A DNA stretch of 64,000 nucleotides from positions 1,666,929 through 1,730,928 of the forward strand of contig JASSKH010000002.1 in the NCBI GenBank assembly GCA_031763025.1, given 5' to 3'. The notes under the pieces are model-generated. The model was not told the DNA's origin. It searched no databases and worked only from the letters and a program-made list of their open reading frames with translations. Shown here piece by piece: positions 1 to 64,000 of this stretch. The stretch is from Macrocystis pyrifera. Lineage: Eukaryota; Sar; Phaeophyceae; Laminariales; Laminariaceae. Made by a program: the position numbers and the translations under genes. Within the stretch, counting starts at the first letter, position 1; each line of letters begins with the position of its first letter.

Positions 1-269
1 AAAGCGTGTCCGTCCAGAAGGGGTGGTCCCATACGTGGCGAGCGCGGCTGCTGCTGTTGCTGTTGATAGACGCGTAGGACGGACGTGGGGAGAGGCGTAT
101 TCTAGATCGGGCACCAGGGGGGGGGGTTCCCGGTGAGCGGCACAACGACAAGCCCTTCCTTTTTTCTGCTCTAGTCTTTCCATCGTGCGCCAAACAAAGG
201 AAAATGGAGCTGCTCTTCTATATCTCTCTACAGTAGTAGTAAGTGATCAACACGCATTGTGGTAGTGAG

Positions 270-373
270 TAACGGGGGTCCATAGTTAACAGGACCTATG
301 ATGTACATAAAAACCAATATATTTGCCTATTTTTACTAACAAAATTTGGTCCCGTTAACTATGGACCCCTGTA
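270..373 (+). mobile_element. MITE family A copy
   Basis: Palindromic element with the left end AACGGGGGTCCATAGTTAAC and mirrored right end. The AT-rich core contains the family motif AAAAACC..TATATTTGCC. Ends are slightly diverged (CCCCTGTA on the right). Confidence 0.85.
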
Positions 374-644
374 GTACCTGCTCAATAGGCTAATGTGGCA
401 AAAGGGACACACGTCTTTGATAGTGTGTCCCGACAGGAATCTCCTACATACCACTGTACAGCACACACAGCACACTGTGCGGTATATGCAGGGATGCACC
501 TCACCGGAGAGCTCTGCTATTATTTATCGTGTGTCTCGGAGCAGGTGTTGTTTCTGCACTCTATCCACATGCACCTCTATCTTACTCTAATTCCAAGTGT
601 TTAGCGCCCACAACTGGAAATACAAGCCGAAGGGGGCAAATTCA

Positions 645-706
<62 letters not shown>

Positions 707-707
707 A
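645..707. repeat. (ACT)n microsatellite
   Basis: About 21 uninterrupted ACT triplets ending in AATAGTAACC. Confidence 0.95.
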
Positions 708-744
708 TAGTAACCAATAATACTACTTTATCTACTCGTATTTC

Positions 745-782
745 ACCCACCCCCGCCCACCCACCCACCCACCCACCCACCC
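745..782. repeat. (CCCA)n microsatellite
   Basis: CCCA/CCCACC repeats over ~38 bases. Confidence 0.85.
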
Positions 783-851
783 CCTTCGTTTTGTTTGTCC
801 ATCCCATTTATTATCTTCGCCCTTCTTCTCTCGCCCTCTCCTATTTTTTCA

Positions 852-960
852 AGAGGCCATATAGTAAATAGGATCGAAACTTTGTTCGTAAAAATAGAGA
901 AAGATATAGGTTTTTGTCTGTACCGTAGATGTCCTATTTACTACGTACGGTCCCCCGTAA
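852..960 (-). mobile_element. MITE family A copy, inverted
   Basis: Core reads as the reverse complement of the family consensus (GTAAAAATAGAGAAAGATATAG). The left end is damaged; the right end GGTCCCCCGTAA is intact. Confidence 0.75.
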
Positions 961-1239
961 ACAGGCTTAAAACTCTCAGATCCGGGGTCACACGGAAAAG
1001 GCGCTACTACTTCCGCCTCTCCCCACTACCTCACCTCACTACGTACGGTTCGTGCCCCCCTTCTACTTTCTTTCATCGCGATAGCACGTCGTCAGCCCTC
1101 TTTTTCTTCGCTAGTCGACTCGCGTTTTGATTTGGGCCTGCTACCCTACCCTCTATAATAATAGAAAATGTGGGGTATGAGGCGGAACTATCTCGTACTA
1201 CTGCTGTAGTTACAATATATCACTGCTGCCTTTGTAGTA

Positions 1240-1471
1240 TTACGGGGGTCTATAGTTAACAGGAACTATGTCATACATAAAAACCTATATATATATAAAC
1301 CTATATATATATATAGGTATTTTTACTATTACGGGGGTCCATAGTTAACAGGACCTATGATGTACATAAAAACCTATATATTTTCCAGTTTTTAATAACA
1401 AAATTTGGTCCCGTTAACTATGGTCCCCCGTAATAACAATATTTGGTCCTGTTTACTATGGTCCCCCGTAA
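1240..1471 (+). mobile_element. MITE family A copy interrupted by another copy of itself
   Basis: The left half (1240-1328) and right half (1434-1471) form one element flanked by TA at 1238-1239 and 1472-1473. Its core TTTTACTAACAATATTTGG is split at TA by the copy at 1329-1433. The left half also carries an expanded TATA-rich stretch. Confidence 0.85.
1329..1433 (+). mobile_element. MITE family A, nested reference copy (105 bp)
   Basis: The element starts TTACGGGGGTCC and ends GGTCCCCCGTAA. TA at 1327-1328 and TA at 1434-1435 are the duplicated target inside the host copy. This defines the boundaries and the TA target preference seen in Tc1/mariner-type (Stowaway-like) MITEs. There is no coding capacity. 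Confidence 0.9.
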
Positions 1472-1717
1472 TAGTGTCTTTTGATTCACTCACTTACAAC
1501 ATATATCTATTAGACACACGAGGTAAATGCGGCGTATATACATGCCGGCAAAACATTGCAAGTTGCTTTTTTTCACGCTGATACGCACAGCAGTACGCCT
1601 GGTAGAAGCGTCACACTCAGAAAGCGGCCACCTGTTGGAGAAAGAAGCGCACACAAAACGCTTGTATAACCCCCACGGCCTAATAAAAAATTGAAAGATA
1701 TATACTTTTGACCCTTG

Positions 1718-1833
1718 TAAAAACGGCAGTCCCATATAGGGGACAAACCCACTCAAATTTCAAGTAGTTTGTCCCAAACCACTCAAATTTGAAGTAGTTT
1801 GTCCCAGACCACTCAAATTTCAAGTAGTTTGTC
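1718..1833. repeat. Palindrome family C with 3x30-bp tandem core
   Basis: Contains CAGTCCC..GGGGACAAACC at the left. The internal unit ACTCAAATTTCAAGTAGTTT is repeated three times with a 30-bp period (1751-1840). The expected right end is lost. Confidence 0.6.
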
Positions 1834-1993
1834 CCCGAAGGTGTCAATTGGGCGTGCTGTTTGTTGGACACTGCTGTGTAGGTGCAGTTCTGCACCACGC
1901 TGTCCTAAAATATATAGGGACCACTTATATTATAAACTATTTAACGTACAACATTGTTATATTTAGGGACGTAGTTGCAGTTGAGAAGCTACC

Positions 1994-2018
1994 ACTGCTG
2001 CTGCTGCTGCTGCTGCTG
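1994..2018. repeat. (CTG)n microsatellite
   Basis: Eight CTG triplets, non-coding context. Confidence 0.9.
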
Positions 2019-3677
2019 TGAGACTTGTGTACATACAAAGGAAATCGTTTGGTCTTCATACGGGTGAGTATTCATGTCGAAAAGATCGCAAGATTTACGC
2101 TAAGAGAGGTATACACTACTAATATAAAACCCTGTAATATCGTGCCACACGCGTAGCTTTCCTCCACAGACTACTGTCGTACTGCGTAGGGAGGATAGCT
2201 ACCACCATGTTATACCCACCAGCAGTAGCCAGAATCCGTCTATATGACAACAGTCAGTAGCTGACCATCGGTTACGTATAGTCTCCCATAGCGAGTAGGT
2301 CTTGGAGCAAAAGCAGCAGTCAGTGCGACCTGCTACTACGAGAGGCAGTACAAGCGGCGCGGCACGTGCCTACTGCGGGGATTCCATCAAGATTGTAGGG
2401 CGAAAAACGTGCTGTGCAGCTATCGGCATATGTTGGCCGGCGCGCGTTCTGGTTACCCACGGCTCTCCCGCCGCTTGCGGTGGCAAGGTGGTATACTCTG
2501 CAGAATGTATTGATGCGGGGCACTTATTGCCGTCGAAGTATGTATCTGGTGTGCACACACCTAAGGCCATGCAGGGGCACGTGACAATTTGCTTGCCGTC
2601 TGTACAGTATAGTACAAGGTATATATGCACGTATCGTGCCTGGCATTTTGGTCACTATTGCTATTGCTGAGTACTTCTCTGTCTGAAATCACAAGGAATG
2701 CGTGTGTACTATTATTAAAAACATCGGATACAGACGGTTTTCACACTAAGGTATAGTGAGATGTGCCAGAGATAGATGCAATACTGCTTGATCCAGTTAT
2801 TTTGCTTCTTCTCGTGTCTGTGGCTCAAACCCACCAGAACAAAAGCCACTTCGCTTAATGTATAGTAGAACGAAGGAGACATAACATCAGTCCGCCGGCG
2901 ACTGGTCAACAACACGCATACGTTCTGTTGCTTGCTGCGCGATCGGTCATATACGCACACTGACTGCACCGCGCGCGCGCCCCGCTTGTTGTCCGCGCCG
3001 TGAAAATGACACGAGCGAGCGCCATTTCCATCCCGTGCAACTTACAGGACCTACACGGCTGCACTCTCTGCCACACCACATCCACACCAACCAACCCACA
3101 AGCCTCTCTGCAAGCAGAACGTTGGAACGTGCACTACCACCGTTGTAGTACTGCTGTAGTAGCACAGTACGCGCATGGCGCCTGTTTTAGATGCTTCCTT
3201 CGTTTTTACATGACCTAGCATTTCCAAGGGTAGGGCTATTAATACCACACCCCAACGTATTCACGTTGCCACCATAGTCGGATCGGAGAACCTATCGATC
3301 CCCGGCTGGAGCGCACTGCGTACTACCGTAGACGTGCCGGTTCTCTCGCGGTTGGCGTACGACTCGTGCAGCTTTTTGTCCTCCATGTCGTAACGCTCCA
3401 TGTCGTAACGCGATAGTAGCCACTCTAACTCGACCTGGAGGCTTGCTTGGTGTGGTGGGTGTGGTCTTTGGCCACAATCTTTCATCCAACAAAGGAAAGA
3501 GTGTATACATACGTTTTGCGGGTATTCTTGGCCTGTAAAGTTGAATCCAGGCTTTCTTTCATGTATTATACGCCAGTGTGTATATATATATATATACACC
3601 AGGTATGTACGTATGCACTTGCTGTCTCTCTGCTTGATAAGGGTTATGACAACGAACCAAGTTATACCTGGTATATA

Positions 3678-3777
3678 TTACGGGGGTCCGTTAATAGGAC
3701 CTATGGTATAGATAAAAACCTATATATTTACTTATGTTTTTACTAATAAAATTTGGTCCCGTTAACTATGGACCTAT
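3678..3777 (+). mobile_element. MITE family A copy, right end decayed
   Basis: TA-flanked on the left (3676-3677). The left end has a small deletion (GGGGGTCCGTTAATAGG), and the right end diverges after TATGGACC. Confidence 0.75.
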
Positions 3778-5002
3778 GTTTATACCCTCGTAGTTGCACA
3801 CATCAAGCTGCAAGACCACGCAGGTGGCACAGCTCTGTTGCGAACAATGCCGGATCTTACACGAAGAAGAGGGCACGCGCAACACTGCTTACAGAACGTT
3901 CTCAGCACAGGGCCTCTCGGGAGGCGTCGAAGAGAGCTTTACTTTGCTTGTGAGGCTTGTGCTTCGTTGCGAGGTCGCCTCGCATATACAACATAGTTAG
4001 CGAAACGAGTGGATGAACACTCTCCCATTTTGAACTATGCGCTCGAATTACCATGTGTAGGGTAAGTAAGGTGCACTGACGCATGCTGCGATGGAAGACG
4101 GCGTGCACTATTTTTTTTTTTCCGTAGCTTCTCGCTTGAACAGCTCTACCATATATAATATTACGAAGCAAGTTCACCCAACCACTGTTTTTGGAGTGGG
4201 GGGAAAAAAGTGCTGCTATTTACATCACGCGAGGAACAAAAAACAAGTGCTACTACATACAGCAACACTGCAAGAATACAACGAAAATATAGCAACACAA
4301 TGATGAAGAAATTCCGACGATTTTGGGCTAAGGGGAACCCCGTCATCCAGAAAACGTTGCTGCCCGATTTGCTACCTCCATCATCATCGTAGCACGCGCG
4401 ATGAGTACATGGGTACTACTGCTGTAGTGTCGCGGGCTCCTCCTAAAGGCAAAACATTTCCGACTGATGGGACTTCTCCGCAGCCATCACTGAGGGACTA
4501 CACCTAATGGCGTGTCGTCCCACGGTATATGTATCATAGTGGTTGCACTTTTTCTTTACTCGATATTTTCTGACCGGTTGAGATCCCCGAGGGAGCAGCA
4601 GCTGCCGGTCACAATGATACCTTTATTAGCATATTGATTTTAGGACTATACTCGGTGTAGGGCTTACTAGGTACGGGCATAGCGTTTGGTCTGGTTCCGT
4701 AAACAACCTTCTTCGAAGTAATCTTTTCGGGTGAGATATTGAGCTCCTCTCATGCGAGGAGCTCAGAAAATAATAAGCCGCCGCCTCTCCAATAGGGCGG
4801 CACTTTGCTCTGTGGTAGTGCCGGTCTAGGCGCCAGAAAATACCGCCGGCATTGTATAGAGGCAAACGACACTACTATACTCCGCCTACACCCACATTAA
4901 TCAATCCCATCCATATGCCAAGCGATTTCACAGCGCCACTACATATGGCGGGCAGCCAGCACTACTCGACCGGCAACATGGTGGGACCACCCCAGCTTTA
5001 TA

Positions 5003-5109
5003 TTACGGGGGTCCATAGTTAATAGGACCTATGGTATATAAATAAGAACCTCTATATTTACCTATTTTCACTAAGAATATTTGGCCCTGTTTACTATGGT
5101 CCCCCGTAA
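5003..5109 (+). mobile_element. MITE family A copy
   Basis: Both ends intact (TTACGGGGG / CCCCCGTAA) with TA on both sides. The left arm is of the GTTAATAGG type and the right arm of the GTTTACTATGG type, so the two arms are mismatched. Confidence 0.85.
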
Positions 5110-5203
5110 TAGTATACTCTTGCGTATGTTGTCCTCCGACAAGCGTGTATCGCGCATGTTCCGGTAAGACCTAGTAAGCCGACGATCTTCTAATATCGCA
5201 GTA

Positions 5204-5322
5204 CTACGGGGAACAATATTAAATAGGACCCGCGGTACACACAAGAAAAATAAATAAAGATATATATATATTTGCTGTTGTTACCAACAATATTTGGACC
5301 TGCTTACTATGGTTCCCCGTAA
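5204..5322 (+). mobile_element. MITE family A copy, diverged
   Basis: Flanked by TA at 5202-5203 and 5323-5324. The left arm is altered (CTACGGGGAACAATATTAAA) and the core carries an A-rich expansion. Confidence 0.7.
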
Positions 5323-5593
5323 TAATATCAATAGTACCGTCAAAAAGAGCGCCGGGTTCGCGCAGGGGTCCGGAAACGGGAAAAAAAGGGATGCTACTAG
5401 TAGTAAAGTCGCGCACGAATATTTTCGGAAGGCTCTCTCGATCAGATAGACCTTTCTCCGAAAAAGTAGGCCTCTCCCTTTCGTTGTTGTTTGTGATCTT
5501 GTGGCACGCCCTTTCCGTTCCGGATAATACCGACGTCTGAAAAACGATCGTACGCCCGTGCGCTTCAACGTTCTTCATTGTAGCCCTTCTCAC

Positions 5594-5670
5594 AGGCCTG
5601 CAGTCCCGCTATATGGAGACAAACCAGTCATTTTTCAACTACTTTGTCCACAAAACGGGACTGTAGTCCA
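5594..5670. repeat. Palindrome family C copy
   Basis: GCCTGCAGTCCCG..GGAGACAAACC on the left is mirrored by TTTGTCCACAAAACGGGACTG on the right. The element is non-coding. Confidence 0.65.
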
Positions 5671-5841
5671 AACAGCCCCGGAGGGATCAAGTAAGACGGC
5701 GCACAAGGCCAAGCCAAGGGCCTCAACGTTCGCCCCACCCGACTGCCGTGTTTTGAAACGTACAAACGTTTCTTCCGAGCCGAGAACCGGTACTGAACCC
5801 CGTTGGACCCGCAGGCCCGTTCTGTGAACAGGCCACTCGAG

Positions 5842-6206
5842 TGGCGTTCTACGATGATAGAGGTCCACCCTGAATTTTTCTGAGGCCCCTCGCTTGAGGA
5901 GCTCCATATCTCGCCCGAAAACTGACTTGAAAAAAAAAAAAAAATCAAGTTGCATCCGGATGAATAATCCCATGACCCAAAAGTATTACTAAAAAATGTC
6001 GTTTTTCGGAACGACATTGGCCTTCCGACGATTTCGGGTCAACCCCTTTAGTACAGCGGTCCCGATGTTGGGGACAAACCAGTCTAATTCCAAGTGATTT
6101 GTCCCCGAAACGGGACTGCGGTACTAAAAAGGGTTAAGGAACCTTGTCATTCGGAAAACAGTTTGGCGGAAATGTGCTACCTCTATCGCAGAACCCTGTC
6201 TCAAAT
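5842..6206 (+). mobile_element. Family B element with family C palindrome nested inside
   Basis: The left end GCGTTCTACGATGATAGAGG and the right end CTACCTCTATCGCAGAAC are inverted copies. The element holds the family hallmarks TTTTTCTGAGGC, GGAGCTCCATATC and TTCCGACGATTT. It is interrupted at about 6047-6138 by a family C palindrome, after which the GGGTTAAGGAACC motif resumes. Confidence 0.7.
6047..6138. repeat. Palindrome family C copy nested in family B
   Basis: The inverted ends are CCCTTTAGTACAGCGGTCCC and GGGACTGCGGTACTAAAAAG. The centre is GGGGACAAACC..TTTGTCCCC. It splits the host B motif GGGT(C/T)AA, which is present on both sides and could be a target duplication. Confidence 0.65.
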
Positions 6207-6969
6207 TCTACAGGTAGTTTTTTCCCCTATACGGGATTGCAGTCCTAAGAGGGTGAGCCGAGACATAATCTCACTTTTCTCTTCTTGAACGCCCCCCCTT
6301 CTACTTTACCAGCATATTACTCCGTCCCTTAGTATATGGATGGACGGGTTCGGATTGAACATTAATATAATATTGATCCCTAGGTTTCAAGAGAAAACGA
6401 TACCAGGGTATATATCTCGTTAAGCTTTACGCTCACATTTTTCATCGTGCACCGAGGCCACAAAATGTACTTTTTGATTTTCTTACCGTTTGTCGTCGAT
6501 ATGTTTTGATTTTTTCATCGATTCGGGTCAAGACTCGCTCATTTTCCCCCCTACAATACAGCAGCCACAGGGTTTCGGAGCAGGCGGAGAGGGCTCCCTC
6601 ACACTGCTGTTGGTCTCATAAACACCAAGAGCACACCCTTGGGTACCGTAGCATGCGCCTATCGTCACAACGCGCAAAAAAAAAAACACGCCTGCCACGG
6701 TAGAGGTATTTTTTTCGGTATTCCTCTTTTTTCTTCAGTTCCTGTTTTTGTTGGATGAACTATTTCTGACTGGCGGCACTCCTTAAGGGCACTGTAGAAC
6801 TGCCCAACATCGTTAGAGCATTGTTCGTGAGGTCGTTCGTTCATAAGGGGGACTGCACCGATATTGGTACAATTTTGCTGAGTGTATTCTCAGGTCTGAT
6901 TGGTGTAACCACGCAGCTTCCACACGCTCGAATTAATGGGATTCTACAGCACCGTAGCCACCTTTTTGT

Positions 6970-7055
6970 TTTCAGGACCGCAGTCCTGCTCTGGGGACAA
7001 ACCAGCCAACTTATGAGTAACCTGTCTCCAATATGGGACTGCGCCTCTGCAAGGG
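6970..7055. repeat. Palindrome family C copy
   Basis: CAGGACCGCAGTCCTGCTCTG at the left mirrors TATGGGACTGCGCCTCTGCA at the right, around GGGGACAAACC. Confidence 0.6.
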
Positions 7056-7174
7056 TTGTGTGTCCGGCATGACAGAAATACGCGTTGCACATTGTCAGAT
7101 GGTCCGGCAGCAAATGGAACACCCGGCAATCATAATATATATATATATATATATATACGCTGATACTATGATTA

Positions 7175-7278
7175 ATACGGGGGTCCATAGTTAACAGGAC
7201 CCATGTTGTACGTAAAAACCTATATATTTATCCATTTTTTACTGACACCATTTGGTCCTATTACTATGGACCCCCGTT
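7175..7278 (+). mobile_element. MITE family A copy
   Basis: ATACGGGGGTCCATAGTTAA left end and TATGGACCCCCGTT right end around the usual AT-rich core. It lies just after an (AT)n microsatellite. Confidence 0.8.
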
Positions 7279-7370
7279 ATCGTGATTCTTGTCGCCATTT
7301 TTCTCCGCACACGTACGTACGTACGATGAAAATAGATAGATGTAGGCCAGGCTGTTTTTCTGTCGGTTTT

Positions 7371-7532
7371 ACCCTTTCAGGACTGCAGTCTCGTTTGGGG
7401 GATAATCCAGTCAAAATTCAAGTAGTTTGTCCCCGAAATGGGGCCGCAGTGACTGCGAACCTGTTTTCGGGACAAATCCATCAAATTCTAAGTGATTGGT
7501 CCCCAAAACGGGACTGCAGTTCTAAACGGGTT
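7371..7532. repeat. Palindrome family C, double unit
   Basis: Two head-to-tail palindrome units share a central GGGGCCGCAGTGACTGCGAA. Outer ends are CAGGACTGCAGTCTCG and CGGGACTGCAGTTCTAAA. Confidence 0.6.
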
Positions 7533-7537
7533 AACTA

Positions 7538-7640
7538 TTACGGAGGTCCATAGGTAATATAACCTATGTTATTCATAAAAACCTATATATTTATCTATTT
7601 TTACTTCCCCTTTTTATCTATTTACTATGGTCCTCCGTAA
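7538..7640 (+). mobile_element. MITE family A copy
   Basis: TA-flanked on both sides. The TTACGGAGGTCC and GGTCCTCCGTAA ends carry matching changes in both arms, as if one arm had been corrected by the other. Confidence 0.8.
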
Positions 7641-8145
7641 TAGGCGCTTTTGATGGCTTTTTTTCTCACAACAAAGTATATCGACGTTTTTTTTTTTTCC
7701 GGAAGGCATCAAGAGCCCCGGGAAAATCTTGGGAAAATTTAGGTGCCGCTCCGACCGTGCGTAGCGTGCGTCAAAAGGTTTCAAGTATATGTTCCATAAG
7801 TGGAGCCTCATCATTCATGTTCTTATGTGCGAACATGCGTCTTAAATCTCCCAATTTCCTTGAAAAAAGTGTTCCAAATTTCGTACACGCTACCAATTTA
7901 TTGAAGTGCTCCCAGTTTCCTCGAAGAAGGCTCCCAATGTACCTTAAAACCTCCAAGTTTCCCAGGCGGGCCCAAACGATTCAAGTGTTCCCAATTTTAC
8001 TGAGAGCGATGCCACTTTACAAGGGTGGTGCCTTATTTTCTGAGCTCCTTGTAGCACTACTCACATGATGAGGAGCTTAAGCTCTTCCCCCAAACAAGAC
8101 TTCCGGTCGTCGAACCAAACCCGACCAAGATTTCTCTGCCTTTTA

Positions 8146-8257
8146 TTATGGAGGACCACACAGTATAAACAGCACCTGCGGTACACACCAAAACCTGTAT
8201 ATTTCCCTGTTTTTACTAACAAAATTCGGTCCCTACTTTTACTACGGTTCCCCGGAA
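8146..8257 (+). mobile_element. MITE family A copy, diverged
   Basis: TA at 8144-8145 and 8258-8259. TTATGGAGGACC left end, GGTTCCCCGGAA right end, and the core AAAACCTGTATATTTCCCTG. Confidence 0.75.
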
Positions 8258-8727
8258 TAGTCCTAGAACGAAAGACACACTCGTTACTTTCTCATATAAT
8301 AGTAACCGGACGTCAAACTTTCCTCGCTGGAGGATCTCAACCGGTCAGGAATATATTGCCTCAGAAGGCAAAAAGAGCTACCCCTCTCTCCCGCAGGATG
8401 AGTCTTGAGCCCTCCCAATTTTTTAGATGATCCCTACGTATTTTCTTCAACGCGGTCGCGTAGTGCAGTGCATTAGAGCTGCCGGGCGTGTTTCATTTCT
8501 TGTGAGGTATGGCGTCTGGTTCGCGTGGTGGCAAAGAAGCGGCGAAGCAAAACGTGGGGTTTTGCTGCGGCGGGGGGAGGCGGGGGGGGGGGGGTGGCGG
8601 GATAAATCTGAGAACCGGGAGACACTTTCCACGCGGCGGACCTGTACATGCTTTGCTGTGGGGGGCTCTATGTTTATTCGCATGTGCGATCATCACGTAG
8701 ACCGGAAAATCTGAGGGTGCAACATTT

Positions 8728-8926
8728 CGTTTCTGAGGCCCCCCACTTGAGGAGCTCTTATAATTTCACCCAAAAGCTGGTTAAAAAAACCCCCAAAGTA
8801 GAATGGTTGATGAATAATCCCACGGCCTAGGTTTGCATTTTTTTTTTTGCCGAACCAGAACGTAGTCCCGACGATTCTGGGTTAAGGAACCCCTTCCATT
8901 CGGAAAATATTGTTGCCAAAATATAT
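8728..8926 (+). mobile_element. Family B element, ends lost
   Basis: The internal B sequence is recognisable: TTTCTGAGGCCCCCCACTTG, GGAGCTCTTATAATTTCACC and CGACGATTCTGGGTTAAGG. Neither terminal repeat is preserved. Confidence 0.6.
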
Positions 8927-9802
8927 ATGCTGCTTGTGTGTCGGAGAAGGGGTCGATGAGTAGCACTCCCAGGACCGATTGGCTGTTCGAATTACTCCAA
9001 CTCAGGGCAAACTGCAATCTAAGCATTTTGTCTCCTAAACGGGACTGCAGTCCTGCCAGGGTTAAGGCCCGAGCGATGTTGGCACATACATTCTGGCCGA
9101 TATAGTTACGTTCAACATCCCCCATGCGATTCATTTCACGGTATTGTAAGGATTGCACGTTTTGGGCTGAAATGTTTTCTGACCGGTTGAGCTCTTGAAA
9201 TGAGCAATGATAATAATTAGTATACCAGGCACCCTTCATTAAATAGTGTGAATGATGGCATTGCTTTCAGCAGCATATGTATTTTGTTTCATTACTATTG
9301 GTAGCAACTGTCACCCTTTTTCAAATTAGATTTTAAAATTTGACTGGAGCAAGCAGAGCCATTAAAAGGGGGACTGCATGGTTAGTATAATCATGTCGAG
9401 CAATCAGGTTTGATTTATACTAGGGTATATAGTGCTTTCCATGTTTTAAGCCATTACTGAAATCTATATCTGCCCTTTGCATGTGGATATGATTCGAATA
9501 TTACCTGGTATTATTTATTAACATCACTATGTATTGCACGCATAGGCCATGTTCTGCAGTAAGATGTCTCCCCCTTTGTCAAGATATAATAGTACACACC
9601 AGTGCCGTAGTTCAAGTCATTACTTGATGAACTTATTCCGCACCACCCTATCCATGTATTATCTACCCTATATACTAGTGTTTGCATATTTATTTAAAAC
9701 AAGTACCTGGTAGTATACAGCTACACATTTCTCGAGACATTCTTTTTAATTTATTTCCCCCCACGCAGTACTCGTAGTATTGATGCCTGTTTGAGCATGG
9801 GG

Positions 9803-10056
9803 CGCGTTCTACTATAAAGGTAGCACTTTTCCGCTGAACATTTTTCTGAATGACAGGGCTCCTTCCTTAACCCAAAATCGTCGGAATGTCAATCTTGCTT
9901 CGAAAAACGACGTAAATGTATACTTGGGCCATGGGATTAATCCTCTGGATGCAATTCGATTTTTGCTGGAGTCAGTGTTCGGGTGAGGTATGGAGCTCCT
10001 TAAGGTCAAGTGAGGAGCCTCTGTAAATTTAGGGTGTGAACCTCCATAGTAAAACG
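9803..10056 (-). mobile_element. Family B element, inverted
   Basis: Reads as the reverse complement of the family: GCGTTCTACTATAAAGGTAG at the left, CCTTAACCCAAAATCGTCGG inside, GGAGCTCCTTAAGG and GAACCTCCATAGTAAAACGC at the right. It encodes no protein. Confidence 0.7.
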
Positions 10057-10168
10057 CCTCATGGATTTTCTACAGTCTGCTCCCGAGTGCGCACAGCATC
10101 TATCTATCCATCGGGTAAAGCTCCCCTTTGATCCCTGAACAGCAGTCTTCGGATGAGGCTTATAGCTG

Positions 10169-10272
10169 CTACGGAGGACCGTAGTAAATAGGACCAAATA
10201 TTGTTAGTAAAAATAGGTAAATATATAGGTTTGCATGCATACCGTAGGTCCTATTAACTATGGACCCCCGTA
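10169..10272 (-). mobile_element. MITE family A copy, inverted
   Basis: CTACGGAGGACCGTAGTAAA left end, TATGGACCCCCGTA right end, core GTAAAAATAGGTAAATATAT. Confidence 0.8.
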
Positions 10273-10613
10273 GTAGTCAAGCGAAAAGGTTAATAAAAAT
10301 GGGATCCGAAACGTACCTTACCTCTATCCGGCAGAATGAAGACTGCCGCTCCGGTGAGAACGATCCGGCTCCCGCACTCCACGACCTCGTACTACCAACG
10401 CAGCAGTAAGTAGTAGCATGCTGTTACGCTGGTAATATCGGCGGTGCATGCTACGGTTGGGATGCACCGGGATGTTTCCGAGGTTCTCTCCACGTGGGAG
10501 GAGGTTGGGTGACTATACTCCAACCATTGTTGACTCATGCCACGGTAGGGGTTGCGCTTTGGCCTTCTGAGGCAACATGCTTTGGACCGGGGAGCTCCTC
10601 GAGCGATGAACTA

Positions 10614-10718
10614 TTATGGGGGGCCATAGTAAATAGGACCTAAGGTAACACAAAAACCTATATGTTTACCTATTTTTATTTAACAATATTTGGTCCTATT
10701 TAGTATGGTCCCCCGTAA
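10614..10718 (+). mobile_element. MITE family A copy
   Basis: TA on both sides. TTATGGGGGGCCATAGTAAA and GGTCCCCCGTAA ends; 105 bp like the reference copy. Confidence 0.85.
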
Positions 10719-11184
10719 TAGTACCGCTTACAGTATTTTAACGGTACGTACCAGGTACCTCGTGTGTGACACGTTTGGTACGAAGTAGTGTATTGGTTGC
10801 AGGAGTAGTGCGTAGAAATCTTGATCTGCTTGCGTGAACATATGTTTGGGGTAATATCTTGAGCTCAGAAAATAATAAAAAGGCACTATTATTAGCCCTA
10901 TAGGCTGGCATTGCTCCGAACTGGCTTAAGAGTGAAAAATGAAAGGTTAACTCGACGAGCTGTATGGTGTATGGCCTCAGGCACTACGTTGTTGCGAGAA
11001 ACACGTTAAAAAAACCCCGATATTCTTGGTTGATATTTCGCTGGAGATGCCAGTGGGGGGGGGGGGGGGCAGCGATCTGTCGCTGTTTGGCGGACGAGCT
11101 CCAGGAACATTTTGGGTTTTGGAGGCCTGTTGTTCGCCAGTCGGTTTGGGATGCCGGTCATATACTCGTCTTCGTTTTGTACGA

Positions 11185-11291
11185 TTACGGGGGACCACAT
11201 TTAATAGGACCAAATATTGTTAGCAATAATAGGGAAATGTATATAGGTTTTTGTGTGTACCGTAGGTCCTATTTACTATGGTCCCCCGTAA
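11185..11291 (-). mobile_element. MITE family A copy, inverted
   Basis: TTACGGGGGACC and GGTCCCCCGTAA ends. The core GTTAGCAATAATAGGGAAAT is the reverse of the consensus. Confidence 0.8.
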
Positions 11292-11644
11292 TTGACATTT
11301 TCTTCGTCATCAAAGTTTGAGATTGACAAACAAACACTGCGCATTGTCGGAAAGCAAACATGACGGTAATAGCAATAACACTAACTATTGGGTAGTTCCT
11401 TGGACAAGAGTCCCTGTCACACCCAGAAAAAAACTAAAATCGCTACCGCTATGGTAGAGGGGTGGGCGTGTGATTTCCTGAGGATCCTCGCTTGCGCTGG
11501 AGATGTATGTGTAAATCACCCCAACACAGCGGTCAGCAAAAAAAAAATGTGTAACGCCTACATACATATAACAACCAGCTCTCATGATGGCCTCGGGTCT
11601 ACACATACAAAAAAAAATCGAGATTCACTTACAAAAAACGACTA

Positions 11645-11749
11645 TTACGGAGGTCCATAGTTAACGGGACCAAATTTTGTCAGTAAAAATAGGCAAATAT
11701 ATATGTTTTTATGTACACCATAGGTCCTGTTAACTATGGACCCCCGTAA
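11645..11749 (-). mobile_element. MITE family A copy, inverted
   Basis: TTACGGAGGTCCATAGTTAA and TTAACTATGGACCCCCGTAA ends with TA flanks; 105 bp. Only 8 bp separate it from the next copy. Confidence 0.85.
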
Positions 11750-11757
11750 TATTAATA

Positions 11758-11867
11758 TTAGGGGTTCCGTAGTGAATAGGACCAAATATTCTCAGAAAAA
11801 AAATAGGGAAATATGTATGTTTTTATGTATACGATAGGTCCCTCCTATTAACTATGGACCCCCGTGA
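11758..11867 (-). mobile_element. MITE family A copy, inverted
   Basis: Its right end, TATGGACCCCCGTGA, is well kept. The left end is worn (TTAGGGGTTCCGTAGTGAAT). Confidence 0.75.
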
Positions 11868-11876
11868 TACCTGGTA

Positions 11877-11962
11877 CCACTTTGTCCCCGAATATAAGGA
11901 ACATTTAATGTATTAAGATTCAGTGAAAACGTCCCGCATATTTGGAAACATATTGGCACCAG
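11877..11962 (+). mobile_element. Decayed copy of the 79-bp MITE
   Basis: CCACTTTGTCCCCGAATATA after TA at 11875-11876 matches the left end of the element nested at 12471. The right arm (AACGTCCCGCATATTTGG) is diverged. Confidence 0.55.
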
Positions 11963-12279
11963 GTACCGTTTTATCTTCATATTAATATTGAAATGACAAA
12001 TATAATTTTGGGGCAAAGTGATTGACCCTATTGGTCAGATATTCTGCAGCTTCAGAAATTGTCTTCCTCACACGTATCCGGACACTGTTTCGTCTGTCAT
12101 ACTACCCTGCACGAGGCCATTCAAAACCCGTATTACGCGCGATGGAGGTATCACCAGTATCACACACAGCTGGCTAATATGAGTTTCGATTAATTCCTCG
12201 ATCTCATACTCGTACCTACCTACCTCCCGTTGTTTTGATCATTCATAAACGTACTGTACTTCGCAGACATACTGTGGTA

Positions 12280-12383
12280 TTACGGGGGGTCCATAGTTAA
12301 TAGGACATGGTATACATAAAAACCTATATATTTACCTATTTTTACTAACAAAAGTTGGTCCCGTTAACTATGGACCCCCGTAA
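12280..12383 (+). mobile_element. MITE family A copy
   Basis: TA on both sides. TTACGGGGGGTCCATAGTTA and TATGGACCCCCGTAA ends, with a small deletion after AATAGGAC. Confidence 0.85.
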
Positions 12384-12422
12384 TAGTAGTAATAGCTTTG
12401 CCCCCAAAAGCGCTGCGTATTA

Positions 12423-12614
12423 TTACGGGAGACCATAGTAAACAGGAACTACGGTGCACACAAAAACCTACCACTCTGACCCAAAATATAAGGAACGTTT
12501 GGATTGAATAATTATATGCTAACGTTCCCTATATTTCGGTTCAGAGAGGTATATATTTACATATTGTTACTAGCAACATTTGGTCCTATTTACTGTTAAT
12601 ATGGTGCCCTGTAA
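12423..12614 (+). mobile_element. MITE family A copy carrying a second MITE
   Basis: The ends TTACGGGAGACC and GGTGCCCTGTAA frame an A element whose core AAAAACCTATATATTTAC is split after CCTA by the 79-bp element at 12471-12549. The A element is therefore the older insertion. Confidence 0.8.
12471..12549 (+). mobile_element. 79-bp nested MITE with TA duplication
   Basis: Imperfect inverted repeats of ~29 bp begin CCACTCTGACCCAAAATATA and end ATATTTCGGTTCAGAGAGG. TA at 12469-12470 and 12550-12551 duplicates the host target. The sequence is unlike family A but has the same target preference. Confidence 0.75.
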
Positions 12615-12780
12615 TCGTACGTCTATCTCATTATTAAAAATAGCAGGAGGCCACTGCATACAGCGGTAGTTTAGACAGACTATGAGCAAGGGAGGCTTCG
12701 GTGTTCGTGCGGATATACAAACGATCACTACTCTTCCGCTGCTGAGCGTTGGCGCGCTGCTACCAAAACAGGCAATAGTA

Positions 12781-12961
12781 GTATTAATAATACTACTGGT
12801 AGTGCAGTAGTGACAGTAGTAGTGTTATTGTAGGAGCGGTAGTAAGTAGTAGCAGCAATAGCAGTAGCACTAGTAGGGGTAATGTAGTAGTAAGAGCACT
12901 AAGAGTAGTAGTAGTAGTAGTAGTAGTAGTAGCACAACGTAGTAGTAGCAGTAGCAGTAGC

Positions 12962-13010
<49 letters not shown>

Positions 13011-13180
13011 CCAGTAGTAGTAGCAGTAGCAGTAGCAGTAGTAGTAGTAGTGGTAGTAGTAGTAGTAGGAGTAGTAGCAGTAGTAGTAGCAATAGCGGTA
13101 GTGGAGGTGGTCGTAGGAGTGGCGGTATTAGTACCACTAGTACTACAACAGTAGGAGTACTATTAATAACTGGTAGTACT
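12781..13180. repeat. AGT-rich microsatellite tract
   Basis: AGT repeats with AGC and AAT interruptions over ~400 bases. It explains a false poly-Leu protein on the minus strand. A second AGT tract lies at 13605-13660. Confidence 0.9.
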
Positions 13181-13292
13181 ATTTTAGTAGTAGTGGGGCC
13201 AGTAGTAGCAGTAGCATATAGTCATGAAAATATATTTTCGAGTAAGCCCAGTAGCACTAGTAGTAGTGCAGGTATCTGTGGTACGCGATGGA

Positions 13293-13533
13293 GGCGTTCT
13301 ACGATAGTAGAGCTTCACCCTAATTTTTCTGAGGCTCCTCCCTTGAGGAGCTCCATACGAACCTCGCCCGAAGAATGACTTCAGCACAAATCCAATCGCG
13401 TCCCGACGAACAATTTCATGGCCCAAGTTTACGAAAACGAAACAAGATTGGGATTCCGACAATTTGGGGTTAAGGAACTCCATCGTTCACTAAAAAAATC
13501 AGCGGACATGTGCTACCTCTATCGTAGAACGCG
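13293..13533 (+). mobile_element. Family B element, both ends intact
   Basis: GCGTTCTACGATAGTAGAGC at the left and CTACCTCTATCGTAGAACGC at the right are inverted copies. Interior features are TTTTTCTGAGGCTCC, GAGGAGCTCCATA and a GGGGTTAAGGAAC stretch. It lies between two AGT-repeat tracts. No coding capacity. Confidence 0.75.
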
Positions 13534-13609
13534 TGGGTGGAAATAATAGCAGAATCAGCAGTAATTGTAGTACTAAATACAATAGTAGTAGCGGAAGTAG
13601 TGCCATTTT

Positions 13610-13652
<43 letters not shown>

Positions 13653-14215
13653 GGTGGTCGTATATTTAGAGGTGGTAGAAGTAGGAGTAGGTGTGACATC
13701 AAATGACAAATTGTCGGGCAGGCCCCTACGCCCCCCCCCGTAGCGCTGTCACTTTATGCTACATACACTCATCATTCTGCCACTCTCAGTCCCCTGCACC
13801 AGGTAGTAGTACACGTGGCGAGCTTCGGCCGGAGGGCGGAAAGAGTATGTGGAATGTGGAAGTCAACAAAGTGCGTAGAATGTAGTGCATTAGCCATCCC
13901 GGGCAGCAACTTCCCAAAAAATATTTGTCCAAAACAATGAGCATTTTGTTTTTCTTGTCCTTACCCACCCCTCAAAATATCTCGCGTTGTTAAGCCGCAC
14001 ACCGCCGGAAACCCGACACCTTAAGACGTGGAACAGGTACCAGGTGCGTATGAGGTGGACGATGCCGGAGTGAGCACTCGACACTCTTTCTTGGATGGCA
14101 AAAAACTACGAGTCGATATCGGAATACAGTACTGCCTAGTGCAGCAGTATGGGCCTTGGCAGCAAGAAACGCCTACGAACTCTAAACACGCGAGCATTTC
14201 AATCTTATTGTTGCC

Positions 14216-14395
14216 ATGTTCGCCATCCGACATTGTGCAGCATGAGCTTCGACGCGTTGATCACTCAAAACATCTCTGAAAGAAAAGAAGAAAATGACGG
14301 AGGTAATGGAAACGTGTTCTGTGGTATAGCTACCCTCTCCGTCTCAAGATGTACTCTTTACATTCTATTTCTATGTCCTAAGCAACCTCCAAATT
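14216..14395 (+). repeat. Repeat family E, copy 1
   Basis: CATCCGACATTGTGCAGCAT..TTGATCACTCAAAACAT..CCGTCTCAAGATG is shared with 17510-17728 and in part with 18846-18908. Non-coding. Confidence 0.6.
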
Positions 14396-14515
14396 ATCGT
14401 GACAGCACCCTAGACTGACTTTGAGCATGCACTATTTATTACCTGGTTCACAGGGTTTAGTGCACAGCAGTGCTTGCCGCTGTCCACGTTTTACTCACCA
14501 GAGAGAGACCAATAC

Positions 14516-14985
14516 TATCGGTAACCTCGGTGCTACGTATGATGAGCTGTCTACGGCCAGCGTGAGCGCCGAGCAGCGATGGCCAGGATAGGATCATGTC
14601 GCGCCTGGGCCATAAAGCTCCACGCATTGCAACTTGGACACCGACCAAAACGTATTACACCCTCCGATGAGGCAGTCCGTAGCCGGCGCTGTAATCGTCA
14701 CTTTTTGTTGGCATTTTTCCGCTCCAACGCCCCTAGAAGTTATTATCAATTTTTATCGGTGACCACGCTGCTACGTATGGTGAGCTGTCTACGACCAGCG
14801 TGAGAGCCGAGCAGCATCGGGCAGGATAGGATCATGTCGCGCCTGGGCCATAAGGCTCCACGCATTGCACCTTGGACACTAATAAACGCGTATTACACCC
14901 CCCGATGAGGCAGTCAGTAGCCGGCGCTGTAATCGTCACTTTTTGCTGGCAGTTTTCCGCTCCGACGCCTCTAGGTTAATATCCA
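14516..14985 (+). repeat. Tandem duplication, period ~239 bp
   Basis: The segment from 14516 is repeated from 14755: GCTACGTATG(A/G)TGAGCTGTC, AGGATAGGATCATGTCGCGC and CGGCGCTGTAATCGTCACTT occur in both. A weaker relative is visible near 21710-21800. Confidence 0.75.
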
Positions 14986-15701
14986 TTTTTTTAAAAATAT
15001 TTCTAGCATCCGCCAGAAACTGAGCCTCTTGTTCTTCCTATAGGTTTTTTCTATGTTCATAAGTAGGCCCGTGAGACTGTATCATTTCAACCTAAGATAG
15101 CCCCTTGCCGCGGTGCATGATTTTGTTTTTATGACGCGGCGCGATCATACGGATGGGCGAACCGCTCACTACCTAAAGGCCCTTCGTACCCCTGTGGAAA
15201 CAAAATCCCATTTACCTTTATAGGGAACTTCTTCTGTTCAGTGGTAGGTATATATATACATATATATCGGGTATGACGATTTTTCTATTTATTTCTCGTA
15301 CTTACACAGATTTCAGTGTCTCGGTTTGGCCCTGCGCCAGCTTGAAAGTGCCGTCTGATTTATTCGGTTGCTGGCGAAGAAAGTGGTGGTATCAAAACAG
15401 TAGTAGTCCTTACAGCCTCGCATACTGCACGTGTAGCGTCGATGCATTTTTGATTGGTACGAATTCTTACTTCCGAGAACACGCAAACAACAACAGTATG
15501 TAACCGTACAATGTGTACGTACCGGCGTGTAACGCCGCTCTGGTAGGAAAAGTAAGCGCCTGTTGATCTTCACGCTCTCACCCTAACGGTCCTTCTACTT
15601 TAGCCTAGAGCGTATCACACGGGTGATAAGACAGCACATATAGATTTCCCCGCCGACTTCCCCCGCGACAAGAGGGGCACGTCGCGCGCTGACGCGTGCC
15701 T

Positions 15702-15975
15702 TGCTACAAGGGGCAGCACTTCCTGCCCACTTATTTGTCTGACTCGCCGGGTTCCTTAACCCAAAGCATACCGTCGGAATACCAGCAGGGGTTTCTAAAA
15801 ATTACCATCTCGCGATATGCCTGCTGTTAAACTGTTTCGAGGTAGTTTGTCGGATAGCCCTCTTAGCGTTTCTCAAAATCTGTTTTCGGGCGGGGTAAGA
15901 ACTCCTTAAGGTCAAGCTCGGAGTCTCGGGGAAAAAAACAGCCGCTACTCCTACCTTGGCACGCGTCTGCCACTA
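15702..15975 (-). mobile_element. Family B element, inverted, decayed
   Basis: GGGTTCCTTAACCCAAAGC, ACTCCTTAAGGTCAAGCTCG and CTACTCCTACCTTGG place it in family B. Terminal repeats are weak. Confidence 0.5.
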
Positions 15976-16295
15976 AGGTAGGGGTAGCACTTTCCGATGT
16001 TTTTTTGAGATGAACGGGGCGGCTTTGTTGACCCAATTTTTCGGAAGGTCATTCAGCATAATATTTTTGTATGCTTAACCTGAGATCGCACAAGGTCATT
16101 GTGTTTCTTTGCCGTATAGGTTTTTGTGTATATTCAGAGGCCATCATTGTTTTCATCGAGTTGCTCTTTTTTTGCTCAATCTAAAAATCAGCTTTGTTTT
16201 GGGGGTGAAGTATAGAGCATCTTAACGTCAAGCGAGGAAACTCAGAAAAAAAAAAAAAATGGTGGTGCGTCTCCGTACCTTAGAGTGTGTCGCCA
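15973..16295 (-). mobile_element. Family B-like element, heavily decayed
   Basis: GGGTAGCACTTTCCGATG, GAGCATCTTAACGTCAAGCG and CTCAGAAAAAAA follow the family order, but most of the interior is unrecognisable. Confidence 0.4.
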
Positions 16296-16342
16296 CGGAC
16301 AGCGAAACCGTCGGCTTTGGGAACAAGTTGTGACGCGTGCTA

Positions 16343-16447
16343 CTACAGGGGACCATAGTAAATAGGACCTACGCTACACACAAAAAACCATATAGTTTAA
16401 TATTTATACTAACAAAATTTGGTCCTGTTTACTATGCTCCCCCGTGA
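16343..16447 (+). mobile_element. MITE family A copy
   Basis: TA on both sides. CTACAGGGGACC and CTCCCCCGTGA ends; 105 bp. Confidence 0.8.
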
Positions 16448-17016
16448 TAGGATGGAGGCAATTGTAGCACGTTTCGTCCAAAATATTTTCGGCTGACCGG
16501 TCTCCTTAAGGGCACTGGCAACACCCAATATCGTTGGCACGTCACTGATTGGTGTTTTACGGTATGATTCGTGGCATACCTACTGCGAATAAGCTTTAGG
16601 GTTGTTCATCTCGGGTTGCGTTTTTTGCTTAGGTTTTATCAAAACCAGGGTTTGGGTAAGTTTTATGCTGTTATAATAGTGCAGGGCTCCTTGAGGTCAC
16701 AGGAGGAGCCCAGGAAAAAAATGGAGTATACGCACCCCGATCGTATCGCGTCTCGTGTCGACATTGTTTCTCACGGACGACGACGCACCGAACCGTTCTT
16801 CTGTGGTTGTCTCGTGTTCGCACTTCTCCCTGGTTGTCGAGAAAATCCGCCTACTCCTCATGTAGAACTCCGCTCGAAAGTGTTATCCCGCGCGTGTTGT
16901 ACGGTACTATAGCGCATCGTGATCCACCCCCCCGCTCCCTCCCCGCTTATTGAATCAATCATGGTGGGGTGTGCTGTGTGAATCCAAAACAAGTTGTCAC
17001 TTCGCTAGCTCAACTA

Positions 17017-17121
17017 TTGAGGGGGTCTATAGTTAACAGGACCTATGGCGTATATAAAAACCTGTATATTTAGGTATTTTTACTAACAATATTTGGCCCT
17101 GTGTACTATGGTCCCCCGTAA
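17017..17121 (+). mobile_element. MITE family A copy
   Basis: TTGAGGGGGTCTATAGTTAA left end and GGTCCCCCGTAA right end. The core TTTTTACTAACAATATTTGG is intact. Confidence 0.85.
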
Positions 17122-17509
17122 TGGCATCAGGGACTTTCTTTACGCCCCGAAATAACGCGAGAACATTTCTTTCCGTGTTTGCCGCCTCTCCAAAAATACT
17201 CATCAATTACGTTATACGTGTTGGCCGTGCGACAATGTGAGGCAGAGTGAGCTCCAATATTGATCAAATATAATAGGAAATAATGAGAAAAAAAAGAAAA
17301 ACAAACATCGAAACCTATTGGACGTCAAGTAGTAGCCTATTGAACTTATTGCAGTACAGAAACTGTAACGATGATCACTCATAACTATTCCCCGAAAACA
17401 ACGAGAAGACAAAACAAGGGAAACCGAAACAAACTGTTAATGAAGAAAACCGAACCGGAAAAAACATCTATTTTCTGTGTGCCTGTTATTCTATATTATT
17501 ATGACTTGC

Positions 17510-17728
17510 CATCCGACAATGTGCAGCACGAGCTTGAACGTCGATCACTCAAAACATTTCCGAAAGAAGAAATCCCCGGAAACAAAGCAAACCTGCGCAC
17601 AAGGTCTATCTGACTTCTATGTCTACTTCCTCCTATGCCTTATCTACGATATTCTGTTTGTTGTCTTTGCTCTTTCCTCCATCTCAAGATGCCCTATTCA
17701 CGTTCTATTCTTAAGTCCTAAGCCGCAT
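17510..17728 (+). repeat. Repeat family E, copy 2
   Basis: Shares CATCCGACAATGTGCAGCAC, CGATCACTCAAAACATTTCC and CCATCTCAAGATGCCCTATT with copy 1. The copies differ by short indels. Confidence 0.6.
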
Positions 17729-17916
17729 CCAAGCTCCATCCCCACGCCATCGGTGTGGGTCTGTCATCCTCCCCCCCCCTGCTCCTTCTGGATTTCTGTC
17801 GACCCCTAAGCTGGAGTTTGAATCGCGGCACCCTCCTCGAGATGGCGACCTGTGTACTCACCGAGACGATTTGGAATAGGCGTTTTGCTATTATATCATC
17901 ACACTACCGTGGACTC

Positions 17917-18172
17917 GTGCTACGAAAGAGGCAGTACATTTTGCGGAAACACATTATCTGAACGACGGGGTTCCTCAACCCCAAATCGTTGGAAGTCTAT
18001 TCTTGTTTATTAGCAATTTTTGTTTTCTGTATATCTAAGCCATGGGACCACTCGTCCGGTTGCACTTTGAGTTTTTTTGTCAGCGTCATTTTCGGGGGCG
18101 AGCTATAAGAAGAGCTCCTCAAGCGGGGAGAGACTTAGAAGAAAACAAATAGCGCACCTGTAGCGTGCTCGC
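17917..18172 (-). mobile_element. Family B element, inverted
   Basis: Order of motifs: GTGCTACGAAAGAGGCAGTA, GGGGTTCCTCAACCCCAAAT, CATGGGACCACTCGTCCGG, GAGCTCCTCAAGCGGGGAG. No coding capacity. Confidence 0.6.
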
Positions 18173-18325
18173 CTGGCCGTACATGTAAGGACCGTTGAGT
18201 TACACATGTTGACACAAAACGGTCGTTACATTTCCGCGCTGAATGTTTCACTTCCAAAGCCTGCGGGGGTAGACGCACCACCGTCAACTTCGAGATACCT
18301 GGCACCAGGCACAGATCTATTAATA

Positions 18326-18445
18326 GGATGCGCGCTACGAACTATAGATGGAACTATAATTTTTCTGAGGCTCCTTGCTTGACCTTAAGGAGCTCTGGAC
18401 AGCGCCCGGAAAATAGTTGGAAAAAAAAGAAACAAATGATCCAGC
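18326..18445 (+). mobile_element. Family B element, left part only
   Basis: TTTTTCTGAGGCTCCTTGCT and CTTAAGGAGCTCTGGACAGC match the family. The right part is missing. Confidence 0.5.
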
Positions 18446-18616
18446 AGTATTTCGGGCCGTTCCAGCGTTTAGGAGCGCTGTCAATCAGAATTTACAGGTT
18501 TGACGAAAAGTGCTACGAATACAGCATTCTCCTACGGCATACATGATAATAGTGTCTTTCCCCCCTTATATATGACTATTATTACCAAAAGTAAATATTA
18601 ATAGTCTACACTAGTA

Positions 18617-18720
18617 TTACGGGGGTACATAGTTAATAGGACCCATGGTATACATAAAACCTATATATTTACCTATTTTTACGAACAAAAATTGGTCCCG
18701 TTAACTATGGACCCCCGTGA
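18617..18720 (+). mobile_element. MITE family A copy
   Basis: TA on both sides. TTACGGGGGTACATAGTTAA and TATGGACCCCCGTGA ends. Confidence 0.85.
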
Positions 18721-18845
18721 TACCAGGTCAATTCGACAATCAATTGTTTTCGTCCACGCCCACCCGTATACCCTGTTAGTATACAATAACCACATCAACC
18801 ACATCAACCACAACCAATTCACCACCACCATCATCATCATTATTA

Positions 18846-18908
18846 TGCTTGCCATCCCACAATTTGCAGCATGAGCTCTTCGACGTTGATCACCCAAAAC
18901 ATTCCTGA
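18846..18908 (+). repeat. Repeat family E, short copy 3
   Basis: GCCATCCCACAATTTGCAGC and GTTGATCACCCAAAACATTC match copies 1 and 2; the remainder is absent. Confidence 0.5.
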
Positions 18909-18998
18909 AAGAAGAAAATCATCAGCATGTCGCATGGAGCACGTGCCCTCTAGAACCCAGTGCATCCAGCCTTCCTTTGCTGAAAGACGGAGGAGCTA

Positions 18999-19103
18999 TT
19001 TCGGGAGACCATAGTCTATAGGGCCAAATAATGTTAGTAATAATAGGAAATGTATAAGTTTTGCGCGTGTACCGTAGGTCCTATTTACTATGGTTCCCCG
19101 TAA
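18999..19103 (-). mobile_element. MITE family A copy, inverted
   Basis: TTTCGGGAGACCATAGTCTA and GGTTCCCCGTAA ends. The core GTTAGTAATAATAGG is reversed. Confidence 0.75.
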
Positions 19104-20294
19104 TTGTACCATGCATGGCAGAAATTCGTGATGCTTCGTTTTGCGCTCGCTCTTCCTAACAAAGCACAGCAGTATTGTATGTATATGTGAGCCGCGTGGC
19201 ACGGTATGGGGGGATAGCACGTTAAAACTCAACACCACTTTTGAGTGCCGGGACTCCACAGGTAACTGAGGTGAAAATGTAAAGACCACTTGGAATTCTA
19301 AGAAAAATGCCGAAAACGGTCGTTATATTTCAACCCACGAGATCGAATACGAAGCAGGTGTGCTCGATTTTGTTTTTCGCTATCGCGTTCACAACAAACT
19401 GCAGCAAGAGAGCATCTGTTTATTTCAAAATCTTCGTCTACTGCCCTGCTTCTCCTGCCCCGCCCCTACGTAAATGGAAACCCAGGGACACGTAAGGCAC
19501 CGCCCCCCCCCCCCTGCTGCGGTGTGCGTCTGCGTCCTATTTATCGCAACAAGAGTGCAGCCGTTTCTCCACTGAACTGCCCGCAATTCCTGGTATGTTG
19601 ATTTTGTTTTCCCTGCGTAGTACCTACCAGTATTTGGCACCAGGTACGAGGTGCGGATGATTGGCCAAACAGGTGAACCAGGAGTTGCTCCGTTTGCTAA
19701 CCAGCCCACACAGCTACTACCCACTCTCTGAAAACTCGGGTTGAAAACCTGAGAACGCAATTTCGGTCACTTGTTTTTACAGCAACTACTTTTTCGTGGG
19801 TTTTCCGGTAGGTATCAGACCACATGAAACCATCAAACCCAACCTACCAAATTCTTCTCCCAACCCCGAACAGCAATACATCGGGTGATAGGTTTGTGCC
19901 TGGTATTATTTAAGCATGATGATGTCACACACATGCAACATCCTGTACCAGGAGGTCAATTTATCGCATGTGATGAGACGTACTGGCCGCACCATGGGAA
20001 GGGTTTACTTCACACATCGTTGCTTCTTAACAGAGTAGTTTAGTGCTCTTGGTACCACACATCCTTTGTGGCATGCATTGCAGCATCATAGCATCAACAG
20101 GGTTAAGGAGTACTTTTTAGCAACGCATTTAGGGATCAGGAGGCCTGTCAGCCACAAATGTTCCAGCCAAAAACAGGCCACCCCTACCCCCTATCATAGC
20201 CCGCCTTTTGGATCGTGAAATAGGAAACCTGACCCGATCTTTTTTTGATAATGCCCGCTTTTTTTTTTTTTTTTTTTCTTTTTGTTCTGAACAG

Positions 20295-20407
20295 ATCGTG
20301 AACATGCTCCGGCTGGTGGCGCTGTGCATCAGCCTGTCCGTCTTCCACCCGTGGCTCAACCCCGCCCGAAGACAACACATGCGGATATTCTTTCTCCACT
20401 ATACCAG
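20295..20407 (+). CDS. Membrane protein gene, first visible exon
   Basis: The exon is preceded by an ~18-base T run, CTTTTTG and the acceptor ending AACAG. It ends CCAG before the donor GTCAGT. It encodes 37 codons plus two bases (LRLVALCISLSVF and MRIFFLHYT are the hydrophobic parts). The in-frame ATG at 20304 could serve as a start, but the strong acceptor argues for an internal exon. Confidence 0.65.
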
Positions 20408-20686
20408 GTCAGTGCCTGCGTGCGGCATGCATATCGTGGGGATGATGGTGGTGGTGGTGGTGGGAGGGTAGCTCAACCCTTCTAGGACTGCAGTCCTAAC
20501 ACGCACACGAATAGAGTGACGGTTAGGGCGTGGCTGGTGTCCGAGTTAGAATGGAAGGAGTTGCATCCATGGCGGTGGCGAGTTTGGCGATACTACGGGC
20601 CGGATAACCTTACGCTGTGCCATTCGAACAATGTAGAACAAGCAACTGCTCACCTAGACCAATACAATACGTAAACTTCCGTCTCT

Positions 20687-20722
<36 letters not shown>

Positions 20723-23700
20723 TCCCCTTTCATGTATATATGTGCCGCCCTTTCCGCCGCCCTTTCCGACACCACCGAAGCGGGGTAGCTTACGTACTCA
20801 GCCAGTTCATCATGTCTGTGATGGTGCTCAACTGCTGGAGCTCACGGAGGACCGCCGGGCCTTTCATATACTTGTTCAAGTTCATGGAGCTCACGGCCGT
20901 CAACCTGTGGGCCATCTCCAGTATATCCATCGCGATCGTCATCACTAGGATCGTTCAGGTGTGTGTGCCAGCCTATGGACCGAGGTCGTGACCACTAGGG
21001 TCTCGTTCAGGCGTACCCAGCGATTACCACTCGGATTCATCATCACTACAGCAGAGCCAGAGCCCTTCGGACGTGTCAATCGTTCGTAGGCACGCCACTC
21101 CGTCAGGCGTTGTGTGTGGGCGATCATCCATCATTGGCCTGCAGGGCCCCGAGGGAACACAAGCCTTCAATGTACCTGTCTTTGGGTTTTGATTCCGTTT
21201 TTGTTTTCGCACTTATCTTCTAAAGAGAAGAGTAGAACCGTTTGGCTAAAAATGTTACTGACAGACAGTGCTCCTCGAGGGCACTGATAACCTACCGCCC
21301 AATCTCGTTGGAGTACCGTGGCGTTCTACGATAGAGGTCCACCCTAAATTTTCTGAGGCTCCTAACCTAAGGAGCTCCATATCTCACCCGAAAACTGACT
21401 TCAGCACAAATCAAATCGCATCCGGATGAATGATCCCATGGCCCAAGTATTAAAAAACGTCATTTTTTTCGGAACGAGATTGGCACCATTCCGACGATTT
21501 TGGGTTAAGGAACCCTGCTATTCAGAAAACCTTTTAGCGGAACTGTGCTACCTGTATGGTAGAACACGTCTAACCACTATCAGTAGTCTTTCAGTGGACA
21601 CTACTCGTTGTATACGTAGGCCACGACGCATGCTGCGATAATGCTGTACCTACACCCTTGTCCGAGGCTCCTCCCGCAACTCCGTTGAGACCCCAAGACA
21701 CTGACCAAATCAGCGATAGCCTTGGTGTTTTCAGCCGTTTACGATCTGCGTGACCGCCTGGCAGGCACGGATACGACCATGTTGCGCCCCGTGGCGTACG
21801 ACTCTTGTCAAGTGTAACTGGGACAATTTTTTGAATCATCCTCAATCAAGCAGTGGGCATACTTGTAGTCGCCATTTTTTTATGGACATTTTTCCCCTAT
21901 GAAGCCTCGAGAGGGTTAAAGAAGCGCATTTCCGCAAAAACGTTTTCTGAATGACGGGGCTCCTTGGCCCGAAATCGTCAAAATGCCAATCTTGTTTCGA
22001 AAAATGACGTGTTTGTATACTTGGGGCCATGGGATTATTCATCAGGATGCAATTTGATTTTTGCTGAAGTCAGTTTTCGGTGAGATTTTGAGCTCCTTAA
22101 GGGAGGAGCCTCAGAAAATTGTGAACCTCTATCGTAGGTGCGATTCCAATCGCGGCATGCGTCGTGTGTTCGGTCAGCGGTATTCGTGCCACCTTGGCAG
22201 GCATTGTGGGCAGTCACTGTTCAATGGTCTGCGTCGTGCCGGGTCCATCAAGGCCCTGGATATGTATTTGTCCTCTTGTGCATGAAAACTTCTCCACGTC
22301 GATACACAAGAGCGTGGCGTGTTCGAGTTTGTGGACAAGCGGGTGAAGGATATAGAACCTTAGCTTAATAGGGCATACCGGGTATGACGTGCGTGCGTTT
22401 CAAATTCCGCGTCGGTTCTGCTCAACCAAAACGCGAACATCACCCTCCAAGTCGTTGCCGTTCGTTTGCATATCGATTGAGTGGATCAAGTGTCACAAGA
22501 TAAACTCGATCGCAAACCTCATCAGATCGGACAGGACAAAAACGTTCGCTACTACCGTAAACTTCAGCGTAACCCACTTAACTTTTCGCCCAATCCGTAT
22601 ACTCTCTCGTGGTCAACGAATTGATTCTAAATCTCCCTCCCTCCTTCTTTCCCTGCTTCCCTCCCTCCCTCCCTCCCTTCTTCCCTCCCTCCCTCCCTCC
22701 CTCCCCCTTCCCTCCCTCCCTCCCTCCCTCCCTCCCTCCCTCCCTCCCTCCTTCCCTCCCTCCCTCCCTTCCTCCCTTCCTCCCTCCCTTCCTCCCTCCC
22801 TTCCTCCCTCCCTCCCTCACTCGTTCCCTCCCTACCTCTCTTTCTCTTCTCACCCATCCACGTCCTTGGGGGTTTGTATGAATGTCTACTACAGTAGGCG
22901 TTTTCCCATCTACGAAGAGTCCCCAGCGTGGTCGGCTCTGTCCAAACCGTCTGGCGCTGCACGGCTCTAGCGGTCGCCTTGTCCTGTTGCTCCGCGCCTT
23001 TTTGGAACGACGTGATGGTAACCGGGGCGTACTTCTGGGTCACCAACAGCAGCAACGCAAGTATACGTGGTATAGCCCAAACCTAACACATGGATAAGAC
23101 GCATGGTAAGGTAGGGTTCGCAGCACCTACGTTTCTTGAGCCTCCTCGTTTGACGAGGTGAGCAATGCCGTCTCAGAAGGGTGGTGCCTTATTGCCCGAG
23201 CTCGTTACACAAACCCGAAAAACATGACTCACCGAAGGAGCTTGTTCACGCAGGACGTCCAACATTTACATGGCTCGTCCCAAGCAAATACTGTGGCGTA
23301 GTCGGCAGGTGCTCAAACGTGGCGAGCTCAACCGGTCATGATATATTTGAGACAAAACGGTATACACCCACCGTGGTAGGAATCGAGGTCTCTACCAAAC
23401 CCAACAACTGGCTTTTGATTACTTACGGTAGTGCCAAGCAAGCCTGCCGTAGGTTTAATTCGAACATTGCTGAGAAAACACAAATGACAAGAAACGCCTC
23501 ATTCGCCAGATCGTCAGGCGAGGACCGTCCCCAGTCCCAGTGACAATAATGGCCCGAAAGGTTCTACAATTCACGCCTTGACTTAGCCCTGGCGCCGTTA
23601 TCACCAAGAGCGCGTTATGATGCTGCCGGGTTCAGGAGCGCTAACTGCCTCTTACCAAACGACCACCACAACGACAGGGAAAACCGGAGGGACACTCCCA

Positions 23701-26700
23701 CGGCCTGGGCAAACAAGAAGGAACATTGTTTTACCCACACAAGACATATCCGAAGTAATTTGGGTGCACATTGCTGTATGATACAGTAGCGACACCAGTC
23801 AAGGGAACGAACACTTCACGCCATGGTTCCGGTGGGGTCTCTGTTTTCTGAGCGTTTCACACGACGAACCTCAAAATATCTAACCCGAATCACGACTTTC
23901 TCGCTACGATGCCGCTCGCGCGACCCGTTAGTAGTCCTGAAGAGTTTTGTTCCGCAGTCTGCAGTAGTGAAAGGTATCGTACGAACCGGTATACAACTCG
24001 TTGCTTGGAGAGCTCGGCCGGTCAAAGATTATCCAGCCAAAATTTCCAAGCGCCGCCGTGGGGCCAGTGAAACCCTCGACGAAACTCGAGTGATACCACT
24101 TTCAATGTGTGTTTTGGCGAAGTAACCAAGGGTTGGCAGCTGGACGTCAATTCGGAGTAGGGGGTGGGGAGGAAGGGGGGATGTATTTTGTTTTCGGCTT
24201 GCCTTAGCCATTTGACCACGCATCTCTTTCGAGACGGAGTACCACGGGAGGGCGGGGGGGGGGGTGTACTCGATAGGAGAGATGCACTCATTATCATGCA
24301 TGGCCGTAGTCGTATGCCCATAGACCCTCGCATCTCTACAATGCCGGGACGGAGCACGTCGGGTTTTCACCGACCAGGCAGACATTGCTTGCACCAAGCG
24401 CGATGCGCCGTGAGGTGTTGCGCGAGTCGCATCAAGAGTGAGAACCGCTTTGGAGGCGGATTTTCTTGCATATGGATGACAGCATCAATGAGTTGATTTA
24501 ATTTCTGGTGTGGCCATTTCCAGAGACAACAATTGGTTCACTTTGTTACTGCCTCGTGGGTGCCTCACCATATACACACTACGTGATACGATCGTCCCCC
24601 TTGTTCGGAGTGAATATTCTCCCCGCACAAAAATGATCTACCTTGACCGCCACCCGTGATAACCGCCAAAAGAAAAGAAAAGAAAAACGGTACCCTGGCT
24701 GTCTAGCTCACGCCGTGAGAGGCGTGTCTTACAGCGTCGTCGCCAACCGACGCCAACCCAACCTATATATATATACCAGGTATATACTACAGGGGGGGGG
24801 TGTACTCCTTTGGTTTGCTTGCCTTAAGTCATTTGACCACGCATGCCTTTCGAGACGGAGCAGGGGGCGGGGGAATCCAACAGGTGAACAATAAAGGGGT
24901 AGGTTATAGGAGTTCGGTGGGGAAGCGTTACTATAGCGTGGGAACGGAGTGTTCAGGTACTAACATGGTTGGCAAAGCATGGGGGGTACTTCGATGTCTG
25001 GGCCCATCGTTGGTCCTGATAGCTGTGTTCTCCCCTCCGCAGTAGGACTGAAATCATTCTATAATAGAGCATGGCGTATATAGGGCATGCGCCTTATACA
25101 GTGGCATGTTTCAGCTTCTACGCCGAGGAAATTCTCGTGCCAACCATTGCTGTTGTTGTTTTTTTACGACCTGATTTGATATATGTATACGTGTACCCAT
25201 GCGGTGGGATGGATGTTTTTAGTCATCTTATCGTGCATGTCGCAGCACCCCTCTCACGGACAAACTACTTAGAACTAGAGTGCTTTGTCCCCAAAACGGG
25301 ACGGCGGTCCTATAAGAAGTTAAGCCTACACTTCCCCTTTTCTTTTTGAAGGGGTCCCTTGAGGGTGATATACCGAAAGGGTCTCCTAGAGTGGGGAGGA
25401 GGAGGAGCCGCGGCGGGGAAAAGGTCGGTACGCCCCAGTCGCATCATGCGCCGCTGCCGCAACGGTGCGGGATCTGCTCCCGTTGTCCTTGCCCCGCACT
25501 TAAGGCCACTCGGGTGGGTGGGTGTTGCGCCTCGCTCAAAACTGGACTCTGAAAACCTTTTGTTGGCGCGCCAGTCAGGTAACATTACTCATGCCCCGGC
25601 GGTTCGCTTATCGCGAGGGCAAGGACCTTACGAGTAAACGCTTTAGGCGGCGAGGAGTTCAGGTGGCCAGCTCGGTCAAGTGCCTCTGAGCTGCCTACAC
25701 TCTCTCCGAAAAGGAAAAACTCACTGTATCCTATCCTTGACCCTACGGAGAAAGGAGGTGTGCACACTTTTGGATTTGCCAACATCGGCAACGTATCTTG
25801 GAAACCCCACTGGAGGCTTTTGGTTCCACGGAAAAGATTGGCCGAACATGAAAATTACAAGGGTCTCCACGGGTCATGACCCAACCCGCGCGGCTCGGGT
25901 TTCTGAGGTTTTCAAACCAAACCCTCATGGTTCGGGTCACGTAATTGTAGCAAGTGGATCTGTACTTCACTCACGGTTGGTCCAACAGCACGAACATTAT
26001 ATGTCTGGCCCAGAGTAACAAATAGCCTCGAAAACTAAAAGCTTGAGGCTGCAAACATATATTGGTAGCCCACTCGGCCACGTGAGTCTGAGCAGATGAA
26101 AAACAACGGACCTAAGTTCGCCCCCTCCCCTATATACCGATGGACACCTGCAGCAGCCCATGGCCTTGTGTGTACCGGTAGGGTTTAGCTTGTACGCGGT
26201 GGTCCTCCGAGCCTGCCGTTGATCGAGGCATGGAGCTTCCTCGAGCAAAGAGCACCCCGAACGTAGATGCTCCCTTTACAGTACCACGGGTCCGCCGCCG
26301 CCGCCACCACCTCCCCCGCCTTTGTCAACTGAATAGCACGCTTTCTACGCTGGATTAGACTGTGGTGTCCTCGCACACCCCCACCGCCCTCGTCTTCCCG
26401 CCCAGCCCAACACCACTCCATCCTTTTACGTCTGGTTTTAATCTTGTCAGGCCATCGTACCCGCGAGGGATTGGCCTGTCTGTCGTTCGTCGGCATATCC
26501 TTTAATCCGTTCCCCTCCCCCCCCGACCTCGAACCACCCCATGATTGCGTCACGGGTGCTGCGGAACGAGGCTGGGGGGGGGGGGGGGGGGTGAGGCCAA
26601 GATTTCGATTAATGCGCTCCCGATACTCGGACGGGTTGCTCTGTCTAACTCACTCAAAACTGAATACAAGCGGTTGGCTTTGTTTCACACAGAGTGTAAA

Positions 26701-29700
26701 ATTGAACCATATGGTGGCGTCTACGTCTCGAGCACAACAAAAACGTTGAAATACTTACACAAGTCGCCGGCAAATTATTACGGGGGGCCATAGTAAATGG
26801 GACCAAAGGTTATTAGTAAAAACTGGTAAATATATATATATTTGTGTGTATCGTAGGTCCTATTGAGTATGGTCCTCCATAAATAGTACGGTAGGTCACT
26901 CGGCCGAGTGGCTCAGACAGGCTGAACCTGAAGGACCTCAACGTCACCCTCCAACCAATAGCACCAGCCGCGTCGGATTTCGCTGATAAGAGCACACTAC
27001 TCGTCCCGGAATGGCCTGTCATTCTCCCCCGCCCCCCGCCGTCCCGCCGGTCTCAAACCACCCTGCACTTGCCTCGGGGATTTTGCTGACAGGCCGATGT
27101 TTGTAGAGTGGATGTCTGGAGCCTGCAGCTCTTCCCTACCGCGGTCTCGATACTCCCCTCGTTTGTGTCGGGTTTTCGATAACAGATGAGAGGCATTTGC
27201 GATGGGTTAAGCCTGTTACCCCCCCCCTTATATTACATACCATATTATGTACCTGGTATATATATAGGTTGGATCGGCGTCGGTTGGCGACGACGCTGGA
27301 AGACACGCCTCTCACTGCGTGCGTGAGGTAGACAGCCAGGGCACCATTTCTTTTTTGGCGGATACCACGGCTGGCGGTCAAGTCAGATTAGTTTTGTGCG
27401 GGGAGAATATTTACTCCGCACAAGGGGGATGATCTTATCACGCAGTGGGTATATGGTAATAAGGCACCCACGAGGCAGTTACATAGTGAACCCATTGCTG
27501 TCTCTGGGAGTGGCCACACCAGTAATTAAATCAATTCATTACTGCTGTCATCCATACGCAAGAAAATCCGCCTCCAAAGCGGTTCTTAGTAGGATGCAGC
27601 ACACCCTTCATGCGACTCGCCCAACACCTCACGGCGCTTCGCGCTTGGTGCAAGAAAAGTCTGCATGGTCGGTGAAAACCCGACGTGCTCCGTCCCGGCG
27701 TTGTAGGGATGCGAGAGTCTATGGTCATACGACTACGGCCATGCATGATAATGAGTACCCCCCCCCCCCCCCCCCCTCCAGGTCCCGCACTCCACCGTAC
27801 TTGCGTCGTGATTCCCTGACCAGAGCTCGCGCTTTTCGGGAAGGATCAACCTATCATTTTCCCCCGTTTCTCCCCCGGCCTCAACTCGCCCCACACGTGT
27901 GTGGTGCCCTCCAGATGAGCACTTTTTCTTTTGAGTTTGGGGATGGATTTACTTATCATTCCCCTTACGCCCCGCCCGTCTCCCTCCCCCCCCCCCCCCC
28001 CCCGCCGCTCCGGCCCCGCATACCACCTCATTTTTTGTTCGTCGGGTTTTCCTTTTGCAGGAGAGCTTTTCGCGGTGGATTAGTCTGTCGTTCCTCACCA
28101 CGCAGGCGGTTGCCGGGTTCCTGATGGCGTTGATCCTCATTTTCAACGTGACGGGTCCGAGGCGAGCGAGCCTGGTCGTGTGCTGCAAGACCAGCAAGAG
28201 GGTGAAAATATGTGAGGCCGATGAGTGACAATTTTAATCCCGGGGAAGAGCGGGCAACAGACGCGTGCTGCTCGCTCGCACCGAGGGGTGTCGCGGGGAA
28301 TGGTGCCACGGTAAAATGGTGGTGGCTTATTATTTTATGAGACTCTCACATGATACCGGGGGCTAAATATCGCACCCGGAACATGGCCTTCGAAGAAGGT
28401 TGCTCGCGTGACCCGACCGCCATCTCTCTTCACTAACTACTCGTGTGAATAGTTCTAAAACGCGATGTGCTCTCAGTCGTACGCTTGGCACGGCAGGGTT
28501 GTACAGCGGCTAATGTTTCCATATCTCTCCCACAAACTGTTTTTTCGAGAAGAGCTTCGCTAAGACTGCAACCCCGAGAAACACCCCGAACGCTTATCAA
28601 TAGTAGAGGCACCGCGAAATTCACAGTAAAGTACTATCGGCATTCGGACGGTATTGCGTGAAGATTCCCGGTCAGTCGGATGTATTTTTTTATTATTTAA
28701 AAAAAAAAATTAAACAAGGTGCTATCCCTTTATCTCTATCTACTCGTAGTCCTAAAACAAACTATTCACGGAGGGCCACAGTAAACAACACCTGCGGTGC
28801 ACACAAAAACCTAAATATTTACCTATTTTTACTAGCGAAATTTGGTCCCATTTACTACGGCCCTCCGTCATATACATATATATTTTATAATTCCTCCGAC
28901 TATGCGGCACCATTCTGTCCCTAACATGTATGTACCGAAATGTAAGGATCGTGTATACAGAAATACGAAGGGCCAACGGTCCTTATCTTTTGACCCGGAG
29001 TGGTGGTTGCTAATGTGAGGAGCTCAGCCGGTCCCTAAAAAATTGGTCCAAACAGATGGCGACCTTATACATACCGTGGCGTTGCTCGGGGTGCTCCCTG
29101 TAAGGGTTTGTGGGTCCTCATGTCAAGAGCTCTATACCTCACCACCCGACAACCGATTTTTGAGAAATATTGGAGGCTAAGGACACATCATGAGGTAGAA
29201 GTTAACCAGGTTTTTGTTCTCGAAGTTCCTAACTTAAGGAGCCATACAATATTGGTAGTAAGTCATTACGTACTAAGGCGCCCAAAAACTGATCTATCGA
29301 AAAACAAGTTGATAGTGCATTGCTCGACGACAAAATCCCCGTGCTCAGCTATCCTAATACCATGGTATCGTATAAGAAAAGAAGATAGTTGCGACGCTTT
29401 TGGGTTAAGGAGGTCCGTCGTTCAGAAAGTATTTAGAGATGAAAAGTGCTATATACCCCTGCCGTAGGACACGCAATCAAATGGGCTTGCAATTAAATGG
29501 GCTTGCAATTAAATTGGCCTGCAATTAAATTGGCTTGCAATTAAATGGGCTTTCAACTATAATTGTGCAGCACGACACGTCGGATGTAAATACCGCATAG
29601 CAAAGAGCGCTGAGCTCGCACGAGGGTCGCATTCGATCGTTTCTCAGCGCTCCTTTTCTCTTTTTTTTTTTGAAACGGCAACATGAGGGAGTGCAGTCCC

Positions 29701-32700
29701 GGTACGGGGACGAACTACTTAGAATTTGACTGTTTTTCCCCCCTAAAAACGCAAACGCGACTGCAGTCCTAACAAGGTTAATTCGAAGTTTTAGTTTTGT
29801 ACCGAAGGCTTCTCTCGCGACCCCAGATGTTTGTGAAAACACCTTGTCTGATAATTTTGGCAACCTTCCCGTGCTGGAGACATCGGGCGCTCAAAATTGA
29901 TCGCACCCCGGTGGTGGCTCAGCGCTCTCTATAAAATAAGCCACGATGGCTCGAAATACAAGGGACGCTTACGTATTAATATTTAATACCAAAGGTAATT
30001 GTAGTTTGGGACATGAGGGTGTTGTGTAGGTCGAGAGTTGGGGAGTCTGGCCGGGGGGGGGGACGATTTTCGGCAGCTGCCACCGCATACTTTAGATCCG
30101 ATCGGTGATTTTTTACATAAACTGTTACTCGTTCGACGCCTACGAAGTCCACGGGGTTGGTTTGCAGTCGGCTGTTGAAGGAGTAACATCTATGTGAGAG
30201 CAATGCTGTACCATTAGACGGGGGATGGACGAGCTGAAACCTTCTAGGGATGAAAGTGCAAGACACGAAGCGTGGCGGGGAGGAGCGTTAGGACCCTACT
30301 TTGTGACCCCCCGGATCTGATTTACGACTAGGTCGTAGAGATAAAAGAAGAGCGAAGACTACAAAAGGAACGGAAAACGAACGTGGCGGCAGGACTGTTG
30401 GTGACTTGCTTATTCCGAGATTTAGGCTGACGGCACGTGCTTGCCGGGAGTAGTATACTATCACGGGAGGCCATAGTAAATAGGACCTATGGTACACACA
30501 AAAACCTATACATTTGCCTGCTTTTACTACCAATATTTGGTCCCATTTACCACGTTTCTGGGGCTCCTCACGTGGTTTTAGACCTGAAACGTCTCGACTA
30601 TATAATTAATAGAGTGGACGTATCGTACTCACCGCGGCACTTCCTCGCGTAAGAAGTGTCAACCGGTCAGAAAGTATCCGGTACAAAAGCGCGGCTACTA
30701 CCGTGGGATGAGCCTGGCCTAACTACGCCTATAACAACGGTTCGATTTAAAGAAGAAACGCGATTCCAATATCCTCGTGTTGAGTGAAACTCCCCCGTCA
30801 GCAAGGATATCCTTCGGCCCTAAAACTGTGCCACTTCCCCATCATTCGCTCGTGTTCTCAGAGCAATATTCTACGTAGGTTCTTCGTTAGATTGGTCGTC
30901 TTAGGCTGCACTTTTTCTTCCTCTACTCGAAGCCAAGTCTTGGGTGAGGTGCGCAGGTAGCTTATCTACTGAGGATCTCACTGACAAATTTACTATCTCA
31001 CCCCCGACGTATGTCATACATGTGGCACGCGTCTAGTAAAACACATCCTTCTGTTGCAATATTCCTGGTAGCTGCTAGGTCTCCGAATGGGGAGAATGCT
31101 GGCGGAAAGATTGTTTTTCGGGTATTCACCGTCGGATTGGAGTGTCGATGTTTAGATGGACGCGCGGCAGGTACCGCGCCCAGGGGTAGCAGCAATTGTT
31201 CATGAGGCTCGTAACTTGACGAGGTCCACTTCTCACCCACACACTGACTCTAGGAGCGCAAACCGATGACCGATCTCACAAAGCCTACTATTGCGCGGGA
31301 CCATAGTGATCAGGACCCGTAATGAACACGAAAACCTTTATGTTACAGTATTTTCACTCGGCATATTAGGTCCTGATTACCAGACTCTCCCGCAGTAGGT
31401 ATATCACCAGAAACATTGCAAAACACGTTTAATACTGGTGTATTCCTACCATATTGCGTTAAGGCGCCCTCGGTCACTCACGAACGATTTTTGGCCGAAA
31501 CGAAACGTGCTCTTACACCTCTGCCCGCAGCACGCCTGTGTCCGGTTTAGCATATCGCAGAGTCGTCAGTCAGTCCTGGTTGTGGCTCTGGTTGTTAATG
31601 CTTTTATCATGCGACAGTATGCACCACTCGAGCTTCATCGTTGATCGCTCATGGAACATCCCCCCTCCATGTCAAACCAAAACTACAAAGGGCTCGCAGC
31701 CTAACACAAACGAGGAAACAAACCCATGTCGTGCAGAAAAAACAGCCCGCATCAGTCATCATCCTCGTCGTGGGACCCTCTCCCCTCCGCGCCCGCTTCG
31801 CGTACCTGGCAGACTTTATATTGACCATACTCGGCACGTGCGTCTACCTCTACAACGGCGCCGTTCTCTTCGTCGACGAGGTGTGCTATCGTACATGGCT
31901 GTGGTGGTGGTGGTGGTGGTGGTGGTCGTGGCGGTGGTTATCGTAGATATGGTGGTAGTGGTGGTGGCGGCGGTGGTGATCGCAGGTGTAGTGGTGGTGA
32001 TCACAGTCATGGTGGTGACGATAGTGTTGGTGGCGGCGGTGGTGTTCGGTGTGTTGGTGTTGGTTGCAGTGGGGGTGGTGGGGGAGGTGATGATGAGTGT
32101 TGGTGGTGTGGTGGCGTTCGGTGTATTGGTGGTGGCTGTAGTGCGGGTGGTGGTGATGGTGGTAGTCGTAGTGGAGGCGGTAATCGTAGATATGGCGTTT
32201 GTTCATGGTGGTGTTGGTGTTGTTGTTGGTGGTGGTTGTAGTGGGAGTGGCGACGGTGGTTGTGGTGGTAACGGAGGTGTTTGGTTGCGGCGTCGTCATT
32301 GTTTGGCATTGTTTCATGAACTATGTTGTTTTCGTTACTGCTGGTGTTGAAAATGGTTGGTAGCGGTTTTGCGAGGCCTCCCCCCCCCCTACTCTGCTGC
32401 TCCTGTAGAAGCTTGCCGAGTCCACCCCCTCCCCAACTCCCTCACTACGGGAGCTACACAGTTAGCGTACTGTATCTCGGTTTGGTGTTCATCACGGCTG
32501 ACGGTCGAGTTAGATTGTTTTGTTCGGGGTGGAAAATCTTCACTCCGCACAAGGGGAATTATCGTACCACGCAGCGCGTACCAGGGTTACGGCAAGGCAC
32601 CCAAATTGGCGTTTCATGGTATATCCATTCATCGCTGTCTGTGGAAGTGGCCACACCAGGGGAAAACAAAATATTAGTTAGACGCTGTCATCGACACGCA

Positions 32701-33809
32701 AGACCGTCCGCGTCACACTCCATCATCTGCGTCGGATGCATGACACCCTTCATCCGACTCGATGCACAACGTGACAACGCTTCGCGCTTTGTGAAAGCAT
32801 TGAAAATCCTGATGGTCGGTGAAAACCCGACGTGATCCTGGCATGGCGGGGATGCGCCAGTGTATGGTACTACGACTATAGTCATGCGCGCATGAGATGA
32901 GTACACCCCTTCACCCCCCCCTCCGCCGCTGACGTAAAACATTACCATATGTAACATTTACCTCAGTGACTTTCTCCCCCCACCTCATCCCGCCCCCCCC
33001 CCCCAACCATCATAACCACCACCGCCGCCACCGTCAAAGTTTGCGGTGTTTAGGATGGGCAAGAAAGAGATGGTCATGATCGGATGGTGCTCCAAATACA
33101 TCCACGTCATTGCGGACACGTTTGTCCTGTTCAGCGCCTTCCAGGCCATTGACAAGCGCAACGTGGTCGCCGAGGCCGCCGGTCCCCGGGCCCAACAGTC
33201 CGAAGGTCCCAGCGCGGGCCCCAGCAGCTCCGACCACAGTCGCATGACCGTGCTGGGCCCGTCGTGGCTGTGCGACTCCCTCCCAAGGACGGCTTCGGGC
33301 ACCCACAATGCCACCGAGAATATACGATCACCGGCATCTTCTGCTAGCGCAGAGTCGTTTTCGAGTCCGAAGATATCCACCGGGAATGGCGACGAGGAGG
33401 GAAACGGTAATCCGAGTTCTCCGGTGCCTCCACGGTCGGCGTTCGGACGCCTCGTCGCCGGGGTTACCGGCCTAAGCACAAAAAGCGCCACGAGCTGGAG
33501 AAGTGGGAATGGCGACTCCCCGAGGACTGTCAGTACTGCCGCTGTTGCTGCTCTGGAGCAAGTCGACTGTGAAGGCCTCGACGGCGGTGGAAGCGGCGAC
33601 CGTGACAGCCAGGCCGACGCGGAAAGAACTCACCACTCGGCCGGAAGCAGCAGCGTCAACAGCCACAGCCACGGCTACGTCAACAGCAACAGCAACAGCA
33701 ACAGTCACGCTAGCGGTGACATTAACAGCAACACCAAGAACAACAACGACGTCAACAGCAACAGCACCAGCCATAGCAACAGCGGCAGCCACCTCAGCAA
33801 CAACACCAA

Positions 33810-33868
<59 letters not shown>

Positions 33869-34170
33869 CCAACAACAGCAGCAACGCAAACAGTGCCAAC
33901 CAAAGATTAAACATCTTCAACTTCAGCGAAACCGCGTCCAAGGGGAGCAGCAGAGGAAACACCCCCATGGCCACCGCCATCGGCAACTCCTTGCATCGCC
34001 CGGAAATCTCTCCTTGCTCCTTAGCACCGGCAGCAACCCCCTTCAGTGTCGGGGACAGCAGAGAGGAGAGCACCAGCTCAGGGAGGTTAACGGTCCACGC
34101 CGAGCCACCACAGAGAGGAGAGGACGTCGAGTCTGGCTGGGTCAGTGCGACTGAGGTCTCGACGGTCTGA
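20295..34170 (+). CDS. Multi-pass membrane protein with Ser/Asn-rich tail, five visible exons, 5' incomplete
   Basis: Five GC-rich open segments on the plus strand join in frame through GT..AG introns: 20295-20407, 20802-20958, 28061-28201, 31737-31880 and 33040-34170. Together they encode 561 residues and a TGA stop. Hydrophobic segments are visible at about residues 4-17, 31-50, 68-86, 97-120, 161-182 and 196-219, so this is an integral membrane protein with at least six spans. A possible glycosylation sequon (NVT) is at residue 119. Residues from about 225 onward form a hydrophilic tail rich in Ser, Asn, Gly and Thr, with an Asn-Ser repeat. Introns are 394, 7102, 3535 and 1159 bp and are filled with transposons. 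The first visible exon follows a long T-tract and AACAG, so it is probably internal and the true start lies upstream, unidentified. I do not recognise the family; a seven-helix receptor or transporter-like protein is possible. The exon chain is well supported; function is unknown. Confidence 0.7.
20690..20720. repeat. Poly-C run (~30 bases) in intron 1
   Basis: The longest of many C/G runs in the window, 82 bases upstream of the acceptor at 20802. Length is error-prone in any assembly. Confidence 0.8.
20802..20958 (+). CDS. Membrane protein gene, second visible exon
   Basis: The acceptor is TACGTACTCAG and the donor GTGTGT. The first base completes the Ser codon split by the 394-bp intron, and the exon ends on a codon boundary. 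It encodes 52 further residues with two hydrophobic stretches (FIMSVMVLNCW and ELTAVNLWAISSISIAIVI). The preceding short intron contains a ~30-base pure C run. Confidence 0.7.
21320..21568 (+). mobile_element. Family B element, best-preserved copy (intron 2)
   Basis: GGCGTTCTACGATAGAGGTC at the left mirrors CTACCTGTATGGTAGAAC at the right. The interior carries a hairpin (GAGGCTCC..GGAGCTC), CGCATCCGGATGAATGATCC and CCGACGATTTTGGGTTAAGG. It sits in the second large intron of the membrane-protein gene. No open frame of interest. Confidence 0.75.
21926..22138 (-). mobile_element. Family B element, inverted (intron 2)
   Basis: CATTTCCGCAAAAACGTTTT, CAAAATGCCAATCTTGTTTC, GGGATTATTCATCAGGATGC and GAACCTCTATCGTAGG at the right end. 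It lies about 360 bp from the plus-oriented copy at 21320. Confidence 0.65.
22638..22830. repeat. CCCT/CTTC homopyrimidine tract (intron 2)
   Basis: About 190 bases of almost pure pyrimidine on the plus strand, built from CCCT units with some CTTC. Every frame is open, which creates false Pro/Ser-, Gly/Arg- and Glu/Arg-rich proteins. Confidence 0.9.
24177..24860 (-). repeat. Repeat family D copy 1 with internal direct repeat (intron 2)
   Basis: The segment 24290-24670 is the reverse complement of 27380-27750. It holds CATGCATGGCCGTAGTCGTA, ACGTCGGGTTTTCACCGACC and GGTGTGGCCATTTCC. Two G-runs (24255-24266 and 24792-24801) stand next to GTGTACTC. A ~75-bp segment (GCTTGCCTTA..CATTTGACCACGCAT) occurs twice, near 24190 and 24815. 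Confidence 0.65.
25245..25322. repeat. Palindrome family C remnant (intron 2)
   Basis: GGACAAACTACTTAGAACTA and TTTGTCCCCAAAACGGGACG fit family C. The left terminal CTGCAGTCC is lost. Confidence 0.5.
26778..26883 (-). mobile_element. MITE family A copy, inverted (intron 2)
   Basis: TTACGGGGGGCCATAGTAAA left end with TA flank. The right end GGTCCTCCATAAA is worn. Confidence 0.8.
27230..27775 (+). repeat. Repeat family D copy 2, inverted relative to copy 1 (intron 2)
   Basis: Starts around ACCTGGTATATATATAGG and ends GATAATGAGTAC followed by an 18-base C run. CGTCGGTTGGCGACGACGCT, CTCCGCACAAGGGGGATGAT and CATGGTCGGTGAAAACCCGA all recur inverted in copy 1. The pair forms arms of an inverted repeat with a ~2.4 kb spacer. 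Confidence 0.65.
28061..28201 (+). CDS. Membrane protein gene, third visible exon
   Basis: The acceptor is a good pyrimidine tract ending CCTTTTGCAG and the donor is AGG|GTGAAA. The exon is exactly 47 codons and phase 0 at both ends. It holds one strong transmembrane segment (FLTTQAVAGFLMALILIFNV) followed by a basic loop with CC and KTSKR. It is separated from the previous exon by a 7.1 kb repeat-filled intron. Confidence 0.7.
28765..28870 (+). mobile_element. MITE family A copy (intron 3)
   Basis: TTCACGGAGGGCCACAGTAA and GGCCCTCCGTCA ends with TA flanks. Compensating changes in the two arms keep the hairpin. Confidence 0.75.
29215..29470 (+). mobile_element. Family B element, decayed (intron 3)
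   Basis: GTTCCTAACTTAAGGAGCC, GACGCTTTTGGGTTAAGGAG and ATACCCCTGCCGTAGGAC follow the family order. Confidence 0.5.
29472..29558 (+). repeat. 16-bp tandem repeat (intron 3)
   Basis: About five units of TGGGCTTGCAATTAAA, with TTGGCC and TTGGCT variants. Confidence 0.8.
29686..29780. repeat. Palindrome family C copy (intron 3)
   Basis: GAGTGCAGTCCCGGTACGGG at the left mirrors GCGACTGCAGTCCTAACAAG at the right, with a worn centre. Confidence 0.55.
30461..30554 (+). mobile_element. MITE family A copy, right end missing (intron 3)
   Basis: TCACGGGAGGCCATAGTAAA left end after TA. The core is intact to TTGGTCCCATTTACCACG, then the sequence departs. Confidence 0.7.
31291..31395 (+). mobile_element. 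MITE family A copy, last in the window (intron 3)
   Basis: TTGCGCGGGACCATAGTGAT and AGACTCTCCCGCAG ends with TA flanks. No further copy was found between here and 64 kb. Confidence 0.7.
31737..31880 (+). CDS. Membrane protein gene, fourth visible exon
   Basis: The acceptor is GTCGTGCAG and the donor GAG|GTGTGC. The exon is 48 codons, phase 0 at both ends, so it is in frame with its neighbours. It encodes a transmembrane segment (YLADFILTILGTCVYLYNGA) ending in FVDE. A long GGT-repeat tract starts 19 bases into the downstream intron. Confidence 0.7.
31899..32280. repeat. GGT/GTGGTG-rich tract (intron 4)
   Basis: Degenerate GGT, GGTGTT and GGCGGT repeats over ~380 bases. It explains the long Val-rich plus-strand and His/Thr-rich minus-strand false proteins. 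Confidence 0.85.
32470..32920 (+). repeat. Repeat family D copy 3 (intron 4)
   Basis: Same orientation as copy 2: CACTCCGCACAAGGGGAATT, GTGGAAGTGGCCACACCAGG, GATGGTCGGTGAAAACCCGA and CATGAGATGAGTACACCCC before a C run. Confidence 0.6.
33040..34170 (+). CDS. Membrane protein gene, terminal exon with Asn-Ser repeat tail
   Basis: The acceptor GTCAAAG at 33039 keeps the phase-0 frame; a second AG at 33053 would break it. The exon begins FAVFRMGKKEM, carries the last hydrophobic segment (about 33070-33140) and then a cytoplasmic-type tail of ~335 residues. From 33655 to 33890 an AACAGC-type hexanucleotide repeat encodes alternating Asn and Ser. The frame stays open for 1131 bp and closes at TGA 34168-34170. 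The opposite strand is also open here, but only as a repeat shadow. No polyadenylation signal could be assigned. Confidence 0.7.
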
Positions 34171-37100
34171 CAGTGCTTCGTCGCTGTACACAGTGCTACA
34201 ACAAGCCGACGGTCTAAGGGGGTAGCCGGTCCCCTCGACGTACGACTAAGGCACGTCACGATGGGGGCCAGGAATTTGCGACCAGGCGAAAAGGTATGCC
34301 GGCACATCTTCCTCTGGGCTTATAACCGACAAGACTGTAACCCAATATCGTTTACAGAAAAACATGGCTTCTCTTGAACTCCGCTGGTTTTCGTTGCGGA
34401 CTTAGAGCATACCATCGGGCTACATGTTTCATTTGTTCTGGAAACGTGATGGTAGTGATTGAGTGAGGTAGACAGCTCTTGAAGGGAGGAGCCCCAGGAA
34501 ACAAACCGTATCCCCCGCTCTATGGTGTGTCACACTGCACCGCTCTGGAAGGAAGCGTCTGGAACATTTTGACATTGGAGGCTTTTCTGCGATATCGGGT
34601 GTCACATTCGGGGAAAAATACTTTCTGAGCCACAACGGCGTCCGCAATGGAGGCCAGCTGAAGGGGGTACAGTAATACCACAATTGATGGGGGTATCTGT
34701 ATCTAAGTATTGAAGGGTGCGAGCCCCACACATCCCAAGCATCAGTTGTATTCATATATGTTTCCCCGCTGAATTTCGCATGGTTCCTCAAGGGGGGACA
34801 TGGGAACCTAATAATATTGGGGGTGAACCTTGATCGCTAAACGCCCCATTGATATAGAAACTAAGCGGTTCTTACACTTACACCCAAAGTGGTGCGATCC
34901 ATGCTACAGTAGTAGCCGTTGGGTTTGTAACTGACTTTCGCACGTGTTTCGATAAAAAAAATTACTTTCGTCGTGGGGAGCGATTTGCCACAGCAGCAGT
35001 ACCCTGTCGCGCTGTCCCTCGTCTACGCGATTCGAGGGCCTCCTCTGGAGCGGTTCGAGCAGGGACGCTATACATCTTGCGTGTTGGGGGGGCGTAGAGG
35101 GGCGTATATTACGCCAAACTGAGTGTGTGTGTTTTTTTACGATCGTCGTTTGCGAGGGGATGGGGGGTAGGAGGGAGGGGTCCGTTTCATCGGCAGGTAG
35201 CAAACTATCGGGGAAGCCTGTACAGCTGAGATTAACCCAAGAACAGCAGGGAACACATCTGGGTCAGTGCAGCCAGGATGCAGCAGAGACTACGCTTCGG
35301 AAGTCTAAACTTTAAGCACGGACGGAACGCCTCAAGCCAGGAGGAGCTACCCAAATATCTTTATTTGGATCCGGCGTTCAAGTTTGCAAGATTGTTTCTC
35401 GTTGAAATCTCGCTAGCTACAGCTCATTGATGTTTTCTCTCGAAGTCTGCAGGTGGGTGAGGGGCAGTATTGGCCGCTCTTTAGTGCCGGGTGAGTAGTG
35501 CCGGGTGTCCGCTGTAGCGTCTGTGAGTTCGCTTGGCACATATAGATGGGATTCCCGCGTGGCAGAGTGCGGAGTAATTAGTGCCGGTTGACGTTGTAAT
35601 GCCGATCTTGTTGGCTGGCCTCAACGGGCACTATAACGAGACCAGTACAGTTTAGAGATCTTCAATCGAGGAGTCTCGCACGCGCCAAACGAGGGGGTGC
35701 ACATACGGCAGTACTGTAGTAGCTCTAAGACTGAGATGGGGCTGGCAGCGCCTAGGCCGTGGTGCCGCGAGATGTTAGTCGGGCAAGTATACGTACAGCA
35801 CCACGGACTCTGTCAATCAGAGTGACCTGCAAGTTACGCCCGGAGCCAACCGTGGCTACGGCTTTAGCACGGAGCGCTTTTCGGGCGAAAGTATTCATGA
35901 TATGACGGGTGTGAGGAACTATGTTCCCCATAATTTGCAAGACCTGTCGAGTCGTTCCGATTGTATTCGTTTGTGTGCTGAACCTAATGGGATTGTTCCT
36001 AGGATTACCCAACACAGTTCGCGTCAAACGTCGGCTCTGGGGGTGAGGTGGAAGAGCTGCACATGGTAAGGGACCCGGCCAAATACAGGTACAAGTAGCC
36101 CCCCTTCAAGCGACCCTACGCAGTTCGTGAGGATCACGACATCCTTTCTATACATCGTATCGGGTCAACGCACCTAATCAGATTTGGCCCTGTGTAAGGG
36201 ACGTAGATCCATGGGGTGGGCCGGACTGTTACAGTAGACCAAAACTTGCCGCACAAGCTGCCGATACCATGGGAGGGGAAGGAGCGGCGCTCGGTAATGG
36301 GCCAACACCAGGCGCTTGGGAACACATCGCTGAATTGGTTTTGCTCACAATTTTCGCGGCGGTTTTCGAGCGGCAGACAAAGCATGAGCCCATGTTTCGG
36401 GACGTGGGGCTCCCTCCTGAGTGTTGCGTCCACGCTATGGGACCTGATCCCATAAAAAAGATATTACACGGTGCGCAAAAAGTTGGGGTCCCTGCTATTA
36501 TTTGTTACTTCCTATCAGGGGGTCTCTAAAATGGATTCTATCCCATAAACGGGGGCCACCTACTAGCCAGCCGCAAGAAAAGAGGGAATGAACACGGGGC
36601 TGGGGTTGTAGAGGTGGGGACCGCCACAGGGATCGCTTCTGCGTCATTGTGGCAAAGGGTCACGCCTTTAGTCCGTTTCATTGCCATTGACTCCACGCGG
36701 ACCGAGCGGGCAGGATGAGAGAGGGGAGTTTACACTAACGTATGGTACAATACACAGCGCAGTAGTAAAAATGTGCCGTAAAACCGCCATTTGTATACCT
36801 TGAGGAGGCCAGTACTGGAAGCGCTCGATAACCGCTATCCCGATTGCCTTTACGCGATCGAGCGCGCAAGGCGCGCTCAGAACGGGGCTGATGTCTCGTA
36901 GTGGGCCGACGTTTTCAGAATGGCTTACTTGAGATATAGCGCACGATATCCGCATAGGGGGCCTGCGATGATATGTCTCTGGATGTCGTCGAGTTTGGGT
37001 GTTTGATTGAATTTGTGCTCAGTATTTGTTTTGACTGTTTTTACACATGTTTTTCCCTGCAAGAGGAAGGGCCCCGCACGTATGGTCTCTCTAATCTAAA

Positions 37101-37736
37101 CGCGGCACGCACGCCCACCATGCATGTAACAATGCAACCGAGAGAGGGAGAAAGGGGCGAAAACGGGAGGGTGAACGTGGGGACTTACGACAGGGAAGTT
37201 CAGGTCATTCGACGCAGGTAGGCTTAGGTAGGTGTAATCTACAACGCACTTTGGTTTGTGAGTAAGTGGGCTGACTCGGATCGGCTAGCAGCACCAGCCA
37301 TCCTGTTTATTGTTCCTGGGATGGAAACAAATAGGTGTCTTGTGTAAGAGTACTTGTACTGTGTGTCTGTAGTTGTTTGCCTGGCATTCAGGTCTGTGTT
37401 GGTCTTTTGGCCCACCTGGAGATTTTCGTAGTTCGGCAGGGGTCCCTCTACAGTGCCGACGTAAAAACGGCGGTGCCCAACATACTGCCCGTGACATCGC
37501 TTGGTACATACCGGGTTTGGGATTAACCGATCAGTGTGGTGGTGTGCGGAATATTGCCGGTTCCCGTCTTATTGCCTGTGTAAGGCCTGCCACCTACCGG
37601 CCATAGGGAGGGAGGGATCACTGCCGTCTGTAGGTAGGCGTGTTCGGCAAGTGGGCTATTCCTACCTCATCATTCAGCACCATCGAGAAATGCGAAGGCC
37701 CACAAGGAAGGTATGAGATCGGTACCCCCCCCCCCC

Positions 37737-37970
37737 CCGCAGACACCCTGAACTAATTCGACGCTGTCATCCATACACAACCAAGTCCGCCTCACAAGCC
37801 TTTTCTTAGTCGGACGCCACTGAAGCTGCATGCGACTGGACGGATTCCTGACGGCGCTTCGCGCTTCGAGCATACAGTGTTTACCTGGTTAAACCCCTTG
37901 CGCTTCGTGCATACATTGTAGGAGTGCAAGGGTCTGTGAACGCACGACTACGGGCATGCAAGGCAACGAG
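37737..37970 (+). repeat. Repeat family D copy 4, partial
   Basis: GACGCTGTCATCCATACACA, GACGGCGCTTCGCGCTTCG and ACGACTACGGGCATGCAAGG match copies 2 and 3. A 14-base C run precedes it. Confidence 0.5.
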
Positions 37971-38099
37971 TGCATCTTTCTCGGTGCAACGTCTCGCAGT
38001 GTCGAGATATGCGAATGCCCATCGGGTGAGTATGGGACCCATCACTACATGCAACATCTGGCCGTATCGAGCCATACGAAGGGCCGAGAGAGGTTTGGC

Positions 38100-38211
38100 T
38101 TCGAACCCCCCCCCCCGTCCCGGCATTGTAGGGATGCGAGGGTCTATGGTCATACGACTACGGCCATGCATGAGATCGAGTACATCTCTCCTATTGAGTC
38201 CCCCCCCCCCT
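38100..38211 (+). repeat. Repeat family D copy 5, right end only
   Basis: GTCCCGGCATTGTAGGGATG and CATACGACTACGGCCATGCA equal the right part of copy 2. C runs lie on both sides. Confidence 0.55.
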
Positions 38212-39055
38212 TTCCCGTGTACCGTTTTGGACGTTCATCCACCGGCGATGGCGACACTGTAGTCTCCACAGCAGCAGTAGTCCTTTTCTCGCATAGGTGT
38301 GATACGTACCAGTACGCGCGGGCCCAAGGGGGTTGCAACGGAGTTGCATACGTCCGGAAAGGATCAAATAAGCTGAGAGAGGGTCTTAGCCAGTGCGAAC
38401 AGCTCAACCAGATGGTAGAGAAGACGCGGCTGTGGCGGTAGGGCGGTCGACCTTTGCGGGACAACTCAGGGTGAATGCGGCGCTGGAAATGATTTAATTC
38501 ATATCTCGCAAGGCACCTGAACTAATAGGGACCCGTTTCGAGGTAGATGAAGCGACCGATCGACCGCGATTCGCGAACGCGGACAAAAAAAACAAAGAAA
38601 TCCCCTCTTCATGGTTTCTACTGGTATATATCCCTGCGGGAGAAAATATTCTTGCCGCTTGCTAGCCTGCCGTAGATTGTACGCAGGCAGAAAAAACTAG
38701 CAATGTTGTGCTTCTTGTGCGCTATTTCCGACCTGGTACTGTCGGCCGGGGGAGCCACTGGCCTATGCCGTCTCAACCTTCACGAGGTACACTAGAGTAC
38801 AGCCCGTGAAGCAGTAGAGTACAGCCCGTAAAGCACGCGCAATGGAGTTCTCACTTACTATTAATAGCTGGCAGCGAAGGGAATCGACGAAACCGTTGAC
38901 TTTGCAGCTGAGGTATTCAAACTACATATGCCGAACCATTTCGTTCAGCTATTTTGCTGATCGTTTGGCATACGCTAAAGTGTAGCCAAGAGGGCCTTGG
39001 TTAACCGGCAAACACGAAGCTACACCTCCCCTCATCTCGACACGGCACAATACGG

Positions 39056-39936
39056 TTGCTGGATTGCCAACAGCCCTCGCAACTTAGGTATTGTGCGGGG
39101 CTGCGAGAGGGTGCGTCTCGGACGTACCGTCGCCGAGCCACCGCTGCTGGCAAGCCTCAGGCTGCGGTAAATGGTGGTCTCGACCGTTCAGGTCATACTA
39201 CACCAACTAACCCACGACTGGCCACCACCGCGCGAAACCCGCGCCCGCCTCAGAGCTGCTCGCCTTGGGAAGTTGTTCCCGAGCGCTTCATCGGCCGAGC
39301 TCCTACTGCGCCGACACAGCACGCCATCGATGCGGCTACACGTGCTCTGCCTTCGCTCGGTGCGAGACCTTCAGATGCACCTCGGCGTGTCAGCACCCCA
39401 GTTGCTTTCCCCGAGATGCCATCACCGGCAGAAATCTAGTTCACCGAGTCTGTCGAGCTCCAATTGGGCGCGTGAACAACGCGCCGAGTCAGTCTGTGAC
39501 GCGACCATCCGGTCTCCTCTTCTGAGAAGCCCCTCGTTCCTCCTCAACGACGTATTCTTCCGCCTGGCGCCTCACAAACGGCCCTCTTTGTCGGAAGTGT
39601 GCTCCTCAGGCAACAAATAACATCTCGACCCAAAACGACGACGTCATCCTCCTACTCGTGCGGAATTGAACGCCCCCCGCCCTGGTCTGTCCCGACCAAC
39701 CTGGCGGATGGGAGACCCGCCTCTTACACGACGAACGTACGCGCATTTACGCCCCGCTGCTCATGCGTCCATGAATTGCCAACATGTGCGATGTGAACGC
39801 CTCCTGCCACCTCGGTGTCGCTCGTACGCTCGCTTTACTCGAATGGTTGTATTGGTGGATTGGCATGAACATCTGCACGCGGTGGTGGCTTCGTCCTTAT
39901 CCACACTGGCAGGCGCGAACAGACGGTGCATTGGCC
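39056..39936 (+). pseudogene. Gypsy pol remnant: linker and integrase zinc-finger region
   Basis: Two frames cover the linker: TYRRRATAAGKPQ, then SSSNWAREQRAESVCDATIR and HKRPSLSEV. These parallel TDWAREQRTEPLCSATIR and TRRPLLSEV in the other element. Next comes CHLGVARTLALLEWLYWWIG in a further frame, the histidine side of the HHCC zinc finger. The C-terminal cysteine pair is not preserved (WLRPYPHW replaces CLRRCLKC). Separate reading frames show at least two frameshifts. Confidence 0.65.
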
Positions 39937-40198
39937 CATCCTCTCTCTCCCCTTGCCGTCCGGCTCTGGTGTTGCGGTGAGAGTCGATGACCCCCCCCCC
40001 CCCCCCCCCCCCCAGGGTACCTCGGGGAAACGGAGGGAACAACTAGTACGCCGGGTGGTGCGCCGCTCAACCTTGCTATGAGACGCGGGAGAAAAAGCAG
40101 AAGAACGTGTACGAAGCATCAGTAAATGTTGGTGTGGGATCAAGGGGCTTCTCATCTCTTTCCTCCAAGACCCTGGAAATCGTTGAAAACGTAGTTTT

Positions 40199-40861
40199 AT
40201 GCAATCCATCCGGGGAAACATGAAACCCACCGCATATTGCCGTAGGTCAATTTGCCGTTACACAAATCCCATCGATCGGCTCGATCAGTACGAGCAAATC
40301 TCACAGAAACACATACCCCTGGAACATTTTAATCGCCGCGGACGGGTTCAGCCGAAATGTACACCCGTATCTACGGCGGACCTCACGGCCGAAGGTACCA
40401 CCGGCATCTTGGCCAACAAGTGCGTACCTCTACCGGGGTGTCCGGCCAGCCGCCTATCCCATAATGGGCTGCAGTTCTTCTCCAAGTGGTGACTTGCCGT
40501 GTACAAGTCTCATGGCGTGCGGATAGTCGTAACGTGCGCCTACCACCCCAACGGTGACGGTCGCGTTGATCGCTTCAATCGAGCCATGGCTCATGTGCTC
40601 ACGATGGCTGCTCACGAACTCCAGGACGACTGGGGCGTCCACTTGCCCCGCGGGGTATTTTCTTGCACCAATTCCGCCAGCGACGCAACCGCGTTGGCTG
40701 CCAATGCGGTGCACATGGTGAACCGCCCAACCCGTCTCCCCTCCATCCTTGTCGAACACGACTACACCAGAGGCCCCCAAACCCTTTCCCGCGACCACCT
40801 GCAAAACGTCGACCTCGGCGCCGACCATCAATGGCGTGATTATACACTGGTGCGCGAGTAA
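40199..40861 (+). pseudogene. Gypsy integrase catalytic core remnant
   Basis: Two frames carry integrase core sequence. HNGLQFFSKW near 40457-40489 stands where gypsy integrases have the second catalytic Asp (usually D-N/R-G-x-Q-F), so that Asp has become His. The motif YHPNGDGRVDRFNR at about 40540-40585 stands where the catalytic Glu normally precedes RFNR; here it is Asp. The flanking helix LTMAAHELQDDWGVHLP is typical. Two altered catalytic positions plus a frameshift mean this integrase cannot be functional. It is the only integrase core in the window. Confidence 0.75.
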
Positions 40862-41358
40862 CACACGCTCATTGTCTCCCCGTGTAAAGCGCCGTATTTC
40901 AGCTTTCTCTGAAGAACAGCACGAAACTCTTCTTACCTACACCGTCGGTCGCTGGATATCGGCTCGCAATACCGCCGCGATCATTCGCCAGAGCGCATTA
41001 TCTGGAAAAAAAGGAAATCGCTCAACTCCACATCTCCTTTTAAGATTTTAGTCGTCGATCTCTCGCCCTCCGACTCCATGCCGAATGCCCCTCCCCCTCG
41101 CCACCAACTTGCATGACTCAGACCTAACGATATGCCGGGCGCGGAAACCCACTGTCGAGTCCCGGTAGCTCGTTGCAAATCCTGCACCAATCCAAAGGAC
41201 ACCAACGATCTTTCCCGATATCTTCCCGCTGGACTACCGCAATTCTTTGCGCGTCTATAATAATTTCACCACAACAACCTCCCCCTCCTTCCACGTCACC
41301 AAAGACGTCGTCTCCATGAACACCGAACGTTTGGGAGGTCGACAAGAATTTCAGCCAC

Positions 41359-41880
41359 ATGTCCATACGAGGCCGGGGCGGAGTCATCACCGTTCTCTAC
41401 AGAACACATTGGCAAGGTTTCCCGCAGCCATCCCGAGAACGGAAATCGGACCTCTTGCACTCTCGCAAACACATCCGCGAATATTGGGCAGGTGCCTCCC
41501 TGCAACGTAGACAGGCGAACCGGGTGTACCGCCGTATGAGCGTGGGTACGAGCTCACCCGCGACAACGACACCCCTTCCCTGCTCCTTGATACAGCTACA
41601 TCTATTACCCAGCGTGGATTTACCCGGCTCAGTGGTGCCATCTTGCCCGCGGGAGCATACGTCTAGCTAGTACAAGGGACAATATCACCTCTGGTGGTTC
41701 GGCAAAATTTCTGCTCGCACTTCCATTCTGAGAGAGTACGAAGTTGGCTTTCTGGATGACCCCGGACCGATCAGGCTCGAGCTGGCTCTGCGCCGTATAC
41801 TACGGCTCTTGGAGCGATTTGCGGCTAGGGTGACGACAAGTGCATCAATGAACTTCCCTCGTTCGTGCTATTGTACGTAA
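41359..41880 (+). pseudogene. Gypsy chromodomain and aromatic tail remnant
   Basis: GGVITVLYRTHW..PSRERKSDLLHSRKHIREYW follows a chromodomain pattern (Y-x-x-W..P-S-x-E..DL..I..YW). A second frame gives YHLWWFGKI and VGFLDDPGPIRLEL, matching the tail of the minus-strand element (LWWLGKV and VRFLDDPGPIKIKL). The domain order is the same in both copies, so the tail belongs to the family. A stop codon separates the two parts here. Confidence 0.6.
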
Positions 41881-44455
41881 CGTCGACGAGTCCGGCGGAT
41901 CCGACCTAGCTGACTCCGCCGACTTGGACACGTCCCACTAGCCAATTGGGCCTCTTTAGTAGTCAACGGGACTGGGTCTGTTATTGTGTCCGTGTTTTGT
42001 GTGACAATGGTGATGTATTCTTTTGGTTGGGTCCTCGCTTCGTGTTGTCACGAACTCCCCGGTGGTTTTCTTTTTTCAGTGGACCGCTGATTTCTTGTAT
42101 GGTGCATCACTAGGCTATACCCCCGCCTACTTAACATTCAGTCTTGCGCTCCTTGTGTGGTATCTTCCTATGACTGTTTTCGCCCTCCTATATATATTTT
42201 GTCCGTGACATCAGAGTTGGCCACAATGGGCAAGGGCTACTGTGCACAAGGTGGATGTCATAGATCGTGCGGACTCCCGCTTCCAAAAGACTGAACCGAC
42301 CAGCCTATTCGTTTACGTTTACGTTATGGTATGACAGACGACTTTGGGCGATGCAAAACAACTGGCGACCTACGTTTGCACGCCTCGAACGAACCCCCAT
42401 GCATGATGCCGGGGACATGCTTAACCCCGTTGTGGGCCTCGTCGTTGCGGTGCGTTAAATAATGATGTTGTGGAGATCCGCACATAGCCCTCCACCACAT
42501 CGCCTTCATGAAACGTTCCAAAGTGATCACGTGGCCGGCGGTATTGTCGTTGCCGGTACTGTATCTACATGGTTCGTCTCCATCACGGTCGCGCCGTCGA
42601 TCTCGTTCATTTTCAAGTTTACGAAAGGGTGTCACGCGATTTCGCCTCAGAGTCCTTGATCACACCCTGACTCCTGCCTGCCGAGCGTAGTGCAGGGACC
42701 ATGGCAAATCCACCAGTACGTTGGCTAACGTAGCGCGCAAATGATGCGATTATGTAGCAGGAATTGTTGAAACCCTACGGTAGACAGCCTCTCGTGCGTA
42801 AGGGCGCACAAGCTGTCCATCTCAGCCCCCCAACCCTTGCGCTTTCATCCGAACAATGGATTGCGAACAAATCATGCGTCTAATATACAGCAATCTGAGT
42901 CGCGCAAACTCCGAGGAAGGGATAGAGAATACATCCAACCAAGGAAGATCAGCCTGTGCTAGGGGTGACAGGTAGTATCCCGACAAATCGCTTATCTGGT
43001 GTCAGGGTGTTCTAATGTCGGTCTCGTGCCCATACACACCGTGGTCAACGAATGTTTCATGCACACCAACAACGGGATGTTCGTACTGGATTGTTACGCA
43101 ATAAGGCTGTATGTCAGAATGTGTACCAGTCGATGAAATGGAGGAATACTTCCACAAGCGCTTGCATCGGGTTGGTCGCAATAATGATTCGCCGTGTCTT
43201 GCTGAGGAATGAACATCATTGTCCTTTATGGAGAGGGATATACATTGTTGTCCTTTTGCGCGACATGCCGCGGTGTTGCGGTGGCACCACCAGCGGCACA
43301 ACCTTCCACGGACCTCCACGGCATACCATGGGACTTCACCCTAGGTACCGTGGACATTGGGGTGCCGTGGGGGTTTCCATGGCATGCCGCGGGGTTGCCA
43401 TGGAGTGCCGTGTGGGGTCAGCGGGAGTTGTCATGGTACCACCCTTGGCTAGCCACGGCGTGCCACACAATCGTATTCCATGCCATGGGATGCCGTGGGG
43501 ATACCTTGGTATGCCATGGGTTGTACCACGGCAATGCCACAGAATGCCACGAAACATTCATAGTGTTTAACCCTGGTCTTGCTCCTCTAGCATATCCCCT
43601 CGGTGTGGAAAACGCGGCCAACCGATATGTGATCAGCCTCGGACAACGGACCAATTCACTTTGGGACATGAGGACCAAATACCCGTCTAACGCTGTCATG
43701 TTTTACTTGAGACATTGGATAGAATACAGTATATGTGCTTTTGCTCCGCAAAGACGATCAGAACGGGGACAACTCGATACTATATTTTTCGGTTGACATT
43801 GCCGCCTAGGAATCCGGCGAATCGGACGACTAGGACATACGTAGTACATGGCTTCTCCTATACATGTTGGTGGCCAGCATCCAGACGGTCAGATCAAGGC
43901 CTAAATGCCTCGTCTGAACGGAAGTGTAGAGGAGACGAGGCTCTTCCCCCAGCCGACTATTTTCTATCAAGAGAGCCGGCGTTTAACGCTATCCCTAAGA
44001 TAATGGCAGCAGCAATGATTTGTCTCCACCTCCATGAGTGTTCGATGCAGCAGGGGTGACTTGATTTTGGAAACGAAGGTACCGGGATGAAGGGGTTATA
44101 AACGTAGGCGCAGCTAGCATGTTTTGGGGAGGTCTGTATCGCCAGATGGCGCCTGTGGGTATCCGATAAACCGCCTTTCAAGGACTCAACCGCATGCGGC
44201 AACATTGGCACTAATAGAAAGTGAGGAGAAGTGTTATCGTTCATCGCACTTCCCTATTGGAATGCAGCGGGCATTCGGCTAGTGCTTGCAAGCGTTGTTG
44301 TGTACGCCGGACTGGACGCAATAATGCCACAACAGCGCTTACTTGTGGAATACGTGCAGCGATCTCCCACCGTCCGTTTGTGTCGTAGAACCACATGTTT
44401 TCGAGTTTTGGTGCCTCCGTCGTTTTTTTATCTCAATTTTCCAACTGCTGGAGGT
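41881..44455. other. No recognisable gene; CCATGG/CCGTGG-rich patch inside
   Basis: Short frames only. Between about 43260 and 43560 the sequence is saturated with CCATGG, CCGTGG, CCGCGG and ATGCC words in both orientations. The rest is ordinary sequence without family signature. Confidence 0.5.
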
Positions 44456-44930
44456 ATTGTTGTTGTTGTCTTCACATTAAATCGTCCTTTCTACCCAGCT
44501 TCATCAGTACACCCAGTGTCAGTCCTGATTTCTTATCCTAAAGAGGTACTGGTTCCGCGGTCAGAGACAGTAAAACAGAGGAAGACCAACCATTAAAAAC
44601 AATAATAGCAATTTGAAGTGTCAAGCACGTGAAATGCCAGCGTACCGTGTACAAGAACCCAACAGCACAAGCATGACCAAAACATAAGAACAAAGCGACA
44701 ATCAAATCAAAAACAATTTTTTGAAATCAAACATAGTACAAACGACGAAAGGACTTCAGAAAGGCTCCCAGACGGAAAGCATACGTACTCAAAAAGGACA
44801 GATATCTGCTTCGCGGACGAAGCAACACGAAAGAGAGACAGAGCTACAGGCAAAAGTGTATAAGAGCTAGTCCAACCTATACCTATCCACCCGATCTATC
44901 ATTTCGTTTCTGCATTCGTCGACAACTGTA
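44456..44930 (-). other. LINE 3' UTR and (AAC)n tail, minus copy
   Basis: The reverse complement shares CTTTCTGAAGTCCTT, ACACTGGGTGTACTGATGAA and AATGTGAAGACAACAACAAC with the 3' end of the plus-strand LINE. This defines a common 3' end. The tail here has about five triplets. Confidence 0.75.
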
Positions 44931-45488
44931 TCAGTACAACTGCCCTTCCCCCCTCCCGTTGTAGCCGTTCTTGGCGTCCTCAGCTGCGTGACGCAGCTGG
45001 CGCCTTTGTGCCTCGCCCCTGTACCACCTCGCCATGAAACAGTCCGCCGCTTCGACCAGCCCCCGGCACCACTTTCCGCTCTTCTTAGCCGCCCTCGGCC
45101 ATAACACCGTTCCTACTCCGAACAGCAGAGGGGAGCTTTCCGTGGACCCATCGATAGCTTGGAAAACCCTAAGGTCGTCTGCTGGACATTGGGCGCAGTT
45201 CTTTTCCGGTCGGCCTGGGCCTGGGTTCCCCCCACCAGCCATCGTCCCCAACATCTCCTGGCGGGTCTGTCGCTCATTGGTCGTCCGCTGTACGCCCCCC
45301 GCAAAGAGGAGGCGTCTTTTGCGGATGTTTGTCTCAACGCTCTCGTATTGTGCCTTTTTGAAGACCTTAGCGTACGACATGAGGTGGTCAGTGCGTTGCT
45401 GGCGCTGGAAGCCAATGATCCGTAGGAGGAGTTTGTGGTGTGCCGTTCGGAACTCAGCGAAGTGATCCTGACCAAGAGTCCACGTCAC
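44931..45488 (-). pseudogene. LINE C-terminal region
   Basis: An open frame of 185 residues contains HHKLLLRIIGFQRQQRTDHL, RKRRLLFAGGVQRTTNERQT and GPGRPEKNC. This is the basic C-terminal region found after the RT in several non-LTR families, with few Cys/His suited to zinc binding. It ends in a stop at 44931 and is followed by a ~470-bp 3' UTR. Confidence 0.65.
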
Positions 45489-45571
45489 TTACCGGTAGAG
45501 CAGGGTCTCCATCACCTCAGCCGTTTTTTTTTCATGCGCGCTTTTACATTGAACGGGTCATCCTCCATATC

Positions 45572-46448
45572 CTACAGTTCCCGTTTGAACCGATTGTAGC
45601 ATGCCCATGCGAGTCGAATCCGTCCTGTGATCTCTGGCATAATGTCAGCGCTTGCGACGACAAGACCGCTCAGATACAAAAACTGCATCGTCTTTCTGTA
45701 TCTCTGTCCCGCTGCTTCGATGACGAACGGTGAAGTCTGGGGTGCCTGATTCGGTCTCCGCGGCAGCATGGTCTCCGTTTCCTTTTCCGATACGGTGAGT
45801 CTACCTGCTTCGAAAACGGCCACAATGACGGTAATCATTTTCGCAAGGCCTTCCGCCGATGTAGACACAATGCCTAAAAGGTCCGCGTAGAGCATACCCC
45901 ATACTTCCCTCCGTACGCAAGTTAGTGGGTCAACCTTCACCCCGTCCTCGCCGAGGTCCTCCTCGAGGTGAACCAAGTCCCTCAAAGTATTTGAGTCTTC
46001 ATTGAAGCGTACCAGCACGGCGTGTATCACAGCAGCGAAGAAGACATTGAATAGAAGTGATGACAAGACACGTCCTTGCCGCAGCCCCTGAGTGACATCA
46101 AATCATTCCGAGTGCTCGCCGTCATCCGTACGTACGCGAGCTCGCATGCCTTCGTGAACTGGCGGACAACGGTTAGCATCTTCTCGGGTATGGCGAAGCG
46201 TGCGAGCACAACCCACAGCAGGTCGCGGTCGACGGAGTCATATGGTTTCTGCAGGTCGATTACGCACATGAACAGGGAGGTTTCTCTAACGCGTCCGAGT
46301 TGTTGCAGTCGGCGCACGACGAACAGCATGTTGACCGTTGATCGTGCAGGGCGAAATCCGCACTGTTCTTCGGGGAGTATCCCTTAGGCCTCGCAGTAGT
46401 TACTTAGGCGGGACTTGACCATTTTCAGCAAACATTTGCCTGAATGGG
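45572..46448 (-). pseudogene. LINE reverse transcriptase, minus copy
   Basis: Conserved RT blocks appear in two frames. [19 protein letters not shown] (block with the first catalytic Asp) is in one. [20 protein letters not shown] and GMLYADLLGIVS are in the next. The last corresponds to the F/Y-A-D-D box, with the second Asp changed to Leu, which would abolish polymerisation. A frameshift separates the halves. The plus-strand relative at 48040-48878 keeps FADD. Confidence 0.75.
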
Positions 46449-47100
46449 CTACAAGTGAAATCCCGCGGTAGTTGTTACAATCAGAGCGATCCTTCTTATT
46501 CTGGAGGACCTTAATCGTCGCATCCTTCCATTGCTGGGGGACGTTACCACGTTGACAAGTAAGTGCTGAAAGTATCGGATGAATTCGGGGTTGCCGATGT
46601 TCAGTAACACGGCCGGAAGGGAGTCTGGCGCCACCGCTTTCCAGGTTGGCATACCCGGAATGACCGCCCTCATACCATCCAAGGTCGGTTCATCTCCAGG
46701 CGATGGTGCCAACGGCCGTTGTGGAAATAGGGCGCTGATAGTAGGGTCAAGCTTAGACGATTTCGTAGTCAGGAGGGTGCCGAGAAACCTCGCCCGCCGT
46801 TCAAGAATGCGCACCTTGTCCCGTAGTAGCGTGCCATCCTCGTCCCGGATGAACTGCTCGCTTCCCCCCTTTCAACCGTCCAACCCCACCGTGCCCATCG
46901 CCCTTCGCAGATTCGCGCACGCCGTCCTTAGCGTCTTCCACGCGGTTATGTCCTTCTTGATGCGCATGACTCGTCGGGCATCCTCCCTCGCATCCCATGC
47001 TAGTTGTATGGCGACTGAGGTTTCCGCTGTTTGTGCGAGTCCCGTGATTGGTGGGGTACGTCTTTCGCTACTGCATCAAGAATAACATCAGGAAAGGATT
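46449..47100 (-). pseudogene. LINE linker between endonuclease and RT
   Basis: Minus-strand frames include RILERRARFLGTLLTTKSSK and [20 protein letters not shown]. The latter is the K-A-x-G-x-D type motif at the start of non-LTR RTs (here KAVAPDSLP). Frames change several times. Confidence 0.6.
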
Positions 47101-47223
47101 CAGGCATCTCAGAGACACTGTTCGGTTGCGAGGAAAGAAAGGGAAGCTTTTAAGGATCCACGCCACGACTCGCTGCCTGCGATCACCGTCGGATAAAAAC
47201 TTCTGCCGGTCGAAAGGACGGAT

Positions 47224-48018
47224 TTATTTTTTCGTTCGTGCGTGTCTGTTGGGTGCGAAACGACCGCTGAGGCGGACCATCGCATATACGATGTTCCGGT
47301 CTGAATCTGCCATGGCTGGGGGTGGAGGCTGGGGGTGGACCTTAACATCATGCGCGCGAGGCCGGTGTGCTTGGGGGGTTAGGATGTAGTAAATCCGTTT
47401 TTGGCCGTTGCGGCTGCTGATGCCGTTGAACGTATGGGATATTCTAACCTTGCGAGCGCTAAAAAACGTGTCCGTGAGAGCGTGTTTATTATTTGAAGCG
47501 AATGCCAGCCGGCGTTTGCCCTTATTATCACGTCCATACGCTCCAAGCACCCTACCGTCATGGCGCCTTTCCATCCTATTTCCAGTCCATGCGTTTGCGT
47601 CTACCAGCACGAACAGGCATTCCTTCGTTGGGATCTACCCAACCGTGTGCCCCAATTATTTCCAAAACTCCTGGTGTTGAGGTTGGCTTACGTTGGGGAA
47701 TAGGCAACAACTAGGTTGACCGCAACGCTTTCGCCAGTCGGCTCGATGCGCATAGACATAAGCCGTTCGTCAATTAACTGGTGAGTATAAACAGACTTAC
47801 GACATATCGCTTCCTTCACTGCCAAACCAACTCCATTATAGTACTTACCTGCCATCCGTTTCTTCTTGCCCAGAGCAGAAAACCTGGTATCCTGCTGCAA
47901 AAAACTCGGTTTTCCCAGGTCTCTTTGTTACCTGCAGGCCAACGAAGTCACAGCCCAGTTGTCGGGCCTTCGCCAGAACACACTCGGCATGCCCGTAACC
48001 ATTCCTCTCTTTCCCAGC
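47224..48018 (-). pseudogene. LINE AP-endonuclease, main part, frameshifted
   Basis: Three frames on the minus strand give successive endonuclease blocks. The first has [20 protein letters not shown], where the usual catalytic QE(T) has become QVT. The second has [13 protein letters not shown] and LVVAYSPT. The third has LVDANAWTGNRM (the D-x-N motif), TFFSARKVRISHTFNG and RIYYILTPQAH, where the family usually has RIDYIL. The segment joins the N-terminal piece at 49197-49343 once the nested LINE is ignored. Substituted catalytic positions and frameshifts mark it as inactive. Confidence 0.75.
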
Positions 48019-49192
48019 TTGATGCCTATTCAGGCAAAGTTTTGCTGAAAATGGTCGAGTCCCGCCTAAGTAACTACTGCGAGGTCGAAGGGACATTCCC
48101 CGAGGAACAGTGCGGCTTTCGCCCAGCACGATCAACGGTCGACATGCTGTTCGTCGTGCGCCGACTGCAACAACTCGGACGCGTTAGAAACCCCCCCCCT
48201 GTTCATGTGCGTAATCTACCTGCAGAAACCATTTGACTCCGTCGACCGCGACCTGCTGTGGGTTGTGCTCGCACGCTTCGCCATACCCGAGAAGATGCTA
48301 ACCGTTGTCCGCCAGTTCACGAAGGCATGCGAGCCCGCGTGCGTACGGATGACGGCGAGCACTCGGAATGGTTCGACGTCACTCAGGGGCTGCGGCAAGG
48401 ATGTGTCTTGTCATCACTTCTATTCAATGTCTTCTTCGCTGCTGTGATACACGCCGTGCTGGTACGCTTCAATGAAGACCCATATATTTTGAGGGACTTG
48501 GTTCACCTCGAGGAGGACCTCGGCGAGGACGGGGTGACGGTTGACCCACTAACTTGCGTACGGAGGGAAGTATGGGGTATGCTGTTCGCGGACGATGCAT
48601 GCATTGTGTTTATGTCGGCGCAAGGCCTTGCGAAGATGATTACCGTCATTGTGACCGTTTTCGAAGCAGGAGGCCTCACCTTATCCGTAAAGTAAACGGA
48701 GACCATGCTACTGCGGACACCGAATCAGGCATCCCAGACCTCTCCGCTCGTCATCGAATCAGCGGGACAGAGATACAGACTGAAGATACAGTTTTTGTAT
48801 GTGGGCGGTCTTGTCGTCGCAAGCGCTGATATTATACCATGGATCACACGAGGGATTCGACTCGCATGGGCATGCTAACTGTATGATATGGACTTTCTGA
48901 AGTCCTTGCGTCGTTTGTGTGCTGTTTAATTTAAACATTTTCATTTTTAGTTTCTTCTTATGTTTTGGTTTTGCTTGTGTTGCTGTGTTCTCGTGCCCGG
49001 TACGCTGGCATTTCACTTGCTTGACACTTGAATTTACGAAAAAAAAAGTCTTCCTCTGTCTCACAGTTTGTGACCACGGAATCAGTATCTATCTAGGATA
49101 TTGAATCAGGACGGACACTGGGTGTACTGATGAAGCTGGGTAGAAAATACTATTTAATGTGAAGACAACAACAACAACAACAACAACAACAA
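48019..49192 (+). mobile_element. 5'-truncated LINE of the same family, plus strand, nested
   Basis: Homology to the minus copy starts at TATTCAGGCAAA (48028) within the RT domain. It runs through the RT to about 48878, skips the C-terminal region, resumes in the 3' UTR and ends in ~10 AAC/ACA triplets (49165-49194). It lies inside the endonuclease of the minus-strand LINE. Only CAGC (48015-48018 and 49193-49196) is shared at the two borders. Confidence 0.8.
48040..48878 (+). pseudogene. LINE reverse transcriptase, plus copy
   Basis: Frames carry [40 protein letters not shown], then [20 protein letters not shown] and [12 protein letters not shown]. The FADD catalytic box is intact. A frameshift within the block at about 48220-48360 and a TAA after LTLSVK break the frame. 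The N-terminal endonuclease was never copied (5' truncation). Confidence 0.75.
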
Positions 49193-49196
49193 CAGC

Positions 49197-49343
49197 CAGG
49201 GTACGCACATTGTAGGTCGCTACCGTCACAAGTGCCGCCTTCTGTCTTGCTCGAGCCTCGCGTGCTGCAAACTTTGCTAGCCGACACGTGGTCCGACCCC
49301 TCCTTATTTTTTCTATCTTTCTCCTTATTTTTCCTTGTATCAC
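49197..49343 (-). pseudogene. LINE AP-endonuclease, N-terminal piece
   Basis: On the minus strand this reads a basic leader (KIRRKIEKIRRGRTTCRLAK) and then VTVATYNVRTLA, the standard first motif (T/S-x-N-x-R) of AP endonucleases in LINEs. It breaks off at the (AAC)n tail of the plus-strand LINE. The frame continues across the gap at 48018. Confidence 0.7.
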
Positions 49344-52040
49344 AATGTAGGCTCTCTGTTTCCAGTCCGGTGCGCGCCTTCGTTTCTAATGGCTGCGTCT
49401 GAGCCCAACCCCACTACGATGTGTTAACCTTCGGTAGGGTCGTTAAGACCACTAATACTTGGTTGCCCGTTTCACACCCCGTACACCATATTGTGCCCGT
49501 GAAAACCCCGAGTTCGATGGTCGGATTGGATACCACTAAACGACGCCGTTCTGTCTGAATGCGCTCTTACGTTATTTCGACAGGGACGCGTCCTGGTGGT
49601 TTCAGCACCGCGCTATCTCCGAACAGCCTGTCCCTGAATATGCAACCATTGTGTACAATATGATTCCATCACAGCGTTCAATACCTCTAAGGGACTAAGT
49701 GGTACGCTTTTCCTTGTGGCACATAATTCCTGCCTCTCTCAGAACTTGTTCTGCCCTTCACGAGATCTGACACTGACTTGGGGCTCCGCTGATCCCCACG
49801 TTGTGATTGGTGTATTGCCGTGCCATCTTAAATCCGTGATTCGTCGCGGTTGTTGGACAGGACAGGTGTTGCAGGCGTAATGCGGACCTCACCATAGTTT
49901 GAAATGCTCTTGACCAGGAAAGATTTGCGAGCATCTGCGCGCTACTCAGAGGCGAGGGTTTCCTCGAGGAGACACTGTTTCTTGGGTGTTTCTCACCATC
50001 AGCCCCATGGATTTAGGGTAACCGTCTGATTAGCATGGGTCCGTTATTTCCTCTGCGCAATCGAGCTATTCTGGCAGTCCCTTTCAAGACAACAACCGTG
50101 TTTGGCTTCGATTCAGTGGCTACACCGTATAGCTATCGTAAAGGCCTCTTCTGGCCTATTTGAGCAATGCCCTGTTGCCCCAAACCGCCGCAACAATGGA
50201 GTTCCTAATGACCTATGAAGTCCCCGCCCATACGTTCCTGAAAATGAGTTAAGCCCCCTCCCCCCCCCATACGGTCCTTGACGACTACCTGGTATTGCCC
50301 ATACTGCAAGCGACGGAGTTCGATAGCTGACACACAAATAAGTGGCCAGTACTTTCGTCCGGCTTCCCTCTGGCCCTGTGCATCGGAATAACATGTGACC
50401 CACCTGCACACGATGAATACGTCCACCACCTACGGATAGCAGATATCCAGCCATAGAGGAGTAGCTGCGATCGGGACAAAAAAACGTGTAGTAGTTCTCA
50501 AACATCGCATATATCATCAAGCTCAGCTACTTTAGGGTGTGTTGTAATATTGGAGGGGCTGTAGCGCAAGGCACCGTCAAGACCGACTTTCCTTTCTGAC
50601 GGTGGGCCACACAAGCTGGCTTTGCCGTTTTCCCGGTCTGCCATCACACGCAGGCACATGGGCGTTGATGATGTAGTTCGGTGGCAGGTTTAAAGAGGGT
50701 TGATCCTATTGAGTGCTGAACAAGGTTCTATTGCCCCGGCACGCAGCTGTGGCTTGCATGGTATGCCATTCGAGAAACAACAATGCATCATCGTGTCTCT
50801 CTGGATGGATTGCTCTGAGTGCGTGCAGGCTACTTTGAGATTGGTTGTGTCGGCTGTAGGCTTTTACGATGTGGTTGTCTCGGAATTCCGTCCCATATTA
50901 GTCGAATTTTATTCGCTGACTTCGAACACGCGTGACACACCCTGACAAAGAAGCTCCAAAGGTTGATGGCAAAGGCTCACCTCGCCCAACTTAGGCGAGA
51001 GAGCTGAAACTCTGCTGTGCTTGCGAGGGCACAGCTCCTGCGATGAATTTTCACTCTCTTGTTGGTGTATGAGTCTCCGTCTCGTGGATGCCTGGGTTTC
51101 TCGACATTCGTGAATTGTGTGTTAAACCTGTCGTGTGAGATGTTGCTGTGTTCCCGGGATGTAGCGTACGTTGCTTGGTTCGAGGGATGTATGCCAACTC
51201 TAAATTGCTAAAATTACGTCTACGGACAACACAAAAACAGTAACAGTTGGCTTCGTTACCGTTGCTACAAGACCGCAATAGAACAACGCAAAAACATGTG
51301 TTCTTGATCGAACTACAAACCGATCGTGAAGTGTCCCACCGTGATGGTCCTGTGCAGTTTGTTGGTATCCTAAAATGTGTTCGCCATTGTGTCACCTAGA
51401 TAAGGTTGCTTACTACGTAGCAGCAGGAACAACCCTGTCAGCATGGACAAAGTATGGTACTACGGAGACAGCATATTAATATATTATGTCAAAAAGGTCC
51501 ATGCCTCACAACTACCAATAAGAAGCTATTTACTTGTTGCTGCAAAGGCTGTTTCCTACCAGGTATGCCGTTCGGTCTTTGCGGTTCAGGTTTGGAGCCG
51601 ATCGCATTTTCAAATGTGAACTTGGCATATCCTTCCACTGCGGAAAAATAGAATATATTGTATCAACTGTTTAATCAGTCGAACTCACAGCTGACGTATT
51701 TTAAAATTTATAAAATATATTGTGCGTGCAGACATTCGAGCACACGACGAGATCAACTGCTGTTGTTGTGGTCCGGCGCCGCGACGAGACGCGCTGGGTG
51801 CACTGTGATGTGGGAGTGGGAGAGTAAGTAAGGGTTCCACGGGATGATGATCCACAGAAGAAGTGTGACACAGGTGTCTGTGCTTGGTCAAACTCAGACC
51901 TAGTTCTTTTTGGAGTTCTCTTGTTTTATTGGTGCAAGGCTTGCTCAAAAGGGGCAAGTGAGAAGAGTGAGGAGAGAGGGGGGGGGGGGGAGCACATGCT
52001 TTTTGAAGCCAGGAGAATCCTCTGGCTTCAACCGGCTATA
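49344..52040. other. No recognisable gene
   Basis: Unique-looking sequence with only short frames and no domain signatures, splice-chain or repeat family seen elsewhere in the window. It may be decayed retroelement or intergenic DNA. Confidence 0.4.
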
Positions 52041-52045
52041 TTCTA

Positions 52046-52355
52046 CTGGCAAGGGTGCATGCGTCACCCTCACTTCAACAGTGCAACGTCCCGTAAAAGT
52101 GCATGGGTTGCCCTCAACTTCAATAGTACAACGCCCCGTAAAGGTGCATGCGTTGCCCTCAACTCCAATAGTACAACACCCCGTAAGGGTGCATGCGTTA
52201 CTCTAAACTTCAGTAATACAACACCCCGTAAGGGTGCATGCGTTACTCTAAGCTTCAATAGTACAATAACCATAAGTGAACATACGATACTCTAAACTTC
52301 AATAGTACAACACCCCGTAAGGGTGCATGCGTTATTCTCAGCTGCAATAGTACAA
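52046..52355. repeat. 45-bp tandem repeat, ~7 units
   Basis: Units of ACCCCGTAAGGGTGCATGCG followed by TTACTCTAAACTTCAATAGT recur every 45 bases, one unit being diverged at 52262-52300. On the minus strand the period equals 15 codons (LRATHAPLRGVVLLK). That frame is short and has no context of a gene. Confidence 0.85.
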
Positions 52356-52451
52356 CCTTCTAACCTGCATATCAGATTCTACAGATATACTAACCTGTGT
52401 ATCGACAGATATCAAATGGTAAACAGGGTACGACCCGACTAGAACAATAAT

Positions 52452-53290
52452 ATGTAACGGCCCCTGCTGATGGTTGGTCTATTGACTACCAACCAAGGTA
52501 CTCTATCACATTAGCCCACCCTGAATATCCGTAGATGCAGATCCCACGACGATATAGAGATGGCTATTTAAGACATCAGAAAAATCGAAAGAGGGGGGTC
52601 GAAGATACTGCTATTCAAAACAAACGACAGACTAACGAGATCATAGACCAACCCACACCTCGTAAATGAGGCTAAGACGCCTCTGGTAGGGGCAGCAGTC
52701 GTGCTAGAGATGGAGAACGTCAAGGAAACGCAGTAGTGAAGGCACGACGGGATGTTCGTCGTGGTACAATACGTAACTAGGAATACCAAGGGGGGGGGGA
52801 GGCGGCAACTGAGGGCCCGATGCGACCCGTCGTGGCTACACGCGGTGTAAGCTACGAGAGAGGCGGGAGAGACCGAGCCAGGCAAGGTACGAACTAGTAA
52901 GCGGGAGAAAAATCCGGCAAAATACTTGATATAGAGCGAAGTCTACATGAAGCTAGAGCGACAGGGACACAACAAAGTCCCCATGGATTGGTTGTCAAGC
53001 AAAGACTATGAAGAAGAAAAGAAAAAAAAAAGAAGAGAAGCAAGGAAAGAAGAAATGGAAAAAGAAAAATAATGAAGACCGAAAAACCGCCCCTATGGAA
53101 AAGCAGAAGGAGGTATAACAGAAAGGTTGGCCCTGGAGGTACAACAACACTTTCTGTTGCGAATTGCGTCCTAGCGAAACAAACGAAACGTGAGGTGTTA
53201 GATAGAATCAACACACAAAGCGAACGCGTGTCAAAGACAGCGGACGCACAGAATATACCGGTCCCAAAACTAGTAGTACACTACAATCTA
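52452..53290 (-). other. Possible 3' LTR or downstream flank of the minus gypsy element
   Basis: Read on the minus strand, the region after the last pol codon ends ..GGGGCCGTTACA at 52452, which looks like an LTR end (TG..CA borders). No matching copy was found on the gag side within the window, so the assignment is weak. A purine-rich stretch at 53000-53075 (plus strand) is of the wrong strand for a polypurine tract. Confidence 0.2.
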
Positions 53291-53306
53291 ACGCATCCGT
53301 CGACCA

Positions 53307-53895
53307 TCAGCTACTGTTAACTGGCTGGGGCGGATGAGTGTTTGGGGGGGGTGCATTAGCATTACGTAGTACTCCGCGTGCTAGTCCTCCGGCCTGATGA
53401 TGCTGAAGGCACCAGGATCCTTGAGTGGCGCTCCGTGAAGTGACGTAGAGGGACGGAAGGAGTTTGATCTTGATCGGTCCCGGGTCGTCGAGGAAGCGGA
53501 CGATGTAGAAGTGAGTGGAGGAGGTGTCGGTCGAGGCGCGCGGAGCAACTTTGCCCAACCACCAGAGACCATCGCGGGCCTTGTACCAGAGGTGTGCCCC
53601 GGCAGGTAGAGGTGAGGAGCTGAAACGGTGAAGCCAGAGGGTGCGTGGTACGAGGCTGTATCCGGGAGCGAGGAAGATTTCGCCCCGGGACCGCGAAAGT
53701 TCACGGTGAGCGGCCCCGATGCGCATCTGGCGGTATGAACGGTTGGTCTGGCGATGCTGTGAAGGGTTTCCCGACCAATAGCGGAGGATGTGGGGTCGGT
53801 GGAGCTGTAGGTCACGTTCGTGTTCCCAAGAAGGGCTAAGGAGCCCGGTCCAGTGTGTTTCGTACATCACGGCGAGAACGCCTCCCCGACCTGAC
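53307..53895 (-). pseudogene. Gypsy pol C-terminus: chromodomain plus aromatic 'FLDDPGPI' tail
   Basis: The frame reads GRGGVLAVMYETHWTGLL..PSWEHERDLQLHRPHILRYW, a chromodomain-like block. A ~60-residue region then contains AHLWYKARDGLWWLGKV and YIVRFLDDPGPIKIKL. Chromodomains in this position bias integration toward particular chromatin. The second block is small, aromatic and beta-rich in look and could be a Tudor/SH3-like fold; that is inference. It starts right after the integrase zinc finger in an overlapping frame, the catalytic core being deleted. Confidence 0.65.
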
Positions 53896-55672
53896 ACTTG
53901 AGGCAGCGGCGGAGACACCAGCGGGTGGAGATGTCTATGCCGATCCACCAATAGAAGCGCATAAGGATGCTGAGTGTCCGAGCAACACCCAGGTGGCAAG
54001 AGGTAGTGGATTGGCAAGTGTGTAGGACCCACGATCGCATCAATATTGGGACGTAAATGCGAGGTGGCGATGTGAGGGGTTGCGGTGTAGTCGTACGAGG
54101 TTGGCCCAGGGGGGTTATGTGTGGTCGGTAAACGAGAAGAACTGTGTCGTCGTCGGTTGTATGCAGCTGGCCTTTCGCGGCGAGGGCGAGGACCTCCGAG
54201 AGAAGTGGGCGACGGGTCGAGGGAATGTAGTCCAAGAGGTCACCCGGTGGTGGTGAAGGTGAGCCCAAGGAAAGACATCGTATGGTAGCTGAGCAAAGGG
54301 GTTCGGTGCGTTGTTCGCGCGCCCAATCGGTGGAGGTATAACGCTCAACGCGGGAACTAAGGTGTGGGTCGTCAGCAGACCGGACAACGGGTTCAGGTAG
54401 AGGGAGTGGCTGAGTAGGGGAGGGCGGGGGAGAAGGCCCTGGGGCGGTGGACTGTGGTGGTGGCAGGGACAGTGGTGGCGTAGCGTCGGCTGGAGTCGCT
54501 GGTGAGGGCGAGTCTTGAGCGGCGCCGCGACGAGCTGTATCCGGTCGTCGCGGCAGTGGCCTGGGTGCGACGGCAGGTGAACGGCGGTGGGTTGGTGAGG
54601 GTCTTGTGAGTGCCGTAGTTGACGATCGACAGCCAAATCCGTAGTCCGTAGGAGTAAGGGGGGTCCCAGCAGCAGCGGCAGAACGGCGACGGGTTCGAGA
54701 AGAAATTAGGCCTGACGAGGTACGAGGAGTGGCCGAAGGTGCGACGCCCAAGGTGGGCGATGGCGAGACGAAGGGTGGCCTGAAAGCCACACCAGCAGGA
54801 GCGCCAGCGGTCACGGCGGCTTTCTCGGAGCTGGGAGGCGATTCGGCGATGGAGTCGAGGATAGAGAGGTGACCGATGAAGGCGCTGCGAAGCGAGTTGA
54901 CGGTGGGGTCTTGGGCAAGGCGGGGGCCGGCGGGAAGGCTGCGAGGCGGTCCAGCGGCGGGATTTTGAGCAAAGCGGGGGCCGGCGAGGAGGCTGCGAGG
55001 CGACCCAGCGGCAGTGGCTTGAGCAAAGCGGGGGCCGGCGGGAAGGCTGCGAGGCGATCTAGCGGCAGTGGCTTGAGCAAAGCGGGGGGCGACGGGAAGG
55101 CTGCGAGGCGATCCAGCGGCAGTGGCTTGAGCAAAGCGGGGGCCGACGGGAAGGCTGCGAGGCGATCCAGCGGCAGTGTCTTGAGCAAAGCGGGGACCGA
55201 CGGGAAGGCTGCGAGGCGATCCAGCGGCAGTGTCTTGAGCAAAGCGGGGGCCGGCGGGAAGGCTGCGAGGCGATCCAGCGGCAGTGTCTTGAGCAAAGCG
55301 GGGACCGGCGGGAAGGCTGCGAGGCGACCCAGCGGCAGTGTCTTGAGCAAAGCGGGGGCCAGCGGGAAGGCTGTGAGGCGATCCGGCGGCAGTGTCTTGA
55401 GCAAAGCGAGGGGCGACGGGAAGGCTGCGAGGCGATCCAGCGGCAGTGTCTTGAGCAAAGCGGGGGCCGGCGGGAAGGCTGCGAGGCGATCCAGCGGCAG
55501 TGTCTTGAGAAAGGCGGGGGCCGGCGGGAAGGCTGCGAGGCGATCCAGCGGCAGTGTCTTGAGCAAAGCGGGGGCCGGCGGGAGAGCCGCGAGGCGATCC
55601 GGCGGCGGGGTCTTGAACGGTGGTAGAAGTTACAGTAGAGCAGGGGGTAAGAACCAAGTCCGAGTTGTCCAT
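53867..55672 (-). pseudogene. Gypsy pol: 18-residue repeat linker and integrase zinc finger
   Basis: A 601-codon frame begins after RNase H. Residues ~20-270 are about 13 units of an 18-residue repeat (DTAAGSPRSLPAGPRFAQ). A Pro/Ser/Ala/Arg-rich linker follows, then STDWAREQRTEPLCSATIR and RRPLLSEVLALAAKGQL. The HHCC zinc finger (H..CHLGVARTLSILMRFYWWIG..CLRRCLKC) lies at 54022-53885. The frame then ends at GEAFSP, because the integrase core has been lost and the next domain lies in another frame. A linker this long between RNase H and integrase is unusual. Confidence 0.75.
54905..55625. repeat. 54-bp tandem array within pol, ~13 units
   Basis: The unit (plus strand GCAAAGCGGGGGCCGGCGGG plus AAGGCTGCGAGGCGATCCAG plus 14 more bases) is repeated with small changes. 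Since 54 is divisible by three and the unit lacks stops, three minus-strand frames and one plus-strand frame stay open. The plus-strand frame at 54869-55753 is therefore a shadow. Confidence 0.9.
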
Positions 55673-56307
55673 ACGTGGTCCGTGTCGACGGAAATCGCCA
55701 AAGTCGTTTTCGGTGCAAGGGAGTGGTGGGATGGTGTCGCAGGGGGCGGTTGAGGGTGGGACAAGCCACCCAAGCCGATGCCCGGGGTGAAGGGGTCGAT
55801 CGGAGTAAAACCGCAGGCTTGGATAAGGTAGATACCGATGGCGTCGGGAGGGGTGAGGCGGTTGGGTCCGGTGCGGTCGAGATCGGTTGCTGGTTGTGGG
55901 AGTCGCGACAGGAAATCGGCATTGCCGTTAGCTGAGCCTTTTCGGTACTCCAAGGTGTAGGAGTAGGCGGAGAGGAATTCCAGCCAGCGCTGGACGCGAG
56001 CGTTGTGTTCGCCGACTTTAGCGATACTCGCAAGCGCCTTGTGGTCAGAGTAAATGTGGAACTTGGTGGACCAGAGGTGGCCGCGGAGGCGTTTGATGGC
56101 CCAGACGATGCTACCGGCTTCGAGGTCGAGGGGGGTCCAGGATCGTTCGTTGTCGAGGGTGGTGCGGCTGATAAAGACGATGGGGCGAACGGAACCGTCG
56201 ATTTGTTCTTGTTCGAGAGTCGCGCCAAAACCGTCGATGCTGGCGTCGCAGTAGAGGCGAAAAGGTCGGGAGTTGTCGGCAACGGCGTCCCAGTCGGGGT
56301 ATACCAA
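55630..56307 (-). pseudogene. Gypsy RNase H domain
   Basis: Residues ~10-135 of this frame (about 56280-55903) form a gypsy-type RNase H that would degrade the RNA strand after reverse transcription. All four metal-binding carboxylates are visible: D21 (LYCDAS), E63 (PLDLEAGS), D88 (IYSDHKAL) and D131 (GNADFLSRL). The domain itself looks intact. It is joined to the RT upstream by a frameshift near 56300 and to the repeat linker by another near 55650. Confidence 0.8.
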
Positions 56308-57160
56308 GATCCTTGGAGCAGGGCGTTAATGGGTCGGAGCCGAGTGGAGAGGTTCTTCAGGAATTTACGGTAGTATCCAATGCCTCCGAGGAGTGAGCGC
56401 ACTTGCTTGGTGTTCGTAGGCATGGGCATCTGAGTTAGGGCGGCAACCTTGTCGGTGTTAGGGCTAACGCCGGAGGAGGAAACGGTGTGTCCCAAAAAGT
56501 CGGCGCTGGTAGCGCCAAGCTTGGCTTTGGACGGTGAGAGCTTGAGGTTGTGTTTTTGAAGGCGTTCGAAAAGGGAGCGGATATTGGCGACGTGGGCCGT
56601 GGGGTCGGGGTCGAAAACTAGGACGTCGTCGAGGTAGGCCGCTATACGCGGTTAAGGTCTTTGATGACCTCGTTCATGACCTTGGCAAACCAGCCGGGCG
56701 CGGCGCTGCTGCCTTGGGGCATGACGAGCCACTCGAAGAGTCGGGTGGGCGTGCAGAAGGCAGTCAGGGGTATGGTGTCCTTGTCGATGGTGATCTGGTG
56801 GAACGAAGACACGAGATCGAACAGGGAGAAGATGCGGCCTTTACCGAGGGAGTCGAGAACCTCGTCGACGCGGGGGATGGGCAGTTGACCCAGGGAGCTG
56901 ATGGCGTTAAGCTTTTTGTAGTTCACGGTTATCCGAACATTCCGAACATTGCCGTCTTTCTTGGGAATGGCGACCATAGGGCTGGCGTAAAGGGAAGTGG
57001 AGTGTTGGATCAGACCGACAGCCAGATATTGGTCGAGTACAGCGTCGGCCTTTTTGGCGAGGATAGGGTTGATCCGGTAAGGGCGGGAAAATACGGGGGC
57101 GCTATCCGGGGGGATAGAAATCTTAAACGGAATAAGGGAGCACGAGCCGAAGTCGGTTTT
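56308..57160 (-). pseudogene. Gypsy reverse transcriptase, frameshifted at the catalytic box
   Basis: The domain starts at SKTDFGSCSLIPFKI and includes YASPMVAIPKKDGNVRNVRI, DLVSSFHQITI (first catalytic Asp), LFEWLVMPQGSSAAP, AAYLDDVLVF (the Y-x-D-D box) and FLGHTVSSSGVSPNTDKV. The RT copies element RNA into DNA. One frame closes at DLNRV* (56642), while YLDD is read in another frame beginning a few bases earlier, so the catalytic box is split from the N-terminal half. Another shift separates it from the preceding protease/linker frame at about 57160. Confidence 0.8.
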
Positions 57161-58019
57161 AGACGGAGAAAAAATCGGGAAACTCGCAAAGAACGTCCCC
57201 CAGAGCTGTGATGACCGAAGGGGACCAACCAGAACCGCGGAGGTCGAAGGAAATTTCGCGGAGGTGTAGCGGAAGTCGGTCCCAGAGGCGGAGGAAGCTG
57301 GTCCGTTGTCCGGCAGTTAGGCGTTCAAGGAGTCTGGGGCAAGGGGTCTTGGGGGGATCCGCGGGGGGTGTACCGTCGTCATGCACGGGGATGTTGTCGT
57401 GCAGGGCGTGAATGTCGATAACAGCTGGGGCTGGAGGTGACGTTGCGGGGAGACCTTGCAGTGCTGATACCGGAATTTGTATGAAGGGAGAGGAGGTAGT
57501 CCCCAGACGGTTGCCTGGTTCAAGATCAGTGAATCCCGAGAGCGGGATATTTTGGTAGCCGTTGGCGACGAAGATTTCGGTTTCGGAGTCAAGGCCGTCG
57601 CGGGGAAGCATGTCAACGAGGTAGTGGCCGGTGGGTGCCGGAATGCCGGAGGGACGCACCAGATTAACCTGGACGAGGGACGGCGTAGCCGAAAGGGAGA
57701 TTGCGTGAGCGCCGGCGAATACGAGGTGTAGGGTGTCGGGAGAAGGTCGGTCGTCGTGGATGAAAGTGGAGAGACCGTTCTTGTAAGAAGTGGTAAGGGA
57801 AAGCTCGCCAAAGAGCGGTCGCGAGGGGAGGCGAGGCAGGATTACGTACGTGCGTTGTTCGAACCGCATCCAGCTATCGCGTCCTAGTAGAACGGGGTGT
57901 TGCGTAGTCCCATGTGGCACGATGCACGCCCATACGGCGAGCTCGGCGGAGGGAGTGCCGTCGTGCAAGAACTGGATGCTGAGTCGGACGGAAGTCGAGG
58001 AGCGGAGCGGATTTGCCAA
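57159..58019 (-). pseudogene. Gypsy protease C-terminal part and PR-RT linker
   Basis: The frame continues the protease begun in the 57874-59646 frame: NPLRSSTSVRLSIQFLHDG, ACIVPHGTTQHPVLLGRDSW (the family's L-L-G-R-D strand). A ~200-residue linker leads to FPDFFSV, just before the RT. The switch from the upstream frame happens at GGFGK (about 58015), which points to a 1-base change. The typical gypsy PR-RT spacing is kept. Confidence 0.7.
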
Positions 58020-59646
58020 AGCCGCCCCAAGAACGTGGAGGGGCGAGTCGTTCGCAGATGTCCGACGCAGCGTTGTCGCGCTTCATACGGGCCCAAGCTT
58101 CAGCGGAGATGAAGGTCTGGGGGGAGCCGGTGTCCAAGATAGCTATAAGGCCGTAGCGGTTGGATGCAGAGGGTCCACTGTGTACTCTGATCCTGGTCGT
58201 GAAGGAGGCGTCGTCGACGGTAACGATACCGCTCGAGAGGCCTGGTCCGTGTTCGGCAATGAGGGAGGGGAGCGCGGAAGGGAGAGTAGCTCCGGATGAA
58301 ATGGCAGAGACCAATGCGTGCGGAGGAGTGGCCTCAGGAGGGAAAGGGGGCAGTAAGTGGTCCAACGTGGAGGGCGGTGGAGAAGCTGGAACGGGTGCGT
58401 TGATCTCGTGGATCCCATTTTCTGAAGGTGAGATGCGGGAGGCGCGGGGGGTGGGCAGGATTGGAGGGGGGGAAGCAAGCTGGTGGCGGATCTTCATGAG
58501 GATGTCGCCCAACAGGTTGAGTCCCGGCCAGTGTGGAGGTTGTAGGGCTCGTGTATCGTCACACCTGAGGCCGATGCCCCAGACGAGGTCGTAAGGACTT
58601 TCTTCGGCGAGGAACTTGTCGCCGGTGTGTACGAGTTGTTGTAATAAAGGAGGAGCCGAAAACTTGGCGAGGTTGCCCTTGAAAACGATGTCGTACCTAT
58701 GCTGTATCCAAAGATCTTGATTAAAATTGGAGATGGAGCGGCCGAGGCGTTTTTGGTGTGCGGGAGTCGGGGAGGACATGATCTTCCGGCGAGTTGCTAT
58801 GTCGTCGAAAAGTTTGGCCTTTTCCGACATCATGTACTGTTCCGCACAGTTGTAGTGTTCGTTGTCTACGGTGAACGTCGAAGGATACCACTGGGAAAAG
58901 ACCGAGGAATGATCCCAAAAGAAAATAATTTGGGAGGGGCTCAGGGTCGAGGGGAGTGGGGAGGGGAACGTTGTGTGGGACGTTGTCGGGGAAGGCGTGG
59001 GTAAGACGACTTTGCTCCCCGCAAACATGTGGGGTGGGGTCGATTGTGACGAGGCCCCGGGAGGATGTACGTGACGGCGAGACGCTCGTGACGGAGCACC
59101 TTGGGAGTCCCCGCTATCAGCATTTGACGTATGCGGAGGGGGGAGTAACTCGGAAGAACATGCGGTACCTGTAGTTGTCCGTGACCGGGGTGTGGGTGTC
59201 GATACAGTTGGCTCCTGGCATAATCTTGGTGACTTGGTCGAGTCTTCCGCGGTCGAATCCGCGGGAAAACCGTCCCTTGGGCCCAGGGAGAGTGGTGTGG
59301 TCAGCACGGGGCGGGCAGCTACGAGTCCGGGAGATCCTGCAGAACCAACGGAGGTCGAAGTATGTGCTGTTCGGGGTCGACGGACGCCGGTTGGCGTGTG
59401 CCGATAACATCGTTCGTCAGAGGACGTAGATGAGTTGTGAGTCGATGGTCCTGAGGGAGGAGCAGAGCCGGAGAGGGAGTGGATACCGCTGTTGGCCGTC
59501 GTTGTCGTGTCGCCCACAAGATTGGCAAGGTCCGCAGACATTTCGGCAATGTTGGGCAAGGCGCGGCGTCGCGCATCGACTGGGGATACCGAGGGGAGCG
59601 TTGAGTGCGTGCTCGGTGTGCCCGCCTCCTCCTGCCCACACCTCAA
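57874..59646 (-). CDS. Gypsy reading frame with NADAR domain and aspartic protease
   Basis: A 590-codon frame. Residues 1-235 are Ser/Pro/Thr-rich. Residues ~240-391 (about 58929-58474) form a NADAR (YbiA-like) domain with its usual landmarks: FFWDHSSVFSQWYPSTFTVD, YNCAEQYMMSEKAKLF, LGRSISNFNQDLW, IVFKGNLAKF, ASP-type turn SPYDLVWGIGL and GLNLLGDILMKIRHQL. The length agrees with stand-alone NADAR proteins (~150-180 residues). Residues ~480-545 are the start of a retropepsin-like protease with the active site LDTGS (58134-58120). NADAR enzymes are known to cleave ADP-ribose or ribosyl bonds, including ADP-ribose on guanine. The frame shifts after GGFGK, so it is not intact to its natural end. 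First Met chosen at 59646; upstream continuity with Gag is unclear. Confidence 0.8.
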   Translation of the reverse strand: MRCGQEEAGTPSTHSTLPSVSPVDARRRALPNIAEMSADLANLVGDTTTTANSGIHSLSGSAPPSGPSTHNSSTSSDERCYRHTPTGVRRPRTAHTSTSVGSAGSPGLVAARPVLTTPLSLGPRDGFPADSTAEDSTKSPRLCQEPTVSTPTPRSRTTTGTACSSELLPPPHTSNADSGDSQGAPSRASRRHVHPPGASSQSTPPHMFAGSKVVLPTPSPTTSHTTFPSPLPSTLSPSQIIFFWDHSSVFSQWYPSTFTVDNEHYNCAEQYMMSEKAKLFDDIATRRKIMSSPTPAHQKRLGRSISNFNQDLWIQHRYDIVFKGNLAKFSAPPLLQQLVHTGDKFLAEESPYDLVWGIGLRCDDTRALQPPHWPGLNLLGDILMKIRHQLASPPPILPTPRASRISPSENGIHEINAPVPASPPPSTLDHLLPPFPPEATPPHALVSAISSGATLPSALPSLIAEHGPGLSSGIVTVDDASFTTRIRVHSGPSASNRYGLIAILDTGSPQTFISAEAWARMKRDNAASDICERLAPPRSWGGFGKSAPLLDFRPTQHPVLARRHSLRRARRMGVHRATWDYATPRSTRTR

Positions 59647-59864
59647 ACCAACCGCTTGAACAAGGGAGACAACCCTAGATCGAGTGGTTGATAATGAAGA
59701 TAGGTTAGAAGGGGGGGAAAAAGAGGGGGAGGGGTCGGGGAGAGTAAGTAGAGCCGGCGGCTCCTAAACAATACGCTGTCCGAGGGTCCAGAGAGGTACC
59801 CGGCGCGATCGTGTGTAGTGCCGTTGGTGAAGTCGCGAGCGGTTCTTCACCATCGGCTGGTCAG

Positions 59865-60540
59865 TTAGTACGGAAGGTGCCCTTGCCGGGAGTTTTGATT
59901 GCCTCCGTGTTGTGAAGGACCGAGACGCATGTTAGCTGGGGTAGTGGGGGTCTGGTTTGTGGGACCGGTTACGGTGAGGGCAGATGAGGGAGGTCCTTGA
60001 GGGGAGGGGAGGGTGAGCTGTGGTGCCGAATTATCCCGGGAGTGGTGGTTGTTGGGAGAGTAGTTGGTCCACTGGGAGCCTGCAGTACGGTTAGAGTTGC
60101 CGTGGGAGCGCTCGTTTTCAGAATGGGAGTTGGACCGGCGGTTGGTATTGGAATTACCGGTAGAGTTGTGTCCCCTCGAGTTGAAACGCTTGGAATAAGA
60201 GTTTGAGTTCCGATGAGCATGGCGTTCATATTGTCCCCGACGGTATGAGAGCATACGCTGTTGCCACTGTTGAAAAGCGTAGCCTCCGTCATCGAGCTGT
60301 CCGAGCCAGGGATTGAGTATACCTGACTTGTTTATGAAGGGGGTTTGACCCGTTTTTACGCTGTGGTCCTGTCCGCCGCAGTTGAGGCATACGCCACGCC
60401 ATGTGCGAAGAGCAGTCGCTCTGGCAGTAGCGCCAAGGAGAGGGCTCCAGAGGGGGGGTCGGTGGTCGAAAAAGTGGTAGATACCATGTGCACTTCGCCG
60501 AAGTGTTCGAGAGGCCAGTGGTTGTAACCCAGAGTGAAAG
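59865..60540 (-). pseudogene. Gypsy Gag C-terminal part with partial zinc knuckle
   Basis: On the minus strand, WRGVCLNCGGQDHSVKTG resembles a CCHC knuckle (C-x2-C-x4-H), but the last cysteine is missing. It is followed by GYAFQQWQQRMLSYRRGQYE and an Asn/Ser/Arg-rich tail to a stop at 59865. This is the nucleic-acid-binding end of Gag. The preceding Gag body is in a different frame. Confidence 0.65.
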
Positions 60541-60542
60541 GG

Positions 60543-61501
60543 TCAATGTCTGGGGACGTAGAGACGTTCATGACATAGGGGTTGCGTTGGGAGCCTTGTT
60601 GGTTTGGATTTGAATGATTGCGCGAACGCGTCTGCTGAGCAGGAGCCGATGACGGCGGGGACGACGAAAACGTCGTGTGGCCTTCGGGGGGAGGTATAAG
60701 AAAAATATTTTTCGCCATTTATGGCAGGTGTATTATTCGTAGCGTACACTTCGTGAGCCTGCCACATGGCCGAGACCGAAGGGAAAGGTTCCACCGCAGT
60801 CATCAATTCACCCGGGTACAAAACCGGGGTCAAAGCAGGAAACTGTCTACTAACACTGGTCCGCACTACCTCTAACACCATGGCGTCGCTAGGCTTGAAG
60901 ACCTTTTCAGAACCTTGTACTACCGATGTCACCCCCCCCTCAAAGCCCGCAAATAAGTTGAATACACCGTGCCAGTTGGTACTCCGAACGCCTGAAGCTT
61001 CTCGAATGCGCGGCCTTGGTCGCCGTGGTCGAAGTGCGTGCTCAGCAGACGCAAGAGTAAGCGAAAGGAAGATGGGCCGGCATTGTCCTTCTCCCGAAGG
61101 TGATCGCGCACCTGCATAAAAAAGTTGTTGATAAGGAGGGACATCGGGGAGTTGGTGCCTGTCTTGATGGCTTTCCGGAAACACCGGTGAAGCGGGGTGA
61201 TCCATCCTAGTGACCAACGCAGGGAGTCTAGATTACCGTTCGGGGAGTCGTCACAGCGTGAGAGAATGTCCGCTAAGACAGGTTTGGCGCTAGCTATGAG
61301 TTGTTGAACTCCTACACAGTCGTCGGTTCCCGCAGGAAAATGTTGTGGGTCGATGAGCTGCAATTTTCGAAAGTCCAAGTCAATGTACTTGCGGTTGACC
61401 TCAAAGTCGTGGGTACTAGTTGCGGTGACTTGGAGCGTAGTGGGGGTTGCGGAAGGGGGGGCCGGTGCGGGAGTGGAGGTGACCGGGGTGTAGGTGGGCA
61501 T
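60543..61501 (-). pseudogene. Gypsy Gag body, frameshifted
   Basis: The first frame (61501-60929) starts MPTYTPVTSTP and holds FRKLQLIDPQHFPAGTDDC, SLGWITPLHRCFRKAIKTG and FRLLLRLLSTHFDHGDQGRA, ending AFEKLQAFGVPTGTVYSTYL. A second frame, 60543-60930, continues with SEKVFKPSDAMVLEVVRTSV, RQFPALTPVLYPGELMTAVE and TNNTPAINGEKY. This helical, Cys-poor block upstream of a knuckle and protease is placed as the capsid part of Gag by position and character. One frameshift near 60930 breaks it. Confidence 0.7.
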
Positions 61502-61927
61502 GACTAAGTGCTGAGGGAGTACCGATGTAGTGGGGGTCGTGATGTTTGAGGGAGGTGTTGGAGCCTGTACTGGCGCGATGGGTGTTGCGAGACCGGGCGC
61601 GGTAGGAGGCGGGGGGGCTTGGGCTGCAACATAGGTTGCATGGGTGGGCAGATGGGTGTGGGTCGCTGGGAACTGCGCAGGTAGTTGTGCAATGGAGATT
61701 GCGCTGATTTGGGAGGGGGCGGAAGGGGAGGGGAACAGGTGTGAGCCCTAAGAGACCGTGCCATGTGGCGTAGCGAGCGGGGTGTGGGGGTGTGAGGAAG
61801 CTTGGGTGTGCTGTGGTCCATGTGCGAGCGGGTTTTATAGTGTCCGGTCGCGGTGATGGAGTATGTTGGTGTGCGCCCTCCGTCCGTTTGAGTGTACTGT
61901 GGACTCTTGTGGCGCTCTGGTTGAAGC

Positions 61928-62851
61928 CTAGTTATATCTGGGCTCAGGTGATCCCGTTCGTGTCCCGTGGTGGAAGGAGGTATAGAGATACGACCTTGTA
62001 GACCCGTTTGAAGAAGAAGTGTAGAGACACTTCTGCGCACTTGACTGAAATAACGGAGTGTAGAGACACTCCGTTTGTTCGCAACAGTATCTTGAATTTC
62101 TTGAACGACGCTGGCTGGCCCGGGGGTTTCGTACTGGGAGGGGTGGAACAGGGGCCCGTGCCCGGGCTGGTATGGGAGGGCGGGAGTCGTATACCCGGGA
62201 GAGGAAGGGGGAGGGAGAAACCGAAAAAAACAATATAAAAGACTGCGAAAGTCCGGAGGAAGGTGGGCACGGGAAGGTGGTGTCCGTCGAACGGTACCCT
62301 ACCAACCATGTACTTGACTCGCTTAGTGATTCAGAGACAGAACTCTCGGTAAAATCATCCTCCAATTGTTGACTCTGTGTCTGAAGACCGCTGTCGGTTG
62401 CCGTCGGATTCAAGGACCGAATAATTGTACTGGTATTCGCGTCGTCTATGTCGGGAGAAGTGATACTAATCGTCAAACGTTCGGCTGAATTTTTATTCGC
62501 AAAAGAATATCCATCAGTACTGCACCAAATCCCAGTCACACCGTCTATAGTTCCGTCACATTTATGCAAGGCTGCAGAAACGTGTAAATCGAGGAGGAAA
62601 ATGTTGCTAGGACGGCTCAACATTTCTCTCGCATCGCCGAAGATTCCACTATATTCATCCAAAACTGTACAAGTGTGCACTTCTGTAAAAAATACGATTA
62701 TGCCTGTCCAAAATGAGTGGTATATCGTTGAAAGTTTCGTCATAGTGTTCCAAAGCTGCAAAAGTGTGCAAATCAGAAAAAAAATGCGATTAGGACGGCT
62801 GGAATTTGCGTATTGTTCGTCGAAAAAAATCTTCATTCGAGATACTTGCAT
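61928..62851 (-). CDS. Unrecognised protein frame overlapping the ~90-bp repeats
   Basis: A 307-codon frame. The first ~130 residues are made of diverged 30-residue repeats, seen as SSRPNRIFFLICTLLQLWN and LSRPSNIFLLDLHVSAALHK. The rest includes SSVSESLSESSTWLVGY and a Pro/Arg/Ser-rich tail. I recognise no domain, signal peptide or convincing membrane span. It could be the continuation, after a frameshift, of the 62988-63881 frame, since both carry the same repeat. Whether it is translated is unknown. Confidence 0.3.
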   Translation of the reverse strand: MQVSRMKIFFDEQYANSSRPNRIFFLICTLLQLWNTMTKLSTIYHSFWTGIIVFFTEVHTCTVLDEYSGIFGDAREMLSRPSNIFLLDLHVSAALHKCDGTIDGVTGIWCSTDGYSFANKNSAERLTISITSPDIDDANTSTIIRSLNPTATDSGLQTQSQQLEDDFTESSVSESLSESSTWLVGYRSTDTTFPCPPSSGLSQSFILFFSVSPSPFLSRVYDSRPPIPARARAPVPPLPVRNPRASQRRSRNSRYCCEQTECLYTPLFQSSAQKCLYTSSSNGSTRSYLYTSFHHGTRTGSPEPRYN

Positions 62852-63120
62852 GTTTTGGCAAATCGGAAAAATAAAATGCGATTATGACGGCTGAAATTTA
62901 CGTATGTTTCGTCGAAAAGTACATCGCTCGGGGGACCTGCACGTTTTGGCAAATCTGAAAAACAAATGCGATTAGGACGACTAGAATTTACGCATGTGTC
63001 GTCACAAAAATCATCACGCAGGGGACCTGCGTATTTGGCAGATCTGAAAAAAAAGTGCGATTAGGACGACCAGAATTTACGCATGAGTCGTCACAAAATT
63101 CATCACGCAGGGGACCTGCA
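62510..63120. repeat. Tandem array, period 89-93 bp, ~7 units
   Basis: The word GCGATTAGGACGRCTRGAAT or a variant starts units near 62604, 62693, 62785, 62878, 62968 and 63057, followed in each by TCGTC(G/A)..CTGC..TTTGGCAAATC. Units nearer 63.1 kb are most alike. The period is close to, but not always, a multiple of three. Confidence 0.8.
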
Positions 63121-63881
63121 TCCAAAAATATACTCTCCTTGCGAAGTGCAGAGCAGAGATAGTAGTATTTGGCGAAGGCGTCAGAGGAATCATTGGTGCA
63201 AAATATGCTCTCTAAAACGTCACGCTCGTGAGGTTCTACTAAGTTGATGAAGGAGGCGGGGGCACTGCGTTCAGGGCTTCTCTGTGACGCGGTACGTACG
63301 AGGTCCAGGTAGTTTTCAAGCTCATCAGGGCTTAACGAAGAGCAATGAACTGCGTGCTCTGTCTGAGGGAAATCTGACAAAAAGGTAGCATCGTCAAACT
63401 GTGCGTTATCCAACTCATCATTCGTAGACGGAGCGACTAAGTCCGTGGGTGGAAGCGGGTGAGGTACTTGCAACCTGTCCATTACACGCGCAAAATGACT
63501 ATGGTGTGGAGAGCGGGGTGCCGGTTGTTCGCAAAAATTTTGATACAAGGCCTCATCGTGAGGATACGTTATATGGAAATCGTATGGGCTACAAGCGTCG
63601 GTCGGCTCTGTAGGTGTGTACGACTGAGTATTATTGGTCTTGAGCCGTGATAGTTGATGCGAGTAAGCGTTCAACGCAGCGATAGTCGCTGTCGGTGTCG
63701 ACATGAGCTTATTTGCATCAGCGACAGAGATGTGCTGTTCAGCGGCTTCTGGTTCGTCATCGAAATCCAAACTATAAATAGCTTCATGAAAGAGGATGAT
63801 CTGAGGTGAGATCACTACTGAAAGCTCGTCAAACGGGTCGACCATTAGAAACGCACGGACGAGAAGGCGGAAGTTATTCAA
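62988..63881 (-). CDS. Unrecognised acidic protein frame upstream of the gypsy element
   Basis: A 297-codon frame starting MNNFRLLVRAFLMVDPFDEL. It is acidic and helical in look (SLDFDDEPEAAEQHISVADA, SLSPDELENYLDLVRTASQR, SDAFAKYYYLCSALRKESIF). It ends in one copy of the repeat motif (DDSCVNSGRPNRTFFSDLPN), which is then reiterated downstream in other frames. The balanced amino-acid usage and length make it a plausible true coding segment, possibly with its start beyond 63881. No known domain is recognised. It may be an extra protein of the retroelement or a neighbouring gene. Confidence 0.4.
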   Translation of the reverse strand: MNNFRLLVRAFLMVDPFDELSVVISPQIILFHEAIYSLDFDDEPEAAEQHISVADANKLMSTPTATIAALNAYSHQLSRLKTNNTQSYTPTEPTDACSPYDFHITYPHDEALYQNFCEQPAPRSPHHSHFARVMDRLQVPHPLPPTDLVAPSTNDELDNAQFDDATFLSDFPQTEHAVHCSSLSPDELENYLDLVRTASQRSPERSAPASFINLVEPHERDVLESIFCTNDSSDAFAKYYYLCSALRKESIFLDAGPLRDEFCDDSCVNSGRPNRTFFSDLPNTQVPCVMIFVTTHA

Positions 63882-64000
63882 CAGGCGCAGGCGCGTGCGC
63901 TACGGCGGTCGTCTCTACAAGCGGGCGCAACGCGCGCGCGTTGCGTTACGTCGCAGTGATACTCGATGGAGAACGCGAACGCCGGTAGACAGAAAGACAA

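What the first reader, a model, noticed from the sequence alone, without database searches (positions are those of the whole stretch)
58474..58929. NADAR (ADP-ribose-processing) domain inside a Ty3/gypsy retrotransposon
In the sequence, one 590-codon frame has a complete-looking NADAR domain (NCAEQYMM, LGRSISNF, KGNLAKF, DLVWGIGL, NLLGDILMKIR) followed ~110 residues later by a retropepsin LDTGS site. Gag lies upstream; RT and RNase H lie downstream on the same strand. Established knowledge: NADAR/YbiA proteins act in riboflavin-intermediate and ADP-ribose metabolism, and some remove ADP-ribose from guanine bases. Inference: the element may have captured the domain to reverse host ADP-ribosylation of its nucleic acids or to modulate NAD-linked defence. 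Position between Gag and protease means it would be packaged with the particle.
Basis: partly seen in the sequence, partly recalled or inferred. Interest (0 to 1): 0.85.

Follow-up and report, generated by a model that had tools for sequence, protein, structure and literature searches.

The report
Retrotransposon carrying an ADP-ribose enzyme domain
A large family of jumping genes in a brown alga (almost surely giant kelp) carries a bacterial-type enzyme domain that in other organisms strips ADP-ribose from DNA bases; the same combination was published for another brown alga in 2025, so this is a new relative rather than a new kind, although its job in the jumping gene is still unknown.

Summary
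Window 58477-58923(-) is a strong NADAR match (PF08719, E 5.4e-44) before a retropepsin motif and Ty3/Gypsy RT and RNase H. It is not a chance insertion: the genome (537,376,219 bp, 223 contigs; fits giant kelp) holds at least about 200 such NADARs in families A, B and C (window: C). In 20 of 20 hand-picked copies with long flanks, Pol sequence follows the NADAR. Two residues that matter for guanine-ADP-ribose hydrolysis in relatives are kept in 60 of 61 copies each, a conserved Glu in 61. The window copy is dead: broken frames, integrase core lost.

It is not new in kind: Dinatale et al. [quoted passage not shown] New here: the kelp families; NADAR diverging faster than RT while catalytic residues stay (between-family dN/dS about 0.2); and a B subfamily that lost 391 codons of RT and RNase H in frame but kept NADAR (12 of 14 copies). 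Within-family dN/dS is uninformative, because my sampling favoured well-conserved NADARs. Counter-ADP-ribosylation remains an inference.

The parts
58477..58923 (-). NADAR domain, YbiA type; E28, K35 and E107 in domain numbering are the catalytic or proposed catalytic residues
   Evidence: PF08719 E 5.4e-44; TIGR02464 150 bits vs 73.7; residues
57874..59763 (-). open frame of 629 codons holding a Pro/Ser-rich region, NADAR, linker and the N-terminal half of the protease (LDTGS at 58123-58137)
57159..58082 (-). second half of the protease region (LLGRD-like motif, recalled as typical) and following Pol linker, in another frame
   Evidence: tblastn matches to part or all of it in 20 of 20 long copies (in L147 only 56 residues of it)
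56648..56968 (-). reverse transcriptase, N-terminal part of RVT_1
   Evidence: PF00078 E 1.1e-15, profile 1-143 of 205
55963..56277 (-). RNase H
   Evidence: PF17917 E 3.9e-30
54908..55616 (-). 13 tandem 54-bp units (18 residues each) between RNase H and integrase, open in the frame
53891..54043 (-). integrase zinc-binding (H2C2) domain
   Evidence: PF17921 E 4.5e-7
53875..53883 (-). scar where about 1.2 kb holding the integrase core is missing, compared with copy L156
   Evidence: window 53883-54354 = L156 8134-7671, window 53551-53875 = L156 9661-9334; L156 has a weak rve match in that part (E 1.1e-5, below its cut-off)
53404..53875 (-). C-terminal end of Pol; the matching part of L156 gives only a sub-threshold Chromo match
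   Evidence: (Chromo E 0.09)
59865..61747 (-). Gag remnants in several frames, with a zinc-knuckle-like stretch
   Evidence: tblastn matches to one or more Gag pieces in 15 of 20 long copies; no Pfam match

Best explanation
This is a decayed copy of a brown-algal Ty3/Gypsy lineage whose Pol begins with a YbiA-type NADAR enzyme. Shown here: the domain is real, recurs in at least about 200 copies, sits before protease and RT in the copies examined, keeps its catalytic residues, and branches in the same order as RT. Inferred: it is translated as part of Gag-Pol, enters the particle, is cut free by the protease and works as an N-glycosidase that removes ADP-ribose from guanine in the element's RNA or cDNA (or from a related small molecule), protecting the copy from host or damage-linked ADP-ribosylation. 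I put 'enzymatically active in live copies' at about 0.75, 'acts on an ADP-ribosylated nucleic acid of the element' at about 0.4 and 'selected as counter-defence' at about 0.25.
For: PF08719 and TIGR02464 over their cut-offs. E28 and K35 align with the Glu and Lys of the P. nicotianae NADAR (chain 8bau) that I take to be its E43 and K50; the paper found the equivalent E. coli C7 residues important for guanine-ADP-ribose hydrolysis (PMC11543638, passages). The Glu at 107, which I take to be the last-strand Glu, fits the YbiA family, not the Asp of DarT-linked NADARs (PMC11125620, passages). E28, K35 and E107 are kept in 60, 60 and 61 of 61 kelp copies and are invariant in 35 rows with bacteria and phages. 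Between families, NADAR dN is 0.43-0.47 with dS near saturation, ratio 0.19-0.20. No NADAR/RT swap in the 24 A and B copies with RT. A PARP exon exists in the genome. RNA viruses also embed NADAR in replicase polyproteins (PMC9503650, passages).
Against: No substrate, expression, processing or packaging data. NADAR evolves much faster than RT (50-54% against 77-89% identity between families), which could also mean looser constraint. TIGR02464 points to riboflavin intermediates, and nematode SNA-3 to RNA processing (PMC9303266, passages). In the E. coli C7 enzyme the Glu matching the superfamily's conserved one was not needed for activity (PMC11543638), so E107 is only a proposed catalytic residue. 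Within-family dN/dS of 0.36-0.51 is reproduced by neutral copies picked by score. Only one PARP exon match was found (6 candidates). I know of no nucleic-acid ADP-ribosylation reported in brown algae, but did not search for it.
Confidence: 0.42

Rival explanations
1. NADAR handles element RNA (capping, splicing or trimming chemistry, or RNA binding) rather than opposing host ADP-ribosylation; this is close to the suggestion of Dinatale et al.
For: In nematode SNA-3, needed for SL1 trans-splicing, mutating conserved NADAR residues impairs function (PMC9303266, passages); Dinatale et al. suggest processing of RNA intermediates and report divergent NADARs in ORF1 of oyster Tx1 LINEs (PMC12477816, section 5 part 1).
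Against: YbiA-family NADARs, an oomycete one among them, hydrolyse guanine-ADP-ribose in vitro (PMC11543638, PMC11125620, passages); no RNA-binding feature was tested here.
Confidence: 0.25
2. NADAR acts on a small molecule (riboflavin intermediates or an NAD-derived signal) and blunts a host response indirectly.
For: Best NCBIfam match is TIGR02464, riboflavin biosynthesis intermediates N-glycosidase, over its cut-off for one member each of families A, B and C.
Against: A metabolic detoxifier gains little from being fixed in Pol (inference); [quoted passage not shown]
Confidence: 0.15
3. NADAR is a passenger or structural spacer at the N terminus of Pol, no longer used as an enzyme.
For: NADAR diverges about 2-4 times more than RT between families; within-family selection tests are not informative.
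Against: Catalytic residues survive at about 52% identity and between-family dN/dS is about 0.2.
Confidence: 0.13
4. Chance insertion of a cellular NADAR gene into one retrotransposon copy.
For: None found.
Against: 150 of 150 scored matches over cut-off in this genome; Pol sequence follows the NADAR in 20 of 20 long copies; 59 full-length or nearly full-length C-family NADARs at 76-100% identity, the window included (counted by hand), 38 of them with a listed RT 1-3.5 kb downstream.
Confidence: 0.01

Closest known systems
NADAR-carrying Gypsy lineage of Ectocarpus (e.g. Gypsy-12_Ec32), Dinatale et al. 2025, PMC12477816
   Same: [quoted passage not shown] they report blastp hits almost exclusively bacterial, and the relatives found here are bacterial, archaeal and viral, in collections of prokaryote genomes and viral contigs.
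   Different: Other families, and by my reading another species; their sequences are not held here, so no direct comparison was made. Their C-terminal chromodomain is only a sub-threshold match here (E 0.09). A subfamily lacking RT is not mentioned in the parts that I read (section 5 part 1, abstract and passages).
YbiA-family NADAR enzymes (E. coli YbiA 2b3w; P. nicotianae NADAR 8bau)
   Same: Profile, E and K of the active site, conserved Glu.
   Different: Those are stand-alone cellular proteins; this one is part of a retroelement polyprotein.
NADARs in ORF1 of Tx1 LINEs of Crassostrea gigas (reported in PMC12477816)
   Same: NADAR inside a retroelement.
   Different: Different element class and, as reported, divergent sequence; not compared here.
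DarT1-linked antitoxin NADARs (BC4488 family)
   Same: Same superfamily, same proposed chemistry.
   Different: They have Asp in place of the last-strand Glu and are paired with a DarT toxin (PMC11543638, PMC11125620, passages).

Membership tests
NADAR superfamily, YbiA family | PF08719 profile over curated cut-off | tested here: met
   150.7 bits vs 35.1
NADAR superfamily, YbiA family | Active-site Glu and Lys seven residues apart | tested here: met
   E28, K35; 60 of 61 copies each
NADAR superfamily, YbiA family | Glu, not Asp or His, in the last strand | tested here: met
   E107 in 61 of 61; that E107 is the last-strand residue is inferred from sequence alignment only
NADAR superfamily, YbiA family | YbiA fold and measured N-glycosidase or ADP-ribosyl hydrolase activity | not testable with these tools
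Ty3/Gypsy LTR retrotransposon | RT and RNase H of retroviral type in order PR-RT-RH-IN | tested here: met
   protease by motif only, integrase core sub-threshold in relatives (rve E 1.1e-5 and 3.9e-6) and deleted in the window
Ty3/Gypsy LTR retrotransposon | Long terminal repeats | tested here: inconclusive
   no pair found in window 50000-64000 or inside the 20 stretches of about 10 kb, which may be too short
[quoted passage not shown]
Brown-algal NADAR-Gypsy lineage (Gypsy-12_Ec32) | C-terminal chromodomain on integrase | tested here: inconclusive
   PF00385 E 0.09, below cut-off, in L156
Brown-algal NADAR-Gypsy lineage (Gypsy-12_Ec32) | RT phylogeny with the Ectocarpus families | not testable with these tools
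   no Ectocarpus sequence held
DarTG1 antitoxin NADAR (BC4488) | Asp in place of the last-strand Glu | tested here: not met
   Glu in 61 of 61, with the same alignment caveat
DarTG1 antitoxin NADAR (BC4488) | A linked DarT toxin gene | not tested
   no DarT profile was searched for in the genome; none appears in the Pfam scan of nine frames of the element

The most novel reading that the evidence does not exclude
NADAR is a diversifying factor that the element needs in trans or in the particle even when it no longer makes RT: the B subfamily deleted RT and most of RNase H in frame, kept NADAR, and spread to many copies. That would make NADAR a retroelement accessory protein in an arms race with an unknown ADP-ribosylation defence of brown algae, comparable in logic to viral macrodomains.
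Probability: 0.13. Interest if true: 0.82.

Novelty: new member of a known kind. Interest (0 to 1): 0.45.

Why it matters
If the enzyme is active and packaged, retrotransposons would join phages and RNA viruses as carriers of ADP-ribose-removing enzymes, and ADP-ribosylation of nucleic acids would become a testable genome-defence layer in brown algae. The three divergent families and the RT-less subfamily give natural material for that test.

Tried and rejected
Within-family dN/dS as evidence of selection: disjoint pairs gave 0.51 (A), 0.48 (B) and 0.36 (RT-less B), all nominally below 1, and in RT-less copies NADAR looked more constrained than protease or linker (0.93, 0.96), though not more than the short chromodomain stretch (0.24). 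The copies had been taken from the 150 best NADAR scores, so I simulated neutral copies of a soil-bacterium gene and kept the top 10-25% by score: pooled ratios of 0.36-0.54 came out, and 0.78-0.90 with no picking. I therefore withdraw that evidence.

Independent captures of NADAR by families A, B and C: suspected because they are only 52-54% alike. The tree joins them (85/53) with B and C as sisters (96/79), next to one planctomycete sequence (96/75), and RT gives the same order. But support is weak, and forcing A with L008 (p 0.46) or C with L079 (p 0.445) is not rejected; the third test, B with L002, did not finish. One capture is favoured, not shown.

Retroelement NADARs in prokaryote and virus collections: within the fetched flanks (up to 3-4 kb a side, often less) none of 138 loci has RT, RNase H, integrase or Gag like the window's (tblastn, E 0.01). 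The 27 loci were not checked for this. The family B query found no relative in viral contigs but matched 706 of 50,697 phage records, all under 60% identity, best listed 48.6%.

LTRs, tRNAs and Rfam matches: none. Host genes in the window were not annotated: open frames were listed (the latter output was cut) and not followed up. The 'IN' query lay in a neighbouring frame, not that of the H2C2 match, so its rows are not used.

Not tested: Gag or VLP packaging, expression, host NADAR genes, counts of RT-less copies by their junction and a family B listing (those searches did not complete), DarT, Macro or TIR genes in the genome, and a letter-level comparison with Ectocarpus.

Full report
Observation. 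On the minus strand, window 59763-57874 is open for 629 codons. Residues 281-429, window 58477-58923, match Pfam NADAR at E 5.4e-44 and TIGR02464 over its cut-off. LDTGS follows 114 residues later in the same frame, then RVT_1, RT_RNaseH and Integrase_H2C2 in other frames of the same strand. The copy is decayed: Gag, protease and RT are in broken frames, about 1.2 kb with the integrase core is missing compared with copy L156, and no LTR pair was found.

Source. The window lies at 1.67-1.73 Mb of contig C200 of a genome of 537,376,219 bases in 223 contigs. The published giant kelp assembly has 537 MB, 35 scaffolds and 188 contigs, which add up to 223 (PMC10498591, passages). I take the source to be Macrocystis pyrifera; this rests on size and counts, not on a name.

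A family, not an accident. The first look at PF08719 gave 1264 candidates in this genome; 150 were scored, and all 150 are over the cut-off; by my count 126 of 150 have no stop in the match. A search with the window's NADAR lists 59 full-length or nearly full-length copies at 76-100%, the window included, then mostly fragments and one copy at 63%, then matches at 55% and below (hand count). I saw no place in both sets, so at least about 200 copies exist. I fetched 60 of the 150, by hand: the first 20 were spread over the list with a preference for long open frames, so they are not a random sample. 34 of 60 form clade A and 26 clade B; the window is C; identities between clades are 52-54% for the members compared. 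In 20 of 20 copies with about 10 kb, sequence from the window's protease-RT linker, RT and RNase H frames follows the NADAR (RT only as a short end piece in the RT-less copies), and 18 of 20 have a DTG-type protease motif. None of 138 bacterial, archaeal and viral NADAR loci shows such neighbours within the flanks held.

Chemistry. In the alignment with the P. nicotianae structure (8bau, E 4.5e-19) the window's E28 and K35 face a Glu and a Lys seven residues apart that I take to be E43 and K50 of that protein (a two-residue offset in numbering is my inference). Mutagenesis of their E. coli C7 counterparts impaired hydrolysis, the Lys most clearly: for the Glu, Ala had a minor effect in vitro and Gln inactivated (PMC11543638, passages). 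E28, K35 and E107 are present in 60, 60 and 61 of 61 kelp copies. All three are invariant in a set of 35 with bacteria and phages, as are D112 and W115. A Glu in the last strand marks the YbiA family (PMC11125620, passages); that this is E107 is read from the alignment. In C7 the Glu that matches the superfamily's conserved one was dispensable and an Asp does the work, so E107 is a proposed, not a proven, catalytic residue. The fold could not be predicted because the tool was off.

History. The tree holds 114 rows: 7 A, 7 B, the window, one oomycete sequence, and 98 bacterial or viral rows kept from 158 at 75% identity. The kelp NADARs form one group at weak support (85/53), B and C as sisters (96/79), with a planctomycete sequence next (96/75). 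Alternatives that break the group are not rejected (p 0.46 and 0.445; a third test did not finish). RT gives the same order: window to the two B copies with RT 87-91%, to A 78% or less, and none of the 24 A or B copies with RT has its nearest RT in another NADAR clade. This fits one capture of a bacterial- or phage-like NADAR followed by inheritance with the element. Eukaryotic NADARs are almost absent from my sample (one oomycete row), so the donor is open. Dinatale et al. also saw mostly bacterial hits.

Selection. Between clades NADAR has dN 0.43-0.47 and dS near or at saturation (ratio 0.19-0.20 where computable; all 34 A-C pairs and 70 of 884 A-B pairs saturated); RT 0.05-0.07 (12 of 22 A-C pairs saturated); RNase H 0.10-0.15. 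So NADAR is constrained but changes much faster than RT. In the 37 near-full-length C-family copies, other than the window, that have a listed RT downstream, mean identity to the window is 91.2% for NADAR and 93.8% for RT. Within-clade ratios can be explained by how I sampled and are not used.

A subfamily without RT. Of 14 B copies with flanks, 12 share one junction at which 1,173 bp of L156 (about 5767-6939; 391 codons, in frame) are missing (aligned ends differ by up to 7 bp). The stretch spans the whole RVT_1 match of L156 and most of its RT_RNaseH match (coordinates), and in L153, one of the twelve, Pfam finds neither. These copies keep NADAR in an unbroken frame (14 of 14 B copies, but they were chosen by NADAR score). 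Of 88 matches that start at profile position 1, my proxy for B, 17 have a listed RT 1-3.5 kb downstream; both lists are capped and at least one RT-bearing copy, L158, is missed, so 17 is a lower count of RT-bearing copies. The subfamily presumably moves with RT supplied by relatives (inference). Whether NADAR is needed for that is the most interesting open point.

Mechanism. I favour an active N-glycosidase, delivered with Gag-Pol, that removes ADP-ribose from guanine in the element's RNA or cDNA. For: the residues, the biochemistry of YbiA-family relatives, the polyprotein setting shared with RNA viruses (PMC9503650, passages), and a host PARP exon (E 3.0e-6). Against: no substrate or packaging data, and good rivals in RNA processing (PMC9303266, passages) and in small-molecule hydrolysis.

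Known or new. Among the papers listed by full-text searches for NADAR with retrotransposon (30 of 104 listed), any two of DUF1768, retrotransposon, NADAR domain and gypsy (30 of 3,867), NADAR domain (15 of 15), DUF1768 (6 of 6), YbiA with retrotransposon (1 of 1) and NADAR with transposable element (7 of 7), I saw one that describes the arrangement: Dinatale et al. 2025 (outline, abstract, section 5 part 1 and passages read). The others were judged by title and abstract start, except those whose passages are cited here. [quoted passage not shown] The present element is a new member of that kind in what I take to be another brown alga. The searches cover open-licence PubMed Central papers only.

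Noticed in passing
G000 contig C200 (holds the window): 26 of the 150 scored NADAR matches lie on this 22-Mb contig against 6.1 expected (p 5.5e-10), 19 of them in its second half (p 3.5e-10); a hand count of the RT list gives 19 of 150 on C200 (p 1.4e-5). By size and alphabetical order it is probably scaffold 2 (inference), whose second half holds the female sex-determining markers (PMC10498591, passages). The lists are capped and ranked by score; the window itself lies in the first half.
   Followed up: partly
window 54908-55616; L147-L150, L154, L161, L162, L166 between RNase H and integrase: Coding minisatellites in Pol: 54-bp units in the window, and units of 126 bp (7 loci) or 125 bp (L161) in all 8 long A copies; none reported there in the 12 long B copies.
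   Followed up: partly
window 62768-63119: Three to four 89-90-bp tandem units upstream of the Gag remnants; possibly the 5' part of the element or another repeat.
   Followed up: no
window 1-12000: Many short repeats that begin like ACGGGGGTCCATAGTTAACAGGACC and end in roughly the inverse complement, as in a MITE (seen by eye).
   Followed up: no
window 45500-48900: Open frames that look like LINE-type reverse transcriptase (e.g. [22 protein letters not shown]), on both strands (seen by eye; the likeness is recalled).
   Followed up: no
G000 C203:7758312-7758716: A single NADAR match at 63% to the window, between family C (76% or more) and A and B (55% or less), with two stops; an RT at 88% lies about 1.8 kb downstream (C203:7756487). 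Possibly a fourth family.
   Followed up: no
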